From: Nakamurella sp. PAMC28650
Lineage (GTDB): Bacteria; Actinomycetota; Actinomycetes; Mycobacteriales; Nakamurellaceae
Assembly: GCF_014303395.1 (NCBI RefSeq)
Contig: NZ_CP060298.1
Span: 496,001-560,000, forward strand
Length of the DNA: 64,000 nt
Direction: 5' to 3'
Under the pieces are notes generated by a model, which had not been told where the DNA came from, did not search any database, and saw only the letters and a list, made by a program, of their open reading frames with translations. Below are positions 1 through 64,000 of the stretch, one piece after another (positions within the stretch are counted from its first letter, which is position 1; every line of letters begins with the position of its first letter). The position numbers and the translations under genes were made by a program.

Positions 1-744
1 GACGCGCCCGCCGGCGGCGTGGATCATCCGGCCGACCGGCACGGTGCCGTCGGAGCCGAGCACGGTCTGCGGTGTTTCCACCTGGATCTCGAAGCGCAGC
101 GAGCCGGCGGGCAGTCCGTGCGCGGCCTCCAGTTGCGACAGCACCGCGCAGAACACCTCGATCTGGGCCAGCGACGTGACCTTGGGCAGGGTGATCACGA
201 ATCCGGCGGGCATCGGCCCGTGCGAGAGCAGCTCGGCGAGGAACAGGTCCAGCGTCCGCAGCCCCCGACGACGGGTGGCGCCGGCCAGGCACCTGATCCG
301 GACGCCCCACGACCGGGGCATCTGCGATCGCCGGACGACGGCGGCGGCCCTGATCGCATGGCCGTCCTCCTCCAGGTCGTCGGCGGGAGTCCCGCGGTGT
401 GCGCGGAAACCGTCCTCGAAGTCGATCCGGAGGTCCTCGACCGGTTCGCGTTCGAGCTTGGCGAGGGTCAGCGAGCCCAGCTCGTCGGGTGAGTCGCTGA
501 GCAGCGACAGCACGGTGTGCCACTGCGCAGGGAACTCCGCCACCGCCGCCCGTGCACGCCCACCCCACGCCTGCACCACTCCCTCGACGAAGCCAGGCAC
601 CGGGAGATATACGGTGTGCACCGTTCCCGGGGCGGGCGGCCCGGGATAGGCGGCGGCGTAGGAGGTGTCGTCCGGCGTCAGCATCTCGTCCCAGTGCCGC
701 AACAGCTCAGGGCCGAGGACCCCGGTCTCAGGGGATGAGTTCAT
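1..744 (-). CDS. DUF6986 family (HpcH/HpaI-like) aldolase, partial
   Basis: Open on the minus strand to the window edge, so only the first 248 residues are present. It begins MNSSPETGVLGPELLRHWDE and contains VHTVYLPVPG, PMPRSWGV, a GFVITLPKVTSLAQIEVF stretch and FEIQVETPQTV, the TIM-barrel strand pattern of the aldolase/citrate-lyase-like DUF6986 group. Its ATG lies inside the end of malate synthase (17-bp overlap), so the two are translationally coupled. DUF6986 proteins are commonly found beside malate synthase in actinobacterial ureide clusters, but I know of no established reaction; a C-C or C-N lyase acting near glyoxylate is an inference. The C-terminal part lies outside the window. 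Confidence 0.8.
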   Translation of the reverse strand, partial: MNSSPETGVLGPELLRHWDEMLTPDDTSYAAAYPGPPAPGTVHTVYLPVPGFVEGVVQAWGGRARAAVAEFPAQWHTVLSLLSDSPDELGSLTLAKLEREPVEDLRIDFEDGFRAHRGTPADDLEEDGHAIRAAAVVRRSQMPRSWGVRIRCLAGATRRRGLRTLDLFLAELLSHGPMPAGFVITLPKVTSLAQIEVFCAVLSQLEAAHGLPAGSLRFEIQVETPQTVLGSDGTVPVGRMIHAAGGRV

Positions 745-2326
745 AGGCCCGGGTCGTCAGGAAGTCGACGTAGTTCCTCTGCGTCGTCAGGTCGACCAGC
801 AGGTTGCGGGCATCGGCCAGCAGATTCCGACCGTGCGGAACCTCCGCCCAGGCATCGGCCAGGGTTTCGGTGGCCTCGTCGACGATCTGCGTGATCAACG
901 CCGGGGTCACCACCCGACCGGTGTCCAGCATCGTCCTGGCCTGCCGCCACTGCCACACCTGGGAACGCGAGATCTCTGCAGTGGCAGCATCTTCCATCAA
1001 GTTGGCGATCGCCACCGCGCCTCGCCCCGACAACCAGGTCACAACGTACTCCAGTGCTACCGAGATGTTGCTCCGCAGACCGGCCTCGGTCACCGGCGGC
1101 ACGCCGTCGACCTGGAGCGAGGCGAAATCCAGCAGATCGGACGCGGCCACCGAGGCGTCCATCCCCTGGTCCGATTGATCGACCCCGTCGCCCAGTGCCG
1201 CGTCGAAGATCTCCGTGCAGAGCGGCACCAGGCCCGGGTGGGCCACCCAGGACCCCTCGTATCCGGCGCCGGCCTCCCTGGTCTTGTCGGCACGCACCTT
1301 GGCGTAGGCGATCTCGTTGGCCACCGGATCCTTCGAGGGGATGAACGCGGCCATCCCGCCGATGGCGTAGGCGCCGCGCCGATGGCAGGTGGCCACCAGC
1401 AGATCGGAGTAGGCCGTCATGAAGGGCGCCGCCATCGTGATCGTGTTGCGATCGGGCAGCACGAAGTCGGGGCCGGCGTCCCGGAAAGTCTTGATCACCG
1501 AGAAGAGATAGTCCCAGCGGCCGGCGTTCAGCCCCGAGGCGTAGTCGCGCAGTTCGTAGAGGAACTCGTCCATCTCGAAGGCGGCCCAGATGGTCTCGAT
1601 CAGCATCGTGACCCTGATGCTGCCGGCCGGGATGTCGCAGTACTGCTCGGAGAAGGCGAAGACCTCGGCCCACAGGCGGGCCTCGAGGTGGGACTCCATC
1701 TTGGGCAGGTAGAAGGCCGGGCCGAGGCCCCGGGAGAGCAGCTCGGCGGCGTTGTGGAAGAAGTACAGCCCGAAGTCGACGAGCGATCCCGACAGGGGCG
1801 CACCGTCCAGGCTCAGATGCTTCTCCGGCAGGTGCCAGCCCCGGGGGCGCATCACGATCACCGCATGCGGGCCGTCGGACAACGCGTACGACTTCCCCGA
1901 CTGTTCCAGGGTGATCGTCCCGCGGATGGCGTCGGCCAGGTTGATCTGGCCGTCGATCACGTTCTCCCAGTGCGGGGTGTTCGCATCCTCCAGGTCGGCG
2001 AGCCAGACCTTGGCTCCGGAGTTCAGCGCGTTGATCGTCATCTTGCGGTCGGTCGGGCCGGTGATCTCCACGCGGCGGTCTGCGAGATAGGCCGGTGCGG
2101 GGGCCACCTTCCAGTCACCCGAGCGCACCGATGCGGTCTCCGGGAGGAAGTCCGGCATCGCACCCGCAGAGACCGCGTCCCGGCGGGTGGCGCGCAGTTC
2201 GAGGAGTTCCATGCGGCGCGGCCCGAACTTCCCCTGCAATGCGGCCAGGAAATCCAGTGCTTCCGGGGTGAGGACGCCGCTCAGGCCGGCCACCTCGGGT
2301 GCGCCGGCCACGATCGAGATGCTCAC
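728..2326 (-). CDS. aceB: Malate synthase A
   Basis: Condenses glyoxylate with acetyl-CoA to give malate in the cytosol. The 532-residue length matches the A isoform. Recognisable blocks are KVWLADLEDANTPHWEN (about residue 110), GLYFFHNAAELLSRGLGPAF (about 190), IRVTMLIETIWAAFEMDEF (about 240, metal-binding Glu region) and ATCHRRGAYAIGGMAAFIPS (about 315). It is downstream of uricase, HIU hydrolase, OHCU decarboxylase and the allantoin genes, so its likely task is to drain glyoxylate released from ureidoglycolate rather than to serve an isocitrate-lyase shunt; no isocitrate lyase is present here. It is coupled to the DUF6986 aldolase behind it. Confidence 0.95.
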   Translation of the reverse strand: MSISIVAGAPEVAGLSGVLTPEALDFLAALQGKFGPRRMELLELRATRRDAVSAGAMPDFLPETASVRSGDWKVAPAPAYLADRRVEITGPTDRKMTINALNSGAKVWLADLEDANTPHWENVIDGQINLADAIRGTITLEQSGKSYALSDGPHAVIVMRPRGWHLPEKHLSLDGAPLSGSLVDFGLYFFHNAAELLSRGLGPAFYLPKMESHLEARLWAEVFAFSEQYCDIPAGSIRVTMLIETIWAAFEMDEFLYELRDYASGLNAGRWDYLFSVIKTFRDAGPDFVLPDRNTITMAAPFMTAYSDLLVATCHRRGAYAIGGMAAFIPSKDPVANEIAYAKVRADKTREAGAGYEGSWVAHPGLVPLCTEIFDAALGDGVDQSDQGMDASVAASDLLDFASLQVDGVPPVTEAGLRSNISVALEYVVTWLSGRGAVAIANLMEDAATAEISRSQVWQWRQARTMLDTGRVVTPALITQIVDEATETLADAWAEVPHGRNLLADARNLLVDLTTQRNYVDFLTTRAYELIP

Positions 2327-2350
2327 AGAACTCCTCCATGCAGTGGTGGA

Positions 2351-2386
2351 CCATCAGGGCAGTGAACCATCAGGGCAGTGAACCAT
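2351..2386. repeat. Short tandem repeat, 16-bp unit
   Basis: The unit CCATCAGGGCAGTGAA occurs twice without mismatch and is followed by a third CCAT. It sits in the 112-bp gap between the uricase stop and the malate synthase start. No function is evident; it may be a slippage product or part of the aceB leader. Confidence 0.85.
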
Positions 2387-2438
2387 TCGCTGGGCAACGT
2401 CGGGGCCGGACACCGGGTCGGCGCCCGGCACGGCCCCG

Positions 2439-3335
2439 CTACACGAACCCGGCGACCCCGTCCCAGGTGCCGGCCGGCACCGGGGCATCGTCGCGCACCA
2501 CCGACGCCTCGATCAGTCCGTAGGGCCGGTCGGCCGCGTGGAACACCTGGTTCGGGTTGTCCAGGTCCCACTTCGTCAGGTCGACGACGAAGTGATGGAT
2601 GTTCGGCATGGACAACCGGATCTCGGCGATCTCGGGATGTGTCTCGAGCACCGTCCTGGCCATGGTGAACAACGTCTGCTGCAGCGAGAGGCTGTGCACC
2701 ACGGCGAACTGTTCGAGCAGCGTGGACCTCACCGACTCGAAGATCGCATTCCAGTCGAGACCCTCCACCGTGTTGTAGACCCAGCGCGCGCTGACCGAGG
2801 TGGCCATCACCCGGTCGTCGGTCTCGACCAGCGCGGTGTAGGGCACCTGCGGGAACCCGTGGAACTCGCTGCCCGTGGTCTTGAGCACCACCAGTCCGGT
2901 GACGCCGGCGAAGACCGTCTCGGCGTCACCGTCCTTGCGCACCAGCGCATTCCGGACCGCACCGGATCCCTTGACGAACGAATGGTCGTGCGGGCCGCCG
3001 GCGGTGTCGATGCGATCCCAGGCGTACTGCTCGATCTCCATCCGGGCCCCCGTGACGTAGGGGTAGGTGCCGACGTAGTTCCGGGCCAACCGCAGTCCGT
3101 ACTCCTCGATGCTGCTGATCCCACCGGTGCGGGCGAGCGCGTACGCGGTGTTCTTCTGCGTGTCGGTGGCGATCACCTTGTCGTTGGCACCCGTCAGGTG
3201 GGTGTCGGAGAAGTCGCCGATCAGCTGACTGGTGACGTTGATGTCGGTGATCACGTGGACCGACGTCGACCGTTCGACGTGGACCAGCCGGACTTCGGCC
3301 TTCCCGTAGCGGTTGGCACCGAGGACGATCGCCAT
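2439..3335 (-). CDS. uox: Urate oxidase (uricase), cofactor-independent
   Basis: Oxidises urate with O2 to 5-hydroxyisourate. The 298-residue protein has the two tandem T-fold halves of the family. Visible signatures are GANRYGKAEVRLVHVERST at the start (Lys of the catalytic pair), VIATDTQKNTAYALA (Thr of the pair), HDHSFVKGSGAVRNALV, LKTTGSEFHGFPQVPYT and NPNQVFHAADRPYG near the C terminus. The gene for the next enzyme, HIU hydrolase, ends three bases before this start, so product and enzyme are made together. Length, motifs and context agree; the ATG at 3335 is a clear start. Confidence 0.97.
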   Translation of the reverse strand: MAIVLGANRYGKAEVRLVHVERSTSVHVITDINVTSQLIGDFSDTHLTGANDKVIATDTQKNTAYALARTGGISSIEEYGLRLARNYVGTYPYVTGARMEIEQYAWDRIDTAGGPHDHSFVKGSGAVRNALVRKDGDAETVFAGVTGLVVLKTTGSEFHGFPQVPYTALVETDDRVMATSVSARWVYNTVEGLDWNAIFESVRSTLLEQFAVVHSLSLQQTLFTMARTVLETHPEIAEIRLSMPNIHHFVVDLTKWDLDNPNQVFHAADRPYGLIEASVVRDDAPVPAGTWDGVAGFV

Positions 3336-3338
3336 GAC

Positions 3339-3683
3339 TCAACTCCCGAGGTAGGTGGTGTAGGAGAAGGTGCTGGCCAGCACCGGGATGTGGAAGTGCG
3401 GGCGGCCGTCCGGCAGCCGGACGTCGACGGTGATCCGCGGGTAGAACACCTGGCCGTGGACCGAGGCGAAATAGTTCGCGGTGTCGAAGATCAGTCGGTA
3501 CTCCCCCGGCTCCAGGTTGGTCGGGTTGAGCGCCCCGACCCGTCCGTCGTCGTCGGTGACACCATGGCCGGCCCGGGCGCCGCTCCCGTCGGAGGCGATC
3601 CGCTCCAGCACGACCGGGACACCGCCGGCCGGTCGGCCGACGCCCGTGTCGAGCAGGTGGGTACTGATCCGCTCGATGCTCAC
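3339..3683 (-). CDS. uraH: 5-hydroxyisourate hydrolase (transthyretin-like)
   Basis: Hydrolyses 5-hydroxyisourate to OHCU, the second step of urate breakdown. I place the start at the GTG at 3683, giving 114 residues that begin VSIERISTHLLDTGVGRPAG, the normal family N terminus with the catalytic His in STHLLD; an open frame extends further upstream but has no family match there. The central EYRLIFDTANYF and GRPHFHIPVLAS segments carry the Arg and His expected of the active site. The C terminus reads YTTYLGS, whereas the family hallmark is Y-R-G-S, so the usual Arg is Leu. The gene ends just 3 bp before uricase and starts 7 bp after the OHCU decarboxylase stop. Confidence 0.93.
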   Translation of the reverse strand: MSIERISTHLLDTGVGRPAGGVPVVLERIASDGSGARAGHGVTDDDGRVGALNPTNLEPGEYRLIFDTANYFASVHGQVFYPRITVDVRLPDGRPHFHIPVLASTFSYTTYLGS

Positions 3684-3690
3684 GGTCGGC

Positions 3691-4236
3691 TCACGACACC
3701 ACGGCCTTGGCCAGGCGCAGTGCACTGATCTTCCGGAGCTCTTGGATCACGATCGGCTTCTCGACCGCCGGCTCGTTGCGGAGGCGGAGGTCGAGGGCGG
3801 CCAGGATCTGCTCCCCGGAGAGTCCGGCGGCGCAGATCAGGAAGAGGTGCCCGAAGCGCTGCTCGTAGGCCACGTTTCCGGCGGCCAGCGCCTGCGCCTG
3901 GGTCACCTCGACCCCGCTCTGCTCGGCACCGGACCAGGCCGACTCGGTCCCGGTGCCGGCCACCGCAGCCCGGCGCTCCCCGATGCGCGGGTGACGGTCC
4001 AGCGCGCCGGCCACCTGCTCCCAGGTGATGACGGCGGCCGCGGCGGACCCGGCTCTGCGCAGGGACGCAAGATCGGCGAACGGCCGGCCGGCCGACACCT
4101 GGGCGACCCACAGGGCGATGTCCATGCAGGCGCCGAGGATCTCGGCGGCGACCGCTGCGTCTGCGTTGAACTCGGCTAGGGTCGGGCCCTGGCCGGGGGC
4201 ACGGTGCCGGCCCGCTGCAGAGGCACCACCGACCAT
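3691..4236 (-). CDS. uraD: OHCU decarboxylase
   Basis: Decarboxylates 2-oxo-4-hydroxy-4-carboxy-5-ureidoimidazoline to S-allantoin. The ATG at 4236 gives 181 residues and follows AAGGGG at a good distance; the family is normally about 165-175 residues. An upstream ATG at 4314 would add 26 residues of low similarity and abut the GntR stop. Family features are TLAEFN near the start, the RPFADLASLRRA helix, DRHPRIGER (the His-Pro catalytic region), and YEQRFGHLFLICAAG (the conserved Glu and Phe-Gly loop). The protein ends in an Arg/Leu-rich helix, as usual. It sits between the regulator and uraH in one run of minus-strand genes. Confidence 0.93.
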   Translation of the reverse strand: MVGGASAAGRHRAPGQGPTLAEFNADAAVAAEILGACMDIALWVAQVSAGRPFADLASLRRAGSAAAAVITWEQVAGALDRHPRIGERRAAVAGTGTESAWSGAEQSGVEVTQAQALAAGNVAYEQRFGHLFLICAAGLSGEQILAALDLRLRNEPAVEKPIVIQELRKISALRLAKAVVS

Positions 4237-4315
4237 CGGACCACGCCCCTTCGCCGGGTGGCTGTGCGGATCGGCGAACGCGACCGCATGACGTCCACGA
4301 TGATGCCCGGCCATG

Positions 4316-5086
4316 TCAGGTGTCCATCCCATCGGGTCGGTGCGACCCGACGGCGGCTGGTGGCTCGGTTCTTCGCTCGGACTCGGTGAACAGACCGTGG
4401 CCGGCCGGCATCGCCGCGATCGAGGTGTCCAGGTGATCCAGATGAACGCTCGCGACGGCCAGCAGCGCCTCCGCGTCACGCGCCAGGAAGTGGTCCAGCA
4501 TCGCCCGGTGCTCCGCGTGCAGCAGGCGTCGGTGGTCGTCTTCGATCCGGGCCATCGGTTGGAACGGTTCGGTCACGTTCCAGGCCGACTCCAGCATGCC
4601 CAGCAGTGGGCGCATGCGCGACGGCGTCACCAGGGCGAGATGGAACCGCCGACTCTGGACGTGGTAACCGCGGTAGTCGTTGTCGCGCATGGCCTTGTCG
4701 AGAGCCGTCAGGGCGTCCATCGCGGCCTCGTCGTCCAGGCGCGTGGCCTGGCCGACGGCACAGGACAGCGCGGCTTTCTCCAGCACCCCCCGGACGGTGT
4801 ACAGGCCCTGGAACTCCTCGACGGTGAGCTGGGCGACCAGGTAGCCGGCGTGCGGACGATGGTCGACCAGACCCTCACCGATCAGCGTGCGCAGTGACTC
4901 CCGCACCGGGATGCGACTCACCCCGAACGTCTCGGCCACCTGGTCCACCGGGATCGGGGTACCCGGTGGCACGCCGCCTTCGAGGATCACCCGCCGCAGC
5001 TCGGCCAGGATGGCCGCCTGGGAATGCGTGTCGGCATCGCAGTGCAATCGGCCGATCAGCGGCGAAGTTCGCCTCGTTGCCGGCAC
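4316..5086 (-). CDS. GntR family regulator, FadR/FCD subgroup
   Basis: A 256-residue transcription factor. The N-terminal winged helix holds LRRVILEGGVPPGTPIPVDQ and FGVSRIPVRESLRTLIGEG, the standard GntR recognition segment; the C-terminal all-helical FCD domain (from about residue 95) has the metal-site pattern RFHLALV, EHRAMLDHF and HLDHLDTSI. I chose the GTG at 5086 because GGAGG stands 8 bases upstream; a further GTG at 5134 lacks a good site. It lies in the middle of the ureide cluster and is most simply its local regulator, responding perhaps to allantoin, allantoate or glyoxylate. The effector cannot be read from sequence. Confidence 0.9.
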   Translation of the reverse strand: MPATRRTSPLIGRLHCDADTHSQAAILAELRRVILEGGVPPGTPIPVDQVAETFGVSRIPVRESLRTLIGEGLVDHRPHAGYLVAQLTVEEFQGLYTVRGVLEKAALSCAVGQATRLDDEAAMDALTALDKAMRDNDYRGYHVQSRRFHLALVTPSRMRPLLGMLESAWNVTEPFQPMARIEDDHRRLLHAEHRAMLDHFLARDAEALLAVASVHLDHLDTSIAAMPAGHGLFTESERRTEPPAAVGSHRPDGMDT

Positions 5087-5248
5087 CGCCGCTCCCTCCG
5101 ATGAACGTGGGGCCAGCCCACCTCCCACCGGCACTGCGGTGGGCCTTCACCTCTGACCAGCCGGACGGTATCGACCCTATGTTGCCCGGTGATGACGACC
5201 AGGATTCACCCGGAAGACTCTGTCGTGGCTCTACTCGGCGGAATCGCG

Positions 5249-5983
5249 TCAGAGGACCGCGAATTCGCTCAGCAGCCCGACGTACTTCTTGGCCGGAGGC
5301 GGAGCAAACTCGGACCAGGCGCTGGTCCGCAGGCCCATCGCGACGAGCGATTCGACCATCTTGGTGGCCGCGGCAACGCCGTCGACCACCGGTACCCCGA
5401 GGGTGGCGCTGATCTCCGCCGTCAGGTCGGCCATTCCGGCGCACCCGAGCACGATGACGTCGGACCGGTCCTCCAGCAGGGCCAGCCGACACTCCTGCGT
5501 GATCAACTCCCGGGCCCGCGAACCGGGCTGCTCCAGTTCCAGGACGGGGATCTCGCAGGCCCGGACGTTCCGGCAGGTCCTGGACATCCCGTAGCGGCCG
5601 GCCAGATCCCACGCCCGGCCGGTGGTCCGGCCCAGGGTCGTGACGACGCTGAACCCCCGGCCGAGGAACGGCGCGGCGTGCATCGCCGCTTCGGCGATCC
5701 CGACCACCGGGCCGACGGCCAGCTCGCGGGCCGCGTCGAGGCCAGGGTCCCCGAAACAGGCGATCACGTATCCGTCGGCGCCCTCCCGTTCCCCGCGCTC
5801 GATCTCCTCGAGCAACCCTGGAACGGAAAGTGCTTCGTCGTAATGACTTTCGATGGACGCCGGTCCCATCGATGGGCTCACCGCGGAGATCTCGGTGCCT
5901 ACCGCGGCGACGGCCCGTGCGCACTCCCCGATGCGCTGCGTCATCGAGATCGTGGTGTTGGGATTGATGATCTTGACCAGCAC
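5249..5983 (-). CDS. Asp/Glu/hydantoin racemase family (allantoin racemase candidate)
   Basis: A 244-residue member of the two-cysteine cofactor-independent racemases. The GTG at 5983 is preceded by GGAGG seven bases upstream and opens with the diagnostic VLVKIINPNTT. The catalytic cysteines are in VIACFGDPGLDAAR (about residue 76) and VIVLGCAGMADL (about 183). In this cluster the natural substrate is likely R-allantoin or a related hydantoin, converting the enantiomer formed by spontaneous chemistry into the form used by allantoinase. A role on another hydantoin cannot be excluded. It precedes the GntR gene and follows the permease, separated by about 110 bp. Confidence 0.88.
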   Translation of the reverse strand: MLVKIINPNTTISMTQRIGECARAVAAVGTEISAVSPSMGPASIESHYDEALSVPGLLEEIERGEREGADGYVIACFGDPGLDAARELAVGPVVGIAEAAMHAAPFLGRGFSVVTTLGRTTGRAWDLAGRYGMSRTCRNVRACEIPVLELEQPGSRARELITQECRLALLEDRSDVIVLGCAGMADLTAEISATLGVPVVDGVAAATKMVESLVAMGLRTSAWSEFAPPPAKKYVGLLSEFAVL

Positions 5984-6094
5984 GGTGGTGCCTCCAGAAC
6001 GGGTCGCATGGATCAACTTCCCCGATTTGGGACAGGAGTGACAGAAGTTGCCACTTTCGCCCATGCCAGCGAACTTGATCCATGCGAAAGGGGG

Positions 6095-7678
6095 TCAGAC
6101 GGCGGCGGGGAGGTCGTCGACGGAAACCGAGTTCTTGTAGACGGCGGTACCGAGGTAGTGCAGGGAGAAGCCGATGCCGGCACAGATGAACCAGGTGTAG
6201 GCGGCTACCCCGGAGGAGGCCCCGAACACGATGACGACGCCGACCACGGCGCCGACCAGGGTCGCGGTGATCGCCACCGGGTTGTAGCCCTTGTAGTAGT
6301 GGTAGCGGCCCGTCGGGCTGAGCGTGTACAGATCGTCGACGACCACCCGGCGCTTCTTGATCAGGTAGTAGTCGGCGATCAGCACGCCGTAGAGCGGCCC
6401 GATGAAACAGCCGAGGATGTCCAGCGTGTAGTGGATGGTGCTCGGGTTGTTGTAGAGATTCCACGGGGTGATCAGCACCGAACCGTCCGCGGCGATCATG
6501 CCGCCCATTCGCCAGGAGATGCGCTGCGGGTTGACGTTCGAGAAATCGAACGCAGGTGAGATGAAGTTGGCGACGATGTTGATCCCGACGGTCGCGATCA
6601 TGAACGTCAGCGCGTCGATCAATACCGCGGTCACCGAATCGAGCTTGGCGACGGTTTCGACCGGGTCCGTGATGAGGGTGCCGAATACATTCCGGGTAGC
6701 GGCTGCGGTGACCACGACCAACACCGAGAAGACGATGAAGTTGACCGGGAGACCCAGCAGGTTGCCCCGCTTGATCGCGCTGAAAGACTTGTCGTAGCGG
6801 GCGAAGTCGCCATAGTTGAGCATCGGCCCGGAGAAGTAGGAGACGACCAGCGCGATGGACGAGAGGATCACCGGGACGCAGGCCCACCCGGTGAGGGTCA
6901 GGCCGCCGTCGGCCAGGTTGAAATTGATGTTGCTCCAGCCGGCCTTGACCACGAGATAGACGGCCAGGGCGAACATCAGCACGTAGACGGCCGGTCCGCA
7001 GAAGTCGATGAACTTGCGAATGGATTCCATTCCCCGCCAGAACACGACGGCCTGGGCCACCCACATGATCATGAAGCCGGCCCAGCCCAGGGTCGACAGA
7101 CCGGCGAACCCGTGCTCGGACTTCAGCGCCCACGGCGCGAGACCGGGCCAGATCTTGAGTGCCAGCAGGACCAGGGCGTTGGACGCCAGATAGGTCTGGA
7201 TCCCCTACCAGGCAACAGCAATCAGGCCGCGGATGATGGCGGGAACGTTGGCGCCCAGCACGCCGAAGGGAATGCGGGAGGCCACCGGGTACGGCGTACC
7301 CGTCGCGTGGCTCGGTTTCGCGACCAGGTTGCAGAGGAAGTAGACGATGACGATGCCGACCAGCAGTGCGATCAGCACCTGCCAGGCCGCGAGGCCGAGG
7401 GCGAACAGGCTGCCGGCCGTCACGTACCCGCCCACACTGTGGACGTCGGACATCCAGAACGCGAAAAAGGCGTAGGAGCCCCAGGTCTGCTTCTTCAGGG
7501 GAGCGAGGTCCTCGTTGGTCAGCCGCGGGTCGTACCCCGGCTTGACCAGACCACCGAGCTCGCTGCTCTCGGCGTGGCCGTGGGTCGGGTGCCCGCTACC
7601 GGCCGGAGACCCCTGGGCGGGGATCACCGACGGCGGAGCTTCGACTGATGTGCCTGAGCGGGTGGACATGTCGGTCAT
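6095..7678 (-). pseudogene. NCS1 family allantoin/hydantoin permease with in-frame amber codon
   Basis: A nucleobase:cation symporter-1 protein of about 527 codons. The start at 7678 (MTDMSTRSGTS, GGAG upstream) reads through SYAFFAFWMSDVHSVGG and TPYPVASRIPFGVLG up to RGLIAVAW, then meets TAG at 7205-7207 (codon 158), and continues in the same frame with GIQTYLASNALVLL and the rest of the transporter to TAA/TGA at 6095. The family normally has W-Y-G-I-Q-T-Y here, so one base change in a Tyr codon explains the stop. The remaining part has the expected membrane helices and NYGDFARY and NPQRISWRMGG motifs. It would import allantoin or a related ureide. Either an inactive gene, a suppressed stop, or a sequencing error. 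Confidence 0.93.
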
Positions 7679-7831
7679 CAGGACTCCATTTCTCTTTCGC
7701 CACGCGGACGCACGATCTGGACGCGCTCGCGTGGAGGTGGACGTCAAGGACGGGAGGCACAACCGGGGGCACCTGCGGGTGAAAGGGCGATCCACGCATC
7801 TGCCGACAGCGGAAACGTTAGCCACGCCGTG

Positions 7832-7850
7832 TTGCGCACCGATGACGCAA
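7832..7850. promoter_or_regulatory. Possible operator upstream of the permease
   Basis: A small inverted repeat, TTGCG-N9-CGCAA, lies in the 220-bp gap between the permease start and the allantoicase stop. It is the only symmetric element I see in that gap and could be a binding site for the cluster's GntR regulator. The arms are short, so chance is possible. Confidence 0.25.
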
Positions 7851-7900
7851 TGGATATATCTCTCGGAGAATGGCCACCGTCGGAACAGCAGCCCGCACTG

Positions 7901-8995
7901 CTACCAGGCGAAGCCGACCAGTTGCGCTGCGGTCAGCTCACGCACCGGCACCCGTTCGATTCCCATTCCCGCCAATATCCGGCCGTAGGCGGCCGAGGGC
8001 AGCAATCGCAACCAGTTCGCGATCGCCTCGGCCAGAGATTCCTCGGCGAGTTCACCCATCAGGTGCAACCGGGAGAATCCCCCGTCGGGGAAGACGTCGA
8101 CCCGGACGGCGCTCCACCGTTTCCCCGGAGCACCGGCGCTGTCGAGCCGGAACCGGTTGTGGGCGTCCGGCGAAATGGTCGATTCCGGAAGGATGATCTC
8201 CCACGGAGCCTCGTCGTCCGTGCGGCCGGACAGTTGTACGCGCCCGGGTGCGTTGCCCAGGAAGCATCCGGTGTCGATGTCCACGTACGACAACCGCGAC
8301 GGGCCGGCCAGGGTCACCACCAGGTAGTCGTTGCCGGTGGTCCGGCGGCGGGCGGTTTCCCAACCCTCGGACATCGATCGCGCCACACCGGGATAGAGCA
8401 CCTGTCGCGCATCGGAGTAGAACATGTCAGAGCACTCGGCGATGTCGCCGCCGTTGTGCAGGGCCGCAAGGTCGATCCGGCTGCCGAGCACCCGCGGGTC
8501 CGGGACGGCGGTGCCGTGCACCCGGAGCCGGGCCACCCCGCCGTCGGGATAGATGTTCAGGCGCACGTGCGAGAAGGCCCAGTGGTTGTGCACCCGGTAG
8601 GTGTTGGCGGTGTTGCCGCGGGCCGCCGAGTGCGGCACCACGGTGACCCACTCGGCGGCCGCCAGCTCCGCGTCGGAGGGACTCCCGTCCAGCCAGGTCG
8701 CCTCGACCGAGATCTCCGGCGGATAGTTGCCGGTGAACCAGGCGGTGTCGACCACGATCTCGTGCAGCACACCGGGCACGCCGAGCGCGACCACGGCCCA
8801 GTCGTATCCGGGCGTGCGCCGACGGCGCGTCTCCCAACCGTCGTAGATCTTGCCGTGCGGACCGAACTCCAGCTTGTCGTGCCCGGGCGCCCAGGACTGG
8901 ATCAGGGACTCGCGGGGGGCGAAGAACTCGTCGCTGACGACTCGCACCGAGCCGCCCAGTGCGCGGGAGGCCAGGTCGAGGTCGGTGCGTTTCAT
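7901..8995 (-). CDS. alc: Allantoicase
   Basis: Hydrolyses allantoate to ureidoglycolate and urea. The 364-residue protein has the duplicated allantoicase fold: first half with LASRALGGSVRVVSDEFFAP, KIYDGWETRRRRTPGYDW and DTAWFTGNYPPEISVEA; second half repeating the pattern in MSEGWETARRRTTGNDY and DTGCFLGNAPGRVQLS. I chose ATG 8995 (CGGAG seven bases upstream) rather than the ATG six codons earlier. It follows allantoinase by 55 bp on the same strand. The ureidoglycolate produced needs a lyase or amidohydrolase that I do not see among recognised genes in the window. Confidence 0.95.
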   Translation of the reverse strand: MKRTDLDLASRALGGSVRVVSDEFFAPRESLIQSWAPGHDKLEFGPHGKIYDGWETRRRRTPGYDWAVVALGVPGVLHEIVVDTAWFTGNYPPEISVEATWLDGSPSDAELAAAEWVTVVPHSAARGNTANTYRVHNHWAFSHVRLNIYPDGGVARLRVHGTAVPDPRVLGSRIDLAALHNGGDIAECSDMFYSDARQVLYPGVARSMSEGWETARRRTTGNDYLVVTLAGPSRLSYVDIDTGCFLGNAPGRVQLSGRTDDEAPWEIILPESTISPDAHNRFRLDSAGAPGKRWSAVRVDVFPDGGFSRLHLMGELAEESLAEAIANWLRLLPSAAYGRILAGMGIERVPVRELTAAQLVGFAW

Positions 8996-9050
8996 CGTCG
9001 AACTCCGGAGCATCGTCGGTGGAAGCCAGGACCGCTGGGGGCCGGCCGGA

Positions 9051-10436
9051 TCAGAGCGTCCGTCCGTTCAACAACTGCCCGGCGACCATATCGTCCTCCA
9101 GCCGGGTGCCCCGCAGCCAGACCGATCGGACCACCCCGCGCAGTTCACTGCCGAGGTAGGGCGTCACCGGGTGCTTGTGCTTGATCGAGGCGGCGGTGAC
9201 GGTGAACGTCTCACCGTCGGCGAGGGCGACCAGGTCGGCGTCGGCGCCCACCTCGATCCGGCCCTTGTGGGACAGTCCGGCCAGGTCGGCGGGCCCGGTG
9301 GACATCCACGACAGAACGTCGGCCAGGGGTACGTCCCGCCGCAGGGCCTCGGCGAGCACCGCTGCGAAACCGAACTGGAGCGAGGCGATGCCGCCCCAGG
9401 CCAGACCCAGGTCACCCACCTCCAGGAGCTTGAGCTCCGGAGTCGACGGTGAATGGTCGGTGACGACGATGTCGATGGTGCCGTCGGCCAGCGCCGCCCA
9501 GAGCGCGTCCTGGTCGGCAGCACCTCGGATCGGCGGGCAGCACTTGTACTGGGGCGAGCCGTCCGGGATCGTCTCGGCCGCGAGAGTCAGGTAGTGCGGA
9601 CAGGTCTCGGCGGTGATCGGGACACCGGCCGACTTGGCCTCGCGTACCAGTCGGGTACCGGCCGCCGACGACACGTGCACGATGTGAGCGCGGCATCCGG
9701 TGGCGGCCGAGGCCTGGACGACGGTCCTGATCGCGGCCGCCTCGGCCGTGTCCGGACGCGAGTCGACGAAGGCCGCGTAACTCCGGCCCTGGGGTGTCGG
9801 CGACACGTGCAGCACCGCGGGATCCTCGGCGTGCACCAACATCAGCCCGCCGAGCCCGGCGACGACCTCCATCGCACGGTGCAGTTCCGGCGTGGACAGC
9901 GGTGGGAACTCCGGCACACCGGAGTCCTGCAGGAAGCACTTGACGCCGAAGACGCCGGCCGCGAACAGGTCGGGCAGGTCATCGATGTTGGTCGGCACCG
10001 CCCCGCCCCAGAAACCCACGTCGACGTGGCAGCGGCCGCGGGCGACCTTCTTCTTCGCCGCCAGCGCCGCCGCGGTCAGCGTCGGGGGCAGCGAGTTGAG
10101 CGGCATGTCGATGATCGTCGTGACACCGGCGGCAGCGGCCGCGGTCGTGGCGGAGGAGAAGCCCTCCCATTCGGTCCGGCCCGGTTCGTTGACGTGCACG
10201 TGGGTGTCCACCAGGCCCGGGATCAACACCACGTCGGCAGACAGTGTCACCACCTTGGGGGCCAGCGGCACCACCTCGAAGGGCTCGATCGCCACGATGG
10301 TCCCGTGCTGGATCGAGAGGGCGGCGGACCTCTCCGCGCCGTCGATCATCACCCTGGGGGCGCGGATGGCGAGGTCCAGGATCTGACGATTGGTCACCCG
10401 GCCGACACCGGCCAGCTCGGTGGACAGTGCAATCAC
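9051..10436 (-). CDS. allB: Allantoinase
   Basis: Opens the allantoin ring to allantoate; a cytosolic binuclear metal amidohydrolase of 461 residues. Metal ligands appear as VDTHVHVNEPGRTEWEGF (HxH), FGVKCFLQDSG (the lysine that is carboxylated), LVHAEDP, HIVHVSS and VTDHSPS (Asp). The reading frame opens with a GTG at 10436; a second GTG (VTNRQILD) 13 codons on is possible. It is the first gene of the minus-strand cluster, with 138 bp to the divergent phosphoribosyltransferase, where promoters for both directions must lie. Confidence 0.95.
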   Translation of the reverse strand: MIALSTELAGVGRVTNRQILDLAIRAPRVMIDGAERSAALSIQHGTIVAIEPFEVVPLAPKVVTLSADVVLIPGLVDTHVHVNEPGRTEWEGFSSATTAAAAAGVTTIIDMPLNSLPPTLTAAALAAKKKVARGRCHVDVGFWGGAVPTNIDDLPDLFAAGVFGVKCFLQDSGVPEFPPLSTPELHRAMEVVAGLGGLMLVHAEDPAVLHVSPTPQGRSYAAFVDSRPDTAEAAAIRTVVQASAATGCRAHIVHVSSAAGTRLVREAKSAGVPITAETCPHYLTLAAETIPDGSPQYKCCPPIRGAADQDALWAALADGTIDIVVTDHSPSTPELKLLEVGDLGLAWGGIASLQFGFAAVLAEALRRDVPLADVLSWMSTGPADLAGLSHKGRIEVGADADLVALADGETFTVTAASIKHKHPVTPYLGSELRGVVRSVWLRGTRLEDDMVAGQLLNGRTL

Positions 10437-10574
10437 CCCTGGCTTCCGACGTGGTGGGCCCCGGCTGGGCCGCAGGAGAGCACCGTATCGGTGAAAGGGG
10501 TGTCGTCCCGGGTCGAGGGGGTGACGGGCTTGTTACGTGTCGTGCCCGCGTGTTCCGGCCGGTAGGTTCTGCGC

Positions 10575-11084
10575 ATGTCCTCCCCGATCCCCACCCCCGC
10601 CCGCGAAGTCCTGACCTGGGAGCGATTCGGTGTGGCCTCCCGCCAACTCGCCCAGCAGATCGCCGAGAGCGGCTTCCGCGCCGAGATCGTCATCGCGATC
10701 GCCCGCGGCGGGTTGTTGCCGGCCGGCGCACTGGCGTACGCCCTCGGCACGAAGGCGGCCGGCACGCTGAACGTCGAGTTCTACTCCGACATCGAGGAAA
10801 CGCTGCCGGACCCGGTGGTGCTGGAGCCCATGCTGGACACCGCGGCCATCAACGGCAAGCGCCTGCTCGTGGTCGACGACGTCGCCGACTCCGGCCGGAC
10901 GCTGGCCCTGGTGATGGACCTGATGAAGCAACACGGGGCGGACGCCAGGTCCGCGGTGCTCTACACCAAGCCCCGGACGATCCTGGTGCCCGATTATTCC
11001 TGGCGCGAGACGGAACTGTGGATCACCTTCCCCTGGTCGGCCCAGCCGCCCGTCGAGGGTGCGGTCGGTACAGCCCTGGTGTAG
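10575..11084 (+). CDS. Phosphoribosyltransferase (purine/xanthine type candidate)
   Basis: A 169-residue type I PRTase. The PRPP loop is KRLLVVDDVADSGRTLAL (residues about 95-112), with the GGLLPAG pyrophosphate loop near residue 45 and the C-terminal ETELWITFPWS typical of xanthine/guanine PRTases. It would salvage a purine base to its nucleotide. It is divergent from allantoinase, so purine salvage and purine degradation share one intergenic control region. Base specificity cannot be fixed by eye; a regulatory PRTase is less likely. Confidence 0.85.
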   Translation: MSSPIPTPAREVLTWERFGVASRQLAQQIAESGFRAEIVIAIARGGLLPAGALAYALGTKAAGTLNVEFYSDIEETLPDPVVLEPMLDTAAINGKRLLVVDDVADSGRTLALVMDLMKQHGADARSAVLYTKPRTILVPDYSWRETELWITFPWSAQPPVEGAVGTALV

Positions 11085-11174
11085 CCGGCGTGGCATCGCC
11101 AGGAGAGGGCGAGGCCGGAGCCGTGTGAGCGCTCCCCAGGCCCGCGTCGACCCGAGCGCGTGTCGCGCGCCGCC

Positions 11175-13307
11175 CTATAACCCAGTGACCTCCAGCAACA
11201 GCGCCTGCTCGGGGCGCAGCACCGGCATCGGCAGCCCGACGGTGGACAGCATCCGCCCGGTCAGCGTCACCTCGCCCGCCGCCAGCCACGGCGGCGGCAC
11301 CCGTTGGACCAGCGCGGACGGCCCCACCGGCATCAGAGGGACCACCCGGTAGGTACGGTCCGGATCGAGCCCGACAAGCATTGCCGGGGCGGGGATCTCG
11401 GGCAGGCTCATGGTCAGTTGGGTGTAGCAGAAGACAGCGGCCGAGCGATCGAGGGCGACGACACCGTGCACCGTGGCCGCCGGGTCCGGATGATCGGCAT
11501 TGACCACCGACCCGGTGTGCAGCAGCGAACGCAACCTCTTGTGGTCCACGATCAGCTGCCGCAGCGATTCCTGGTCGCTCTCCCCCGCCGCCGCGATGTC
11601 CCACTCGATGCCGAAGTGGCCGAAGAACGCGGTCGCCCCGCGGAAGGCGAGATCCTGCGTGCGGCCGGTGGTGTGTGCCTTCGGCGGGCCGACGTGGGTG
11701 CCGAGCAGTTCCGGCGGGATCAGCAGTTCGGTCCAACGCTGGATGTGCTGACGCTCGAGGGCATCGTTGCAGTCGCTCGTCCAGAACCGATCCGTGTGCT
11801 GCAGGACGCCCAGATCGACCCGGGCGCCGCCGCTGGAACAGCTTTCGATCTCCAGATCCGGATTCGACTTCTTCAGCCGGTCCATCAGGGCGTAGACCGC
11901 GCCCGTCTGGGCATGCACGCCGGCCCGGCCGTCGTGCACCGCGTCGACGAGATCACGGTTGTGGTCCCACTTGATGAAACTGATTCCGTACTGCTTGACC
12001 ATGGCGTCGATCTGGCCGAAGAGGTATTCCGCCGCCTCCGGACGCGCGACATCGAGCACCTGCTGGTGCCGGGCCCGGGGCGGCAGCCGGTCGGCCGGCC
12101 CGAGAACCCAGTCCGGGTGCGCCCGGAACAGGTCGGAGTCCTCGTTGATCATCTCGGGCTCGAACCACAGCCCGAACTGCATGCCCAGCGCGGTCACGTG
12201 ATCGACCAGCGGGCCGAGGCCGTCCGGCCACATGTCCGTCGAGACGACCCAGTCCCCCAGCGAGGTGGTGTCGTCGCGACGACCGCCGAACCAGCCGTCG
12301 TCGAGCACGAACCGCTCCACCCCGACCTTCGCCGCGCAGTCGGCCAGGCCCTTCAGCCGATCAAGGTCATGGTCGAAATACACTGCCTCCCAGGTGTTCA
12401 GCACGACCGGCCGAGCCGATGACGGATGCTGCGGCCGATCCCGGACGAGTCGGTGGAATCGACCGGTGACGCCGTCCAGACCGGAATCGGAGTAGGCCGC
12501 GAAGACATCCGGGGTGCGGTAGCGGGCGCCCGGCGCCAACTCGATCTCCCCGGGCGCGAGCAATTCGGCCGCCCCGATCACCCGCGTGCTGTCCGGCTGC
12601 ATCTCCGTCCAGCTGACCTGATCCCCGCTCCAGGCCAGGTGAACCCCCCAGACCTGCCCGTGCCGATTGCCGAAGCCGGCAGTACCGGCCGCCGTCACGA
12701 AGGAGGCGTCGGCCGAGGTGCGCCCGCGACGGTTCTCCCGGACCCAGGCCCCCTGGGCGAGCATCCGTCGTTGCGGCATCCGCTCGGCGCACCAGCGCCC
12801 GGTGAAGTCCATACCCTCCGCCGCTACCGCCGGCAGCGGGAGCACCACGGCGAGTTCACCGAGCTGGTAGGGGGTTTCGCCGGTGTTCGTCACTTCGTGC
12901 GCGATCCGCAGGACCCCGGACGGGGTCAGTTCGAGCTCCGAGCGGACGTCGAGACGGGCGCCGGGGTCCTGCGCCAGGAGGACGGCCGTCGCGGCGTCGT
13001 CGTCCACCTCCACACCGGTGAGCTGCAGCAGCGGCGCGAAGGCGGCGCCACCGCGGTGACCGCTCAGTCCGGGACGTCCGCGGTAGCCCAGCGCGCGCTC
13101 GGGAAGCAGACCCCGACTCAGGATCGCATCGGCGCCGGCGTGCGGCACCGCCGGGATCATGCTGTGCACCAGTAGTTCCAACTCGTCGGGACCCGGGGTA
13201 CCGAGATCGGTTCCCCAGTGCAGGAGCACCGGCTGACCCGGACCGCGGGCGTCGAGAAGGACGCTGACCCCTGCGCGGCGAAGATGGATGATTCCGTTCG
13301 TGGACAA
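11175..13307 (-). CDS. GH36 alpha-galactosidase
   Basis: Hydrolyses alpha-1,6-galactosides such as melibiose or raffinose. About 710 residues, the usual GH36 size, with an N-terminal beta-sandwich, a TIM barrel and a C-terminal sheet. Key motifs: FVLDDGWFGGRRDD, QFGLWFEPEMINEDSDLF, SFIKWDHNRDL (nucleophile Asp) and WTSDCNDALERQHIQ (acid/base Asp), plus ESCSSGGARVDLGVLQ. The best start is TTG at 13307, with GGAGG seven bases upstream; the frame continues to 13331 without a better site. No signal peptide, so it acts on imported sugar. It is next to a DeoR regulator, a GH42 enzyme and a sugar ABC transporter. Confidence 0.93.
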   Translation of the reverse strand: MSTNGIIHLRRAGVSVLLDARGPGQPVLLHWGTDLGTPGPDELELLVHSMIPAVPHAGADAILSRGLLPERALGYRGRPGLSGHRGGAAFAPLLQLTGVEVDDDAATAVLLAQDPGARLDVRSELELTPSGVLRIAHEVTNTGETPYQLGELAVVLPLPAVAAEGMDFTGRWCAERMPQRRMLAQGAWVRENRRGRTSADASFVTAAGTAGFGNRHGQVWGVHLAWSGDQVSWTEMQPDSTRVIGAAELLAPGEIELAPGARYRTPDVFAAYSDSGLDGVTGRFHRLVRDRPQHPSSARPVVLNTWEAVYFDHDLDRLKGLADCAAKVGVERFVLDDGWFGGRRDDTTSLGDWVVSTDMWPDGLGPLVDHVTALGMQFGLWFEPEMINEDSDLFRAHPDWVLGPADRLPPRARHQQVLDVARPEAAEYLFGQIDAMVKQYGISFIKWDHNRDLVDAVHDGRAGVHAQTGAVYALMDRLKKSNPDLEIESCSSGGARVDLGVLQHTDRFWTSDCNDALERQHIQRWTELLIPPELLGTHVGPPKAHTTGRTQDLAFRGATAFFGHFGIEWDIAAAGESDQESLRQLIVDHKRLRSLLHTGSVVNADHPDPAATVHGVVALDRSAAVFCYTQLTMSLPEIPAPAMLVGLDPDRTYRVVPLMPVGPSALVQRVPPPWLAAGEVTLTGRMLSTVGLPMPVLRPEQALLLEVTGL

Positions 13308-13378
13308 CGCTCTACCTCCGTGAAGATGCATTGGAAAACGGCTGGTGGGACGGCGGTTGTGGGATCAGGGTCGACCGC

Positions 13379-14239
13379 TCAGTGGCGGACCGGCTCCCGC
13401 CGACGGGCGTGCGAGGACCGGGCCGGTGGAACCCCGGTCTGCGGGTCGGCACCGGCGGCGGCATTGGCCTCGACTTCCACCACGATCAGTTCACCGACCT
13501 GCTCGGCGAGGATCTCGCGTGCCTCGTCCTCGATGCCGTCGTCGGTGATCAGCACATCGGCGACCGACAGCCGGCCAAAATCGGCGAGTCCGGCGGTACC
13601 CCACTTCGTCGAGTCGGCCAGGACGACCACCTGACGCGCACTGGCGATCAAGGCCATGTTGGTCTGTGCCTCGGCGAGATTCGGTGTGGTGAAACCGGAT
13701 CGGGAGTCCATCCCGTGCACGCCGAGGAACAACCGGTCGACGTGCAGCGAGCTGATGGACCGGTCGGCGATGGGTCCGACCAGAGCGGCACTCGGCGTCC
13801 TCGTTCCCCCGGTCAGGATCACGTTGAGGTCACCGGGGCCGGCGGCCAGCACATCGGCGACCGTCGTCGAGTTGGTGACGACGGCCAGGGGCTGCGGAGC
13901 GGTCGCGATGTGCCGGGCGAGCATCCACGTCGTGGTGCCGGCGGACAGGGCGATGGCCGAGTTCGGTTCGATCAGCTGTGCGGCCCGCGCCGCGATGGCC
14001 CGCTTGGCCGGTTGCTGCAGAACGCTTTTCGCTTCGAATCCGGGCTCCTCGGTGCTGCTGGGCGTCAGCACGGCCCCCCCGTGGACCTTGCGGAGCCAGC
14101 CGTGTGCCTCCAGGTGCTCCAGGTCTCGTCGCACCGTCATGTCCGACACCCCGAGCAGCTCGGTCAGCTCGCTGACCCGCACACCGCCGACACGTTCCAC
14201 TTCCGTCAAAATCAGTTCGCGCCGTTGACTGACCAACAT
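13379..14239 (-). CDS. DeoR family sugar regulator
   Basis: A 286-residue repressor. N-terminal winged helix: MLVSQRRELILTEVERVGG, then LLGVSDMTVRRDLEHLEAHG, the standard DeoR recognition helix. The C-terminal sensor (DeoRC) has IALSAGTTTWMLARHI and VILTGGTRTPSAALVG, the phosphosugar-binding loops. The ATG at 14239 follows a GGGAGGGAGG tract. It lies between GH42 and GH36 in the same orientation and probably represses the galactoside operon; a symmetric element in the promoter at 19958-19974 is a candidate site. Confidence 0.92.
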   Translation of the reverse strand: MLVSQRRELILTEVERVGGVRVSELTELLGVSDMTVRRDLEHLEAHGWLRKVHGGAVLTPSSTEEPGFEAKSVLQQPAKRAIAARAAQLIEPNSAIALSAGTTTWMLARHIATAPQPLAVVTNSTTVADVLAAGPGDLNVILTGGTRTPSAALVGPIADRSISSLHVDRLFLGVHGMDSRSGFTTPNLAEAQTNMALIASARQVVVLADSTKWGTAGLADFGRLSVADVLITDDGIEDEAREILAEQVGELIVVEVEANAAAGADPQTGVPPARSSHARRREPVRH

Positions 14240-14299
14240 GGCAAACCCTCCCTCCCGTGGCACACCCACGTTGGGTGCCCGGTTGTGATCAAGATCCTC

Positions 14300-14333
14300 C
14301 CGGCGCCGCCGCAGTTCGCTGCGGCGGCGCCGG
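14300..14333 (-). terminator. Strong hairpin after the GH42 operon
   Basis: A perfect 15-bp stem around a 4-base loop (TTCG on the plus strand, CGAA on the transcribed minus-strand RNA). It lies 12 bases beyond the GH42 stop and 60 bases before the DeoR start. There is no U tract, which is common for actinobacterial terminators; it may reduce rather than abolish read-through into the regulator. Confidence 0.6.
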
Positions 14334-14345
14334 TACCCGGATGAA

Positions 14346-16457
14346 TCAGGCCGGCAGCGGCCGCGCGATCACGGCCACACCACCTGCGGCCACACTGCTG
14401 CCGCCCGACCAAGGCCGACCAGTGAGCAGGTCGGTACCGGTGAGATCGAGCGGAACATCCTGCGCGCCATGGTTGATGGCGAAGGTGTAGGTGGCGGAGT
14501 CGCTCTGCCGCACGATCACATCGAGGTCCGGGCGCTGCCCTGCGGGTCGCGGGGCCGCCTCGATCCCGGCCGCGCTGCAGACGTTCGTCAGCAGACCCGT
14601 CATGGCTGCGGTGTCCAACTCGGTCCCGACGTACCACGCCGTTCCCGTTCCGGGTAGCGCCCGCCGGGTCACCACCGGGCCTCCGGGGAAGGGTCCATCG
14701 TCGAAAACCGCCACCACTTCGGCATCCTCGATGTTCACCAGTTCGGTCCAGATGGTTCCGACGGAGTCACCAGTCATCGCTGCGTCATCGCTCTTGGACG
14801 TGACTCGCACCTGCTCGCCCTGGAGCAGCGGTGAGAATTCCTCGCTGCGGATGCCCAGCAGTTCGGCGAACGCGCCCGGGTAGCCGCCGAGCCGGATGTG
14901 ATCGTCCTGATCGACGATGCCGGAGAAATATCCGATGACCACCGACCCACCGCGCGCCGCCACCGCGGAGATGTTCGCCGCGGCCTCATCGGTGCACAGG
15001 TAGAGGGAGGGCACCAGCACCACGTCGTAGCCGGCGAGATCTCTGCCCGGATGGACGAAATCGCAGACGATGCCCTGTTCCCAGAGCACGCGGTGCCACC
15101 GCCGGACCTGACCCATCATTCCGACGTCGATGCTCGGGTGGGAGTCGAGTTCCACTCCCCACCAGGCGTTCCAGTCGAAGGCGATGGCGATCCTGGTGGC
15201 GACCCGACTACCCACGACGTCGGCCAGCGCACCCAGATGTGCCCCCAGGGCGCACACCTCGCGCCACCGGGCGGTGTCGGTTCCGGCATGGGGGAGCATC
15301 GCGGAGTGGAACTTCTCCGCACCGGCCTTGGAGGCGCGCCACTGGAAGAAGAGGTCGCCGTCGGCGCCGCGCGCCAGGTGCGTCAGGCTGTCGCGGATCA
15401 TCTGGCCGGGTGGTTTGGCCGGGTTGCGGGGCTGCCAGTTGACCGCCGACGTCGAGTGCTCCATCAGCAGCCAGGGCGCGCCGTCGGACAGCGAGCGGAT
15501 CAGATCCGCCGACATGGCCAGGTCGTGGGTGGCGCCGCCCGCCCCCAGCCCCTCGGCCAACCGGTAGTGGTCGTTGCTGATGAGATCCTGCTCCTGCGAC
15601 CAGGTCCAGTAGTCCAGCGGCTTGAAGAACTGCATGAAATTGGTCGTCACCGGCTGGGCCGCACGACCGCGGATGACAGCCGCCTCCGCCCGGAAGCAGT
15701 CGAGCAGTTCGTCGGAGGAGAACCGCGCGAAATCCAACTGCTGGGTCGGGTTGGCGAAGGTGTGGTAGGACGGCGTGCGCGGCGGGAGGATCTCGGCCCA
15801 GTCGTAGTAGTGCTGGCTCCAGAACGAGGTGCCCCAGGCTTCGTTGAGCGCGTCGAGGTCGCTGTAGCGCGCCTGCAACCACCGGCGGAACGCCTCCGCG
15901 GAGGCGTCGCAGTAACAACTCCAGTTATGGCAACCGTATTCGTTGTGGACGTGCCACATGGCGACCGCGGGGTGGTCGGCATAACGATCGGCGATCAGCG
16001 CGGTGAGCGCGCTGGAGGCCGCACGATATTCGGCCGAGGACGGGCAGAACGACTGGCGGCCACCGTAACTGCGGCGGATGCCGTTGACGTCGACGAGCAT
16101 CGAGTCCGGGTAGCGACGGGAGAACCAGGGCGGTGGCGTCGCGGAGGCGTTGGCCAGGTCGACAGCGATGCCGTTGGCGTGCAGGAGATCGATGATCCGG
16201 TCGAGCCAACCGAATTCGTAGAGACCTTCCTTCGGCTCCAGCAGGGCCCACGAGAAGATGCCCACGGACACCAGGTTGACGCCGGCCTCCCGCATCAGCT
16301 GGACGTCCTGCGGCCAATAGCTCTCCGGCCACTGCTCCGGGTTGTAGTCCGCCCCGTAGGCCAACCGGCCGCCGAGCCGGTCCGTCAGCCGCTTCATCGA
16401 GGTCGCGAAGTGCTGGGTCCTGGCCGGAAGGAAGTCGGTGTCGCTGTCCTGGGTCAT
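14346..16457 (-). CDS. GH42 beta-galactosidase
   Basis: A 703-residue cytosolic retaining beta-galactosidase. The barrel starts with LAYGADYNPEQWPESYW and GVNLVSVGIFSWALLEP; AMWHVHNEYGCHNWSCYCD holds the acid/base Glu and a Cys cluster of the structural zinc site; WLLMEHSTSAVNWQPRN holds the nucleophile Glu. A trimerisation-like domain and a C-terminal beta domain follow, as in complete family members. Its ATG overlaps the stop of the upstream permease by four bases, so it is translated with the transporter. Together with GH36 it suggests uptake and intracellular hydrolysis of galacto-oligosaccharides. Confidence 0.95.
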   Translation of the reverse strand: MTQDSDTDFLPARTQHFATSMKRLTDRLGGRLAYGADYNPEQWPESYWPQDVQLMREAGVNLVSVGIFSWALLEPKEGLYEFGWLDRIIDLLHANGIAVDLANASATPPPWFSRRYPDSMLVDVNGIRRSYGGRQSFCPSSAEYRAASSALTALIADRYADHPAVAMWHVHNEYGCHNWSCYCDASAEAFRRWLQARYSDLDALNEAWGTSFWSQHYYDWAEILPPRTPSYHTFANPTQQLDFARFSSDELLDCFRAEAAVIRGRAAQPVTTNFMQFFKPLDYWTWSQEQDLISNDHYRLAEGLGAGGATHDLAMSADLIRSLSDGAPWLLMEHSTSAVNWQPRNPAKPPGQMIRDSLTHLARGADGDLFFQWRASKAGAEKFHSAMLPHAGTDTARWREVCALGAHLGALADVVGSRVATRIAIAFDWNAWWGVELDSHPSIDVGMMGQVRRWHRVLWEQGIVCDFVHPGRDLAGYDVVLVPSLYLCTDEAAANISAVAARGGSVVIGYFSGIVDQDDHIRLGGYPGAFAELLGIRSEEFSPLLQGEQVRVTSKSDDAAMTGDSVGTIWTELVNIEDAEVVAVFDDGPFPGGPVVTRRALPGTGTAWYVGTELDTAAMTGLLTNVCSAAGIEAAPRPAGQRPDLDVIVRQSDSATYTFAINHGAQDVPLDLTGTDLLTGRPWSGGSSVAAGGVAVIARPLPA

Positions 16458-17401
16458 CCTTTGTTGGCTCCCAGGGTCAGACCGGCGACGAACTGCCTCT
16501 GCAGCACCAGGTAGACGATCAGGACCGGGACGGCGGAGAGCAGGGCACCGGCCGCCAACTCGGTGTAATTGGTGGCGAACTGACCGTTGAGGTTGTTCAG
16601 ACCGGAGGTGATCGGGAGCCGATCACCCTTCTGGATCAACAACAATGCCCAGAAGAAGTCGTTGTAGATGAAGATGACCTCGAGCGTGGCCAGTGCCGCG
16701 AGCGCGGGCCTGCACAGCGGCAGGATGATCTTCCAGTACTGCTTCCAGACGCTCGCACCGTCGACCTGGGCCGCCTCCGTCAGCTCGATCGGCAGGGCCT
16801 TCATGTAGTTGCTCATGACGAACGTGCAGAAACCCAGCTGGAACGCGACGTTGACCGCGATGACGATGTAGTACGTGTTGATGAACGAGCCGGAGTCCGA
16901 GATCGAGGCGGGCAGCGGGGTGTGCTTGGCGATCTGGAACAGCGGGGTGGCCAGGACCTGCTGCGGCAGTAGGTTTCCGGCCGTGAACAGGATCAGCAGG
17001 GGTACGTTCCAGCGCCACGAGACCCGCGACAACTTGAAGGCCGCGAACGACGCGAGGATCAGCGTCAGCGCCACCGCGGGCACCGTGATGATCAACGAGT
17101 TCGTGAAGAAGAGCGGGAGATCCGCGTCCTTCCAGGCGTTGACGTAGTTGTCGAAGCTGTAGCGGCCGCCGACCGAGAAGAACGAGTGGTCGTTGAAGTA
17201 GGCCAGCGGACGGAGCGAGGTGTAGAACGTCCACACCAGCGGGATCATCCAGAGTGCGGCCGCGATGATCAGGAAGATCAGGATCGCGATCCGGCCACCT
17301 TTGCTGCCTCGCGTCAGCGGTGAGCCGCGCAGCACCTTCTTCTTCTCGGCCCTGGTGCGCGCGACCGGCTCGGAGGCGGGGCTCTGCAGGGTCGAGGTCA
17401 T
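16454..17401 (-). CDS. Sugar ABC transporter permease, MalG type
   Basis: A 315-residue inner-membrane permease of the CUT1 class. After an N-terminal cytosolic stretch, six hydrophobic helices are visible; the EAA loop that docks the ATPase is ELTEAAQVDGASVWKQYWKI. It pairs with the MalF-type permease 52 bp upstream and overlaps the GH42 start by four bases. No ATP-binding subunit lies in the locus; CUT1 systems of actinomycetes often use a shared MsiK-type ATPase encoded elsewhere. Confidence 0.93.
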   Translation of the reverse strand: MTSTLQSPASEPVARTRAEKKKVLRGSPLTRGSKGGRIAILIFLIIAAALWMIPLVWTFYTSLRPLAYFNDHSFFSVGGRYSFDNYVNAWKDADLPLFFTNSLIITVPAVALTLILASFAAFKLSRVSWRWNVPLLILFTAGNLLPQQVLATPLFQIAKHTPLPASISDSGSFINTYYIVIAVNVAFQLGFCTFVMSNYMKALPIELTEAAQVDGASVWKQYWKIILPLCRPALAALATLEVIFIYNDFFWALLLIQKGDRLPITSGLNNLNGQFATNYTELAAGALLSAVPVLIVYLVLQRQFVAGLTLGANKG

Positions 17402-17453
17402 GCCTGGCCGTCCTCGCTCGTGACGGATCGGTGGTCGGCTGTTGCTGACGCGA

Positions 17454-18392
17454 TCATCGCTTCTCCTCTTTGAACGCCTGGGTCAGGTAGCTGATGATCG
17501 GGACGAGCGCGATGACCAGCAGGATGACGGCCAGGGCGGAGGCGTAGCCGACGCGGGCGGCCGCCCCGCTGTTGGTGTAGATCATCGTCGCCAGCAACTG
17601 CAGGCCGTTCGTGCCCTTGTTGATGATGAAGACGATGTCGAACGCACGGAGCGCCTCGATCACGGTGATCACCACGATCACGATGTTGATCGGCTTCATG
17701 GCCGGGAAGACGACCCGGAAGAAGGTCTGCCGGGAGGTGGCGCCGTCGATCGCAGCGGCTTCCCGCAACGACGGGTCGACACCCTTCAGACCGGCCAGGT
17801 AGAGCACCATGATGTACCCGATGTGCTTCCAGCTGGCCGCGATCAGAGCGGCCCAGAGATTGATGTTCGGGTTGCCGAACCAATCGACGTGGGTGCCGAA
17901 GACACCATTGATCAAGCCCTGGTCCGGGGAGAAGATCAACTGCCAGATCACTCCCACCAGTGCCAGGGAGAACATCACCGGCAGGAAGAAGATGCTCTGC
18001 ATGATCTTGCTGCCGGGCAGTTCCCGGTCCAGGAGGACGGCCAGGAACATGCCGGCCGGGCTGGCGATGAAGGCCAGGAAGGCCAGCCAGATCAGGTTGT
18101 GACGCACCGCCGGCCAGAAGTTCGGATCGACGTTGAAGACGTCCTGGTAATTGACGGTCCCGATCCATTGGATCTTCGAGAACGCGCCGACGCCGTTCCA
18201 TCGCCCGAACGACAGGATGATGGAGGCAATGGCGGGGAACCAGACGAGAATTGCTTCGATCAGGGTCGGGATGCCGATCATCAGAGCGATGACGACCCGG
18301 TCCCGGCCGGTCAGCCGGTGCACCCGACGGTTCTTGTCCAATGGCTTCTCGACCGGGACCGCAGTCACCGGCGTCTGCTGCGTTGCAGTCAC
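17454..18392 (-). CDS. Sugar ABC transporter permease, MalF type
   Basis: A 312-residue CUT1 permease starting with GTG at 18392. It shows six transmembrane segments and the EAA loop SLREAAAIDGATSRQTFFRV. It lies 76 bp after the binding-protein gene and before the MalG-type subunit, the standard order binding protein-F-G. Substrate is inferred from the linked galactosidases. Confidence 0.93.
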   Translation of the reverse strand: MTATQQTPVTAVPVEKPLDKNRRVHRLTGRDRVVIALMIGIPTLIEAILVWFPAIASIILSFGRWNGVGAFSKIQWIGTVNYQDVFNVDPNFWPAVRHNLIWLAFLAFIASPAGMFLAVLLDRELPGSKIMQSIFFLPVMFSLALVGVIWQLIFSPDQGLINGVFGTHVDWFGNPNINLWAALIAASWKHIGYIMVLYLAGLKGVDPSLREAAAIDGATSRQTFFRVVFPAMKPINIVIVVITVIEALRAFDIVFIINKGTNGLQLLATMIYTNSGAAARVGYASALAVILLVIALVPIISYLTQAFKEEKR

Positions 18393-18468
18393 AAGGGGAA
18401 CTCTTTCTACCCTGGGGCAATCCGAACGGGTCGACCTCGGGAGGCCGACCCGGCCGGATCACCCGAGA

Positions 18469-19902
18469 TCAGGAGGTGAAGATCGTCTTCGCCTGGGCTT
18501 CGAGGCTCTTCGTGACCGAGTCGGAATCGCCGTCCTTCAGGAACTGCTGCAACGCCGGGATGACGACGGGGCTGGCGAAATCGGGCCGGCTGTCGCGATC
18601 CAGGAACTGCGAGATGGACTTGGCGGAACTGATCAGCGCCACCGCCTTTTTCTGCAGGGCCGTGTATTTCGCGGTACTGGCGGTCTTGTTGGCCGCCACG
18701 TTCGAGGGGTCGGCTCCGAGGTACAGGAGCTGGGCCTCCGGTGAGGCCAGGTAGGTCAGCAGCGCCTTGGACTGCGGGCCCTGACCCTTGCTGCTCAGCA
18801 GGAATCCGTCGATGGGTGCCTCGACGGCGTCCATGCCGACGTTGGTGTCGACCTCCGGGAACGGGAAGAAGTCGATGTCCGTGTCTCCGACCGGGAACTG
18901 CTGGCCGACGAACATGCCCAGCAGGTACATGCCCGCCTGCTTCTTGACCAGCGTCTGGGCGGCTTCCTGCCAGGTCCGGCCGAGTGCACCGGTCTGCAGG
19001 TACGGGAACAGGCCCTTCCACGTGTCGAAGACCGTCTTGACCTTCGGGTTGGTCCAGGACTCCTTGTGGGTAGCGACCAGGTCCATGTGGAACTGGTAGC
19101 CGTTGATCCGCTGATTGAGGTAGTCGAACGTACCCATCGCCGGCCAGCCGTCCTTGTCGGCGAATGCGATCGGCGTCAGGCCGTCCTTGGCCATCTTGGC
19201 GGCCAGCGTCTTCAGCTCGTCCAGGGTCTTGGGGACGGTGTAGCCCTTGGCCTTGAACACGCTCGGCCGGTAGAAGAACGCCCAGGGGTAGTTGTAGAAC
19301 GGGATGAAGTACTTCTTGCCGTCGGCAGCCGTCGAGGCCGACTTGAAGCCGTCGGCGTACTGGCTCTCGATGCCCGACCAGACGTCGTCGATCGGGGTCA
19401 GCAGACCCTGGGCGGCGAAGAACTGCATCCTGTTGCCCGCGAACCAGGTGAACACCTGGTCCGGGCTGCCCTGCAGGTAGTTGTTGATGTTCTCCTGGAA
19501 GGAGTTGTGGTCGACGGTGTTGACCTTCGTGTCGACGCCGTCAGCCTTCTTGAACGCGTTGAAAACGGCCTGGTAGGCCGCCTTCGGCGTGGCGTCGGAG
19601 GCGTTCGAGCCGAACGTGACGGTCCCGCCGACCTGCGTTGCCGCCGAGGTCGAAGAACCCGAGCCGGCCACTGCGGAGCTGGCTGCCGACGACGCTGCGG
19701 AGGAGGCCGACGAACTGCCGGCCGCACTCGAGGTCGATGCGGCCGCACTGCTGGACGCGGCGGCCGTCGAGGTTCCCGTGCACGCCGAGAGGATCGGGAG
19801 TGCGGCTGCGCTGGCCACGCCGGCTCCCAGTATTCGCAACATGTTTCGACGATTCATGCTGCTGTTCCGCAACACTGGTTCAAAATCTGAATTGGTCACC
19901 AT
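18469..19902 (-). CDS. Sugar-binding lipoprotein of the ABC transporter
   Basis: An extracytoplasmic solute-binding protein of 477 residues. The signal peptide MNRRNMLRILGAGVASAA ends in the lipobox LSAC, followed by a 50-residue Ala/Ser linker, then the mature domain from about GGTVTFGSNAS. The C-terminal half has the family's GTFDYLNQRINGYQF and AGMYLLGMFVGQQFP patterns. The ATG at 19902 has GGAGG close by; an internal ATG at 19857 (MNRRNML) is an equally good start and gives a normal signal peptide. The Arg pair in MNRRNML leaves open Tat export. First gene of the galactoside operon. Confidence 0.92.
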   Translation of the reverse strand: MVTNSDFEPVLRNSSMNRRNMLRILGAGVASAAALPILSACTGTSTAAASSSAAASTSSAAGSSSASSAASSAASSAVAGSGSSTSAATQVGGTVTFGSNASDATPKAAYQAVFNAFKKADGVDTKVNTVDHNSFQENINNYLQGSPDQVFTWFAGNRMQFFAAQGLLTPIDDVWSGIESQYADGFKSASTAADGKKYFIPFYNYPWAFFYRPSVFKAKGYTVPKTLDELKTLAAKMAKDGLTPIAFADKDGWPAMGTFDYLNQRINGYQFHMDLVATHKESWTNPKVKTVFDTWKGLFPYLQTGALGRTWQEAAQTLVKKQAGMYLLGMFVGQQFPVGDTDIDFFPFPEVDTNVGMDAVEAPIDGFLLSSKGQGPQSKALLTYLASPEAQLLYLGADPSNVAANKTASTAKYTALQKKAVALISSAKSISQFLDRDSRPDFASPVVIPALQQFLKDGDSDSVTKSLEAQAKTIFTS

Positions 19903-19951
19903 TGGCCTCCAGATCTACACGGGTCGACTCTCGACCCCGAGAAGTGAACAA

Positions 19952-19980
19952 AACCTGTCACCCCTGGGTGGTGAAGTCAA
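19952..19980 (-). promoter_or_regulatory. Promoter with operator-like spacer for the galactoside ABC operon
   Basis: Reading the minus strand, TTGACT (19975-19980) and CAGGTT (19952-19957) are separated by exactly 17 bases. The spacer itself is a near-symmetric element, TCACC-N7-GGTGA (19958-19974). A repressor bound there would block RNA polymerase, and the DeoR protein at 13379-14239 is the obvious candidate. The promoter call is by eye. Confidence 0.55.
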
Positions 19981-20046
19981 CATCACGCCGCGTTACGGCT
20001 TGATAACAATCACATGTCGGGGCAGATCGGACGCGGTGCGGACGTC

Positions 20047-21312
20047 TCAGAGGGCCGGTTCGAGCACCTCCAGTCCCCCGAGGCCGGGACGGAGCGCCTC
20101 CGGCACGCGGACGCTGCCGTCGGCCTGCTGATGGTTCTCCAGGATGGCGACGAGCCATCGGGTCGTCGCCAGGGTGCCGTTGAGGGTCGCAGCGATCTGC
20201 GGCCGGCCGTCCTCGTCGCGGTAGCGGACGCTCAGCCGGCGGGCCTGGAAGGTGGTGCAGTTGGAGGTCGACGTCAGCTCGCGGTAGGTCTGCTGGGTCG
20301 GCACCCAGGCCTCGCAGTCGAACTTGCGGGCCGCCGAGGTACCCAGGTCACCGGCCGCCACATCGATGATGCGGTAGGGGACCTCGATGGCGTCGAGCAT
20401 CTCGCGCTCGTAGCCGAGCAAACGCTGGTGCTCGTCCGCCGCGTCCTGGGGCCGGCAGTACGAGAACATCTCGATCTTCTCGAACTGGTGCACGCGGATG
20501 ATCCCGCGGGTGTCCTTGCCGTAGGAGCCGGCCTCCCGCCGGAAGCAGGTGGACCAACCCGCATAGCGGATCGGTCCGTCGGTCAGGTCGAGGATCTCGT
20601 CGGCGTGGTAGGCGGCGAGCGGCACCTCCGAGGTGCCCACCAGGAACAGGTCGTCGTTGGCCAACCGGTAGACCTCGTCGTTGTGCTCGCCGAGGAAGCC
20701 GGTGCCGTCCATGGACTCCGGCTTGACCAGCACCGGCGGGATCATCGGGACGAACCCGTTGGCGATGGCCTTGGACATCGCCAGGTTCAGCATCGCCCAC
20801 TGCAATCGGGCCCCGACCCCGCGCAGGAAGTAGAAGCGCGCGCCGGACACCTTGGCTCCGCGCTCGGTGTCGATCGCCTTCAGGCCCTCGCCGATCTCGA
20901 GGTGGTCCTTCGGCGTGAAGTCCAGGACCGGCGGCGTGCCGACGTGTTCCAGGACGACGAAGTCCTGCTCGCCACCGGACGGTGCACCCTCCTGTACGAC
21001 GTTGGGCATCGCCTTGTGCGCGGCCACCAAGGCGTCGTTGGCCGTGTTCGCGGCGGCCTCGGCGGCACGTACCTGGGCGGCCAGGTCCTTGCCGCGCTCC
21101 AGCAGAGCGGGGCGCTCCTCCTTCGAGGCCTGGCCCACTGTGCGCCCGAAGGCCTTCTGCTCCGCACGCATGGAGTCGGCAGCGGCGACGGCTGCCCTGC
21201 GCTCCAGATCCGTCGAGAGCACGCGATCGACCGCCGCCGGATCGGCGCCCCTGGCGATCTGGGAGGCACGGGCGACATCAGGGTTTTCGCGGAGAGCGCG
21301 CAGGTCGATCAC
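20047..21312 (-). CDS. serS: Seryl-tRNA synthetase
   Basis: Charges tRNA-Ser. I start at GTG 21312, giving 421 residues that begin with the invariant [17 protein letters not shown]; the frame continues upstream without homology. An N-terminal coiled-coil arm (about residues 25-105) is followed by the class II core: motif 2 in [21 protein letters not shown], with [18 protein letters not shown] earlier, and motif 3 in [18 protein letters not shown]. Divergent from the zincin gene at 21422. Housekeeping gene of normal length. Confidence 0.98.
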
Positions 21313-21421
21313 GGTCCTGAGCCTAACGGGGAGACGTGGCCAGGGCCGAACGGGCCGGACCTGGTCGCTCCGAACGCACCGGGCCCATGCATCGCCCATC
21401 TTCGGCCTGCATCATAGGGGG

Positions 21422-21769
21422 ATGGCGGTGACGATGTCGGATCAAGCCTTCGAGGAATTGGTCTCGGAGGCTCTCGACCTGATCCCGCGCCGGTTCGCCC
21501 GGGCGATGGACAACGTCGTCGTGCTGGTCGAGGCCCGTCATCCGACGCAATCGCTCTACGGGCTCTACCACGGAGTGGCGCTGACCTCGCGGACGTCGAA
21601 CTATTCATGGTCCCTGCCGGACACCATCACCATCTACCGCGAGCCGATCCTGGCGTCCGCCGACGACGACGAGGGCGCCCGGCAGCAGGTCGCGACGACC
21701 GTCATCCACGAGGTCGCCCACCACTTCGGGATCGATGACGACCGACTGGACGAACTCGGCTGGGGATGA
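21422..21769 (+). CDS. Metallopeptidase-like zincin family protein
   Basis: A 115-residue protein with ATTVIHEVAHHFGIDDDRL near the C terminus, an HExxH zinc site with a third acidic ligand downstream. The rest, FEELVSEALDLIPRRFARA and TITIYREPIL, matches the small metallopeptidase family found beside serS in many actinobacteria, including mycobacteria. Physiological substrate is unknown. ATG at 21422, 109 bp from the divergent serS start. Confidence 0.88.
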   Translation: MAVTMSDQAFEELVSEALDLIPRRFARAMDNVVVLVEARHPTQSLYGLYHGVALTSRTSNYSWSLPDTITIYREPILASADDDEGARQQVATTVIHEVAHHFGIDDDRLDELGWG

Positions 21770-21887
21770 GGTTCGCCGCGCTCGGCACCACGCCGGCCGG
21801 AGGGATCACCCGGGCTCGCAGCGTCGCACGTGGGCACTTCGGATGAGGCCGACAACGGGGCGGTGGCCACGCGGGCCGTCGCCCACA

Positions 21888-22091
21888 TCATTTGGTGCCC
21901 ATCATCTTCAGGACGACGTAGGCGCCGATGATCAGCGCCAGCAGTCCGATGACGACCGGCCACGGCACGTTGCTGTAGTTGCCGCCCGAGTGGGTGTGAT
22001 GATGGATGCGGAAGGCGCTCGCGAGGTGACCGTCGCGCATCAGGTTCGACGCCGTGTTGACCGTGTTGACCGTGCCGAACGTGCTGCTCAT
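21888..22091 (-). CDS. Small membrane protein, unknown function
   Basis: A 67-residue protein starting at ATG 22091 with GGGGAG six bases upstream. The N-terminal half is polar with a repeated TVNTVNTASN segment and a His-rich IHHHTHSGGNYSN; one transmembrane helix, VPWPVVIGLLALIIGAYVV, closes the protein with a short KMMGTK tail. The clear ribosome binding site and helix support a real gene. The His cluster might bind metal; no family recognised. Confidence 0.7.
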   Translation of the reverse strand: MSSTFGTVNTVNTASNLMRDGHLASAFRIHHHTHSGGNYSNVPWPVVIGLLALIIGAYVVLKMMGTK

Positions 22092-22345
22092 CGCAAACTC
22101 CCCGAAGTCTGTACGCCTGCTGTGCGGCGTCCACCGTTGTCCGGCGTCTGACGGGGCCTGGTGTGATCCGGTTCCCTCCGGCGCGGTGCCATGATCTGCG
22201 GTCGAGGGCCGCAACCAGCGACACCGATCGGACGGGCTGATCGCCACCCACTACGCTGCCTGGTCAGCAGTCCCAGCCGTTACCGCCCGCCCGGCCACCC
22301 ACGCATCTGTCAGCCCACCGCCCTGTCGACCCACCCTGGAGCGTC

Positions 22346-23305
22346 ATGCCCACCATTGCCGTTGTCGGAGAGGTTGTCGCCGATGCCGTCCTTCCCCCGG
22401 ACGGGATCGTGGACGGTGCAGCGCATCTGACCGTTCATCCGGGCGGAGGTCCGGCCAACTTCGCCGTCGCGGTGTCACGACTGGGCACGACCGCGAGGTT
22501 CGCCGGCCGGCTCTCCACCGGCGCTCTCGGAGACCTCTGCCGGGCCAAGCTGGAGGGCTCGAATGTCGACCTGTCCGCGTCCGAGGCGGCCACCGAGCCG
22601 GCTACGCTGGCGATCGCCCGGATCGACGACTCCGGTGCAGCGGCCTACGAGTTCTACACCGAGGGAACCGCGGACTGGGCCTGGACCGACGAGTCCCTCG
22701 CCCCCCTCGTCGACGGCCCCTTCCCGAACGACGACCGCCCCGTCGCCATCCACACCGGGACGCTTGCCCTGGCTCTACAACCCTCCGGCCTGGTCATCGA
22801 GAACCTGTTGACCAGGGCGAGATCTCGACTCACGACATCGATCGACCCGAACCTGCGGACCATGCTGGTCCCGATCGAGACCTATCGCGCCGTCATCGAT
22901 CGGTGGGCCGGGCTGTCGGACATCATCCGGCTGTCGGAGGACGATCTCGAACAGCTCTGGCCGCACCGGTCACCCGAGCAGGCCGCCGCCCACCTGCACG
23001 CTTTGGGGGTGCCGTTGGTCGTCGTCAGCCTGGGAGCCGGCGGCGCCTTCGCCTCCCTGCGCGGGGAGCAGGTGCGGGTACCGATCGCGCCGACCGATCT
23101 GGTCGACACGGTCGGCGCCGGCGACTCGTTCCACGGCGGCATGATGCACCACCTCGCGGTCGCCGGGGAACTCGGTGGACGGCTCGACCACCTCGACCTC
23201 GCCGCCCTGACCGCGGCACTGCAGTTCGCTTCGAGGGTCTCGGCGATCAACTGCTCCCGGGCCGGGGCGAACCCCCCGTGGGCGCGTGAACTCGGCGGAG
23301 GATGA
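22346..23305 (+). CDS. PfkB family carbohydrate kinase (fructokinase-like)
   Basis: A 319-residue ribokinase-fold sugar kinase. It opens PTIAVVGEVVADAVLPPDG, contains HPGGGPANFAVAVSRLG (sugar-binding Gly pair region) and ends with DTVGAGDSFHGGMMHHLA, the anion-hole/catalytic-Asp motif. Probably phosphorylates fructose or a related free sugar. Stands alone between convergent and divergent neighbours, so its pathway is not given by context. Confidence 0.92.
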   Translation: MPTIAVVGEVVADAVLPPDGIVDGAAHLTVHPGGGPANFAVAVSRLGTTARFAGRLSTGALGDLCRAKLEGSNVDLSASEAATEPATLAIARIDDSGAAAYEFYTEGTADWAWTDESLAPLVDGPFPNDDRPVAIHTGTLALALQPSGLVIENLLTRARSRLTTSIDPNLRTMLVPIETYRAVIDRWAGLSDIIRLSEDDLEQLWPHRSPEQAAAHLHALGVPLVVVSLGAGGAFASLRGEQVRVPIAPTDLVDTVGAGDSFHGGMMHHLAVAGELGGRLDHLDLAALTAALQFASRVSAINCSRAGANPPWARELGGG

Positions 23306-23386
23306 GCGACCGGCGCCCCGCTGGACCGGCCCGCGCTCACGAACATCGCGGTATTGGGACTCGTGGGGCAGGAATCGACCCGATCG

Positions 23387-23453
23387 TGAGCGGGGGCGAA
23401 GTTGATCAGCGCGGCCAGGTTGCTGAGCGCGGGCGAAGTTGATCAGCGCGGCC
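23387..23453. repeat. Two 30-bp direct repeats
   Basis: Copies at 23387-23416 and 23424-23453, with one mismatch and a 37-bp period; the shared core is GGGCGAAGTTGATCAGCGCG. They sit in the convergent gap after the PfkB gene and reach the stop codon of the TerD gene. Function unknown; no extended palindrome. Confidence 0.85.
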
Positions 23454-24799
23454 TACAGGAACCGGACGAGTTGAGGAACCGCGTCGATCGGTGTCCTGGC
23501 CTGCATCCCCTCGCCGATGGCCTGCATCTTCCAGCTTCCTGACTCCCGGAACACCTTGGCCATCACCGTTCCCGTGAAGGCGCCGCCGGCACCGAGTGTG
23601 TAGCGGGCCATCTCACCGCCGCTGGTGTCGTCCACCAACCGGCAGAAGGCGTTCGCCACCTGCTCGAGGGTCTGCCCCTCGTAGGAGGTCACGATGAAGA
23701 CCACGGCGGTGACGTTCGCGGGCACCCTCGTCAGGTCGACGGCGATCGATTCGTCGTCCCCGTCGCCGTCACCGGTTCGGTTGTCACCGAGGTGCTGGAC
23801 CGAGCCGTCCTTGGAGCGCAGGTTGTTGAAGAAGACGACGTCCAGCGGTTGCTGACCGGCGAACATGACGGCCGAGGCGTCCAGATCGATGTCGGCCTCG
23901 CGCAGGCCGAACATGCTGCGCTTCTTGATCGCGTCCCAGCCCAGGCCCATCCGGACCGTGGTGAGCGCCACGCCGTCCTCCTTGTGCAGCGAGACCCGTT
24001 GCCCCTTGAGCAGATTGACCGAACGGCCCTTCACAAGGGAAACCTCGCCACCGGCCGGCGCAGGAGGAGTGGGCGCAGCCGCCGGAGGCGGGTAACCCTG
24101 CGCCGGACCGACCGGCGGCGGATAACCCTGCGCCGGACCCGCCGGAGGCGGGTACGCAGGAGGCGGGTACGCAGGAGGCGGCGGGTACGCGGACGGCGGT
24201 GGCGGAGGCGGATACGCAGCGGGAGCCGGCGGCGGCGGACCGGGCGCCGGGGCCACTGGCATCGCCGGCGGCGGCGATGGCGTTTCCGCCTCGTCCACCG
24301 ACACACCGTGGTCGGCGACCAGGTCGGCCAGGCCTCCGGCATATCCCTGGCCGACGGCGCGCACCTTCCAGTCCGCACCACGCCGATAGACCTCCAGGAC
24401 GATCACGATGCTCTCGCTGGACAGCCCGACCGACTCGTACTGCACCAGCAACGTCCCGGCGGCATCGAAGAGTTTGGCCACCGGCGGCGCGAACGATCCG
24501 AAGCGACCGGTGGGGTTCTCCAGTGCGACCACCACTCGCACCTGTTCGATCTCGGCCGGCACCTGGGGCAGGTCCATCTCGATCCGCCACGCGCGCCCTG
24601 GTTCGGGCTGACGACAGCGCACTCCGGGACCGTCCGGCTGGTTGAAGAAGATGAAGTCGGCATCCGACCGGACCTTCCCGTCCGGCGCGACCAGCAGGGC
24701 CGAGAGGTCGGCTCCGGTGGCCAGGTCAACGGTCACGACGATCGACATCGCCGTCAGGGGGGCATTCTGGCCCTTGCTCAGGGTGACTGGCGCGGACAT
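23453..24799 (-). CDS. Double TerD domain protein with Pro-rich linker
   Basis: A 448-residue protein of the tellurium/stress-resistance TerD superfamily. Domain 1 (about 1-165) has LTAMSIVVTVDLATGADLSA, SDADFIFFNQPDGPG and EQVRVVVALENPTGRFGSF; domain 2 (about 245-448) has GLGWDAIKKRSMFGLREADI, ASAVMFAGQQPLDVVFFNNL, GDGDGDDESIAVDL (calcium-binding acidic stretch) and MARYTLGAGGAFTGTVMAKV. Between them is an 80-residue linker of repeated YPPPA and GPAQGYPPP units. TerD domains bind Ca2+ and act at membrane-associated stress complexes; the role here is inferred. No other ter gene is in the window. Confidence 0.92.
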   Translation of the reverse strand: MSAPVTLSKGQNAPLTAMSIVVTVDLATGADLSALLVAPDGKVRSDADFIFFNQPDGPGVRCRQPEPGRAWRIEMDLPQVPAEIEQVRVVVALENPTGRFGSFAPPVAKLFDAAGTLLVQYESVGLSSESIVIVLEVYRRGADWKVRAVGQGYAGGLADLVADHGVSVDEAETPSPPPAMPVAPAPGPPPPAPAAYPPPPPPSAYPPPPAYPPPAYPPPAGPAQGYPPPVGPAQGYPPPAAAPTPPAPAGGEVSLVKGRSVNLLKGQRVSLHKEDGVALTTVRMGLGWDAIKKRSMFGLREADIDLDASAVMFAGQQPLDVVFFNNLRSKDGSVQHLGDNRTGDGDGDDESIAVDLTRVPANVTAVVFIVTSYEGQTLEQVANAFCRLVDDTSGGEMARYTLGAGGAFTGTVMAKVFRESGSWKMQAIGEGMQARTPIDAVPQLVRFL

Positions 24800-24936
24800 G
24801 GCTTCTCCTTCGCTGGAGCGGACCGCACGCCGGACCGGCTCGCGGATGGGGAGGTCGGTCGGTCACAGGAGAATCTAGCCGCTGTGCTGCACCCGGGCAT
24901 GAGTTCGCGCCCTCGATCGGCGGTTCCACCGACGGT

Positions 24937-27900
24937 TCACACCCCCTGGACACCCGCCACACCGACGAGCCGGAGCGTCACGATCTGGAACGGCCGGAGA
25001 TGCAGCCCCACGGTGCGGTTCTCCGGTGAGACGTCCAGCTCCGTCCCGGAGCCGTCTCCCGCCCGCTCCAGCAGATCGGTGACGATCACGTCCTCGAACC
25101 GGAAAGAAGCGCTCAGCGTGATGGTGCTGCGCCCGCCGAGCGGCTCGTACAGACGGACGATCACGTCGCCGGATCGGTCATCCGCCAGTTTGACGGCCTC
25201 GACGACGGCCGTCCCCGGTCCGGACAGCCGGACGAGGGGGTCCACCGGGGCGGAGCCCGGCCCACGGCGCAGTGGCAGGTTGATCGCGTACCCGGCCGCT
25301 GCGGCTTCGGGGACCCCCGCGCCGGCCACCAGGGCGTAGCGCAGCACGTGATCGCCCTGATCGGTGTCCGGGTCCGGGAACCGCGGCGCCCTCAGCAGTG
25401 AGAGCCGCACCGTCGAGGTGCTCCCGCCACCCAGGCGGGCGTGCCGGGTGACGTCATGGCCGTAGGTCGAGTCGTTCACCACGGCGACCCCGTATCCGGG
25501 CTCGCCCACCTGTACCCAACGATGGGCGCAGACCTCGAATCTGGCGGCGTCCCAACTGGTGTTCTGGTGGGTGGGCCGGGTGAGGTGACCGAACTGGATC
25601 TCGAAACGGGCGTGGTCGGTGTGCACGTCCACCGGGAACGCGACCTTCAGCAGCTTCTCCCGCTCGTGCCAGGCCACGTCGACCCGGAAGTCGATCTGTC
25701 GTGAGCCGGGCGAGAGCGTCAGATCCTGGATGACGCGGGACGCCCCGAAGTTTCTGGCCACCCGCACCGTCACGGAACCCGAGGCATCGGTGGCGACTGC
25801 GATGTCGTCGACCTCGACCAGGTCGACGACGGTGTTCCGGTAGTGCTCGTCGAGGTCCCATGCATCCCATTGATTCGGGAAATCCGGGTGCAACTGCAGG
25901 AGGTTCCCGCGCGCCCCGGTCGGCAGGATCTCCCGGCCGGCGGCCAGGTCACGCACGGAGGAGATCAGTCCGGCGGCATCGACGACCACCCGCAAAGAGC
26001 CGTTGTCCAGCACGATGTCGCCCTCGACGCCGGCGACGGAGACCTCGGCGGCGGGCGGCCGGCGCGGCCCGGCAGCCATCGCGGGAATGCCGTCCCGGGC
26101 GAACGGGCCGGCGTTGAAATGGACGGATACCTCGTGCCCGTCGTCGGACAGCACGTCGATGGCGTCGTCGATGATCTCGTTCAGTTCCGTCGCGATCCCT
26201 GCGTAGGCGGCCACCGCCTCACGGTGCACCCAGGCGATCGAGCTACCCGGCAGGATGTCGTGGAACTGTTGCAGCAGCACGATCTTCCAGATGCGATCCA
26301 GCGCTTCGTACGGATAGTCGAGCAAGCCCCGGACGGACGCGGTGGCAGACCAGAGTTCGGCCTCCCGCAGCAGGTGTTCACTGCGCCGATTGCCCTGTTT
26401 GGTCTTCGCCTGGGAGGTGTAGGTGCCGCGGTGGATTTCCAGGTACAGCTCGCCGGCCCACACCGGGGCCGACGGGTACTCCGCGCGGGCCTCGCGGAAG
26501 AAGTCCGACGGTGCCTGCATTCTCACCCGGGGCGAGCCTTCCAGGTCGGCCGTCCGACGGGCTCTGGCGATCATCTCCCTGGTGGGGCCACCGCCGCCGT
26601 CACCCCATCCGAACGGCACCAGCGAGCTACCGGCCCGCCCCTTCTCGCGGAAGTTCGCGACCGCATGGGCGAGCTCGGCACCGCTGAGCTCGGCGTTGTA
26701 GGTGTCGACCGGCGGGAAATGCGTGAAGACACGGGTCCCATCGATGCCCTCCCACCAGAACGTATGGTGCGGAAAGGTATTGACGGTGTTCCATGAGATC
26801 TTCTGCGTGAGCAGGGCGCTGCACCCGGCCAACGCGGCGATCTGGGGCAGCGCGGCGGTGTAGCCGAACGAGTCCGGCAACCACACCTCGCCGCACTCGA
26901 CATCGAACCGGTCCAGGAAATACCGCTTCCCGTAGGAGAACTGGCGCGCCATCGCCTCGCCCCCGACCATGTTGGTGTCGGACTCTACCCACATCCCGCC
27001 CACCGGCACGAAGCGGCCGGCCCTGACGTGGGCAGCCACCCGCGCGAACAATTCCGGCCGATGGTGCTCGAGCCATTCGTACTGCTGCGCAGAGGACATC
27101 GCGTACACCAGATCGGGGTGGGTGTCGAGCAACTGCACCACGTTCGACGTCGTCCTTGCCACCTTGCGAATCGTCTCGCGCACCGGCCAGAGCCAGGCGG
27201 AATCGATGTGCGCGTGCCCGATCGCACTGATGCGGTGCGCCGAGGCGCCGGCCGGTGCGGCCAGTACCGTCGCAAGTTCCGACCGCGCACCGCCGGCCGA
27301 CCCGACGACGTCGTCGAGCTCCACCCGATCCAACGCCCGCTCGATCGCGTGGAGGATCTGGAATCGCCGGGGCTCGGCCGCCGCGAGCGAACGCATCAGC
27401 GAGTCCAGTACTTCCAGATCCGCCACCAGCTCCCAGACGTCCGTCTCGAGCACGGCGATCTCGGCTTTCGCCAGCCGGTAGAGCCGAGCCGTTCCAGCAG
27501 TTGACTTCTCGCCCCTGACGGTCGGCCGGAATTGATGCCCCCGCTGGATGATCGGGTTGGCCGCCGCCTCGACGTGGAGATCGATCCGTTCGCCACCGAG
27601 CGCCGGATCCGCCAGCGGAATCCAGCTGTTGCGGGGATTGAGTCCCTTCACCACCGTCAACCCGTTCCCGGACCCGTCGCTCCGGAAGACCAGGCCCTCG
27701 GCCTGGAATCCGGGCGTGGCCGGCGTCCAGCCGAGATCGACGACGGCCTCGACCACCCGACCGGCTGCCGCCGGCGGCACGGTACCGGTCAGGTGGAACC
27801 AGCTGGTCCCCCACGCCGGGCCCCAGGACTGTCCGACCGCGAACGGCTCGTAGGCGGCCACCAGGGCGTGTTCGGGTGGCACCGGTTCGCCCTGACCACC

Positions 27901-28017
27901 GCCGACGTGCCAGGCCTCGATCTGCAGATCCGCGACCGGCGTGTACACGCAGGGTCGGATCCTTTCGGTCAGCACCCGCGTCAACCGGTCCTGGATGGCT
28001 ACCGTTCGATCGTGCAC
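24937..28017 (-). CDS. GH38 alpha-mannosidase
   Basis: A 1026-residue cytosolic glycoside hydrolase. The start is GTG 28017 (GGAGGGG eight bases upstream; VHDRTVAIQDRLTRVL). An N-terminal domain precedes the catalytic core: SAIGHAHIDSAWLWPVRET (zinc ligands His and Asp), GGMWVESDTNMVGGEAMARQ, EVWLPDSFGYTAALPQIA (nucleophile Asp), and LLQQFHDILPGSSIAWVHRE (zinc His). The C-terminal half is a long beta domain. It would remove alpha-mannosyl residues from imported glycans. No transporter is linked; neighbours are unrelated. Confidence 0.95.
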   Translation of the reverse strand: MHDRTVAIQDRLTRVLTERIRPCVYTPVADLQIEAWHVGGGQGEPVPPEHALVAAYEPFAVGQSWGPAWGTSWFHLTGTVPPAAAGRVVEAVVDLGWTPATPGFQAEGLVFRSDGSGNGLTVVKGLNPRNSWIPLADPALGGERIDLHVEAAANPIIQRGHQFRPTVRGEKSTAGTARLYRLAKAEIAVLETDVWELVADLEVLDSLMRSLAAAEPRRFQILHAIERALDRVELDDVVGSAGGARSELATVLAAPAGASAHRISAIGHAHIDSAWLWPVRETIRKVARTTSNVVQLLDTHPDLVYAMSSAQQYEWLEHHRPELFARVAAHVRAGRFVPVGGMWVESDTNMVGGEAMARQFSYGKRYFLDRFDVECGEVWLPDSFGYTAALPQIAALAGCSALLTQKISWNTVNTFPHHTFWWEGIDGTRVFTHFPPVDTYNAELSGAELAHAVANFREKGRAGSSLVPFGWGDGGGGPTREMIARARRTADLEGSPRVRMQAPSDFFREARAEYPSAPVWAGELYLEIHRGTYTSQAKTKQGNRRSEHLLREAELWSATASVRGLLDYPYEALDRIWKIVLLQQFHDILPGSSIAWVHREAVAAYAGIATELNEIIDDAIDVLSDDGHEVSVHFNAGPFARDGIPAMAAGPRRPPAAEVSVAGVEGDIVLDNGSLRVVVDAAGLISSVRDLAAGREILPTGARGNLLQLHPDFPNQWDAWDLDEHYRNTVVDLVEVDDIAVATDASGSVTVRVARNFGASRVIQDLTLSPGSRQIDFRVDVAWHEREKLLKVAFPVDVHTDHARFEIQFGHLTRPTHQNTSWDAARFEVCAHRWVQVGEPGYGVAVVNDSTYGHDVTRHARLGGGSTSTVRLSLLRAPRFPDPDTDQGDHVLRYALVAGAGVPEAAAAGYAINLPLRRGPGSAPVDPLVRLSGPGTAVVEAVKLADDRSGDVIVRLYEPLGGRSTITLSASFRFEDVIVTDLLERAGDGSGTELDVSPENRTVGLHLRPFQIVTLRLVGVAGVQGV

Positions 28018-28090
28018 GATCGTTTCCCCTCCTCGACCGGCCCTGGCCCGGCCTCCCGAAACGGTGCCCACCCTACCGGGCGAGATCTCG

Positions 28091-28723
28091 CTACCTCGGA
28101 TGGCGGATGCTGATCGAGCCACCCCGCTTGGTGCCGGTCAGCAACAGGTCGAGCAACCCACCCGGCCCGGGCGGGATCCTGTTGTCCACGCTGCCGCCCC
28201 GGACCGACAGTCCGTCGAGTCGGACGGTACCGCCGTGCGGGAGCACGAACTCGGCGGAGCCACCGATGTTCGAGCGGAACTCGACCGTCACGGTGGTGCT
28301 GGTCAGGGTGGCCCGGCTGAAGTCGAGTCTGGTACCGGCTCCGACCCCGCCGATGACGATGTGCGGAGGCACCGGCCAGCGCCCGCGGAACGACCTCGAT
28401 CCCCAGCCGGTCAACTCCAGCACCTCGGCCCCACGGGCGGCTGCGGGCGCCCCGGAATATCCCGGGGTGTGGCGGAGCGGTCCGGCTGTCAGCGTGGCCG
28501 CGTCCTCGACGGTGCGACCGGCCACCCGGAGACCGGGCAGGTCCAGCAGCAAGGTGTTGAGGTCGGCGCGGGTCAGTGCCGCACTGGCGGCTTCGCTCCG
28601 GCGGCCGTACTCGGCCGGATCGAGCAGACCACGCCGGGCGGCCTTCGCCAGGAGCGCGAGCACGTGGGCACGCTCGTCATCGGAGACCCGCAACTGCTTC
28701 GGGTCGATGGCCGGCCCGGTCAT
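28091..28723 (-). CDS. DUF1707 domain protein with C-terminal beta-helix-like domain
   Basis: A 210-residue protein. The first 55 residues, LRVSDDERAHVLALLAKAA and GLLDPAEYGRRSEAASAALT, are a DUF1707 (SHOCT-like) module. The C-terminal part, VIGGVGAGTRLDFSRATL and FVLPHGGTVRLDGLSVRGGS, resembles the cell-wall-stress LiaF-like domain that usually follows it. No transmembrane segment is evident. GGGAGG abuts the ATG, an unusually short spacing. Function unknown, possibly envelope stress. Confidence 0.85.
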   Translation of the reverse strand: MTGPAIDPKQLRVSDDERAHVLALLAKAARRGLLDPAEYGRRSEAASAALTRADLNTLLLDLPGLRVAGRTVEDAATLTAGPLRHTPGYSGAPAAARGAEVLELTGWGSRSFRGRWPVPPHIVIGGVGAGTRLDFSRATLTSTTVTVEFRSNIGGSAEFVLPHGGTVRLDGLSVRGGSVDNRIPPGPGGLLDLLLTGTKRGGSISIRHPR

Positions 28724-28765
28724 CCTCCCAGGATAACCAGCGGTTTCAGGGACTACCCAGCGGTT

Positions 28766-29458
28766 TCAGGGACGAGCCGGGACGGGGATGGCGTCGTCGA
28801 AAGGATCCTCGTCGCCGGGGGCGGAAGGCGTCGCCCCGACGAGGCCGGCACCGACCTGCGCACCGGTCCAGGAATGAGCCGTCCAGCCCTGCTCCAGATC
28901 GCCCGAGAGCACCACGATCCCGGTGTTGCGCAAGGGGTTGACCGCCCCGAAGCCGTCTTCCAGATTGGTGGCCCTGGTGGAGGCCCAGAAGCGGTTGACG
29001 GCGCCGTGGGCCACCAGAGCCGCGCCGGCCACGCCGGTGCCGACGACTTCGCGGACGACATCGTCGAACCGCTCCAGTACCTCGGTGCCGCTCTCACCGT
29101 TCGGACCCGGTGTGCGGTCCTGGAGGCGGCCGGCCATCCAGCCGCCGATGACGCCCAGGTACCCGCGGACGGAGAGGTCGTCATCCTGCATTTCCCATTC
29201 ACCGGCGGCGATCTCGCGCAGATCGTGACGGATCGTGATCTCCAGGCCGCGACGCCGCGCCAACGGGATGGCGGTCTGCTGCGCCCGCACGGCCGTGGAC
29301 GCGTAGATGGCCTCGATCGGTTCGGCGCCGACGGTGTGGGGCACCGCGGCGGCCTGCGCGGCGCCGAGGTCGGTCAGACCCGGACCCGGAGGTGCCGTGT
29401 CCAGCAGACCCAGCACGTTGGACGGGGTCTGACCGTGACGGATCAGCACCAGTCTCAT
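28766..29458 (-). CDS. Histidine phosphatase family protein
   Basis: A 230-residue phosphoglycerate-mutase-like phosphatase. It begins MRLVLIRHGQTPSNVLGLLD (phospho-His in RHG), has YASTAVRAQQTAIPLARRRG (Arg of the pocket), REIAAGEWEM and ends the core with ALVAHGAVNRFW (second catalytic His). Its ATG overlaps the pheA stop by four bases. A similar pair pheA-phosphatase occurs in mycobacteria. Substrate unknown. Confidence 0.9.
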   Translation of the reverse strand: MRLVLIRHGQTPSNVLGLLDTAPPGPGLTDLGAAQAAAVPHTVGAEPIEAIYASTAVRAQQTAIPLARRRGLEITIRHDLREIAAGEWEMQDDDLSVRGYLGVIGGWMAGRLQDRTPGPNGESGTEVLERFDDVVREVVGTGVAGAALVAHGAVNRFWASTRATNLEDGFGAVNPLRNTGIVVLSGDLEQGWTAHSWTGAQVGAGLVGATPSAPGDEDPFDDAIPVPARP

Positions 29459-30399
29459 GACGGCACACGCCGGACGACGCCGGTCACGATGGCCGAGACC
29501 GCCTCTGCCGCTGCGTCATACCTTCCGGCAGTCGCGAAATCCGCAGCCGGGACGTTGGTCCCGGACATCCGCGGGTAGGAACCCAACCAGCGCATCAACG
29601 CCGCCCGGCGGATCAGCGCGGCGACCGTGTCGGCCATGGCGGGTTCGGCGATGTGTCCGTCGGCGTCGATCAAGAACACATACTCCCCCAGCTTGTTGCG
29701 GGTGGGCCTGGACTCCAGACGCGTCATGTTGATGCCACGGCCGGCGATCTCGGCCAGCACGCTCAACAGCGAGCCGGGCTGGTTGTCGACGGAGACGATG
29801 AACGAGGTCCGGTCGTTGCCGGTGGGCTCTGGCGGCGGGGTGCCGCCCGGACGGAGCAGCACGAATCGGGTGATCGCATCACGCACCACCCCGACATCGG
29901 TGGCCAGCGCCGTCAACCCGTACCGGGAGCCGGCCACCGGAGCTGCTGCGGCGGCGTCGATCTCGCCCGCCGCCACCGCTGCCGCCGCTGCCGCGGTGGA
30001 CGTGGTCACCACGATCTCGGCGGTGGGCAGGTGCTCGGCCAGCCAGTCGCGGACCTGGGCGTGACCGTGCGGGTGGGAACCGACGGTGCGGATGTCGCCC
30101 GCGACGGTGCCGGCCCGGACGAGCAGGTCGAAGGTGACCGGGACGAAGGCCTCCGCGCCGATGACCAGGGCATCACCGTGGGTCAGCTCGTCCTGGGTGA
30201 GCGGGACGCCGCCCTCGACCGAGTTCTCCAGCGGGACGCAGGCCGCATCCACGTCGCCGGACCGCAGCAGCTGCAGCGCGACGGAGACGCCGGCGGCGGG
30301 GACCAGCTCCACTTCCAGGCCCTGACTGCGCTGGAGGACGGCGATCACCGCAGCTTCGGTGAAGGTGCCCTGCGGCCCGAGGTAGGCCCATCGTTGCAT
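29455..30399 (-). CDS. pheA: Prephenate dehydratase
   Basis: Converts prephenate to phenylpyruvate for phenylalanine synthesis. The 314-residue protein has MQRWAYLGPQGTFTEAAV, CVPLENSVEGGVPLTQDEL, and AITRFVLLRPGG with the Thr-Arg-Phe catalytic motif at about residue 175; a C-terminal ACT domain follows, with NQPGSLLSVLAEIAGRGINM (GALx-type loop) and LTRLESRPTRNKLGEYVFLID (ESRP motif) for feedback by phenylalanine. ATG 30399 is directly preceded by an in-frame GTG. Confidence 0.96.
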   Translation of the reverse strand: MQRWAYLGPQGTFTEAAVIAVLQRSQGLEVELVPAAGVSVALQLLRSGDVDAACVPLENSVEGGVPLTQDELTHGDALVIGAEAFVPVTFDLLVRAGTVAGDIRTVGSHPHGHAQVRDWLAEHLPTAEIVVTTSTAAAAAAVAAGEIDAAAAAPVAGSRYGLTALATDVGVVRDAITRFVLLRPGGTPPPEPTGNDRTSFIVSVDNQPGSLLSVLAEIAGRGINMTRLESRPTRNKLGEYVFLIDADGHIAEPAMADTVAALIRRAALMRWLGSYPRMSGTNVPAADFATAGRYDAAAEAVSAIVTGVVRRVPS

Positions 30400-30456
30400 C
30401 ACCCGGTCACCCTAGTGCGCGGCCGATCCGACGACCCCCTGCCCGCTTCCGCATCG

Positions 30457-31017
30457 TCAGCCACCCTCGGTGCAGCGCACGATCCTGGCGGCTTCGATGG
30501 CGGCAGCCACCGAGCCGGACGCCGCAAGGTGAGCCACCACAGGCGCCGGGGTCGGGGCGGGAACCCCGACGCCGACCGCCGAGCGGTCCCGCGCCAGGTT
30601 GCGCTGCTGCCGGCGGGCCAGGGCCACCTCCGGGGGCACCGTGACCCAGATCAGATGGACGACCGACGGTTCCAGTTGCCGGGCGAGCTCCGCCCAGGCG
30701 TGCGGGTCGGAGCACTCGCTGGTGAACGGTGCGACCATCACCACGTCGTTGCCGATTCTCCGGTTGTCGACGGCGATGTCGGTCAGGCATCGATACCGGG
30801 CCGTGCGCACGGGGCCCCGCAGGCCGGGATGATCGAGGTCGGCTCCGGCTCCGACGAGGACCGCCAGCTGCGCCATCAGCGGATTGGTCGCGACGTCCTG
30901 GTCGAGCAGGACGGACCCGGTCACCTCGGCCAGCGCCCGCCCGAGGGTGCTCTTCCCGCTCCCGGCCGGCCCGGCGACCACGTACGTCACCCGCCGCGCG
31001 CCCTTCGTCCTGTCCAT
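30457..31017 (-). CDS. P-loop small-molecule kinase-like ATPase
   Basis: A 186-residue protein starting MDRTKGARRVTYVVAGPAGS. The Walker A is GPAGSGKSTLGRALAEVTG (about residues 15-25), followed by LLDQDVATNPL, DNRRIGNDVVMVAPFTS and VTVPPEVALARRQQRNLARD, the layout of gluconokinase/chloramphenicol-phosphotransferase-like kinases. It would transfer phosphate from ATP to a small metabolite. It lies between pheA and the sugar locus; because that locus starts 150 bp away in the other direction, a functional link is possible but unproven. Confidence 0.75.
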   Translation of the reverse strand: MDRTKGARRVTYVVAGPAGSGKSTLGRALAEVTGSVLLDQDVATNPLMAQLAVLVGAGADLDHPGLRGPVRTARYRCLTDIAVDNRRIGNDVVMVAPFTSECSDPHAWAELARQLEPSVVHLIWVTVPPEVALARRQQRNLARDRSAVGVGVPAPTPAPVVAHLAASGSVAAAIEAARIVRCTEGG

Positions 31018-31098
31018 TCCGGCGATTGTGCAGCACGCGGGCCCGGACCGGAGCCCGGCATCGGGCACCGCATCAGCTGACCGCCGCCACCACAACAC

Positions 31099-31147
31099 TT
31101 GACAGCCGGCACGCCACCACGCAAGATCGATGAGACAACGTTGTCTC
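31099..31147 (+). promoter_or_regulatory. Promoter and palindromic LacI operator
   Basis: TTGACA (31099-31104) is a consensus -35; 17 bases on is CAAGAT (31122-31127), a weak -10. Just after it is a perfect 16-bp palindrome, GAGACAACGTTGTCTC (31132-31147), centred on the CG step as LacI-family sites are. It ends 19 bases before the GTG of the first LacI gene, so autoregulation is expected. The core GACAACG is shared with the operators at 34337 and 34425. Confidence 0.75.
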
Positions 31148-31166
31148 GTACATCGAGGAGGTCGTC

Positions 31167-32237
31167 GTGGAGGTACAGCGGTCGCCCCGTCGGGCCACCA
31201 TGACCGACGTCGCGCAGGCCGCCGGCGTCAGCCTCAAGACGGTCAGCCGCTACGTCAACGGCGAGACGAACATCGACCCGGTGATCGCCGGCCGGATCGG
31301 CGAAGCCATTGCCACCCTTCACTTCCGCCGCAACCAGGCGGCCGCCAGCATTCGGCCGGGACAGCGTTCCCAACTCGTCGGACTGATCATCGAGGACGTG
31401 GCGAACCCGTTCTATGCTGTCCTGACGCGCAGTGTGGAACTCGTGCTGCGCGCCAGGGGTCTGCTGCTGCTGGCGGCGTCCTCCGAGGAGGACCCGGTCC
31501 AGTTCGGCCGGCTGGTGGAGCAACTGATCGAGCGACGGGTGGACGGGCTGATCGTGGTGACCCCCAGCGATCCGGGCCCGCGGTGGCCCGAACTCGCCAG
31601 AGAGGTCCCCGCGCTGGTCATGCTCGACCGTTTCGATCCGGCGATCGAGGCCGACAGCGTGATCGCCGACGACCAGCGCGGTGGCCGCGACGCCACCCGC
31701 CTGTTGATCTCCGGCGGTGCGCGGCGGATCGCCTTCGTCGGCGAGGCGCTCGGCCTGCAGAGCATCGCGGGGCGGCACCGCGGCTACGTCGAGGCCCTGA
31801 CCTCGGCCGGTATCGCAGTCGACCCCGGCCTGGCCATCGACGGCGTGCGGACCGGCGACGAAGTGTGTGCCGCCGTGACCTCGTTGCTGTTGCGGGACAG
31901 CTCGATCGATGGGATCTTCGCCGCGAACAACCTCGCCAGCATCGGTGTGCTGCGGGCCCTGCGGGATCTGGGCCTGTCCCGCCCGATCGTCGGCTTCGAC
32001 GATTTCGAGGCCGCCGGCCTCGTCGATCCCGGCGTCACCGTCGTCTCCCACAGCGTGGCCGACATGGGCCGTCTCGCAGCCGAGCTGCTGCTGGACCGGA
32101 TCGACGGCCAACAGGTCCCGGTCCGCCGAATGGTGCTGGGCACCAACATCACTCTGCGCGGCTCGCACCTCACGGTGCCCATGCCCGCGCCGGCACCGGC
32201 CGGCCCCTCCCCGAGAAGAGAGATCTCCACCCCATGA
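31167..32237 (+). CDS. LacI family transcriptional regulator (first)
   Basis: A 356-residue repressor. The headpiece is TMTDVAQAAGVSLKTVSRYV with hinge helix NQAAASIRPGQRS; the periplasmic-binding-protein-like core starts LVGLIIEDVANPFYAVLTRS and has GIFAANNLASIGVLRALRDL and RPIVGFDDFEAAGLVDPGVT. GTG 31167 follows GAGGAGGT. It is the first gene of a plus-strand operon; its ATGA overlap with the aldolase gene means coupled translation. The effector is probably an intermediate of the pathway. Confidence 0.95.
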   Translation: MEVQRSPRRATMTDVAQAAGVSLKTVSRYVNGETNIDPVIAGRIGEAIATLHFRRNQAAASIRPGQRSQLVGLIIEDVANPFYAVLTRSVELVLRARGLLLLAASSEEDPVQFGRLVEQLIERRVDGLIVVTPSDPGPRWPELAREVPALVMLDRFDPAIEADSVIADDQRGGRDATRLLISGGARRIAFVGEALGLQSIAGRHRGYVEALTSAGIAVDPGLAIDGVRTGDEVCAAVTSLLLRDSSIDGIFAANNLASIGVLRALRDLGLSRPIVGFDDFEAAGLVDPGVTVVSHSVADMGRLAAELLLDRIDGQQVPVRRMVLGTNITLRGSHLTVPMPAPAPAGPSPRREISTP

Positions 32238-33073
32238 TCCAGTACAGGCTCAACCGCATGTTCCATCCGAAGTCGGGGCGGCTGCTCGACGTGGCGGTCG
32301 ACCACGGCTTCTTCGGGGAGAGCGCCTTCCTGAACGGCATCGCCGACCTGCCCGCCGCCATCGACACGTTGATCGAGGCAGCGCCGGACGCCATCCAGCT
32401 GACCATCGGCCAGGCCCGGCTGCTGCAGAGCCGACCGGGCCGCTTCAAACCGAGTCTCGTCCTGCGATCGGACGTGGCGAACGTCTACGGCGCGCAAATG
32501 CCGGAGCGGGTCTTCAGCATTCCGATCGAGAATGCCGCCGAGACCGCGGCGCAGCTGGACGCCGTCTGCCTCGTCGTCAACATCTTCGACATCCCGGGCC
32601 AACCGGAGCTGAAGGAGCAGTGCATCCGCAACGTCCTGGCACTGCGGGCGGAGTGCACGCGACTGGCCATGCCGCTGATGGTCGAGCCACTGGTGATGCG
32701 GGCCGACAACGCAGGCGGCGCCTACCTCGTCGACGGGGACGTGGACCGGATCACCGCCCTCGTGCGCCAGGCCGTCGAACTGGGCGCCGACCTGATCAAG
32801 GCCGACCCGACCGACCAGATCGACGAATACCACCGGGTCGTCGAGGTGGCCTCCGGGATCCCCGTGCTGGTCCGGGGTGGCGGCCGGGTGGCCGATGCCG
32901 TTCTGCTGCAGCGCACCGCGGATGTCCTGCAGCAGGGCGCGGCGGGCATCGTGTACGGCCGCAACATCATCCAGCACAGTGATCCGGCGGGGATCACCCA
33001 GGCGCTGATGGCCGTCCTGCACGACGGCGCATCCGTCGAGCACGCGCTCACGCTGATCGGGGCAGCCGGATGA
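32234..33073 (+). CDS. Class I aldolase, DhnA/FbaB-like
   Basis: A 279-residue TIM-barrel Schiff-base aldolase. RLLDVAVDHGFFGESAF resembles the DHG motif of FbaB/DhnA proteins; GADLIKADPTDQIDEYH carries the candidate Schiff-base Lys; VLVRGGGRVADAVLL and GAAGIVYGRNIIQH form the phosphate-binding end of the barrel. It likely cleaves a phosphorylated ketose or a related compound. A second, unrelated-subfamily aldolase (LacD-like) is encoded at 39082, so the pathway may branch or use two cleavage steps. Overlaps both neighbours by four bases. Confidence 0.85.
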   Translation: MIQYRLNRMFHPKSGRLLDVAVDHGFFGESAFLNGIADLPAAIDTLIEAAPDAIQLTIGQARLLQSRPGRFKPSLVLRSDVANVYGAQMPERVFSIPIENAAETAAQLDAVCLVVNIFDIPGQPELKEQCIRNVLALRAECTRLAMPLMVEPLVMRADNAGGAYLVDGDVDRITALVRQAVELGADLIKADPTDQIDEYHRVVEVASGIPVLVRGGGRVADAVLLQRTADVLQQGAAGIVYGRNIIQHSDPAGITQALMAVLHDGASVEHALTLIGAAG

Positions 33074-34260
33074 CCGGCCGCGAGCCGGTCAGGGTCGGCG
33101 TGATCGGGGCCGGCCTGATGGGCCGGGAACTGGCCGGTGCCCTCGGTCGCTGGTCGGCGCTGGAGCAGTCGCCGGTGGACCCACGGCTGACGGCCGTCTG
33201 CGACGTCGATGCCACTGCGCTGGACTGGTTCCGGCGGGTCTCGTCGGTGGGAACGCTGACCGAGGACTACCGCACGCTGCTGGACGGCGCAGTCGACGTC
33301 CTCTACGTCGCGGTGCCGCACCATCTGCACGAACAGGTCTATCTCGACATCGCGCAGGCGGGCGTGGATTTCCTCGGAGAGAAGCCGTTCGGCATCGACC
33401 CCGGCGCATCTGCAGCGATCGGAGACGCCATTGCGGCGTCGACATCATTTGTCCGATGCTCCAGCGAGATGCCGTTCTACCCCGGTGTGCAGCAGGCGAT
33501 CTCCTTCATCGGACAGGGTCGCCTCGGCCGCGTCATCGAAGCGAATTTCTCCTTCCTGCACTCCTCCGACCTCAACCTCGCCAAGCCGATCAACTGGAAG
33601 AGGCAGACCCGGTTCTGCGGACAGATCGGCGTGATGGGCGACCTCGGGATGCACGTCACCCACGTGCCGCTGCGACTCGGTTGGCGTCCCGCGGCGGTCT
33701 TCGCCCAGCTCCAGGAGCTGGTACCGACCCGACCGGACGGGAAGGGCGGCACCGCGGTCTGCGACACCATCGAGAACGCCACCCTGTCCAGCCGCGTCGA
33801 CCTGCCGTCCGGTGCCTTTCCGATGACGCTCGAGACCAAGCGGATCGCTCCGGGTGAGATGAACACCTGGCGGATGCGGGTGGTCGGGATGGAGGGTGGC
33901 GTCGAGTTCAGCACCCGCTATCCCCAGACGCTCAAGGTGATGACGATCCGTGACGGACAACAGGTGTGGGAGGAGCGGATGGCCGGTAGCCAGTCCGCCC
34001 AGCCGACCGTCACCGGGCCCATCTTCGAGTTCGGCTTCACCGACGCGCTCCTGCAGATGTGGGCGGCCTACTTCGCCGAACGGGCGGGCGAACTCGGCGA
34101 GGCGTTCGGCTGCGCCACGCCGCAGGAGGCCCTGACCAGCCATCAGCTCTTCGACGCGGCCCTGCTCTCCAGCGCGGCGGACCGGTCCGTACCGCTGGTG
34201 CCGGGTTCGCGTCGTCGTCATCGGAGCATCGATGTCTCCGGCGTGATCGGCCGGGGCTGA
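33070..34260 (+). CDS. Gfo/Idh/MocA family oxidoreductase
   Basis: A 396-residue NAD(P)-dependent dehydrogenase. Rossmann motif VRVGVIGAGLMGRELAGAL at the N terminus; YVAVPHHLHEQVYLDIAQAG and DFLGEKPFGID give the EKP motif with its catalytic Lys; the C-terminal domain has GVMGDLGMHVTHVPLRLGW, with the Asp and His of the active site. It would oxidise or epimerise a sugar, polyol or sugar acid. It ends the first gene group; 304 bp with operators separate it from the second. Confidence 0.93.
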   Translation: MTGREPVRVGVIGAGLMGRELAGALGRWSALEQSPVDPRLTAVCDVDATALDWFRRVSSVGTLTEDYRTLLDGAVDVLYVAVPHHLHEQVYLDIAQAGVDFLGEKPFGIDPGASAAIGDAIAASTSFVRCSSEMPFYPGVQQAISFIGQGRLGRVIEANFSFLHSSDLNLAKPINWKRQTRFCGQIGVMGDLGMHVTHVPLRLGWRPAAVFAQLQELVPTRPDGKGGTAVCDTIENATLSSRVDLPSGAFPMTLETKRIAPGEMNTWRMRVVGMEGGVEFSTRYPQTLKVMTIRDGQQVWEERMAGSQSAQPTVTGPIFEFGFTDALLQMWAAYFAERAGELGEAFGCATPQEALTSHQLFDAALLSSAADRSVPLVPGSRRRHRSIDVSGVIGRG

Positions 34261-34335
34261 CGGTCCCGCGGGTCACCGCCCCGCACCGCCCCGCGGCAGT
34301 GACCGAACCGTGACCACGGCGTCGCCAGAGGGGCA

Positions 34336-34364
34336 TTGACAACGCTGTCATCTGCAGGCAGAGT
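34336..34364 (+). promoter_or_regulatory. Promoter overlapped by LacI-type operator
   Basis: TTGACA (34336-34341) and CAGAGT (34359-34364) are spaced by 17 bases. The operator TGACAACGCTGTCA (34337-34350) overlaps the -35 and is nearly palindromic (5-bp perfect arms, centre off by one pair). The same 14 bases recur at 34425-34438. Binding here would block initiation of the second gene group. Confidence 0.65.
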
Positions 34365-34400
34365 GGCCCTTGCGCCCCGCAGTATCAGTGACTGTCGTCA

Positions 34401-34422
34401 CACGGATCACTGGTGATCCGTG
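34401..34422. promoter_or_regulatory. 22-bp inverted repeat between two operators
   Basis: CACGGATCAC and GTGATCCGTG are perfect arms around a 2-base centre. It lies between the two TGACAACGCTGTCA elements, downstream of the predicted promoter and 142 bp before the kinase ATG. It could be a site for a different regulator or an RNA hairpin in the leader. Confidence 0.6.
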
Positions 34423-34424
34423 GA

Positions 34425-34438
34425 TGACAACGCTGTCA
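34425..34438. promoter_or_regulatory. Second copy of LacI-type operator
   Basis: TGACAACGCTGTCA, identical over 14 bases to the element at 34337-34350 and 88 bp from it. Two identical sites flanking the start of transcription suggest DNA looping or a roadblock. The likely binder is the LacI protein encoded at 35533-36540, or the one at 31167. Confidence 0.65.
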
Positions 34439-34564
34439 CCGTGGGGCTCACCGCTGGGACCCGAGTGTCCCGACGGCCACGCTCCAGAGGTCGCCCGAGT
34501 CATCGGGCCTTGCAGCAGCCAGCGGTCGGCACCGACGCCGTCGCAGGACGAACAGGAGGCACTG

Positions 34565-35536
34565 ATGCTGATCGCAGCGCCCAACCTGTGCCTCGACATC
34601 ACCATCGCAATCCCCCGTCTTGTGCCGGGGTCGGTGTCAAGGGCCACCGGGACCGACACCTCCGCCGGCGGCAAGGGCGTCAACGTCGCCCGCGCCGCCC
34701 GAACTCTCGGCGGCCGCCCGGTGGTGGCCGGATTCCTACCCCGCGCGGACGGGTCGCGTTTTACCCGACTGCTGGATGCCGAAGGTCTTGCGCTCCGCAA
34801 GGTCGACGTCGACGGGGTCCTGCGCATTGCGAGCATCCTGGTCGAGGACGACCGTCGGGTCACCGTGATCAACGGCCGGGGCGCGGACGTCGACAGCACG
34901 AGGTGGCACCGGTTCACGTCGCTGATCGTCGATGCCGTCGCCGGTGCCGGGGTGCTGGTCTGCTCGGGTTCGCTGCCCCCCGGCGCACCGGTGGACGGTT
35001 ACGCGCAGTTGGTGGAGATCGGCCACCGGGGTGACGTACCGGTCGTCGTCGACGCGGCGCCGGCGGCGCTGGCCGCGGCCCTGGGAGCGCAGCCGGACCT
35101 GGTGTCCCCCAACCTCTCCGAGGCAGAGGGCCTGCTGTTCGGCCGGGTCGACGAGCAGGTCGACGAGGTCGGCGAGGACATCCCACTGCGGGCCGTCCGG
35201 GCCGCGGTCGGCCTGCACGCGGCCGGCGCCGTCCGCGCCGTGGTGACCGCTGGATCCGCCGGCGCGGCACTGTGCACCACGACCGGCGCCTGGTGGCTCG
35301 CGGCCCGGCCCGTCGACCTGGTCAACCCGATCGGTGCGGGCGACTGCTTCGCCGCCGCCGCCGCGCTGGCCCTGGTCGCCGGGGCGAAGGACATCGACGT
35401 GGTGAGACGCGGTATGGCCGCGGCCTCCGCTTCCTGCGAGCAGCCCACGGCCGGCCGGCTGGATCCGGCGCGTGCCGCGGAGCTCTTCGAGAAGATCACC
35501 GCACAGACGATGGACCCCACGGTGCTCGCCGGATGA
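34565..35536 (+). CDS. PfkB family kinase, 1-phosphofructokinase/tagatose-6-P kinase type
   Basis: A 323-residue phosphosugar kinase. AGGAGG lies five bases before the ATG. It begins LIAAPNLCLDITIAIPRLV and shows TSAGGKGVNVARAARTLGG, the substrate-binding motif of FruK/LacC kinases, then NPIGAGDCFAAAAALALVAG with the catalytic Asp. FruK/LacC enzymes phosphorylate a ketohexose phosphate to a bisphosphate that an aldolase then cleaves; the LacD-like aldolase at 39082 is a natural partner. It overlaps the second LacI gene by four bases. Confidence 0.92.
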   Translation: MLIAAPNLCLDITIAIPRLVPGSVSRATGTDTSAGGKGVNVARAARTLGGRPVVAGFLPRADGSRFTRLLDAEGLALRKVDVDGVLRIASILVEDDRRVTVINGRGADVDSTRWHRFTSLIVDAVAGAGVLVCSGSLPPGAPVDGYAQLVEIGHRGDVPVVVDAAPAALAAALGAQPDLVSPNLSEAEGLLFGRVDEQVDEVGEDIPLRAVRAAVGLHAAGAVRAVVTAGSAGAALCTTTGAWWLAARPVDLVNPIGAGDCFAAAAALALVAGAKDIDVVRRGMAAASASCEQPTAGRLDPARAAELFEKITAQTMDPTVLAG

Positions 35537-36540
35537 CGGGCCGCGCCACCGTGTACGACGTGGCCAGGGTGGCCGGCGTCTCGATCAAGACGGTCTCCCG
35601 GGTGGTCAACGGGTCCGAGCAGGTGTCCGAACCGACCCGGCAGCGGGTGCTGTCCGCAGTGGCCGAACTGGCCTACGTCCGCAACTCGGTGGCCCATTCG
35701 CTGCGCACCGGGAGCGGAGACGCCATCGGAGTCGTCATCGATTCCATCGCCGACTCCTTCTTCGCCATGCTGGTCTCGGTGATCGAGGAGCGAATGCTGG
35801 CCGAGGGAATCGGGGTGCTGATCGCCTCGACCGGTCGCTCGCCCAGCCGGGAACGCGGGCAGGTCGTCCGGCTCGCCGGTCAGAACGTCCGGGCCCTGGT
35901 CATCGCGCCGATCGGCGACGATCACAGCTATGTCACCGACGTGACCGAGGGCCTTCCCGTGGTCCTGGTCGACCGCGGATGGGAGATCCCCGGGTACGAC
36001 ACGGTGGTCGTGCAGGACCGCCTCGGCGCGAAGTCGGCGGTCGATCACCTGATCGCCGGCGGCCACCGGCGGATCGCCTTCATCGGGGACAACGGGGACC
36101 TGCCGACCATCGCCGAGCGGCGCTCGGGCTATCTCGATGCGCTCGCGCAGGCGGGGATCGCCGTCGACCCACTGCTGGTGCGGAACGGCTGCGGCGAGCC
36201 GGAACCCGCCGCACTGGCCACCGCAGAACTCCTGGCGTTGGTCGATCCGCCCAGCGCGGTGTTCTCCTCGAACCCCAGGGCCAGCCTCGGAGTGGTCAAA
36301 TCGCTGCACCAGGGCGGCCGCACGGACATCGCCATGGTCAGCTTCGGCGACTTCGCTCTGGCGGACTCCCTGGAACCGGCCGTGACGATCGTCAACCAGG
36401 ACCCGACCCCGATCGCCGAAGCCGCGGTCGACCTGCTGCTGGCCAGGATGCGCGGCCAGCAGTCGGACGCAACGAACATCGTGCTGCCCGTGAACGTGGT
36501 GCCGCGAGGATCTGGAGAGCTGGTGCCATGCAACCGATAG
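35533..36540 (+). CDS. LacI family transcriptional regulator (second)
   Basis: A 335-residue repressor with headpiece VYDVARVAGVSIKTVSRVVN, hinge RNSVAHSLRTGSGDA and core AIGVVIDSIADSFFAMLVSV. The effector domain ends ALADSLEPAVTIVNQDPTPI. The first LacI protein has the same recognition-helix sequence VS(L/I)KTVSR, consistent with the two reading related operators (shared core GACAACG). It overlaps its upstream neighbour by ATGA and the downstream isomerase gene by 13 bases. Confidence 0.95.
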   Translation: MTGRATVYDVARVAGVSIKTVSRVVNGSEQVSEPTRQRVLSAVAELAYVRNSVAHSLRTGSGDAIGVVIDSIADSFFAMLVSVIEERMLAEGIGVLIASTGRSPSRERGQVVRLAGQNVRALVIAPIGDDHSYVTDVTEGLPVVLVDRGWEIPGYDTVVVQDRLGAKSAVDHLIAGGHRRIAFIGDNGDLPTIAERRSGYLDALAQAGIAVDPLLVRNGCGEPEPAALATAELLALVDPPSAVFSSNPRASLGVVKSLHQGGRTDIAMVSFGDFALADSLEPAVTIVNQDPTPIAEAAVDLLLARMRGQQSDATNIVLPVNVVPRGSGELVPCNR

Positions 36541-37571
36541 TGATGCCGCCCAACATCATCGACCACTTCTACCTCGGTGGCGAACGGATCGCCGAGCTCC
36601 GTGGGGTCGGCATGCCGTCGCCGCGCCGTCCGGAGGAGTGGCTGGCCGCGACCACCTTCCGCGCGGGCGAGCCGGGAGTCGGTCCGAGCCGCACCGACAG
36701 CGGGGAGCTGTTGCGCGATCTCATCGCCGCCGACCCCATCGGCTGGGTCGGCAGCGACGAGGGTCCGGCGGGTGACAACGGAATACTGGTCAAGCTTCTC
36801 GACCCCGCGCAGCGGCTGCCGGTGCACGTGCATCCCGACCGGAGTTTCGCCACCTCGCACCTGAACTGTCCATACGGCAAGACCGAGGCCTGGTTCGTAC
36901 TGGCAACTTCCGGCGAGCAGCCCAGCGTCTGGCTCGGATTCGCGCAGGACGTCGATCCGGCGGAGCTGAGCCGTCGGGTCGACGCGCAGGACTCGGACTG
37001 GATGCTGGGCCGGATGAACCGGATCCAGGTGAAGCCCGGTGACGGCATCCTGGTCCCGGCCGGTACCGCGCATGCCATCGGTGCCGGTGTGTTCGTCGCG
37101 GAGGTCCAGGAGCCGACGGACTTCTCGATCCTGCTCGAATGGTCGATCACCACTGCCACCCGCGAGGAGTCCCATCTGGATCTGGGACTACCGCTGGCCC
37201 TGAGCGCCACCAACCACCACGCCTTCTCCGCCGAATATCTGCAGACCCTGCTGACCTACACGGATCCGAACGGCCGGAGCGCCGACCCGCGGCCGTTGCT
37301 GCCGCCCGCGGCCGATCCGTTCTTCCGTCTGGACCTGCTGGCCCCCGGGCCGGGAACGGCTCCGTCGCTACCCGCCGGCTTCGCGGTCGGCCTGGTCTTC
37401 GACGGACAGGGCGAGATCCGTTCGCCCAGCGGTGCTCCGCTGTCGGTGACGCGCGGCCAGGTGTTCGCCATCCCGGCCGGGTTCGGAGATTGGTCGGTCA
37501 CCGGTGACGTGCAGTTCCTCGCGTGCCGGCCGGGCGCCGGCTGGCCCGGCACCCTGCAGGTGAGCGCGTGA
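36528..37571 (+). CDS. Mannose-6-phosphate isomerase class I-like protein
   Basis: A 347-residue double-cupin protein. Zinc ligands are in LPVHVHPDRSFATSH (HxH) and GKTEAWFVLATSG (Glu), with GTAHAIGAGVFVAEVQEPTD giving the fourth His and the E-x-Q-E-P segment of type I phosphomannose isomerases. The C-terminal cupin is shorter and divergent. It interconverts an aldose phosphate and a ketose phosphate in known members. In this operon it probably feeds the PfkB kinase and an aldolase. Whether mannose-6-P is its substrate is open. Confidence 0.88.
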   Translation: MQPIVMPPNIIDHFYLGGERIAELRGVGMPSPRRPEEWLAATTFRAGEPGVGPSRTDSGELLRDLIAADPIGWVGSDEGPAGDNGILVKLLDPAQRLPVHVHPDRSFATSHLNCPYGKTEAWFVLATSGEQPSVWLGFAQDVDPAELSRRVDAQDSDWMLGRMNRIQVKPGDGILVPAGTAHAIGAGVFVAEVQEPTDFSILLEWSITTATREESHLDLGLPLALSATNHHAFSAEYLQTLLTYTDPNGRSADPRPLLPPAADPFFRLDLLAPGPGTAPSLPAGFAVGLVFDGQGEIRSPSGAPLSVTRGQVFAIPAGFGDWSVTGDVQFLACRPGAGWPGTLQVSA

Positions 37572-39085
37572 GCACGCCGATCCTGCTGGGCGTCGACGTC
37601 GGGACGTCCGACTCGAAGGTGCTGGCCACCACCCTGACCGGCGCGGAGATCATCGCCGTCTCCACCCCGACCGCGTGGCGCAACCACGGCGGCACCCTGA
37701 CCGACACCGATCCGCAGAGACTGGTCGACGGTGTGTTCGCGCTGCTGGAGCACGCGGTCGAGGTGGCCACCGAGCAGGTCGGGCCGGTCACGGTGCGCGC
37801 CATCGCGGTGACCGGGATGGCCGAGGCCGGCGTCCTGCTGGACTCCCGCGGGGTTCCGCTGTACCCGATCATCGCCTGGTTCGATCCACGGGGGAGATCC
37901 GAGATGCAGTCCCTGCCCGCTGATCTCATCGACCAGTTCGGTGGCCGGACCGGCCTGCCGGTCTCTCCGCTGGCCACCATCGCCAAGCTCGCCTGGATGC
38001 GCGGACAGGGCACCGACCTGCGCGGCAAGCAGTGGCTCAACGTGCCCGAATACCTGGTCCACAAGCTGGGGGCGGTGCGGGCGTCGGAGATGTCGCTGGC
38101 AGCCAGAACCGGTCTGCTGGACCAGGATTCGGGTGAGCTCTGGCCGGAGGCGCTGGCCGCCATCGGAGCCGGCCCCGACCTGATCCCGCCACGGGTGACC
38201 GCCGGGACCCCACTGGGGCGGGCCGGTGGCGACGCGGTACCGGCCGTCCTGCACGGCGCGGTGCTGACCGTGGCCGGCCACGATCACCCGGTCGCCGCGG
38301 TGGGTTGCGGTACCACCGGAGCCGACGAGGTCTTCGATTCCTTCGGCACCGCAGAGGCTCTCGTACGCTCCGTGGACGGTCACCTGGACGCCGCGGCCCG
38401 TCATCGGCTGGCTTCGGCCGGCGTCAACTCGGTCCACCACGTGCTGGCCGGCAGGCGGTTGCTGCTCGGCGGCACGAAGGCCGGGTTGCTGTTGCGCCGA
38501 ACCCTGGACCTGCTCGGATCCGGGACGGTCGACCGCAGGGCCGAGCTCGACGACGCGGCCTGCGCGCTCACCGACCGCACCGGAGCGCTCGCGAGCGATC
38601 CGATCGAAGGCGTCCGGGTCTCCGGTGCGATCAACGACGACGGGACCCTGCGGATCGAGATCACCAACGACGACGTCAGTCCCGCCGCGCTGTGGCTGGC
38701 CACCCTGGCCCATGCCGTCGACGAGGCAGCGCGTTGCCTCGACCTGATGGAGGCCGAGATCGGTCCGGCCAGCGCCGTCGTCGTGGCCGGCGGCTGGACG
38801 AGGATGCGGTCGGTCCGACGCTCCAAGGAGTCATCCCTTCCCCACGTCCGATTCTCCGACCGATCACAGGCCGGGGCCTTCGGAGCCAGCATGTTCGCGG
38901 CGCACGCCTCGATCGTGGCCGACAGGCTCTCCGACAGCGGGGATCCGAGCGGAAATTCAGTGGCCGCCCCGACCGGGCCGACCGAGGAATTCGCGGCCCG
39001 CTACACCTCCGCCGCTGCACACGGGCAGCGGCGGACCGAACCAGTCCCATCCCACGCACCAGCACTCGAGGAGATCACCAGATGA
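37568..39085 (+). CDS. FGGY family carbohydrate kinase
   Basis: A 505-residue sugar kinase with the two actin-like domains. ILLGVDVGTSDSKVLATTL is the N-terminal phosphate loop; AVTGMAEAGVLLDSRG and YPIIAWFDPRG the sugar site (catalytic Asp in FDPRG); VAGHDHPVAAVGCGTTG and AVVVAGGWTRMRSVRRSK the second domain's adenosine loop. Family members phosphorylate gluconate, xylulose, erythritol, ribulose and others; the substrate is not readable. GTG 37568 overlaps the isomerase stop. Confidence 0.92.
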   Translation: MSTPILLGVDVGTSDSKVLATTLTGAEIIAVSTPTAWRNHGGTLTDTDPQRLVDGVFALLEHAVEVATEQVGPVTVRAIAVTGMAEAGVLLDSRGVPLYPIIAWFDPRGRSEMQSLPADLIDQFGGRTGLPVSPLATIAKLAWMRGQGTDLRGKQWLNVPEYLVHKLGAVRASEMSLAARTGLLDQDSGELWPEALAAIGAGPDLIPPRVTAGTPLGRAGGDAVPAVLHGAVLTVAGHDHPVAAVGCGTTGADEVFDSFGTAEALVRSVDGHLDAAARHRLASAGVNSVHHVLAGRRLLLGGTKAGLLLRRTLDLLGSGTVDRRAELDDAACALTDRTGALASDPIEGVRVSGAINDDGTLRIEITNDDVSPAALWLATLAHAVDEAARCLDLMEAEIGPASAVVVAGGWTRMRSVRRSKESSLPHVRFSDRSQAGAFGASMFAAHASIVADRLSDSGDPSGNSVAAPTGPTEEFAARYTSAAAHGQRRTEPVPSHAPALEEITR

Positions 39086-40002
39086 CCGGCTCCACCACCA
39101 AGACCGGCCTCGCGGGCATCGCGACCAGCCAGGCCACCTTCGCCATCGTCGCGATGGACCAGCGCAACACGCTCAAGCGCATGTATCACGCGGTCGGCAT
39201 CGCCGACCCGTCGGACGAGGAACTGGTGCAGATCAAGGCAGATACCGTACAGGCGTTGCGCGGCAGCGCTTCCGGCTATCTTCTCGACCCCACCTTCGGC
39301 ACTCCGGCGCTGCGCCTTCTGCCGGCCGAGGGACCGCCCTACGGCGTGCTGGTGGCTGCCGAGCCGTCCGAGCGCGGCACCATCAACGGCGAACCGCGTG
39401 GTCACCGCGACCCGGCATTGAACGCCCGGTGGGTCAAGGACCAGGGCGGCGACGCGGTCAAGTTCTACGTCCAGCTGCGCGCCGACCGCAAGCCCGGACC
39501 GGACGGCATCGACACCACCGCGGAGGTGCTGCAGGTCGTCCGCGAGGTCATCGCAGACTGCCGGGAAGCCGGTATCCCCAGCGTCATCGAGAACCTGATC
39601 TTCCCGCTGGCGGGTGAGGACGCCCCGACACCGGCCCAGCGCGCCGACCGGATCATCGAGGCCGCCCTGCTGCTGGACGAGCTCAAGCCCGACCTGATCA
39701 AGCTCGAGTTCCCCGGCGATGCTGCCTCCTGCAAGCGGCTCGCCGACTCGCTGACCGTCCCTTGGGCGGTGCTGTCCGCCGGTGTCGCGTTCGACGAGTT
39801 CGCCGCTGCACTGCGGATCTCCTGCGACGACGGCGGCACCAGCGGATTCATCGCGGGCCGCTCCATCTGGAAGGACGCGGTCGGCATGAGTCGACCGGAA
39901 CGCCAGGCCTTCCTGGCGGACGAAGGAAGACGTCGTCTGGACAACCTGGTCCAGGTGATCGACGGGCGTGCGCGCCCCTACACGGAGGTGACAGCGCGGT
40001 GA
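39082..40002 (+). CDS. Class I aldolase, LacD/YihT-like
   Basis: A 306-residue aldolase. FAIVAMDQRNTLKRMY near the N terminus, VKDQGGDAVKFYVQLRADR in the middle, LKPDLIKLEFPGDAASC with the probable Schiff-base Lys, and SGFIAGRSIWKDAVG at the phosphate end match tagatose-1,6-bisphosphate aldolase (LacD) and sulfofructose-phosphate aldolase (YihT). No sulfoquinovosidase or sulfolactaldehyde reductase is nearby, so a sulfosugar role has no support. Overlaps the FGGY gene (ATGA) and the ABC ATPase (GTGA). Confidence 0.88.
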   Translation: MTGSTTKTGLAGIATSQATFAIVAMDQRNTLKRMYHAVGIADPSDEELVQIKADTVQALRGSASGYLLDPTFGTPALRLLPAEGPPYGVLVAAEPSERGTINGEPRGHRDPALNARWVKDQGGDAVKFYVQLRADRKPGPDGIDTTAEVLQVVREVIADCREAGIPSVIENLIFPLAGEDAPTPAQRADRIIEAALLLDELKPDLIKLEFPGDAASCKRLADSLTVPWAVLSAGVAFDEFAAALRISCDDGGTSGFIAGRSIWKDAVGMSRPERQAFLADEGRRRLDNLVQVIDGRARPYTEVTAR

Positions 40003-40766
40003 CCCCCATCTTGGAAGCCCGTGGCCTTTCGAGGAGCTTCGGACACGTCCGGGCCCTCGACGGAGCGGACTTCGACATCAACGCCGGAGAGGTCGTCGCC
40101 CTCATCGGCGACAACGGTGCCGGCAAATCGACGATGGTGAAGGCCCTCTCGGGCAACCTGCAGCTCGACGAAGGTGAGATCTTCTTCGAGGGCGACGAGA
40201 TCGAGATGACGAACCCCCAGCAGGTGTCGGCCCTCGGGATCGAGGTGGTCTACCAGGACCTTGCGCTGGCACCGCATCTCGACCCGGCGCAGAACATCTT
40301 CCTCGGTCGCGAACTGCCGGCCAAGGGATTCCTGGGCAAGCTCGGATTCATGGACAACAAGGAGATGAGGCGTCAGGCCCGCGCCTCGTTCGACGAGCTC
40401 GGCGCAACGGTCAGGTCGCTCACCGCACCCGTTGGCTCCATGTCCGGCGGCCAGCGGCAGGGCATCGCCATCGCCCGCGCCATCGCCTGGGCTTCGAAGG
40501 TCGTCTTCCTGGACGAGCCGACGGCGGCCCTTGGGGTCGTGCAGACCAAGAACGTGCTCGAGACGATCAAGCGCGTCCGGGACAGAGGTATTGCGGTGGT
40601 GCTGATCTCGCACTCCATGCCGCACGTCCTGGAGGTCTCCGACCGGGTGCAGGTGATGCGACTCGGTCGGCGGGTGGCCACCCTGCAGACCAAGGATTCC
40701 TCCATCGAGCAGCTCGTCGGCGCCATGACCGGCGCCCTGGACATGTCGAACGGGAGCGCCGCATGA
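39999..40766 (+). CDS. Sugar ABC transporter ATP-binding protein, single domain (FrcA type)
   Basis: A 255-residue ATPase. Walker A GDNGAGKSTMVKALSG, Q-loop VVYQDLALAPHLDP, signature MSGGQRQGIAIARAI, Walker B VVFLDEPTAALG and H-loop VVLISHSM are all intact. It has one nucleotide-binding domain, as in FrcA, not two as in RbsA. GTG 39999 has GGAGG upstream. It energises the permease encoded next. Confidence 0.95.
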   Translation: MTPILEARGLSRSFGHVRALDGADFDINAGEVVALIGDNGAGKSTMVKALSGNLQLDEGEIFFEGDEIEMTNPQQVSALGIEVVYQDLALAPHLDPAQNIFLGRELPAKGFLGKLGFMDNKEMRRQARASFDELGATVRSLTAPVGSMSGGQRQGIAIARAIAWASKVVFLDEPTAALGVVQTKNVLETIKRVRDRGIAVVLISHSMPHVLEVSDRVQVMRLGRRVATLQTKDSSIEQLVGAMTGALDMSNGSAA

Positions 40767-41833
40767 GCGTCATCTCCAAGCCCAGCGCTCCGGTCGGCCT
40801 CGACGGCGAGGAGCACGAATCCCTGCTCAAACGGCTCACCAACCTCCAGTCCGTCTGGATTCTCGGTGTCCTGGTGGTGATCGTCGCCTTCTTCGCCATC
40901 AAGGGCGGCGGGAAGTTCTTCTCCGCCGACAACTTCTCGCAGATCAGCCAGAACATCTCGGTGCTGGCCATCCTCGGCGTCGGGATGACGTTCATCATCA
41001 TCACGTCCGGCATCGACCTCTCCGTCGGTTCGGTGCTGGTCTTCGCTTCGGTGATTTCCGCGCAGGTGATACAAGCAATGGGCGGTTCGAGTGGCGGTGC
41101 CATCACCGTCGGCGTGTTGGCCGGCCTGGTCGCCGGCGGAGCCTGGGGGTTCGTCAACGGCTTTCTCGTCGCGAAAGCCAAGGTTCCGCCATTTATCGTC
41201 ACCCTCGGGACCCTCTCGGCCGCACTGGGTCTGGCTCAGGTGCGCACGTCGGGACTCAATATCACCCTGGACGATTCCTCATTGACGGACTTCGGCATCT
41301 ACACCAGGGTTCTCGGTATACCAGCGTTACCCTTCGTTGCTCTAATCGTTGTCATCCTGGGTGGAATTCTCTTGCACCGGACGAAATTTGGTCGCTATAC
41401 TTATGCGATCGGATCGAACGCCGAAGCAGCGAGGCGCGTCGGCGTGAAGGTGGACAAACACCTCATCCTGGTCTACAGCTTTGCTGGTGTTCTCGCCGGA
41501 ATAGGTGGTGCGCTCTACCTGGCTCAGTACGGCACCACGACCATCGCCGGTCAATCCCTCACCAATCTGAACGTCATCGCCGCTGTGGTCATCGGCGGGA
41601 CATCGGTGTTCGGCGGTGAGGGTTCGATGTTCGGCACCATCGTCGGGCTGTTCATCCCGGCCGTCCTGCAGTCCGGCTTCGTCATCATCGGGGTGCAGCC
41701 GTTCTGGCAGGGTGTCGCGGTCGGCATCGTGCTGATCGCAGCCGTCTACATCGACCAGACCCGCCGCGCCGCAGCACTTCGCGGAGCAAAATCCTCCAAA
41801 CGACTCGGCAAGCAGCCGAGCGGAAGAAAGTGA
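40763..41833 (+). CDS. Sugar ABC transporter permease, RbsC/FrcC type
   Basis: A 356-residue CUT2 permease with eight to ten hydrophobic helices. MTFIIITSGIDLSVGSVLVF is the family hallmark, followed by VPPFIVTLGTLSAALGLAQV and SNAEAARRVGVKVDKHLILV (ATPase contact). Base composition drops somewhat around 41190-41480, with more A/T-ending codons than neighbours. Overlaps the ATPase gene by four bases. Confidence 0.95.
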   Translation: MSVISKPSAPVGLDGEEHESLLKRLTNLQSVWILGVLVVIVAFFAIKGGGKFFSADNFSQISQNISVLAILGVGMTFIIITSGIDLSVGSVLVFASVISAQVIQAMGGSSGGAITVGVLAGLVAGGAWGFVNGFLVAKAKVPPFIVTLGTLSAALGLAQVRTSGLNITLDDSSLTDFGIYTRVLGIPALPFVALIVVILGGILLHRTKFGRYTYAIGSNAEAARRVGVKVDKHLILVYSFAGVLAGIGGALYLAQYGTTTIAGQSLTNLNVIAAVVIGGTSVFGGEGSMFGTIVGLFIPAVLQSGFVIIGVQPFWQGVAVGIVLIAAVYIDQTRRAAALRGAKSSKRLGKQPSGRK

Positions 41834-41844
41834 AAGGAAACGCA

Positions 41845-43008
41845 ATGAAGCGGTCCCTCGTACTCGGCGTCGCCGCCAGCGCCTGTCTGACGCTGGCGCT
41901 GGCCGGCTGCTCGTCGTCCAAGCCGGCGGCTGCGGCCAGCAGCTCCAGCGTCGCAGCGTCCAGCAGTTCGGCGGCGTCGTCGGCCCCGGCCGTCGTGGCC
42001 CCGGCCTCCTCCGCTGGGTCCTCCGCAGCCTCCTCGGCGGCGGCTTCGTCGGCACCGGCCTCGTCGGCACCGGCGTCCTCCGCCCCGGTTTCCTCCGGAT
42101 CGGCGTCGGCCAGCGTCGTGGCCCCGACCAAGGCCAAGAAGAACTACAAGATCTCCTTCATCCAGGGCGTCGCCGGTGACAACTTCTACATCACCATGCA
42201 GTGCGGCATCCAGACCGAGGCGGCCAAGCTCGGGGTCACCGTCAACACCCAGGGCGCGACCGCGTTCGACCCGACCCTGCAGATCCCGATCCTGTCCTCG
42301 GTGGTCTCGTCCAAGCCGGATGCGATCCTGATCGCGCCGACCGACGTCAAGGCCCTGCAGGCCCCGTTGGCCAAGGCTGCTGCAGCCGGCATCAAGATCG
42401 TCCTGGTCGACACCACGGTCAACGACCCGTCGTTCGCCGCCTCGCAGGTCTCCTCCGACAACGTCGGGGGCGGAAAGGCGGCCTTCACCGCGATCAAGGG
42501 TCTGAGCCCGAAGGGCGGCAAGGTCCTGGTCATCTCGGTCAATCCCGGCATCTCGACCACGGATGCCCGCGTCAAGGGCTTCCAGGACGCCACCGCAGCC
42601 GACTCGTCGTTCACCTACCTCGGTGTGCAGTACTCGCACAACGACCCGGCGACGGCGGCCCAGCTCGTCACCGCTGCGCTGCGGAAGGATCCCGACATCA
42701 CCGGAATCTTCGCCACCAACCTGTTCGCCGCCGAGGGCGCAGCCACCGGCATCAAGCAGGCCGGCAAGGCAGGCAAGGTCTCGATCGTCGGTTTCGACGC
42801 CGGCCCCGATCAGATCAAGGCGCTCAAGGACGGCACCGTGCAGGCACTCGTCGCCCAGCAGCCGGACACCATCGGCACGGACGGCCTCGACCAGGCCATC
42901 GCGTCTCTCGACGGCGGCACGGTGACGCCGAAGATCCAGACCGGTTTCTCCATCATCACCAAGGCCAACGCGGACACCACCACGGCCGCCTACAAGGCAG
43001 CCTGCTGA
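41845..43008 (+). CDS. Sugar-binding lipoprotein, RbsB type
   Basis: A 387-residue solute-binding protein. Signal peptide MKRSLVLGVAASACLTLALA with lipobox LAGC is followed by a linker of about 75 residues made almost only of Ala, Ser, Pro and Val. The mature domain starts KKNYKISFIQGVAGDNFYIT and has IPILSSVVSSKPDAILIAPT and GIFATNLFAAEGAATGIKQA, typical of the ribose/xylose binding family. Last gene of the operon, with a clear terminator behind it. The type suggests a monosaccharide or polyol ligand. Confidence 0.93.
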   Translation: MKRSLVLGVAASACLTLALAGCSSSKPAAAASSSSVAASSSSAASSAPAVVAPASSAGSSAASSAAASSAPASSAPASSAPVSSGSASASVVAPTKAKKNYKISFIQGVAGDNFYITMQCGIQTEAAKLGVTVNTQGATAFDPTLQIPILSSVVSSKPDAILIAPTDVKALQAPLAKAAAAGIKIVLVDTTVNDPSFAASQVSSDNVGGGKAAFTAIKGLSPKGGKVLVISVNPGISTTDARVKGFQDATAADSSFTYLGVQYSHNDPATAAQLVTAALRKDPDITGIFATNLFAAEGAATGIKQAGKAGKVSIVGFDAGPDQIKALKDGTVQALVAQQPDTIGTDGLDQAIASLDGGTVTPKIQTGFSIITKANADTTTAAYKAAC

Positions 43009-43024
43009 CGCGTCCCCTCTGACT

Positions 43025-43061
43025 CTCCGGTGCCGGCGGTGTTCGACCGGCGGCACCGGAG
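43025..43061 (+). terminator. First hairpin after the sugar operon
   Basis: CTCCGGTGCC and GGCACCGGAG are perfect 10-bp arms with a 17-base loop, starting 17 bases after the binding-protein stop. It has no U tract and may be a processing or protective stem ahead of the main terminator. Confidence 0.5.
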
Positions 43062-43094
43062 GACCTCGTTCGGCAACGAAGACGAAGTGTCTGC

Positions 43095-43132
43095 AACGCC
43101 CCTCGGGTCCACGGACCCGAGGGGCGTTTCTT
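43095..43132 (+). terminator. Intrinsic terminator of the sugar operon
   Basis: A perfect 16-bp stem (AACGCCCCTCGGGTCC with its complement) and a 2-base AC centre, followed by TTTCTT. It stands 87 bases after the last stop codon. Strong stem plus U-rich tail makes this the clearest terminator of the window. Confidence 0.88.
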
Positions 43133-43153
43133 GCTGCCGCGCCTCGTGGCCAT

Positions 43154-43578
43154 CACCCCGGATTCGGCATCGCCTATGCCGCAGTCGATATCGCTACCAG
43201 CGTCGCCGAGGTCTTCCAGCTCAGCCGCACCGTCACGATCAACGACGACGTGGATCTGACGTCATGGACCCCGACCCGTGACCTGCACCTGCTCGATCTG
43301 ACCGGCTCGTGGGCACTGCGCAATGGTGCGGCACAGTCGCTGGCGGCCGCGCGGCGGCCGGTGTGCTGCGCGTGGTCCGCGGCGATCCGATTTACTCGGC
43401 ACACCCTCGACGGGCTGTGGGCGCCGTCGACGATGACCGGTGAGCCGACGGCCGTGCTGTACGAGCACTCAGCCGATTCGTTTCCTGCCGCGCCGGCATT
43501 CATTCGACCATTGGATGCGCCACTGGTGTGGACATTGATCCGAGATGCCCCCTGCGCATCGCTTATCGGGTCGGCTAG
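43154..43578 (+). pseudogene. RES-domain toxin gene, 5' truncated, IS-interrupted
   Basis: The frame reads GFGIAYAAVDIATSVAEVFQ, LHLLDLTGSWALRNGAA, LDGLWAPSTMTGEPTAVLYE and FPAAPAFIRPLD, which are the successive blocks of the RES domain (NAD-degrading toxins of RES-Xre pairs). The N-terminal third of the domain is missing; the sugar-operon terminator lies where it should be. The IS5-family element is inserted after the codons for SLIGS; joining across one CTAG gives 14 more codons and TGA at 44587-44589, so the element hit the last codons. No antitoxin gene is present. Certainly not functional as it stands. Confidence 0.8.
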
Positions 43579-43624
43579 GGCGTGTCTCCCAAAAGTTGGG
43601 TAGGTGTGGCGGGATGCTCACTGA

Positions 43625-44044
43625 ATGAGTTCTCCTTCGTCGCGGTACCGCGTCTTCAGTGACGAGCAGTGGCAACGGATCGAGCGGTTGTTGCCGACAA
43701 ATGTTGGCCGGCGGGGTCATCCGTTCGGTGAGCACCGGCGGGTGGTGGAAGGCATCGCCTACCGGTACCGGGCCGGGATCCCCTGGCGGGACTTGCCTCG
43801 GGACGTGTTCGGACCGTGGCAGACCGTGTGGAAGCGGCACCGCCGGTACGCCGGAGACGGCACCTGGGACCGGGTGCTCGCGGCGTTGTTGACCGACGCT
43901 GACGCTGCCGGTCAGATCGACTGGACCGTGTCGGTGGATGCCACCATCAACCGCGCCCACCAGCACGCGACAAACACGACACGGCCCGAGCAGGACACAG
44001 GGGGCAGTATCGAACTACAAGAATCTGCCACTGGTCGATGCTGA
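43625..44044 (+). CDS. IS5-family transposase, upstream frame
   Basis: 139 codons. The N-terminal domain is the DUF4096-type helix region RYRVFSDEQWQRIERLLPTN and YRAGIPWRDLPRDVFGPWQT; WTVSVDATINRAHQHA carries the first catalytic Asp. After about codon 120 the frame leaves family similarity, which continues in the next frame at 43938-44555. Production of the full transposase needs a +1 (or -2) frameshift in the overlap. Confidence 0.88.
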   Translation: MSSPSSRYRVFSDEQWQRIERLLPTNVGRRGHPFGEHRRVVEGIAYRYRAGIPWRDLPRDVFGPWQTVWKRHRRYAGDGTWDRVLAALLTDADAAGQIDWTVSVDATINRAHQHATNTTRPEQDTGGSIELQESATGRC

Positions 44045-44555
44045 ACCTGCAGGTCACGGCATTGGCAGGTCCCGGGACGGGTTGACCACGAAGATCCACC
44101 ACGCGGTCGATGGCAAGGGCCGGCCACTGGCGATCGTCATCACCGGTGGGCAACGCAACGACGGTGCCGTCCTGGAACAGGTACTGGCCGACATCCGGGT
44201 TCCGCGCCGAGGTCGGGGGCGACCACGGACCCGACCCGATGCCGTCCTGGCGGACAAGGCCTACGCCGCCGGGATCACCCGCAGGATGCTGCAGCGCCGC
44301 GGGATCAAGGTGGTCATTCCGCTCAAGAGCGACCAGATCGCCGCCCGCAAACGTAAGGGCAGCAAGGGTGGCCGTCCACCTGCGCTGGACCGCCAGATGT
44401 ACCGGGAACGCAACGTTGTCGAGCGTTCCTTCGCTCTGATCAAGCAATGGCGGGGGCTGGCCACCCGCTACGACAAGCTCGCCATCACCTACCGCGCGGC
44501 AGTGGTGCTTTCGGCGTGCATCGTCTGGAACCGACTATTGGAAGACACGCCCTAG
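43938..44555 (+). CDS. IS5-family transposase, downstream frame
   Basis: Homology begins around codon 35 with HGIGRSRDGLTTKIHHAVDG. Catalytic residues follow in AVLADKAYAAGITRRML (Asp) and RNVVERSFALIKQWRGLATR (Glu, in the Y/R-E-K signature region). The stop TAG is formed by the terminal CTAG of the element. It lacks its own credible start, so it is read by frameshifting from the upstream frame. Confidence 0.88.
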   Translation: MPPSTAPTSTRQTRHGPSRTQGAVSNYKNLPLVDAEPAGHGIGRSRDGLTTKIHHAVDGKGRPLAIVITGGQRNDGAVLEQVLADIRVPRRGRGRPRTRPDAVLADKAYAAGITRRMLQRRGIKVVIPLKSDQIAARKRKGSKGGRPPALDRQMYRERNVVERSFALIKQWRGLATRYDKLAITYRAAVVLSACIVWNRLLEDTP

Positions 44556-44668
44556 CCGGTCGCCGATCCCCGACCGACCCCGACTGTGATCTTGATCGTG
44601 GACCACTTCAGGACGCGGGTCCGGTCGCCACACGGGCTTCCGCCGACGACACCTTCGAGGCGCACCTT

Positions 44669-45103
44669 CTACGAAATCTGTTCGGCTCTTCGATGATGAC
44701 GAGCTCGTTCTGCAGGTCCGAGAGTTCTGACCCTCTGAACGAGTCCGGATTCAACTCGTGCAACAACACGGTTCGTCGGAACATCCACTCCCAGAAAGTG
44801 GATCTTGACACCCGAGTCGAGGAGCTGACCACGCCGAGTCCTGACCACGGCCGATACCGTCAGGAGGTGGTGCATCGAAAGCTGGACCTGTCGCAGAACG
44901 ACCGGCGGGCTGCTGCGCAGCAGGGAAGCGCCTGCAAGGGCCACCCGGAATGGCTCGTCGTGGTCCGAGTACGACACGCTAGGTCCGGCAGAGACGATTT
45001 CCAGGCCAGCAAACCCTGGGATTTCACTCAAAACGGGTTCGAGCTGGTGGGCACGCTCCATTGCGAACCGGATGTCGGCAACCGATTGCAAGTAGTCCCG
45101 CAT
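44669..45103 (-). CDS. Unrecognised small protein, probably frameshifted
   Basis: ATG 45103 with GGAGG ten bases upstream opens a 144-codon frame: MRDYLQSVADIRFAMERAHQ, then EIVSAGPSVSYSDHDEPF and LRQVQLSMHHLLTVSAVV. Codon choice looks coding up to about 44800; from there the next frame (WEWMFRRTVLLHELNPDSF, ELSDLQNELVIIEEPNRF, to a stop at 44608) looks better, so one indel may have shifted the end. No family recognised. It starts exactly where the truncated regulator on the plus strand begins, suggesting a recombination junction. Confidence 0.4.
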   Translation of the reverse strand: MRDYLQSVADIRFAMERAHQLEPVLSEIPGFAGLEIVSAGPSVSYSDHDEPFRVALAGASLLRSSPPVVLRQVQLSMHHLLTVSAVVRTRRGQLLDSGVKIHFLGVDVPTNRVVARVESGLVQRVRTLGPAERARHHRRAEQIS

Positions 45104-45109
45104 TGCCGA

Positions 45110-45640
45110 GGGCCCTCCGCGCTCCTGGGGCGGCTTCCGCAGTTGGCCGCCCTGGTGATGTCCGCGGCCTGCGAGGTGCTCGCGTGGAACGATCTCGCGG
45201 CCGCTCTGACCGAGGACTTCGCCACTCTCGCCCCGCAGGACCGCAATCTCGCGCGAAAGGCGTTTCTTGGCCCGGGGCAGGGCGACAGGCTCTACGGGAT
45301 CTCCGACGACGCCGAATTCCGGCACAGCGTGGTCATGCAGCTGCGTGCGAGCCTGTCTCGATATCCATCCGACCCTGCGGTGAGCGGTCTCATCCAGGAA
45401 CTCCGCGACGGCAGCGCCGAGTTCGCTCGGCTCTGGGATCGCCATGACGTGCAGGCCGCGCCGATGCTCACCAAGACTCCCGCCACCGGGCTGTGGGAGA
45501 CATCACCGTCGACTGCGACTCCCTCATGCTCACCGACCGCGACCAGCACATGGTGCTGTACACCGCACAGCGGGGATCCCGGGACGCCGAGGTCCTCGCT
45601 CTCCTCGACGTCATCGGCACCGAGACCATTGCCGTAGCCG
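45110..45640 (+). pseudogene. Fragment of MmyB-type XRE regulator, truncated and frameshifted
   Basis: The C-terminal ligand-binding domain of HTH regulators of the MmyB class is readable: AACEVLAWNDLAAALTEDF, LAPQDRNLARKAFLG, VMQLRASLSRYPSDPAVSGL and DGSAEFARLWDRHDVQ. At about 45485 the similarity jumps by one frame to GDITVDCDSLMLTDRDQHMV and LYTAQRGSRDAEVLALLDVI. The N-terminal HTH domain is absent. It ends tail-to-tail with nnaR. Confidence 0.78.
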
Positions 45641-45693
45641 AACCCACCACAACGGCCCATGCTCGAAACGGCTGGCGCTTCAGCGGATCTGGC

Positions 45694-46884
45694 TCACTCA
45701 CGCTGACTTCGGGTCCCGCCGGGCGACACGAAACTGCGCTGGGTTCGCACAAGCAGTTGGCCGTCGGCGGGTATGCCGTCGTCCATCGGGGGATCGTAGG
45801 CCAGCCGGTAGCCACGCTTGACCACGGTCTGCACGCACCGCGCGTCCATCAACGCCGACCGCACCCGCGCAACTGCCATCTCGACGGCGTGCTCGTCGGT
45901 GGCGTCCCCCGGTGCGGCACGCAACAGTTCGGCCCGGGACACCACGCGACCCGGATGGCGCATCAGGGTCCGTAGGAGCGCCATCGGTGCGGGCGGCAGC
46001 GGGACGAGTCGGTCGTCGATGACCACTGCCGAGCCCCGGAGCTGCAGCTGGTGCCCGGCGACCCGGAGAGAAGGTGCGCGGGCTGGGAGCACCTCGCCGA
46101 GCTCGCGCACCATGGCACCGATCCGGGCGCGTCCCGGTTGAACGGTCGGCACCTCCCGGCGCTCCAGCGGCGACGCCGTCACGGCGCCGACGCACAACGG
46201 GATCCCCCTGTTGCGAAAGGCTTCCAGCATCCTCTCCTGTTCACCGATCGCGTCCGCTGTGCGCAGCAGGCTGACCACGGCGGGGGCGCTGGTGAAGGCG
46301 ACCGCGTCGACCGCCCCGGTCACGATCAACTCGACCATCCGCAGAAGAGCCGTCATGTCCTCCGGCGGCACCCAGCGGTACACCGGTACCTCGACCACGT
46401 CGGCGCCGGCCGCCCGCAGCGCCTCGACGAAGTCGGGCAGCGGCTCGCCGTGGAGTTGAACGGCGATCCTGACGTTCTCCAGATCCTCGGTCAGTAGATG
46501 ATCGAGCACCTCCGAGCACGATTCCGAGGCCGGAGACCAGGCATCGACCAATCCGGCCAGTCGCTCTCGCAGCGCGTCGCCCAACCCCCAGCCGTCGGCG
46601 GCCTCGATCCAGCCTCGGAATCCGATACCCGTGGTGGCTACGGCAAGATCGATCGGGTCGTCGACACAGGCCCTGGTGGCGGCGAGCAGCTCGGTGTCGT
46701 CGGGCAACGGAACGAGCCGGATCGCGGGGGCATGGGTGACGCGGGCGCCCCGGCGCTCCAGCAGGCTGCCCAATTCGTCCGCCCTGCGCGCGGCGGTGAC
46801 GCCGACCGTCCAGCCGGCGAGCGGCAGGACATCGATTAGCTGTCCACCTGCAGGACAATCGATTTCGCGCGGTTCGGCCTCCAT
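45694..46884 (-). CDS. nnaR: HemD-like/winged-helix regulator of nitrite assimilation
   Basis: A 396-residue fusion: an N-terminal uroporphyrinogen-III-synthase-like domain (GWTVGVTAARRADELGSLLE; LHGEPLPDFVEALRAAGADV; DAVAFTSAPAVVSLL) and a C-terminal OmpR-type winged helix (LPPAPMALLRTLMRHPGRVV; EHAVEMAVARVRSAL; VQTVVKRGYRLAY). This architecture beside nirBD is that of NnaR, known in Streptomyces and mycobacteria as a co-activator of nitrate/nitrite genes with GlnR. Between ALRERLAG and LVDAWSPASES about 17-20 residues normally containing an A-R-G-P-K motif seem to be missing. One-base overlap with nirD. Confidence 0.82.
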   Translation of the reverse strand: MEAEPREIDCPAGGQLIDVLPLAGWTVGVTAARRADELGSLLERRGARVTHAPAIRLVPLPDDTELLAATRACVDDPIDLAVATTGIGFRGWIEAADGWGLGDALRERLAGLVDAWSPASESCSEVLDHLLTEDLENVRIAVQLHGEPLPDFVEALRAAGADVVEVPVYRWVPPEDMTALLRMVELIVTGAVDAVAFTSAPAVVSLLRTADAIGEQERMLEAFRNRGIPLCVGAVTASPLERREVPTVQPGRARIGAMVRELGEVLPARAPSLRVAGHQLQLRGSAVVIDDRLVPLPPAPMALLRTLMRHPGRVVSRAELLRAAPGDATDEHAVEMAVARVRSALMDARCVQTVVKRGYRLAYDPPMDDGIPADGQLLVRTQRSFVSPGGTRSQRE

Positions 46885-47270
46885 CAGACCTCCGGCGGGG
46901 GTGTGGCCCCGGCCGGTCGGACGACCTGGACCAGACCGTCGATGACGCGGACGCGGTAGACCGGAAGTCTGGTTCCGGGTGCATCCAGACAGACCCCGGT
47001 GCGCAGATCGAACACCTGCTTGTACATCGGGGAGGCCACGGTGGCGCTCTGGCCCCGGCTGCCGACGATCCCGCGCGAGATCACGTTGCTGTGGCTGAAC
47101 GGGTCGTGGTTGCCCACGGCCAGCACCTCGTCGTTCCAGAGACGGAAGAGCGCGATCTGCGTCCCACCTATCAGCGCGGCCACACCGCGTTCTCTCAACA
47201 GTTCGTCGAGGCGGAAGATCGCCACCCAGACCACCGGAACCTGCAGCGCGACTGCCGGTGTCGCCTTCAT
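46884..47270 (-). CDS. nirD: Nitrite reductase small subunit (Rieske-like fold)
   Basis: A 128-residue partner of NirB. It shows VWVAIFRLDELLRERGVAAL, IALFRLWNDEVLAVGNHDPF and ISRGIVGSRGQSATVASPMY, the NirD pattern that keeps the Rieske fold but lacks the iron-sulfur Cys/His pairs. Start overlaps the nirB stop by four bases. Together they reduce nitrite to ammonium with NAD(P)H in the cytosol. Confidence 0.95.
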   Translation of the reverse strand: MKATPAVALQVPVVWVAIFRLDELLRERGVAALIGGTQIALFRLWNDEVLAVGNHDPFSHSNVISRGIVGSRGQSATVASPMYKQVFDLRTGVCLDAPGTRLPVYRVRVIDGLVQVVRPAGATPPPEV

Positions 47271-49873
47271 GGCGTGCCCACCCGGAGCCGCGGACCGGCG
47301 ATCAGGCTCGCACTCTCGGTCGGCGTGGCCGGACGGTGCTGCTCGCGTTCGGCGACGAAGACGATGTCCCGGTCTGGCTCACCCGGAGCGTTGACGAACG
47401 AGGTGAACCGGGCCAGGGTGGTGGGATCGTCGATGGCATCACGCCATTCGTCGGAGTAGGACCGGACGTGCTGGGCCATCGCGGCGTCGAGATCGTCGCA
47501 GATCCGCAGCGAGTCCTCCAGCAGGACGGCGCGCAGGTGGTCCAACCCCCCCTCCATGGCTTCGATCCAGACTGCGGTGCGCTGCAGTCGATCCGCGGTC
47601 CGGACGTAGTACATCAGGAACCGGTCGATCACTCGGATCAGCTCGTCGGTCGCCAGATCCTGGGCCAGCATCTCGGCGTGACGAGGTGTGAACCCGCCGT
47701 TGCCGCCGACGTAGAGATTCCAGCCCTTCTCGGTGGCGATGATCCCGAAGTCCTTGCCCCGCGCCTCCGCACACTCCCTGGCGCACCCGGAGACACCGGC
47801 CTTCAGCTTGTGCGGGGACCGCAGTCCGCGATAGCGCAGTTCCAGGTCGATGGCCAACGCCACCGCGTCCTGGACGCCGAAGCGACACCATGCGGACCCG
47901 ACGCACGATTTCACCGTGCGCAGCGACTTGCCGTAGGCATGCCCGGATTCGAACCCGGCGTCGACGAGGCGTCGCCAGATGTGCGGGAGCTGTTCGACGC
48001 GGGCACCGAACAGGTCGATCCGTTGCCCGCCGGTGATCTTCGTGTACAGACCGAAGTCCGCGGCCACCTGACCGATGACGATCAGTTTCGCCGGCGAGAT
48101 CTCCCCGCCCGGGATGCGCGGAACCACCGAGTAGGTGCCGTTCCTCTGGAGGTTGGCCAGGAAGTGATCGTTGGTGTCCTGCAGCGTCGCCTGCTCGCCC
48201 TCCAGGATGTGCCCACCCCCGAGGCTCGCGAGAATGCTGGCGACCACCGGCTTGCAGATGTCGCAGCCGCGGCCGAGACCGTACTCGGCGACAAGTCCGC
48301 TGAAGGTGGTGATCGGCTTGACGCGCACGATGTCGAAGAGGTCGGCACGCGAAAGTTGGGCGAAATGCTCGCACAGGCCATGACTCTGGGCCACCCCCGC
48401 CGCCGCGAGCATCTTCTTCAGCAGCGGCACGCAGCTCCCGCAACCCGTGCCGGCGCGGGTACAGGCTTTCAACGCCGGCACGTCGGCACATCCCTGCCGG
48501 CGGATGGCGTCGTCGATGGAGTCGGCGGTGACACCCGTGCAGGAACAGATCTGTGCCGCTCCGATCGGACCGGCGATCTCGCCACCGGCGCCGACCAGCA
48601 GAGCCTCCGGTGATCCGGGGAGTGGACCGCCGACCGCGCTGCGCAGCAGCGGGTAGGCCGAGGCGTCACCGACCAGGACACCCCCGAGCAACGTCCGGGC
48701 GTCGTCGGACAGGACCAGTTTCTTGTACACCCCCGCCACCGGATCGGCATAGACCACCTCGAGGGCATTCTCGGAGACACCATGGGCATCACCGAAACTT
48801 GCCACCTCGACTCCGAGAAGTTTGAGCTGGGTGGACAGTTCGGTGCCCCCGAACAGGGATGCGCCACCACACAGCCGCTCGGCCACGGTGTCGGCCATCG
48901 AGTAGCCCGGAGCCAGCAGCCCGTAGACACCACCGCCGATGCAGGCGCACTCACCGATGGCCCAGACGGCGGGATCCGCGGTGCGGCAGGCCGCGTCGAC
49001 GACGACGCCACCGCGGGGACCGACCGCAAGTCCGGCGGCACGGGCCAATTCGTCACGGGGGCGGACACCGGCGGCGAAGACCACCAACTCGGCCCCGATC
49101 GATCCTCCGTCGGCGAATTCCACCTGTGAGACGCAGCCGTCCGCGTCCGCCGTCAGTGACGCCATTGCAGTGGCCGCGTGCACCGTGATGCCCAGCGCCT
49201 CCACCTTGCGGCGCAGCATCGACGCACCACCCTCGTCGATCTGCAGCGCCATCAGTCGGGGGGCGAATTCGACCACGTGAGTTCGAAGACCCAGTCCCAG
49301 CAGTGCATTGGCCGCCTCGAGCCCGAGCAGGCCACCGCCGATCACCGCGCCGACGTGCCTACCGCGGGCGTAGGACTTCATGGCCTCGAGATCGGCGATG
49401 GTGCGGTACACGAAGGTTCCGGGCAGGTCGTGCCCGGCGACCGGCGGTACGAAGGGAGAGGAGCCGGTGGCGAGAACCATTGCATCGTAGGTGATCTGCT
49501 CACCCGTGGAAGTGGTGACCACTCGACCGACACGGTCGATGGACACTGCAGCCTGGCTCAGGCGCAGATCCAGCAGAGGATCGTCGTCGTAGAACCCCTC
49601 CGGCACCAGGGTCAGGTCGGACTCGGTACGCCCGGAGAACCACGCCGAGAGCGCCACCCGGTCGTAGGCCGGTCGTGGTTCCTCGGCCAGGACGGTCACC
49701 TTCCAGTGGCCGGCGGTGTCCCTGGCCCGCAGCGATTCCACCAGTCGTTGTCCCACCATGCCATTGCCGACCACGACGAGATGGGCGACCCCCGACTCGA
49801 CGGAATGCGCTGCCCTGACCGTCTTCCCATGCTCGTCGTGTCGGTCCGCCCGCTCGCGTGTGTCAGGTTTCAT
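47267..49873 (-). CDS. nirB: Nitrite reductase [NAD(P)H] large subunit
   Basis: An 868-residue multidomain enzyme. Order: FAD/NAD domain (HLVVVGNGMVGQRLVESL; VRPRDELARAAGL), two BFD-type [2Fe-2S] modules (CSCTGVTADSIDDAI with ACTRAGTGCGSCVPLL; GRGCDICKPVVASIL), ferredoxin-like half domain, and the sirohaem/[4Fe-4S] core (SCVGSAWCRFGVQDA; GVSGCARECAEARGKDFG). All cluster cysteines are present. It uses the ATG at 49873, though its ribosome binding site is weak. Normally transcribed with narK, which is destroyed upstream; a promoter within the 189 bp before nirB would now be needed. Confidence 0.97.
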   Translation of the reverse strand: MKPDTRERADRHDEHGKTVRAAHSVESGVAHLVVVGNGMVGQRLVESLRARDTAGHWKVTVLAEEPRPAYDRVALSAWFSGRTESDLTLVPEGFYDDDPLLDLRLSQAAVSIDRVGRVVTTSTGEQITYDAMVLATGSSPFVPPVAGHDLPGTFVYRTIADLEAMKSYARGRHVGAVIGGGLLGLEAANALLGLGLRTHVVEFAPRLMALQIDEGGASMLRRKVEALGITVHAATAMASLTADADGCVSQVEFADGGSIGAELVVFAAGVRPRDELARAAGLAVGPRGGVVVDAACRTADPAVWAIGECACIGGGVYGLLAPGYSMADTVAERLCGGASLFGGTELSTQLKLLGVEVASFGDAHGVSENALEVVYADPVAGVYKKLVLSDDARTLLGGVLVGDASAYPLLRSAVGGPLPGSPEALLVGAGGEIAGPIGAAQICSCTGVTADSIDDAIRRQGCADVPALKACTRAGTGCGSCVPLLKKMLAAAGVAQSHGLCEHFAQLSRADLFDIVRVKPITTFSGLVAEYGLGRGCDICKPVVASILASLGGGHILEGEQATLQDTNDHFLANLQRNGTYSVVPRIPGGEISPAKLIVIGQVAADFGLYTKITGGQRIDLFGARVEQLPHIWRRLVDAGFESGHAYGKSLRTVKSCVGSAWCRFGVQDAVALAIDLELRYRGLRSPHKLKAGVSGCARECAEARGKDFGIIATEKGWNLYVGGNGGFTPRHAEMLAQDLATDELIRVIDRFLMYYVRTADRLQRTAVWIEAMEGGLDHLRAVLLEDSLRICDDLDAAMAQHVRSYSDEWRDAIDDPTTLARFTSFVNAPGEPDRDIVFVAEREQHRPATPTESASLIAGPRLRVGTP

Positions 49874-50062
49874 GTCGGAGAAGTTGTCCTCACTCGTCTG
49901 GACCCGGTCGGTGCCGATCGGACCGTCACCGGAGCCGACGGCACCACCCGGGGGTCGTCATCCCGCTCGTGTGATGTGCTGTCCCGCAATCCCGTCCCCG
50001 CCGGGGGGCTCATGTGACGGCCTGCAGTGCGGTGCTGCGGTGGCCGGCCGGCACCGCTGAGT

Positions 50063-50189
50063 TCACACGCCTTCCAGTTGTTTCTCCGACTTGCGGACGT
50101 ACACCACATAGGTGACCACGAAACACAACGCGTAGAACACGATGAACCCGACGTACGCCGCATTCGCCGACTTCGTCGCCAGGAACGAC
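50063..50189 (-). pseudogene. narK: narK fragment 3 (C terminus)
   Basis: The last 41 codons of a nitrate/nitrite MFS transporter: SFLATKSANAAYVGFIVF and ALCFVVTYVVYVRKSEKQLE, i.e. the final transmembrane helix and basic tail. The fragment ends abruptly at the IS3-family border at 50190. The preceding about 90 residues of the transporter are absent from the window. Confidence 0.85.
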
Positions 50190-50476
50190 TGAGCCGCCCG
50201 CCGTTTTCCGGACTGTAGAACGGTGACTACTACGCTGCGGAGTTGTTGGCCAACCACCATTGCTCTGCTTCGTTGGGCGTAATGTATCCCAGCGCCGAGT
50301 GCAACCGAACCTGATTGTATCTTAATTCAATGTACCGCGTGATGTCCATCTCCGCCTGTTCACGGGTCGGATAACTAGTACGATTCACCCTTTCCACTTT
50401 CAGTGTGCCGTTGAATGATTCTGCCCAAGCATTGTCATAACACACACCAGTTCGTCCTACCGACCGACGAACTTTG

Positions 50477-51857
50477 GGCTCTTGTGACGTTCTCGTGGGC
50501 GTCTTGACCCCTGGTTGTGGGCGACACACCGTGCCCGGTATAGCTTCTGGATTATCTAGAAACAGTCACTATCCAGGAGCACGGTGTGCGCGGTGTAACG
50601 ATATGGCGAAAGCTGCTCGGTGTCGAGCAACTGCAGGTGCTGGACATGGAGTGGGAGGGGGCCGCCGGCCAGCAGGTGCTGGTCGTCTCGGTGCGTCCGA
50701 GCAAGGGCGCCCGGAGCAGGTGCAGTCGATGCCGACGTAGATGCCCGGGCTATGACCAGGGCGGTGGGATTCGTCGGTGGCGGTCGCTGGACTGGGGGTC
50801 AACGATGGTGTTCCTGCAGGCTGCGGCCCCGCGGGTGAGTTGCCAGAGGCACGGGGTGGTGGTCGCGGCTGTGCCGTGGGCCCGACCCGGCGCTCGGGCG
50901 ACGGGAGCGTTTGAGGACCAGTGTGCGTGGTTGGCGGCGCACACCGCTTCGTCGGTGGTGGCGCAGTTGATGCGGACGTCGTGGCGGCATGTGAGCGCAA
51001 TCATCGAGCACGTCGTCGCCGACGGTTTGGCCGGCCGGGACGTGTTGGCTGGGCTGCGGCGGATCGGTATCGATGAGATCTCCCACCGCAAGGGACACCG
51101 CTATCTGACGTGTGTGGTGGATCAGGACTCAGGCAGGTTGGTGTGGGCCGCGCCGGGTCGCAACAGCGACACGCTGCACCGGTTCTTCGACGAGCTCGGC
51201 CCGGACCGAGCGGCGGCGCTGACGCACGTGTCCGCCGATGGGGCGCAGTGGATCCACGACACAGTGACGGTCCGGGCCCCGCAGGCGGTGTTGGGGTTGG
51301 ATCCTTTTCATGTTGTGGGGTGGGCCACCCGGGAGTTGGACAATGTGCGTCGTCAAACGTGGAACATGCTGCGGGGCAACAGTAGCTCCGCGCAGGCGTC
51401 GTCGGTGAAGGGTAGTAGGTGGGCGTTGCTGAAGAACCCCGCGGACCTGTCCCCGGAGCAGCGCGGGTCCCTCGCTTCGATCGCGAAGACCAACCGAAAT
51501 TTGTATCGGGCGTATCTGCTGAAGGAGCAACTGCGGGCCGTGTTCCAGGTCAAGGGCCAGGGCGGCCGGGAACTGTTGGCCGGGTGGATCGCCTGGGCCA
51601 GCCGCTCCCAACTGCCCGGGTTCATCGCCTTGGCAAAGACGTTGAAGCGGTTCCAGCAGCTGATCTGGAACACCCTGATCCACCAGATGAGCAACGCTCA
51701 GTCCGAGGCCACCAACACTCACCTACGGGCCTTGACCCGCCGGTCCTACGGCTTTCACAGCCCAGAAGCGTTGATAGCCATGGCGATGCTTACCAGAGGC
51801 GGGTTATGCCCGCCGCTACCAGGCCGCTAACTGGCCCACGAAAACGTCAGGAGACCC
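50477..51857 (+). mobile_element. ISL3-family element, copy 1
   Basis: 1381 bp, bordered by the 8-bp duplication GAACTTTG (50469-50476 and 51858-51865). Imperfect terminal repeats: GGCTCTTGTGACGTTCTCGT at the left, GGGTCTCCTGACGTTTTCGT as the complement of the right end. It is inserted in the IS3 orfB gene in the opposite orientation. Confidence 0.93.
50586..51830 (+). CDS. ISL3-family transposase, copy 1
   Basis: 414 residues, apparently intact. N-terminal zinc-finger-like CSRCRRRCPGYDQG, then the DDE_Tnp_ISL3 domain: RRIGIDEISHRKGHRYLTCV (Asp), AVLGLDPFHVVGWATREL (Asp) and HQMSNAQSEATNTHLRALTR (Glu). About 94% identical by eye to copy 2 at 54309, with scattered substitutions, so the two are different variants rather than a fresh duplicate. 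Confidence 0.93.
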   Translation: MRGVTIWRKLLGVEQLQVLDMEWEGAAGQQVLVVSVRPSKGARSRCSRCRRRCPGYDQGGGIRRWRSLDWGSTMVFLQAAAPRVSCQRHGVVVAAVPWARPGARATGAFEDQCAWLAAHTASSVVAQLMRTSWRHVSAIIEHVVADGLAGRDVLAGLRRIGIDEISHRKGHRYLTCVVDQDSGRLVWAAPGRNSDTLHRFFDELGPDRAAALTHVSADGAQWIHDTVTVRAPQAVLGLDPFHVVGWATRELDNVRRQTWNMLRGNSSSAQASSVKGSRWALLKNPADLSPEQRGSLASIAKTNRNLYRAYLLKEQLRAVFQVKGQGGRELLAGWIAWASRSQLPGFIALAKTLKRFQQLIWNTLIHQMSNAQSEATNTHLRALTRRSYGFHSPEALIAMAMLTRGGLCPPLPGR

Positions 51858-52499
51858 GAACTTTGAGGTGGGTAGTGAGGTCAGCGAAGTCCTGAGAGCA
51901 GTACTGGCTTCCGCGGTCACTGTGAAATATGCTGACATCGGGAACAATCCTGACATTACGTGCGGCCATTTTCAGAGCGTCAACCACCAGCGATGCCCGC
52001 ATGTGATCTGCCATTGCGTAGCCGACGACTTTCTTCGTAGCGCAGTCCAGCACGGTCGCCAAGTACAGCCAGCCCTCCCAGGTCGGGATATAGGTGATGT
52101 CACCGACCAGCTTCGTACCCGGCACGACCGCGTTGAAGTGCCGTTTTACCAGGTCAGGGGTCTGACCGGTGTCGCCGGCGATGGTAGTGACCGGCCGAAA
52201 CGGACGGGGCTGGCATGGCACCAGGTCGAGCTCCCGCATGATCTGCCGGACCGTGTCGTCATCAGCCCAATAGCCCGATCGCAGCAGGTCAGCGTGTACC
52301 CGACGGTAGCCGTAGGTCCCATCGGAGGCCTCGAACAACGCCGTGATCAGCCGAGCAAGATGGGTGCGGCGCCGGCTGGTGTAGGACGGCCCGCGACCCT
52401 TCCACTCGTAGAAGCCGGACTTCGACACCTTCGCCCAGCGGAACATCAGGTGCAGCGGGTAGTGGCCTTCTTCACTCGCAATGAATGCATACTTTCTGC

Positions 52500-52793
52500 T
52501 CACTGCGATTTCTTGGCGAAGAAGGCCGTTGCTTTTCCCAGAAATTCGTTCTCCATACGAAGCTCACGCACTTCTTTCTCCAACGCCTTCAGCTTCGCCC
52601 GCTCCGACACGGTCAGTTCCTGCGTGTCGCCGCCGTGACGCTCGCGATGGGCCGCCACCCAGTTCCGCAGGGTCTGCTCCACCAAGCCCAGTTCGCGAGC
52701 AACGTCAGCGATGGGCCGAGATTTGTCGGTCACCTCCCGCACGGCCGTATCCCGAAACTCCGGGGTGTACTTGCCTCGAAACTTGCTCACCAT
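52500..52793 (-). CDS. IS3-family OrfA, copy 1
   Basis: 97 residues from ATG 52793 (GGAGAA upstream): VSKFRGKYTPEFRDTAVREV, PIADVARELGLVEQTLRNWV (helix-turn-helix) and a C-terminal leucine zipper, ERAKLKALEKEVRELRMENE. It overlaps orfB, which lies in the -1 frame. The protein is identical to the copy at 53329. Confidence 0.92.
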   Translation of the reverse strand: MVSKFRGKYTPEFRDTAVREVTDKSRPIADVARELGLVEQTLRNWVAAHRERHGGDTQELTVSERAKLKALEKEVRELRMENEFLGKATAFFAKKSQ

Positions 52794-52856
52794 TTCTCCG
52801 ATCCTTTCCGGCGATTCTACTTGGGGGTCCAAGTCCGGGAAGTACCGGGCTGCTCA

Positions 52857-53265
52857 TTGTACACCGCACCATTACCCACACCCGAGAACAGGAACAACGC
52901 GATGAACCCGACCAGATACAACGGCAACGACTTCGCCAACGCCGCCGACAACACCAACGCCGCCCCCAACGCCATCGCCACAAAATTGTAGAAACTGACC
53001 TTCGCGCCACCGAACCGATCCGCCAACCGCCCACCATAGGGCCGCACCAACGACCCCAGCAACGGACCGAGGAACGTCAGGTACGCCGCCTTGATCGGCG
53101 TGGAGAACGTCCCCTTGAACTGCACCTGCAACACCTGACCGAACGCGAACCCGAACCCGATGAACGAACCGAACGTCCCGATGTACAACAACGCGATGAT
53201 CCAGGTGTTGCGGTCCCGCACCACCCGGCGCATCGCGCCCCTGGCATTGGCCGCGACCGTCAGAT
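52857..53265 (-). pseudogene. narK: narK fragment 2 (middle)
   Basis: About 136 codons from the second half of the transporter: GAMRRVVRDRNTWIIALLYI, GTFGSFIGFGFAFGQVLQVQ, LGPLLGSLVRPYGGRLADRF, GGAKVSFYNFVAMALGAALV and SGVGNGAVYN, the second nitrate-signature region of NarK proteins. It is flanked by inverted, identical IS3 ends at 52856 and 53266. Same orientation as the N- and C-terminal fragments. Confidence 0.9.
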
Positions 53266-53328
53266 TGAGCAGCCCGGTACTTCCCGGACTTGGACCCCCA
53301 AGTAGAATCGCCGGAAAGGATCGGAGAA

Positions 53329-53622
53329 ATGGTGAGCAAGTTTCGAGGCAAGTACACCCCGGAGTTTCGGGATACGGCCGTGCGGGAGGTGACCGACAAA
53401 TCTCGGCCCATCGCTGACGTTGCTCGCGAACTGGGCTTGGTGGAGCAGACCCTGCGGAACTGGGTGGCGGCCCATCGCGAGCGTCACGGCGGCGACACGC
53501 AGGAACTGACCGTGTCGGAGCGGGCGAAGCTGAAGGCGTTGGAGAAAGAAGTGCGTGAGCTTCGTATGGAGAACGAATTTCTGGGAAAAGCAACGGCCTT
53601 CTTCGCCAAGAAATCGCAGTGA
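53329..53622 (+). CDS. IS3-family OrfA, copy 2
   Basis: 97 residues, identical to copy 1: HTH segment PIADVARELGLVEQTLRNWV and leucine zipper ERAKLKALEKEVRELRMENE. Intact, with the orfB GTG overlapping its stop by four bases in the -1 frame. Confidence 0.92.
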   Translation: MVSKFRGKYTPEFRDTAVREVTDKSRPIADVARELGLVEQTLRNWVAAHRERHGGDTQELTVSERAKLKALEKEVRELRMENEFLGKATAFFAKKSQ

Positions 53623-54199
53623 GCAGAAAGTATGCATTCATTGCGAGTGAAGAAGGCCACTACCCGCTGCACCTGATGTTCCGCTGGGCGAAGGTGTCGA
53701 AGTCCGGCTTCTACGAGTGGAAGGGTCGCGGGCCGTCCTACACCAGCCGGCGCCGCACCCATCTTGCTCGGCTGATCACGGCGTTGTTCGAGGCCTCCGA
53801 TGGGACCTACGGCTACCGTCGGGTACACGCTGACCTGCTGCGATCGGGCTATTGGGCTGATGACGACACGGTCCGGCAGATCATGCGGGAGCTCGACCTG
53901 GTGCCATGCCAGCCCCGTCCGTTTCGGCCGGTCACTACCATCGCCGGCGACACCGGTCAGACCCCTGACCTGGTAAAACGGCACTTCAACGCGGTCGTGC
54001 CGGGTACGAAGCTGGTCGGTGACATCACCTATATCCCGACCTGGGAGGGCTGGCTGTACTTGGCGACCGTGCTGGACTGCGCTACGAAGAAAGTCGTCGG
54101 CTACGCAATGGCAGATCACATGCGGGCATCGCTGGTGGTTGACGCTCTGAAAATGGCCGCACGTAATGTCAGGATTGTTCCCGATGTCAGCATATTTCA

Positions 54200-55580
54200 G
54201 GCTCTTGTGACGTTCTCGTGGGTGGTTTGACCCCTGGTTGTGGGCGACACACCGGGCTGCGTATAGGTTCTGGCTTATCTAGGGTCAGTCACTATCCAGG
54301 AGCACGGTGTGCGCGGTGTAACGATATGGCGAAAGCTGCTCGGTGTCGAGCAACTGCAGGTGTGCGATGTGGCGTGGGAGGAGGCCGACGACCGGCAGGT
54401 GCTGGTCGTTTCGGTGCGTGCGACGAAGGGCGCCCGGAGTAGGTGCAGTCGATGCCGGCGTAGACGGCCGGGCTATGACCAGGGCGGCGGAACCCGGCGG
54501 TGGCGGTCGCTGGACTGGGGGTCGACGATGGTATTCCTGCAGGCTGCGGCTCCGCGGGTGAACTGCCGGACGCACGGGGTGGTCGTCGCGGCGGTGCCGT
54601 GGGCCCGACCCGGCGCGCGGGCAACCCGAGCGTTTGAGGACCAGTGCGCGTGGTTGGCGGCGCACACCGCTTCGTCGGTGGTGGCGCAGTTGATGCGGAC
54701 GTCGTGGCGGCACGTGAGCGCAATCATCGAGCACGTCGTCGCCGACGGTTTGGCCGGCCGGGACGTGCTCGCGGGGCTGCAGCGGATCGGCATCGATGAA
54801 ATCTCCCACCGCAAAGGCCAGCGGTATCTGACGTGCGTGGTCGATCAAGACTCCGGCAGATTGGTGTGGGCCGCACCGGGCCGCAACAGCGACACCCTGG
54901 GTCGGTTCTTCGACGAGCTCGGCCCAGAACGGGCGGCGGCGTTGACGCACGTCTCGGCCGACGGGGCGCAGTGGATCCACGACACCGTGACGGCCCGCGC
55001 GCCGCAGGCGGTGCTGGGATTGGATCCGTTTCATATCGTGGGGTGGGCCACCCGGGAGTTGGACAAGGTCCGTCGTCAGACGTGGAACACGCTGCGGGGT
55101 AGGAGTAGCTCTGCGCAGGCGTCGTCGGTGAAGGGCAGCCGCTGGGCATTGCTGAAAAACCCGGCGGACCTGTCCCCGGAGCAACGCGGGTCGGTCGCCT
55201 CGATCGCCCAGACCAACCGGCATCTGTATCGGGCGTATCTGCTGAAGGAGCAACTGCGCGCGGTGTTCCAGGTCAAGGGCCAGGCCGGCCGTGAACTGTT
55301 GGCCGGCTGGATCGCCTGGGCCCGCCGCTCCCAACTCCCCGGCTTCATCGCCCTGGCCGCAACGTTGAAGCGGTTCCAGCAGCTGATTTGGAACACCCTG
55401 ATCCACCACATGAGCAACGCCCAATCCGAGGCCACCAACACCCACCTACGGGCCTTGACCCGCAGGTCGTACGGCTTTCACAGCCCAGAAGCGTTGATAG
55501 CCATGGCAATGCTCACCCGCGGCGGGTTATGCCCGCCGCTTCCCGGACGCTAAACCACCCACGAAAACGTCAGGAGACCC
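54200..55580 (+). mobile_element. ISL3-family element, copy 2
   Basis: 1381 bp with 8-bp target duplication ATATTTCA (54192-54199 and 55581-55588). Terminal sequences match copy 1. Same orientation as the host IS3 copy. Same length as copy 1 but with base differences spread along it. Confidence 0.93.
54309..55553 (+). CDS. ISL3-family transposase, copy 2
   Basis: 414 residues, intact. QRIGIDEISHRKGQRYLTCV, AVLGLDPFHIVGWATREL and HHMSNAQSEATNTHLRALTR hold the DDE residues. Differences from copy 1 are concentrated in the N-terminal zinc-finger stretch (CDVAWEEADDRQVLVVSVRA versus LDMEWEGAAGQQVLVVSVRP). Confidence 0.93.
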   Translation: MRGVTIWRKLLGVEQLQVCDVAWEEADDRQVLVVSVRATKGARSRCSRCRRRRPGYDQGGGTRRWRSLDWGSTMVFLQAAAPRVNCRTHGVVVAAVPWARPGARATRAFEDQCAWLAAHTASSVVAQLMRTSWRHVSAIIEHVVADGLAGRDVLAGLQRIGIDEISHRKGQRYLTCVVDQDSGRLVWAAPGRNSDTLGRFFDELGPERAAALTHVSADGAQWIHDTVTARAPQAVLGLDPFHIVGWATRELDKVRRQTWNTLRGRSSSAQASSVKGSRWALLKNPADLSPEQRGSVASIAQTNRHLYRAYLLKEQLRAVFQVKGQAGRELLAGWIAWARRSQLPGFIALAATLKRFQQLIWNTLIHHMSNAQSEATNTHLRALTRRSYGFHSPEALIAMAMLTRGGLCPPLPGR

Positions 55581-55606
55581 ATATTTCACAGTGACCGCGG
55601 AAGCCA

Positions 55607-57060
55607 AACCAGACTCAACCGGTGGTAGCAACACTCGGCTCCTGCAGTAATAGTAGCTGCTCGGCCATCGCTTCCGCCGGTGTCTTCCAGCCGAGCGTTT
55701 TGCGGGGTCGGTCGTTCAATGCATCAGCGACGGAGTCAATTTCTGCGGCGCACCAGCGGGATAGGTCGGTTCCTTTCGGGAAGTACTGACGTAGCAGGCC
55801 GTTCGTGTTTTCGTTCGTACCCCGCTGCCAAGGGCTGTGCGGATCGGCGAAGAACACCGCCATACCAGTCTCGGCCTTTAGAGAGACATGCGCGGCCAGT
55901 TCCTTGCCACGGTCCCAGGTCAACGACTGACGCAACTCCCGCTGCACTGCAACCATTTTCGCGACAATACTGTCCTTGGTTGCGGTCGCGCCGTAACCGC
56001 TCAATGCGGGACCGTTCTTCACCGGCGGCTCAAGTCCGTAGCCTTCCATTCGCGGCAGGTGCAGCAGGATCGTGAACCTGGTCATCCGTTCCACGACGGT
56101 GCCGATCGCTGACCGGCCGGTGCCGATGATGAGGTCGCCCTCCCAGTGGCCGGCGGTCTTCCGATCGTCGGCCTCGGCGGGCCGCTTATCGATCGTCACC
56201 TCCGGAGTCACGTGGCCGGTGGCTCGCTTTCGGGCTCTCGCCCGGGGGACCCGCAACGCCCGTCCGGTCCGCAGACACGGCACCAAATCGCGCTCCAAGG
56301 CGCCGCGGTCCTTGATGTACAGGGCCTGATAGATCGCCTCGTGGGAGATGCGCATCGTCGGGTCGTCGGGGAAGTCGATCGGCAGGCGGTGGGCGATCTG
56401 TTCCGGGCTCCACGCTGTCACCCACCGCCGGTCCTGGCGGTGAGGCTTGTTACGCCCCTTCCATTTTGCAACGACTGGTCCCGGTACGACAGTGCCGTCC
56501 GCGGCGCGGATGACCCCGGCCAGGCGGTCCTGGACATGGCCACGAAGCCGATCGTTCGTCACCAACTTGGCCGTCTTGGGACGGCGGGCCATCAGCTCGG
56601 CCTTCCACTGGGCAGTCGACGCTCGATACTCCAACTGGCCGCCACGAGTTGCGGCATTGCGGCGCAGCTCCCGCGAGATCGTCGATGGCGACCGACCCAG
56701 GCGGCGGGCGACCTCACGCACTCCGTTGCCCTGCGCTGTCAGCAGAGCGATGTCCTCTCGCTCAACAAACGAGAGATATCTGCCCGACGGGGGCTGCAGT
56801 TCAATCAGCGGCATGCCGCCACTGTCGCGGAACCAACGCGTCCCGACGGGCCCCGACACGCCGCACGCCGTCGCGGCGTCTTCGCTGGTCATCCCTTTCG
56901 CGATGTTGCGCCAAAATACCCGTTCGACATCCCGGCGGGCCGGCGGCCGCCCGGGCGACCGCATCGCCGGCCGCCCGGTCATCGACATCATCCGATCCGA
57001 AGCTGGACCCATTGCAAGACCTCCACTCTCGGGAGTGTTGCGACGACCAGTTGAATCCGC
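55607..57060 (-). mobile_element. IS30-family element
   Basis: 1454 bp between two CCA triplets (55604-55606, 57061-57063), the probable target duplication. The ends are imperfect inverted repeats: ACTCAACCGGTGGTAGCAAC at the left and ATTCAACTGGTCGTCGCAAC as complement of the right. Inserted in IS3 orfB copy 2. Exact borders may be off by two bases. Confidence 0.88.
55615..57012 (-). CDS. IS30-family transposase
   Basis: 465 residues from ATG 57012. N-terminal HTH REVARRLGRSPSTISRELRR, then the integrase core: KTAGHWEGDLIIGTGRSAIG (Asp), RQSLTWDRGKELAAHVS (Asp) and DPHSPWQRGTNENTNGLLRQ (Glu), ending in the typical RPRKTLGWKTPAEAM. Apparently complete and potentially active. Confidence 0.94.
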   Translation of the reverse strand: MGPASDRMMSMTGRPAMRSPGRPPARRDVERVFWRNIAKGMTSEDAATACGVSGPVGTRWFRDSGGMPLIELQPPSGRYLSFVEREDIALLTAQGNGVREVARRLGRSPSTISRELRRNAATRGGQLEYRASTAQWKAELMARRPKTAKLVTNDRLRGHVQDRLAGVIRAADGTVVPGPVVAKWKGRNKPHRQDRRWVTAWSPEQIAHRLPIDFPDDPTMRISHEAIYQALYIKDRGALERDLVPCLRTGRALRVPRARARKRATGHVTPEVTIDKRPAEADDRKTAGHWEGDLIIGTGRSAIGTVVERMTRFTILLHLPRMEGYGLEPPVKNGPALSGYGATATKDSIVAKMVAVQRELRQSLTWDRGKELAAHVSLKAETGMAVFFADPHSPWQRGTNENTNGLLRQYFPKGTDLSRWCAAEIDSVADALNDRPRKTLGWKTPAEAMAEQLLLLQEPSVATTG

Positions 57061-57389
57061 CCAGTACTGCTCTCAGGACTTCGCTGACCTCACTACCCAC
57101 CTCAAAGTTCGTCGGTCGGTAGGACGAACTGGTGTGTGTTATGACAATGCTTGGGCAGAATCATTCAACGGCACACTGAAAGTGGAAAGGGTGAATCGTA
57201 CTAGTTATCCGACCCGTGAACAGGCGGAGATGGACATCACGCGGTACATTGAATTAAGATACAATCAGGTTCGGTTGCACTCGGCGCTGGGATACATTAC
57301 GCCCAACGAAGCAGAGCAATGGTGGTTGGCCAACAACTCCGCAGCGTAGTAGTCACCGTTCTACAGTCCGGAAAACGGCGGGCGGCTCA

Positions 57390-57412
57390 CCCACGAGAAC
57401 GTCACAAGAGCC
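57390..57412 (-). mobile_element. Solo 23-bp end of a third ISL3 element
   Basis: The sequence is the exact complement of the first 23 bases of the ISL3 left end (as at 50477). It directly abuts the IS3 copy 2 terminus on one side and ATACATTA, start of a duplicated IS3 tail, on the other. It is what remains of an ISL3 copy inserted in another IS3 copy. Confidence 0.88.
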
Positions 57413-57510
57413 ATACATTACGCCCAACGAAGCAGAGCAATGGTGGTTGGCCAACAACTCCGCAGCGTAGTAGTCACCGTTCTACAGTCCGGAAAACGGC
57501 GGGCGGCTCA
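57413..57510 (+). mobile_element. Solo 98-bp 3' end of a third IS3 element
   Basis: Identical to the last 98 bases of IS3 copy 2 (57292-57389), including the codons for ITPNEAEQWWLANNSAA and the terminal repeat. It borders the N-terminal narK fragment. With the ISL3 remnant it shows that a third IS3 copy, itself hit by ISL3, once occupied this site. Confidence 0.9.
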
Positions 57511-57730
57511 ACTGCGGCCCCAGGAACAACACCAACACCGACCACAAACTCCACACCGAGAACCCGATGTGCTCCGACAACACCGAGAACCACAGATTCC
57601 GACGGGCCACCCTCTCCCCACCGCTGTTCCAGAAATCCAGATCCTCCGGACGCCAATCATCGATCCAACGTCTGCCGCGGCGAACTGGTTCGAGTTCCTG
57701 GGTGGGGGCGGTGGTCGTCGTCGAACTCAT
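57511..57730 (-). pseudogene. narK: narK fragment 1 (N terminus)
   Basis: 73 codons from ATG 57730: MSSTTTTAPTQELEPVRRG, RRWIDDWRPEDLDFWNSGGE and ARRNLWFSVLSEHIGFSVWS, then LWSVLVLFLGPQ. This is the N-terminal tail and first helix of a NarK nitrate/nitrite transporter. The next roughly 190 residues are missing. The three fragments total about 756 bp of a gene normally near 1.35 kb. Confidence 0.92.
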
Positions 57731-57848
57731 GAGGGCTCCTGTGAAGGTGAAGGCGACCGAAGCGGCGGCAGGATGCCGATCGGGAACTGCATCAGCACCG
57801 ACGGAGCTGATGGACGGCAATGGGTCTGTGATGTCACGAACCTAGGCA

Positions 57849-57879
57849 TCGACCATTTCGCCCGAGTACGAATGGTCGA
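57849..57879. promoter_or_regulatory. Inverted repeat upstream of narK
   Basis: TCGACCATT and AATGGTCGA are perfect 9-bp arms with a 13-base spacer, about 120 bp before the narK ATG and in the gap to the DUF1775 gene. A regulator such as NnaR is possible. I could not match a GlnR box with confidence. Confidence 0.55.
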
Positions 57880-58003
57880 CCGAACTTGTAACGTTGTCCG
57901 CACACCGTGCCGCCTCCGTCGGTGAGAACAAGGGAAACCAGCCGCTGCGGGTGCAGCGGGAGCTTCGCCGTCGGTCCGACAGGTGGTGAGGCACGAACAG
58001 CGG

Positions 58004-58705
58004 TCAGGGCGAGCTGGTCCGTCGGCCGCGCACGAGGAGATACCCGACACCGATCAACGCCAGCACGCCGACACCCAGGGCCGATCCGGCCAGCAAGGTG
58101 GGGGTGCTGCCACCGGTCGTCGCGGGCGTCACCTGGCTGACGTCGGCGGCCACGGCTGCGCCGGCCGGAGTGGTGTCGGCAGCGAGACTCAGTACTGGAG
58201 CCGGGAAGTCGGGCTCGGGTGCGCCGGCCACCGGTAGCTGGATCCAGCTGACGACCGATCCGTCGCCATAGGTCTGCAGGACCTTGAACACGAGCTGCTT
58301 CACCTTCGGGAGCGGATCGGCCAGGACCTCGAACTCGTCGAACTGGTGGGGTGCGATCCCGCCGGCGGTGGCCGTCCAGGTGATGCGCGTGACGATCTCG
58401 GTCACTGCCTGTCCGTTCTCGGCCTTCAGGGGGGCCACCGGCACCGCGGTGGTGACCTTTTCGGTCCACCCGGTCCTGGGCCTCACCGAGACGTTCGTGA
58501 TCGGGGTGTCGGTCGGCAGCGCCACCTCGACCTTGGTGGTTGGGACGTCCTTCTCCGTCGGCACCCGGAAGGTCAGCACTCCGTCGCCGCCCTGGGTGGC
58601 ACCCGGCGCGGTGACCACGACATGCGCCGAGGCGGCGCCCGCCAGTGGACCGATCAGCAGGACGGCGATGAACGCGGTGGCGGCGAGCAGGCGTCGGGTG
58701 CGCAT
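58004..58705 (-). CDS. YcnI/DUF1775 copper-binding protein
   Basis: A 233-residue exported protein. The ATG at 58705 has GGAGAAG upstream. Signal peptide MRTRRLLAATAFIAVLLIG is followed by AASAHVVVTAPGATQGG, so cleavage after ASA would leave an N-terminal His, the copper-binding feature of YcnI. The domain continues VLTFRVPTEKDVPTTKVEVA and FEVLADPLPKVKQLVFKVLQ and SWIQLPVAGAPEPDFPAPVL; a C-terminal transmembrane helix (LLAGSALGVGVLALIGVGYL) and basic tail anchor it. Last gene of a six-gene run next to CopC-CopD. Confidence 0.9.
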   Translation of the reverse strand: MRTRRLLAATAFIAVLLIGPLAGAASAHVVVTAPGATQGGDGVLTFRVPTEKDVPTTKVEVALPTDTPITNVSVRPRTGWTEKVTTAVPVAPLKAENGQAVTEIVTRITWTATAGGIAPHQFDEFEVLADPLPKVKQLVFKVLQTYGDGSVVSWIQLPVAGAPEPDFPAPVLSLAADTTPAGAAVAADVSQVTPATTGGSTPTLLAGSALGVGVLALIGVGYLLVRGRRTSSP

Positions 58706-58745
58706 CGATCTTCTCCATGGGTGGGTGCGGCGACGGGCCGGGTGG

Positions 58746-60458
58746 TCAGCGGGTGCGGACGGTGAAAAGAGTCGTGGTGCTGTCGATGTCACTGGTCTGG
58801 GTGGTGACGGCCAGCTGCCAGGTGCCGACCGTCGAGAGCTCGACACGCGTCAGGTCGTAGTGCCCCGGAGCTGTGCGCAGCAGCTGGACGGGGACGACGT
58901 CGACGAATTTGCCGGCGCCGTCGGTGTAGGTGAAATGCATGTCGTTCAGCCCGACCCGGGCAGGATCCACCTCGACCTGGATGCGGAGGTCGGCAGTCAC
59001 CGACGACGAGTTGGTGAAGACCGGGAAATAATTGTCCTTGGCCGGCGGAGTAGAGACCAGTACAGCGGTCACCGCAAGCACCACCAGTGCGATTGCGGTC
59101 TCGAGGAACACGCTGCGTCGCAGGAGTCGGACCGCTCCGGGGGGCGCTGCGCCCGCCGGAATCCCGGTGACCGGCGCGCTGTCGCGCCCCGTGGAGATCG
59201 ACCCGCCGCCGGCGGTGACCAGGCTGGCCCGCGTCAGGAGGACCGCGGCGGACTGCGGCACCGGACGAAGATAGCTCCGCCTGACCCTGGCTCTGGCCAC
59301 CGCAGCCAGCACGAGCATGATCGCGACGAGTCCCACCTTGACGAGCAGGAGTCTTCCGTAAGTCGTGCCGGTCAGGGCACCGGGTTCGCGCACCTGACGC
59401 CAGCCGGCGAACGTGCCGGTGACGACCAGCACGACGACGGCGAACTCCGCATACCGCGACCATCGGGGCATCACGACCGCCAGGTCGGCGGGCGATCGGC
59501 GCCGCAGGACCACCGCGGCCAGCAGCACGAGACCGCCCAACCAGGCGGACGCCGCAGACAGATGCAGCACGTCGGCCGGTAGGCCCAGGACGGCCAGCTC
59601 GCCATCCCCGGCGTGGCCGATCAACGAGGTGCTCAGCAGCAGACCGACACTCACGACGCCCGACGCCGCTCCCAGGACCCTGGGCCGGACCCGGCCGAGC
59701 CGGAGCAGCACCACGGCCGCTGCGATCAACAGGATCAGCCGGAGCGCGGTGACCATGCCATAGGGCGTCTGCAGGACCTTGACGATCAGTTCCGGGTCGA
59801 AGGCGTAGACCAGCGGCAGTCCCTCCGAGTAGGGCCCCTGCAGCAACAGACCTCCCACGCTGCCGACCAACGCCAGCACCCAGCTCACCCTCAGCATTCG
59901 TCGGACGCCCCGCACGGTCTGTCCGGCGGGCCACAGGACGAACACGAAAGCCAGGCCGCCAACCAGCAGGAGCAACCCCAGATACAGGACCCAGCGGGAG
60001 ATGTCGAGCAGATCCTGCGCGGCTCGGCCCTCACCGGCCTGCTCCGCAGCCGCTGCGGTCCCCGCCCCGGTCGCGCTGATCTTCCCGATGCTGAAGGTGG
60101 AGGCACCAAACACCGTGTGGCTGTCGGCACTGAGCACTCGCCACAGGATGGTGTAGGTACCCGGCTGCAGACTCGCCCGCAGCGGTTCGACCACGGTCCG
60201 TCCGCCGTCGCGGGTGGTCACCTGGCCCGTATCGACCCGAGAACCGTCCGGGGCCAGCACCTTCACCGCACCGAAGGCCGTGCTGACCGGCTGGTCGTAC
60301 CGCAGGCTGACCTCCGCCGGAGCCCGGCCGATCACCGAACTGTCCGCCGGGGTGGACTGCACCAGCGTGGCGTGCGCGGAGGCCGGCACGGCCGGCAGCA
60401 CCAGCAGCAGGAGTACCAGCAGGACCACACCGACCGATTTCGAACGAATCGACGTCAT
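58746..60458 (-). CDS. CopC-CopD fusion protein
   Basis: A 570-residue membrane protein. After a signal segment the mature part starts HATLVQSTPADSSVIGRAPA, the CopC domain with its N-terminal His; SADSHTVFGASTFSIG holds the second conserved His-containing motif. From about residue 155 eight or so membrane helices form CopD (DISRWVLYLGLLLLVGGLAF; SLIGHAGDGELAVLGLPADV; LHLSAASAWLGGLVLLAAVV). A C-terminal extracytoplasmic beta domain (FPVFTNSSSVTADLRIQVEV) ends it. CopC binds copper outside the cell and CopD is thought to pass it inward. ATG 60458 preferred. Confidence 0.92.
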   Translation of the reverse strand: MTSIRSKSVGVVLLVLLLLVLPAVPASAHATLVQSTPADSSVIGRAPAEVSLRYDQPVSTAFGAVKVLAPDGSRVDTGQVTTRDGGRTVVEPLRASLQPGTYTILWRVLSADSHTVFGASTFSIGKISATGAGTAAAAEQAGEGRAAQDLLDISRWVLYLGLLLLVGGLAFVFVLWPAGQTVRGVRRMLRVSWVLALVGSVGGLLLQGPYSEGLPLVYAFDPELIVKVLQTPYGMVTALRLILLIAAAVVLLRLGRVRPRVLGAASGVVSVGLLLSTSLIGHAGDGELAVLGLPADVLHLSAASAWLGGLVLLAAVVLRRRSPADLAVVMPRWSRYAEFAVVVLVVTGTFAGWRQVREPGALTGTTYGRLLLVKVGLVAIMLVLAAVARARVRRSYLRPVPQSAAVLLTRASLVTAGGGSISTGRDSAPVTGIPAGAAPPGAVRLLRRSVFLETAIALVVLAVTAVLVSTPPAKDNYFPVFTNSSSVTADLRIQVEVDPARVGLNDMHFTYTDGAGKFVDVVPVQLLRTAPGHYDLTRVELSTVGTWQLAVTTQTSDIDSTTTLFTVRTR

Positions 60459-60480
60459 GAGGCCCCCCGGCCGGCTCGTG

Positions 60481-61239
60481 TCATGAGAGCTTCCTGGCCA
60501 GCAGCTGCATCTGCGTGATCTCGGCCGCCACACTGGACTGGATCTCCTGCGCGAGCGCTCTGGCCTGCGGGTTCGAGCAGTTCGCGACGGACGCCTTCGC
60601 GATCGCCATCGCGGCCTGATCGTCTGCGATGGCGATCGACAGGAACTTGCGGTCGAACGCCGATCCCTTCAGCCTGGTCAGCGTGGCCGCGTCGGTCGCG
60701 GCGCTGTTGCTCCCCCCGCCGTGGTCGTGGCCGGAAGCTGCCGCCGGGTCGGTCGAGGGCACCGGCTGACCCCAGGCCCGCGCCATCGCCGACATCTTCA
60801 GGTAGGTCGTCCCCTGTGCCGCATCGATCTTGGACGCCAGCGCCCTCACCTCGGCATCGGCTGCCCGGGTCGGGGCGAGCTCCGCCTCCTGGGCAGCGAC
60901 CGCGTAGTGCGGGACCATCCAGCTGATGAAGGCCGTGTCCCACCCGTCGTAGACGGTCGAGATCCCGTTCACGGAGGTCGGAGCGGCACCGGCATGGGCG
61001 ACGCAGCACACCCCGCCGTCGAGCGCGGTCAGCGCAGTACCGGGGGCATCCGCCCCGCTCTGCGGGACAGCCTGCGACACGGGCGCTGACGCACCGCCCG
61101 ACCCACCGTCCGAGTTGCCGGTCGGCAGCGGTGCGAACCCGCACGCGGCGAGGGTCGCGAGCAGAACGGCGGTGGCCACAGCGCGGCGACCCGTGCGTGC
61201 CGTCATCGGCGAATGTGGGGGAAGGCGGGACAGAGGCAC
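60481..61239 (-). CDS. DUF305-like lipoprotein with degenerate His motifs
   Basis: 252 residues. The GTG at 61239 has GGAG eight bases upstream; signal peptide RRAVATAVLLATLAAC ends in a lipobox. The DUF305 helices are recognisable as DTAFISWMVPHYAVAAQEAE and DRKFLSIAIADDQAAMAIAK, but the usual M-I-x-H-H pairs are reduced to one His in the first and none in the second. Additional potential metal ligands are GGVCCVAHAG (about residue 80) and SGHDHGGG (about 170). Likely metal-related envelope protein in the copper operon. Confidence 0.82.
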   Translation of the reverse strand: MPLSRLPPHSPMTARTGRRAVATAVLLATLAACGFAPLPTGNSDGGSGGASAPVSQAVPQSGADAPGTALTALDGGVCCVAHAGAAPTSVNGISTVYDGWDTAFISWMVPHYAVAAQEAELAPTRAADAEVRALASKIDAAQGTTYLKMSAMARAWGQPVPSTDPAAASGHDHGGGSNSAATDAATLTRLKGSAFDRKFLSIAIADDQAAMAIAKASVANCSNPQARALAQEIQSSVAAEITQMQLLARKLS

Positions 61240-61290
61240 GACCTGATCTCCTGATCTTCAACGATGGCGGCCAACGGGACCGGGACCGGC

Positions 61291-61785
61291 CTACTTCCCG
61301 GCCGAGTAGTCGAACGACCCGTCCGGGTTCCAACGGGCCTTCGCACCCGCCTCGCCCGTCTGGTACGTCAGCACCAGCACTGCGAGGGCGACCACCGTCA
61401 CGCCGGAGGCGACCGTCCAGCCCACCCACCCCTGATGGGACCGGCCCTCGAGGACGGCCACCAGGATCGCCGCCACGAACAACACCAGCAGTGCGATCAT
61501 CAACCGGTCAGCAAACTGCTCGTGCTGCGAGATGAGCGCCCCGCTCAGATTTCCCGGTCCGGTCAGTTGCGTCCCCAGTGCGGTACGGAGCGCCTTCCCG
61601 CTCTGGATGGAAACGAACACCGCACCGACCGCGATCGCCGCGACGACCAGGAACGGCCACCTCAACCTGCTGCGCCACCTCGGCACCACGAACGCGATTC
61701 CGGTCACGGCCGCCAACGGCGCGAAGACCACCGCTACGTGCAGGACCAGCGCGTGCACCGGTAACCCGTGAAAATCTCCGAACAC
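61291..61785 (-). CDS. DUF2231 membrane protein
   Basis: 164 residues with four hydrophobic helices and the family start FHGLPVHALVLHVAVVFAPL (conserved His pair that may bind haem or metal). The C-terminal tail GAKARWNPDGSFDYSAGK is extracytoplasmic. DUF2231 proteins are frequently near Rieske or cytochrome genes. Gaps of about 50 bp separate it from its operon neighbours. Confidence 0.85.
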   Translation of the reverse strand: MFGDFHGLPVHALVLHVAVVFAPLAAVTGIAFVVPRWRSRLRWPFLVVAAIAVGAVFVSIQSGKALRTALGTQLTGPGNLSGALISQHEQFADRLMIALLVLFVAAILVAVLEGRSHQGWVGWTVASGVTVVALAVLVLTYQTGEAGAKARWNPDGSFDYSAGK

Positions 61786-61833
61786 GACGAACTCCTCCCG
61801 GAAAGGTGGGGCCGCAACGAACGCCGTCCCGCG

Positions 61834-62343
61834 TCAGCCCAATTTGATGGTGCCGCCGGAAACGGTCACCTTCGCCTCGGCGAGCGGGGCGGTGGCCGGT
61901 CCGTTGATCACCGACCCGTCCTTGATGGAGTAGCTGCTGCCGTGGCAGGGACAGGTGATGGCCCCGTTCGCCACACTGGCGACGATGCATCCCTGGTGGG
62001 TGCAGACCGCGGTGAAAGCTTTGTAACTGCCCGCGGTCGGCTGCGTGACCACGATCTTGGCCGCCTCGAAGATCACACCACCACCGACCTTCACGGCGGC
62101 GGCACTGCCCAGACCGTTCTCCGCCGCCGCTGCGCCGGACACCGCGGCCGCGGACGTCGGCGCCGGTGCGACGTCACCGATCGCGTTGGCCTCGACCGTG
62201 GAGTTGGCCGGATCGGAAGAAGCCGTGGAACTCGCGGCGGCAGCCGTCGTGCCCGCACTGCTGCACGCAGCCAGAGTGGCCCCGGCGGCCGCGACTGCGG
62301 CTCCGTAGAGGGCGGTCCGGCGGTCGATCGAGTAGTTCGTCAT
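61834..62343 (-). CDS. Rieske [2Fe-2S] lipoprotein
   Basis: 169 residues from ATG 62343 (AAGGA five bases upstream; another ATG six bases earlier is too close to it). The signal TNYSIDRRTALYGAAVAAAG with twin Arg and a lipobox LAAC suggests Tat export and lipidation, followed by an Ala/Ser-rich linker. The cluster motifs are AVCTHQGCIVASV and ITCPCHGSSYSIKDGS, both complete. It could pass electrons to or from the neighbouring membrane proteins; partner unknown. Confidence 0.93.
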   Translation of the reverse strand: MTNYSIDRRTALYGAAVAAAGATLAACSSAGTTAAAASSTASSDPANSTVEANAIGDVAPAPTSAAAVSGAAAAENGLGSAAAVKVGGGVIFEAAKIVVTQPTAGSYKAFTAVCTHQGCIVASVANGAITCPCHGSSYSIKDGSVINGPATAPLAEAKVTVSGGTIKLG

Positions 62344-62404
62344 CGTCATCCTTGTCTGTGCTGGGGGCGGCGCAGGCGGCCGCAGGTTCGGCCCGGTCGA
62401 AGGG

Positions 62405-63679
62405 TCAGGTGGTGACGTCCTGCGCCGGGGACGGGGTGCCGAACGCGGAGTACGGCACGAACTGGATCTCGTGAGGCATTGCCTCCATGGGGATCTCGTT
62501 GATCAGCTTGCCGGTGTCGGTCTCCCAGATCTGCACACCCTCGACCGGCTGACCGCCGAGCAGGAACGGGTACCGCGAGGTCGACATACCGTGGTTGAGG
62601 GTCCAGAGTTCCTTGCCATCCGGGCTCAGCCCGGTGTGCGCGGGAATGACGGTGCCCTTGGAGGCCCACAGCGTCTGGTAGTTGCTGGTGTTCACCTTGA
62701 AGATGGAGTTGTCCGAGGTGGCGATGTAGGCGAACTTGCTGTCCGGGCTGATGCTGATGTGGATCGGCGAGCCCTCGATCGGTAGTTTCTTGATGATCTT
62801 GAGCGTCGTGTTCTCGATCACCCAGACCTCCTTGAAGGCGAGACCGGCCAGCCACACGTGCTTTCCGTCCGGAGTGATGTTGACGCCGTGGGCGGTGGCC
62901 GGCATCGGGATCTGCTTGACGATCTTGTTGGTCCTCCAGTCGATGACGGCCAGGGTCTTGGCGCCGTCGACCGTCACGAAGAGGTAGGGGGTGTCGATGG
63001 CCTTGCCGTCCCAGTACATGCTCTGCGAGATGTAGTCGGGGCCGGCACCGACGGGGATGCTTCCGATGTTCTTCATGCTCGCCGTGTCGATGATCGAGAC
63101 GTCCGCGCCGTACTGGTTGGCCACGTAGAGGTATTTGTCGTCCGGGGTCAGCGAGATGTGGTGCGAGCCTTTGCCTGCCTCGACTCGGGCGACCTCCCGC
63201 AATGTCAGTGGGTCGTACTCGATGACGGTGGACACGTCGTAGGTGAAGGCACTCGCGGTGAACATCCGCTTGAAGTCCTTGGTGAAGACGATGGCGTGCG
63301 AGTCACGGATGTTCGGGTACTTCGACGGGTCCGTCCGCGGGTGATAAGTGCCCGCATTGGTGATCGCCGTCACCGTCTTGTGGGATTTGGCGTCGATGAT
63401 GAAGAGTTTGTTGCTCTGCCCCGCACCGATCACGGCAATACCCGACCAGCCCACCCTGCCGCCGGCATTCATCACTTCGAAAGCCTTGGAGGCAGAGGAC
63501 TCGACGCCTGGGGTGGCGGCCGTAGGAGCGGCCGAGGCCGCTGTCGTCCCGGCCGAGGCCGCACCCTTGCTCGAGTCCGTGCACGCCGTTGCCGCCAGGG
63601 CGACCGCACCGGCGGACGCTGCAAGAAAACCGCGCCGGCCGAGCCTCTTGGCCTCGGCGGCAGTGGGGCTTTCGTTCAT
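62405..63679 (-). CDS. YVTN-type beta-propeller lipoprotein
   Basis: 424 residues. Tat-like signal RLGRRGFLAASAGAVALAAT with lipobox ATAC; then repeated propeller blades such as SHHISLTPDDKYLYVANQYG, DVSIIDTASMKNIGSIPVGA, AHGVNITPDGKHVWLAGLAF and IHISISPDSKFAYIATSDNS. About seven blades fit the length. Propellers of this kind bind metals, haem or partner proteins. First gene of the six-gene envelope operon; GAGGAAG precedes the ATG. Confidence 0.88.
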   Translation of the reverse strand: MNESPTAAEAKRLGRRGFLAASAGAVALAATACTDSSKGAASAGTTAASAAPTAATPGVESSASKAFEVMNAGGRVGWSGIAVIGAGQSNKLFIIDAKSHKTVTAITNAGTYHPRTDPSKYPNIRDSHAIVFTKDFKRMFTASAFTYDVSTVIEYDPLTLREVARVEAGKGSHHISLTPDDKYLYVANQYGADVSIIDTASMKNIGSIPVGAGPDYISQSMYWDGKAIDTPYLFVTVDGAKTLAVIDWRTNKIVKQIPMPATAHGVNITPDGKHVWLAGLAFKEVWVIENTTLKIIKKLPIEGSPIHISISPDSKFAYIATSDNSIFKVNTSNYQTLWASKGTVIPAHTGLSPDGKELWTLNHGMSTSRYPFLLGGQPVEGVQIWETDTGKLINEIPMEAMPHEIQFVPYSAFGTPSPAQDVTT

Positions 63680-64000
63680 CGTGATCTTCCTCTTTCAGGG
63701 ATCCGAGTAGCCGTCGCCGGCGCCACCCGAAGGGCGAGATGTCCTGGCTGGACCCGCGTTACATTTGTCGGCCAATATTGCGCCACCAGTCCTCGCGCAT
63801 ATCGACGACGTCAACTTCACCTCACATGCCCCGATGAAGGGATGTGCGGTGATCGGCACGCGAACGTATTGATATTGCATCCGAACGCCAGGGATAACTC
63901 CCGACCACGGCCGCGCACCATGGCTCGTTCGGCCTATCCCACCGACGCGCATGTCCAATTCATCACCATTTGGCTCCGAATGCACCGAGCAATCGGACGA
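63680..64000. other. Non-coding stretch at window end
   Basis: Upstream region of the beta-propeller gene; lower in GC than its surroundings. One 96-codon minus-strand frame (63695-63985) has no recognisable features and I do not call it. It must hold the operon promoter, but no convincing -35/-10 pair stands out. Confidence 0.5.

Follow-up and report, generated by a model that had tools for sequence, protein, structure and literature searches.

The six-gene operon described here probably encodes a cell-surface copper-cluster oxidoreductase that lacks a CuA domain, works with a Rieske partner and a dedicated copper supply, and acts on a small nitrogen compound; a probability of roughly 0.6 is assigned to this reading. 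The genes lie on the minus strand at 58004-63679 of the window, meaning the whole stretch of 64,000 nucleotides analysed from Nakamurella sp. PAMC28650. A sequence-only reading had placed six genes there and had proposed that their beta-propeller may be a scaffold or a metal sensor. The genes and their location are borne out by the open reading frames, all of which were kept by a codon-position GC filter, and by the Pfam families. Invariant histidines on the inner strands of the propeller, together with a predicted model that resembles NosZ, favour instead a reading in which this protein is itself the copper enzyme. To our knowledge, copper-cluster propellers occur in very few enzymes, namely NosZ and thiocyanate dehydrogenase (TcDH). 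No description of the operon was found in PubMed Central among titles and abstract openings, a coverage outside which subscription papers mostly fall. The six genes are as follows.

62405..63679, minus strand: propeller, putative Tat-type lipoprotein, seven-bladed, 424 aa (Pfam/NCBIfam, orthologue alignment, model, fold match, histidine placement)
61834..62349, minus strand: Rieske [2Fe-2S] lipoprotein, Tat-type, 171 aa, CTHQGC...CPCHGS (Pfam; motifs in 4/4 orthologues)
61291..61785, minus strand: DUF2231 membrane protein, 164 aa, GTG start (Pfam; alignment)
60481..61239, minus strand: DUF305/CopM-like lipoprotein, 252 aa (Pfam; NCBIfam CopM below cut-off; alignment)
58746..60458, minus strand: CopC-CopD fusion, YcnJ-like copper importer, ATG at 60458 (Pfam; alignment)
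58004..58705, minus strand: YcnI (DUF1775) copper-binding protein, ATG at 58705 (Pfam; alignment)

For the CopC-CopD and YcnI genes the start codons given are likelier than those of the longest frames, and with the starts chosen here the intergenic gaps measure 55, 48, 51, 22 and 40 bp in the order from propeller to YcnI, consistent with the operon layout and 22-61 bp spacing reported earlier. The Pfam assignments comprise a YncE-like propeller (2.1e-12), a Rieske domain (PF00355, 2.6e-13), DUF2231 (1.6e-8), DUF305 (8.7e-27, 94.5 bits over a cut-off of 27), CopC (1.2e-22) and CopD (4.3e-16) on one chain, and YcnI/DUF1775 (3.7e-40), in agreement with the view that copper-type families and extracytoplasmic electron-transfer proteins share one operon. 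Three lipoproteins had also been claimed. As read by eye from the sequences, the Rieske and DUF305 proteins carry clear lipoboxes, while the N-terminus of the window propeller, RRGFLAASAGAVALAATAC, has a twin-arginine start and a weak lipobox, with a good one (LAAC) in the Rhodococcoides kyotonense orthologue.

The propeller is rare, having been found in three of 397 genomes of the order, the window's own included. Four propeller-bearing genomes were compared: that of the window, N. endophytica, a third genome of the same genus (G306) and R. kyotonense. In each, the six genes are clustered with a NarK-type gene, which makes the grouping more than chance. The earlier proposal would have been undermined had the propeller often occurred apart from the copper genes, and in none of these genomes does it do so. 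In G306 the DUF2231 gene (29% identical) follows narK instead of lying between the Rieske and DUF305 genes. Among 61 genomes, 37 gave a match to similar Rieske proteins; 34 of these 37 have no propeller, which speaks against a tight unit. Two distant homologues (L007 and L008, 25-27%) and two plasmid propellers (L026 and L027) were rejected as family members, being other YncE-type proteins.

Downstream, the operon adjoins narK-nirB-nirD, with narK in the window split up by insertion sequences.

57515..57730, minus strand: narK 5' piece (nitrate/nitrite transporter), next gene downstream of the operon, cut off in the insertion-sequence region
52832..53314, minus strand: narK middle piece, within the insertion-sequence island (tblastn with N. 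endophytica NarK)
50066..50191, minus strand: narK 3' piece (tblastn with N. endophytica NarK)
47267..49873, minus strand: NirB, nitrite reductase large subunit (TIGR02374, 1022 bits, over cut-off)
46884..47270, minus strand: NirD, nitrite reductase small subunit (TIGR02378, 94 bits, over cut-off)
45694..46884, minus strand: uroporphyrinogen-III synthase (NF005568, 476.6 bits, over cut-off)

The last of these may contribute to the siroheme supply of NirB, and a NasC-like nitrate reductase was detected in one relative. Neither this nitrogen context nor the inner-strand histidine array had been mentioned in the sequence-only reading. No FNR-like site was found, with one search expression, in the 350 bp upstream of the four orthologues. 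A shared TGTGAG-N5-GTTGACG was seen by eye upstream of the three Nakamurella-type copies and, more weakly, in R. kyotonense.

The partner proteins show extensive conservation. In the Rieske protein the cluster ligands and disulfide cysteines (CTHQGC and CxCH, a bc-type motif) are invariant in 4/4 orthologues, as are H11, H16 and H88 of the DUF2231 protein and the VCC, PH and GHxH motifs of the DUF305 protein, which in the window is without the HH motif of the three other orthologues. The CopC-CopD fusion and adjacent YcnI reproduce the YcnJ/YcnI layout, with an invariant histidine at the predicted mature start of both CopC and YcnI. The pair looks like a copper import or supply set, by analogy to YcnJ and YcnI, which are described as supporting copper uptake in B. 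subtilis. Unlike in that organism, the YcnK regulator is not among the six genes and the pair is tied to the propeller and Rieske proteins; the YtkA end domain scores over the Pfam cut-off in one of the four YcnJ-like orthologues, just below it in another and weakly in the window's, and is not listed for the remaining one. With three of the six proteins belonging to copper-type families and the DUF305 protein resembling CopM (NF049983, 47.2 bits, under the cut-off of 90), the operon might instead be a copper homeostasis unit in which the propeller is a surface copper store, chaperone or sensor and narK merely shares its control. The zinc chaperone AztD model points the same way, weakly matching two other YncE propellers, though not that of the window. 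Copper homeostasis genes are widespread, whereas the propeller is very rare, and the retention of both the Rieske protein and the narK link in 4/4 genomes also speaks against this explanation, which is considered rather unlikely.

The reading as a copper oxidoreductase draws on the predicted fold of the propeller. Two models built on four sequences (mean pLDDT 71 and 74) both had as their top structural match a plain YVTN surface-layer propeller, 1l0q (Z 38.5 and 36.6), followed at ranks 2-28 by NosZ chains, with Z of 36.2-36.9 for the first model and 32.7-33.8 for the second, where the lowest NosZ value is about level with the lactonase-type propeller 1ri6 (32.5). Among the matches listed, TcDH reached Z of 30.4-31.4 and 29.5-30.4, respectively, below lactonase-type propellers. 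The best 50 matches in a viral structure library comprised WD40/BTB, YncE/lactonase-like, other and unnamed proteins, none of them named as a copper enzyme. The first rank of 1l0q would suit a commonplace YVTN propeller, one that binds proteins or sits on the surface, with purely structural histidines. This is very improbable in view of the placement of seven of the nine invariant core histidines at inner-strand starts, and of an NCBIfam comparison in which the L-NosZ model (NF052460) outscores the YVTN-repeat model for the window propeller (133.5 against 65 bits) and does not do so for five other propellers (L007, L008, L026, L027 and L011).

NF052460 represents the clade III lactonase-type NosZ, or L-NosZ, reported by He et al. 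(2025, Nature), and the comparison was made by profile rather than with a true L-NosZ sequence. It is the best NCBIfam match in all three family members scanned (133.5, 107.3 and 107.4 bits, all below the cut-off of 700) and in none of the five other propellers, although the lead is slim in N. endophytica (107.3 against 98.3 bits for the next family). The best stretch in the window propeller spans profile positions 82-321 of 480, and the last ~159 positions, where canonical NosZ matches through its CuA end, have no counterpart. Since five generic propellers also score 62-96 bits and two Sec-type NosZ score higher (230.7 and 210.1 bits), this match alone proves little, and the weight falls on the histidine array and the fold match. 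Matches at 1e-5 were obtained in 4/14 control genomes. Across 396 Actinomycetota genomes, no protein exceeded the NF052460 cut-off and 15 genomes matched at E 1e-30 or better; of the five among them that were followed further, two hold Sec-type NosZ by scan and three show the CuA motif by alignment. The models of clades I and II, TIGR04244 and TIGR04246, gave 27 and 18.4 bits against a cut-off of 625, and hhalign against NosZ indicated a weak similarity (probability 84%) confined to residues 257-410.

The four-orthologue alignment and the predicted model place H128, H173, H174, H264, H307, H348 and H403 at inner-strand starts, with H363 and D215 in addition. The hypergeometric probability of this enrichment is about 7e-6, for slots defined after the model had been inspected, and other YncE proteins also carry inner-strand histidines on several blades. 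Blade by blade, the modelled pattern H/HH/D/H/H/H/H(E) would nearly equal the copper-site patterns of NosZ (invariant set H132,H133/H181/-/H340/H407/H448/H510, L037 numbering) and TcDH (H135,H136/H206/D314/H381/H437/H482/H528,D529; PMC6504805, Fig. 4 legend), the TcDH residues having been sorted onto blades here from the figure legend, with no aligned TcDH sequence. Like NosZ, the protein is a predicted exported seven-bladed propeller with seven inner-strand histidines by count. MAFFT aligned H264, H307 and H403 with ligand positions of NosZ in 6/6 settings (AHG/PHG, PIH/PLH and MPH/EPH), and the remaining CuZ ligand positions were matched by blade order only. H348 lies five residues off the NosZ blade-6 ligand in 6/6 settings, pairing with it only in an alignment with S. 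meliloti NosZ alone. NosZ H181 pairs with H128 in 4/6 settings and with H173 in 2/6, so blades were assigned by counting them along the model.

A new sort of nitrous oxide reductase, with a CuZ-like propeller reducing N2O with electrons from the Rieske protein instead of CuA, and removing N2O that arises from nitrate use or comes from outside, would fit the L-NosZ match, the NosZ ranks in both structural comparisons and the adjoining nitrogen locus. It would also be in line with Wolinella, where clade II N2O respiration is reported to depend on a Rieske/cytochrome bc complex (Hein et al., 2017). Against this, the propeller ends after blade 7 with no CuA cupredoxin domain, no counterpart to CxxFCxxxHxxM appearing in the alignment; the histidine pair sits on blade 2 rather than blade 1; and the invariant NosZ lysine (LNK) is replaced by His363 in the MAFFT alignments. 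A profile search found no NosD match at 1e-5 in any of the four propeller genomes, as opposed to all four control genomes with a NosZ-type match (two of them, G706 and G672, confirmed as NosZ by sequence), where NosD matches of E 1.6e-56 or better were obtained, all scoring under the cut-off of 300 and each only a few kb away from the NosZ-type match. NirK was not found over its cut-off in any of the four genomes, two of which gave weak matches of 42-48 bits. Nitrous oxide reduction is regarded as unlikely. A canonical denitrifier is rejected as far as tested, given the NirK result and the lack of a TIGR04244 match in R. kyotonense and N. endophytica, the two genomes searched.

A small but appreciable chance is given to a TcDH-like small-anion oxidase, which would oxidise thiocyanate or a nitrogen compound like it, pass the electrons through the Rieske protein to the respiratory chain and free nitrogen for assimilation. 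TcDH is described as a Tat-exported copper propeller that gives electrons to an external cytochrome c. Its gene in Thioalkalivibrio lies alongside copCD and a putative electron acceptor, co-induced on thiocyanate, and the clusters of two halophiles have Cus genes instead of copCD. Thiocyanate is described as usable by T. paradoxus as sole nitrogen source (PMC9456337), and the locus in the window is one of nitrogen assimilation. The figure legend comparison gives the same residue kinds by blade, in a similar H...D...H order, with the histidine pair shifted to blade 2 from blade 1 of TcDH as assigned here. The structural match is nonetheless weaker than that to NosZ, and TcDH differs in its cytochrome c partner, as opposed to a Rieske protein, and in its sulfur-oxidiser context, as opposed to nitrate assimilation.

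For the CuA-less oxidoreductase favoured here, we infer copper binding, electron partner, substrate and direction along the following lines. Inside the central tunnel of the Tat-exported lipoprotein propeller there would be a multi-copper cluster, as in NosZ and TcDH, the candidate ligands being the histidines at the inner-strand starts of blades 1, 2, 4, 5, 6 and 7 and possibly D215 of blade 3. As there is no CuA domain, electrons would pass between this cluster and the Rieske lipoprotein, which may in turn connect to the quinone/cytochrome pool of the membrane, perhaps via the DUF2231 protein. CopC-CopD and YcnI would bring copper in and the DUF305 protein would hand it on, while the substrate may be a small molecule containing nitrogen, or sulfur and nitrogen, in a nitrate/nitrite assimilation setting.

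NosZ, the nitrous oxide reductase, is the biological sink of the greenhouse gas N2O. A doubtful extension, also held to be improbable, is that the operon encodes a further N2O-reductase-like enzyme that is CuA-less and NosD-independent, draws Rieske electrons and CopC-CopD/YcnI copper, and acts on N2O or has a new nitrogen-compound activity. Some nitrate-assimilating actinobacteria without NirK would then gain an activity that nosZ gene surveys miss. The unit is compact at six genes, and of the four organisms found to carry it two are named isolates that have strain-collection numbers, so that direct testing is possible. If the main reading is true, the operon would represent a further group of copper propellers with a different histidine arrangement, a Rieske partner and no CuA, showing how such a site can be assembled and supplied with an electron route independently of the Nos machinery. 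Turnover of N2O would add an uncounted sink of this gas, and turnover of another nitrogen compound would constitute a new step in nitrogen use.

Six consecutive genes on the minus strand (58004-63679) encode lipoproteins of the propeller and Rieske types, a membrane protein with a DUF2231 domain, a DUF305-family lipoprotein, fused CopC-CopD and YcnI (DUF1775), with intergenic gaps of 55, 48, 51, 22 and 40 bp. The coordinates proposed for these genes in the sequence-only reading proved correct, and its family names have been confirmed with Pfam. The product of the operon is probably a propeller oxidoreductase that carries a copper cluster, is partnered by the Rieske protein and has its own copper supply, a reading to which a probability of about 0.6 is assigned.

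The top NCBIfam match of the propeller is the clade III lactonase-type nitrous oxide reductase (L-NosZ, NF052460), at 133.5 bits against a cut-off of 700. This family scores best for all three members of the propeller family that were scanned (in Nakamurella endophytica, 107.3 versus 98.3 bits for the next family), and not for five other propellers scanned. Since two Sec-type nitrous oxide reductases (NosZ) outscore the propeller with the same model (230.7 and 210.1 bits, aided by their CuA end), and since the model also has matches at 1e-5 in 4 of 14 control genomes, the score serves as a pointer rather than as proof. AlphaFold2 models of the window protein (model 1; pLDDT 71, pTM 0.72) and of the Rhodococcoides kyotonense core (model 2; pLDDT 74, pTM 0.79) both appear seven-bladed when strands are counted. 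Their first structural match is the YVTN propeller 1l0q (Z 38.5 and 36.6, respectively), followed at ranks 2-28 by NosZ chains, with Z 36.2-36.9, rmsd 2.2-3.0 and 318-324 residues aligned for model 1, and Z 32.7-33.8, rmsd 2.8-3.9 and 314-327 residues for model 2. The top lactonase-type propellers reach Z 34.2 (6nau) and 32.5 (1ri6, by its title a putative isomerase), so that the gap between NosZ and the lactonase type is small in model 2. Thiocyanate dehydrogenase (TcDH) is matched with Z 31.4 and 30.4 by models 1 and 2.

Nine core histidines are invariant among the four propeller orthologues (100, 128, 173, 174, 264, 307, 348, 363 and 403). In the predicted model seven of them begin innermost strands, with two on blade 2 and one each on blades 1, 4, 5, 6 and 7; the chance probability is ~7e-6, for slots set after the model had been seen and with the blade 3 strand start inferred. 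In NosZ of S. meliloti and of five Actinomycetota genomes, the invariant propeller histidines number exactly seven; by our own blade count, blade 1 carries a pair and blades 2, 4, 5, 6 and 7 carry one each. PDB titles record the P. stutzeri NosZ mutants H129A, H130A, H178A, H326A, H382A, H433A and H494A, positions which we take to be the seven CuZ ligands. In all six alignment settings H264, H307 and H403 aligned with NosZ ligand positions, H363 aligned with an invariant NosZ lysine (Lys469, numbered on the NosZ sequence L037), and H348 missed the blade-6 ligand by five residues to one side or the other. Only in the separate alignment with S. meliloti NosZ alone did H348 fall on that ligand. 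The alignment of the N-terminal blades varied between settings.

For TcDH, the legend to Fig. 4 of PMC6504805 lists the active site as K103, H135, H136, Q156, H206, E288, D314, H381, H437, H482, H528, D529 and R544. The window propeller reads, by blade, H128 / H173-H174 / D215 / H264 / H307 / H348 / H403-E404, a nearly identical set that differs in having its double histidine on blade 2 instead of blade 1, as judged from predicted blades rather than coordinates. This displaced near-TcDH set is the sharpest single observation of the analysis. Histidines at inner strands also occur in other YncE-type propellers, on three blades each in two from Acidobacteriota MAGs (L007 9262-10260 and L008 1816-2817), the former adjoining a gene read as a PQQ-type dehydrogenase. 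A propeller on a Pseudorhizobium flavum plasmid (L026 7557-8696) has them as well, with genes for multicopper oxidase, cytochrome c and copper-binding protein as its neighbours, and is possibly a different copper propeller.

The propeller chain terminates after blade 7 without a CuA domain, and none of the six operon proteins has a cupredoxin match in Pfam. NosD had no match at 1e-5 in any of the four propeller genomes; in all four control genomes that have a NosZ-type match, two of these matches being confirmed as NosZ by sequence, it lies near that match at E 1.6e-56 or better, always under the curated cut-off. With neither a CuA domain nor a NosD match, the six genes do not form a Nos system as far as tested, and membership in NosZ or L-NosZ, whose cut-offs the propeller does not reach, was rejected by the tests run. 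NirK exceeded its cut-off in none of the four propeller genomes (weak matches in two); the bearers look unlike ordinary denitrifiers as far as tested.

The fused CopC-CopD with adjacent YcnI has the same make-up as the B. subtilis YcnJ/YcnI system, which PMC12362106 and PMC13344008 describe as exchanging Cu(II) and aiding respiration when copper is limited. A histidine at the predicted mature start is invariant in both CopC and YcnI, and a YtkA end domain exceeds its cut-off in one of the four CopC-CopD orthologues. All four Rieske orthologues retain CTHQGC...CxCH and are of the disulfide type; such Rieske proteins are generally high-potential. Three histidines are likewise retained in all four DUF2231 proteins, for which haem binding is a guess. 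In the window DUF305 protein (60481-61239), ADDQ stands in place of the HH pair (xHHx) and QE in place of the QM motif, both of which the three orthologues keep, and this could reflect either partial decay or an altered copper hand-over; the invariant propeller histidines are all retained despite this loss. As a working unit, the closest parallel is TcDH, described in part of PMC5744179 as a Tat-exported copper propeller of Thioalkalivibrio, co-induced with copCD and a putative electron acceptor encoded alongside. The acceptor is an external cytochrome c according to a passage of PMC9456337, and in Thiohalobacter and Guyparkeria Cus genes replace copCD, as stated in part of PMC6504805.

Searches with the propeller restricted its close relatives to N. 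endophytica (71% identity, tblastn), a third Nakamurella genome (G306) and R. kyotonense (69%). Matches were found in 10 of 61 genomes altogether, the others being partial and 24-31% identical. In overlapping samples that each count the query's own genome, the frequency was 1/296 for the class, 3/397 for the order and 1/396 for the phylum, and in the genus of R. kyotonense 1/37, namely R. kyotonense itself; a search across 84,980 species genomes relied on exact peptide patterns, which divergent members would escape. The six genes and narK are clustered in all four propeller genomes, the window's included. The DUF2231 gene of G306 is placed after narK, and in N. endophytica an opposite-strand uroporphyrinogen-III synthase gene stands between YcnI and narK. 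Rieske lipoprotein-like proteins were matched in 37 of the 61 genomes at 1e-12; because 34 of these are without the propeller, the Rieske part is a common module, which counts against a tight unit.

In the window, the narK-type gene starts 273 bp past YcnI, and its 82-residue start scores 40.7 bits with the NCBIfam NarU model, under cut-off. It is broken up within an insertion-sequence island:

50000-57515, insertion-sequence island between the narK pieces and nirB
57515-57730, 52832-53314 and 50066-50191, three narK fragments
50586-51830 and 54309-55553, two ISL3-family transposases, DNA 90% identical to each other
51923-52856 and 53266-54199, two IS3-like copies, identical and inverted to each other (transposase of one of them scanned)
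55615-57012, gene with helix-turn-helix domains, read as a further transposase

Near the narK break points, a 287-base stretch (57103-57389) has an identical inverted copy at 50190-50476, and a 98-base portion of it is repeated once more at 57413-57510. NirB, NirD and uroporphyrinogen-III synthase genes (NCBIfam) follow the island. The R. kyotonense locus runs on as narK-nirB-nirD, and past narK N. endophytica has a NasC-like nitrate reductase (723 bits versus a cut-off of 1100) and a NirB. Upstream of the window propeller lie a pyridoxamine-oxidase-like protein and more frames, which look unrelated by eye; the single other frame scanned was without a Pfam match. A short stretch, TGTGAG-N5-GTTGACG, was seen by eye upstream of the three Nakamurella-type propellers (L003 ~4820, minus strand; L005, the N. 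endophytica locus, ~9810; L025, the G306 locus, upstream of the propeller) and is weaker in R. kyotonense. From reading translations, a secreted esterase/depolymerase-like gene adjoins the operon upstream in N. endophytica (L005 8414-9601) and downstream in G306 (L025 17949-18902).

Within the copper-oxidoreductase reading, and not opposed to it, N2O and a thiocyanate-like anion are both improbable substrates, the anion slightly less so, the rest of the probability falling to something other than these. The operon would represent a variant of the copper-cluster propellers, with TcDH as a candidate family and with NosZ and L-NosZ rejected by the tests run.
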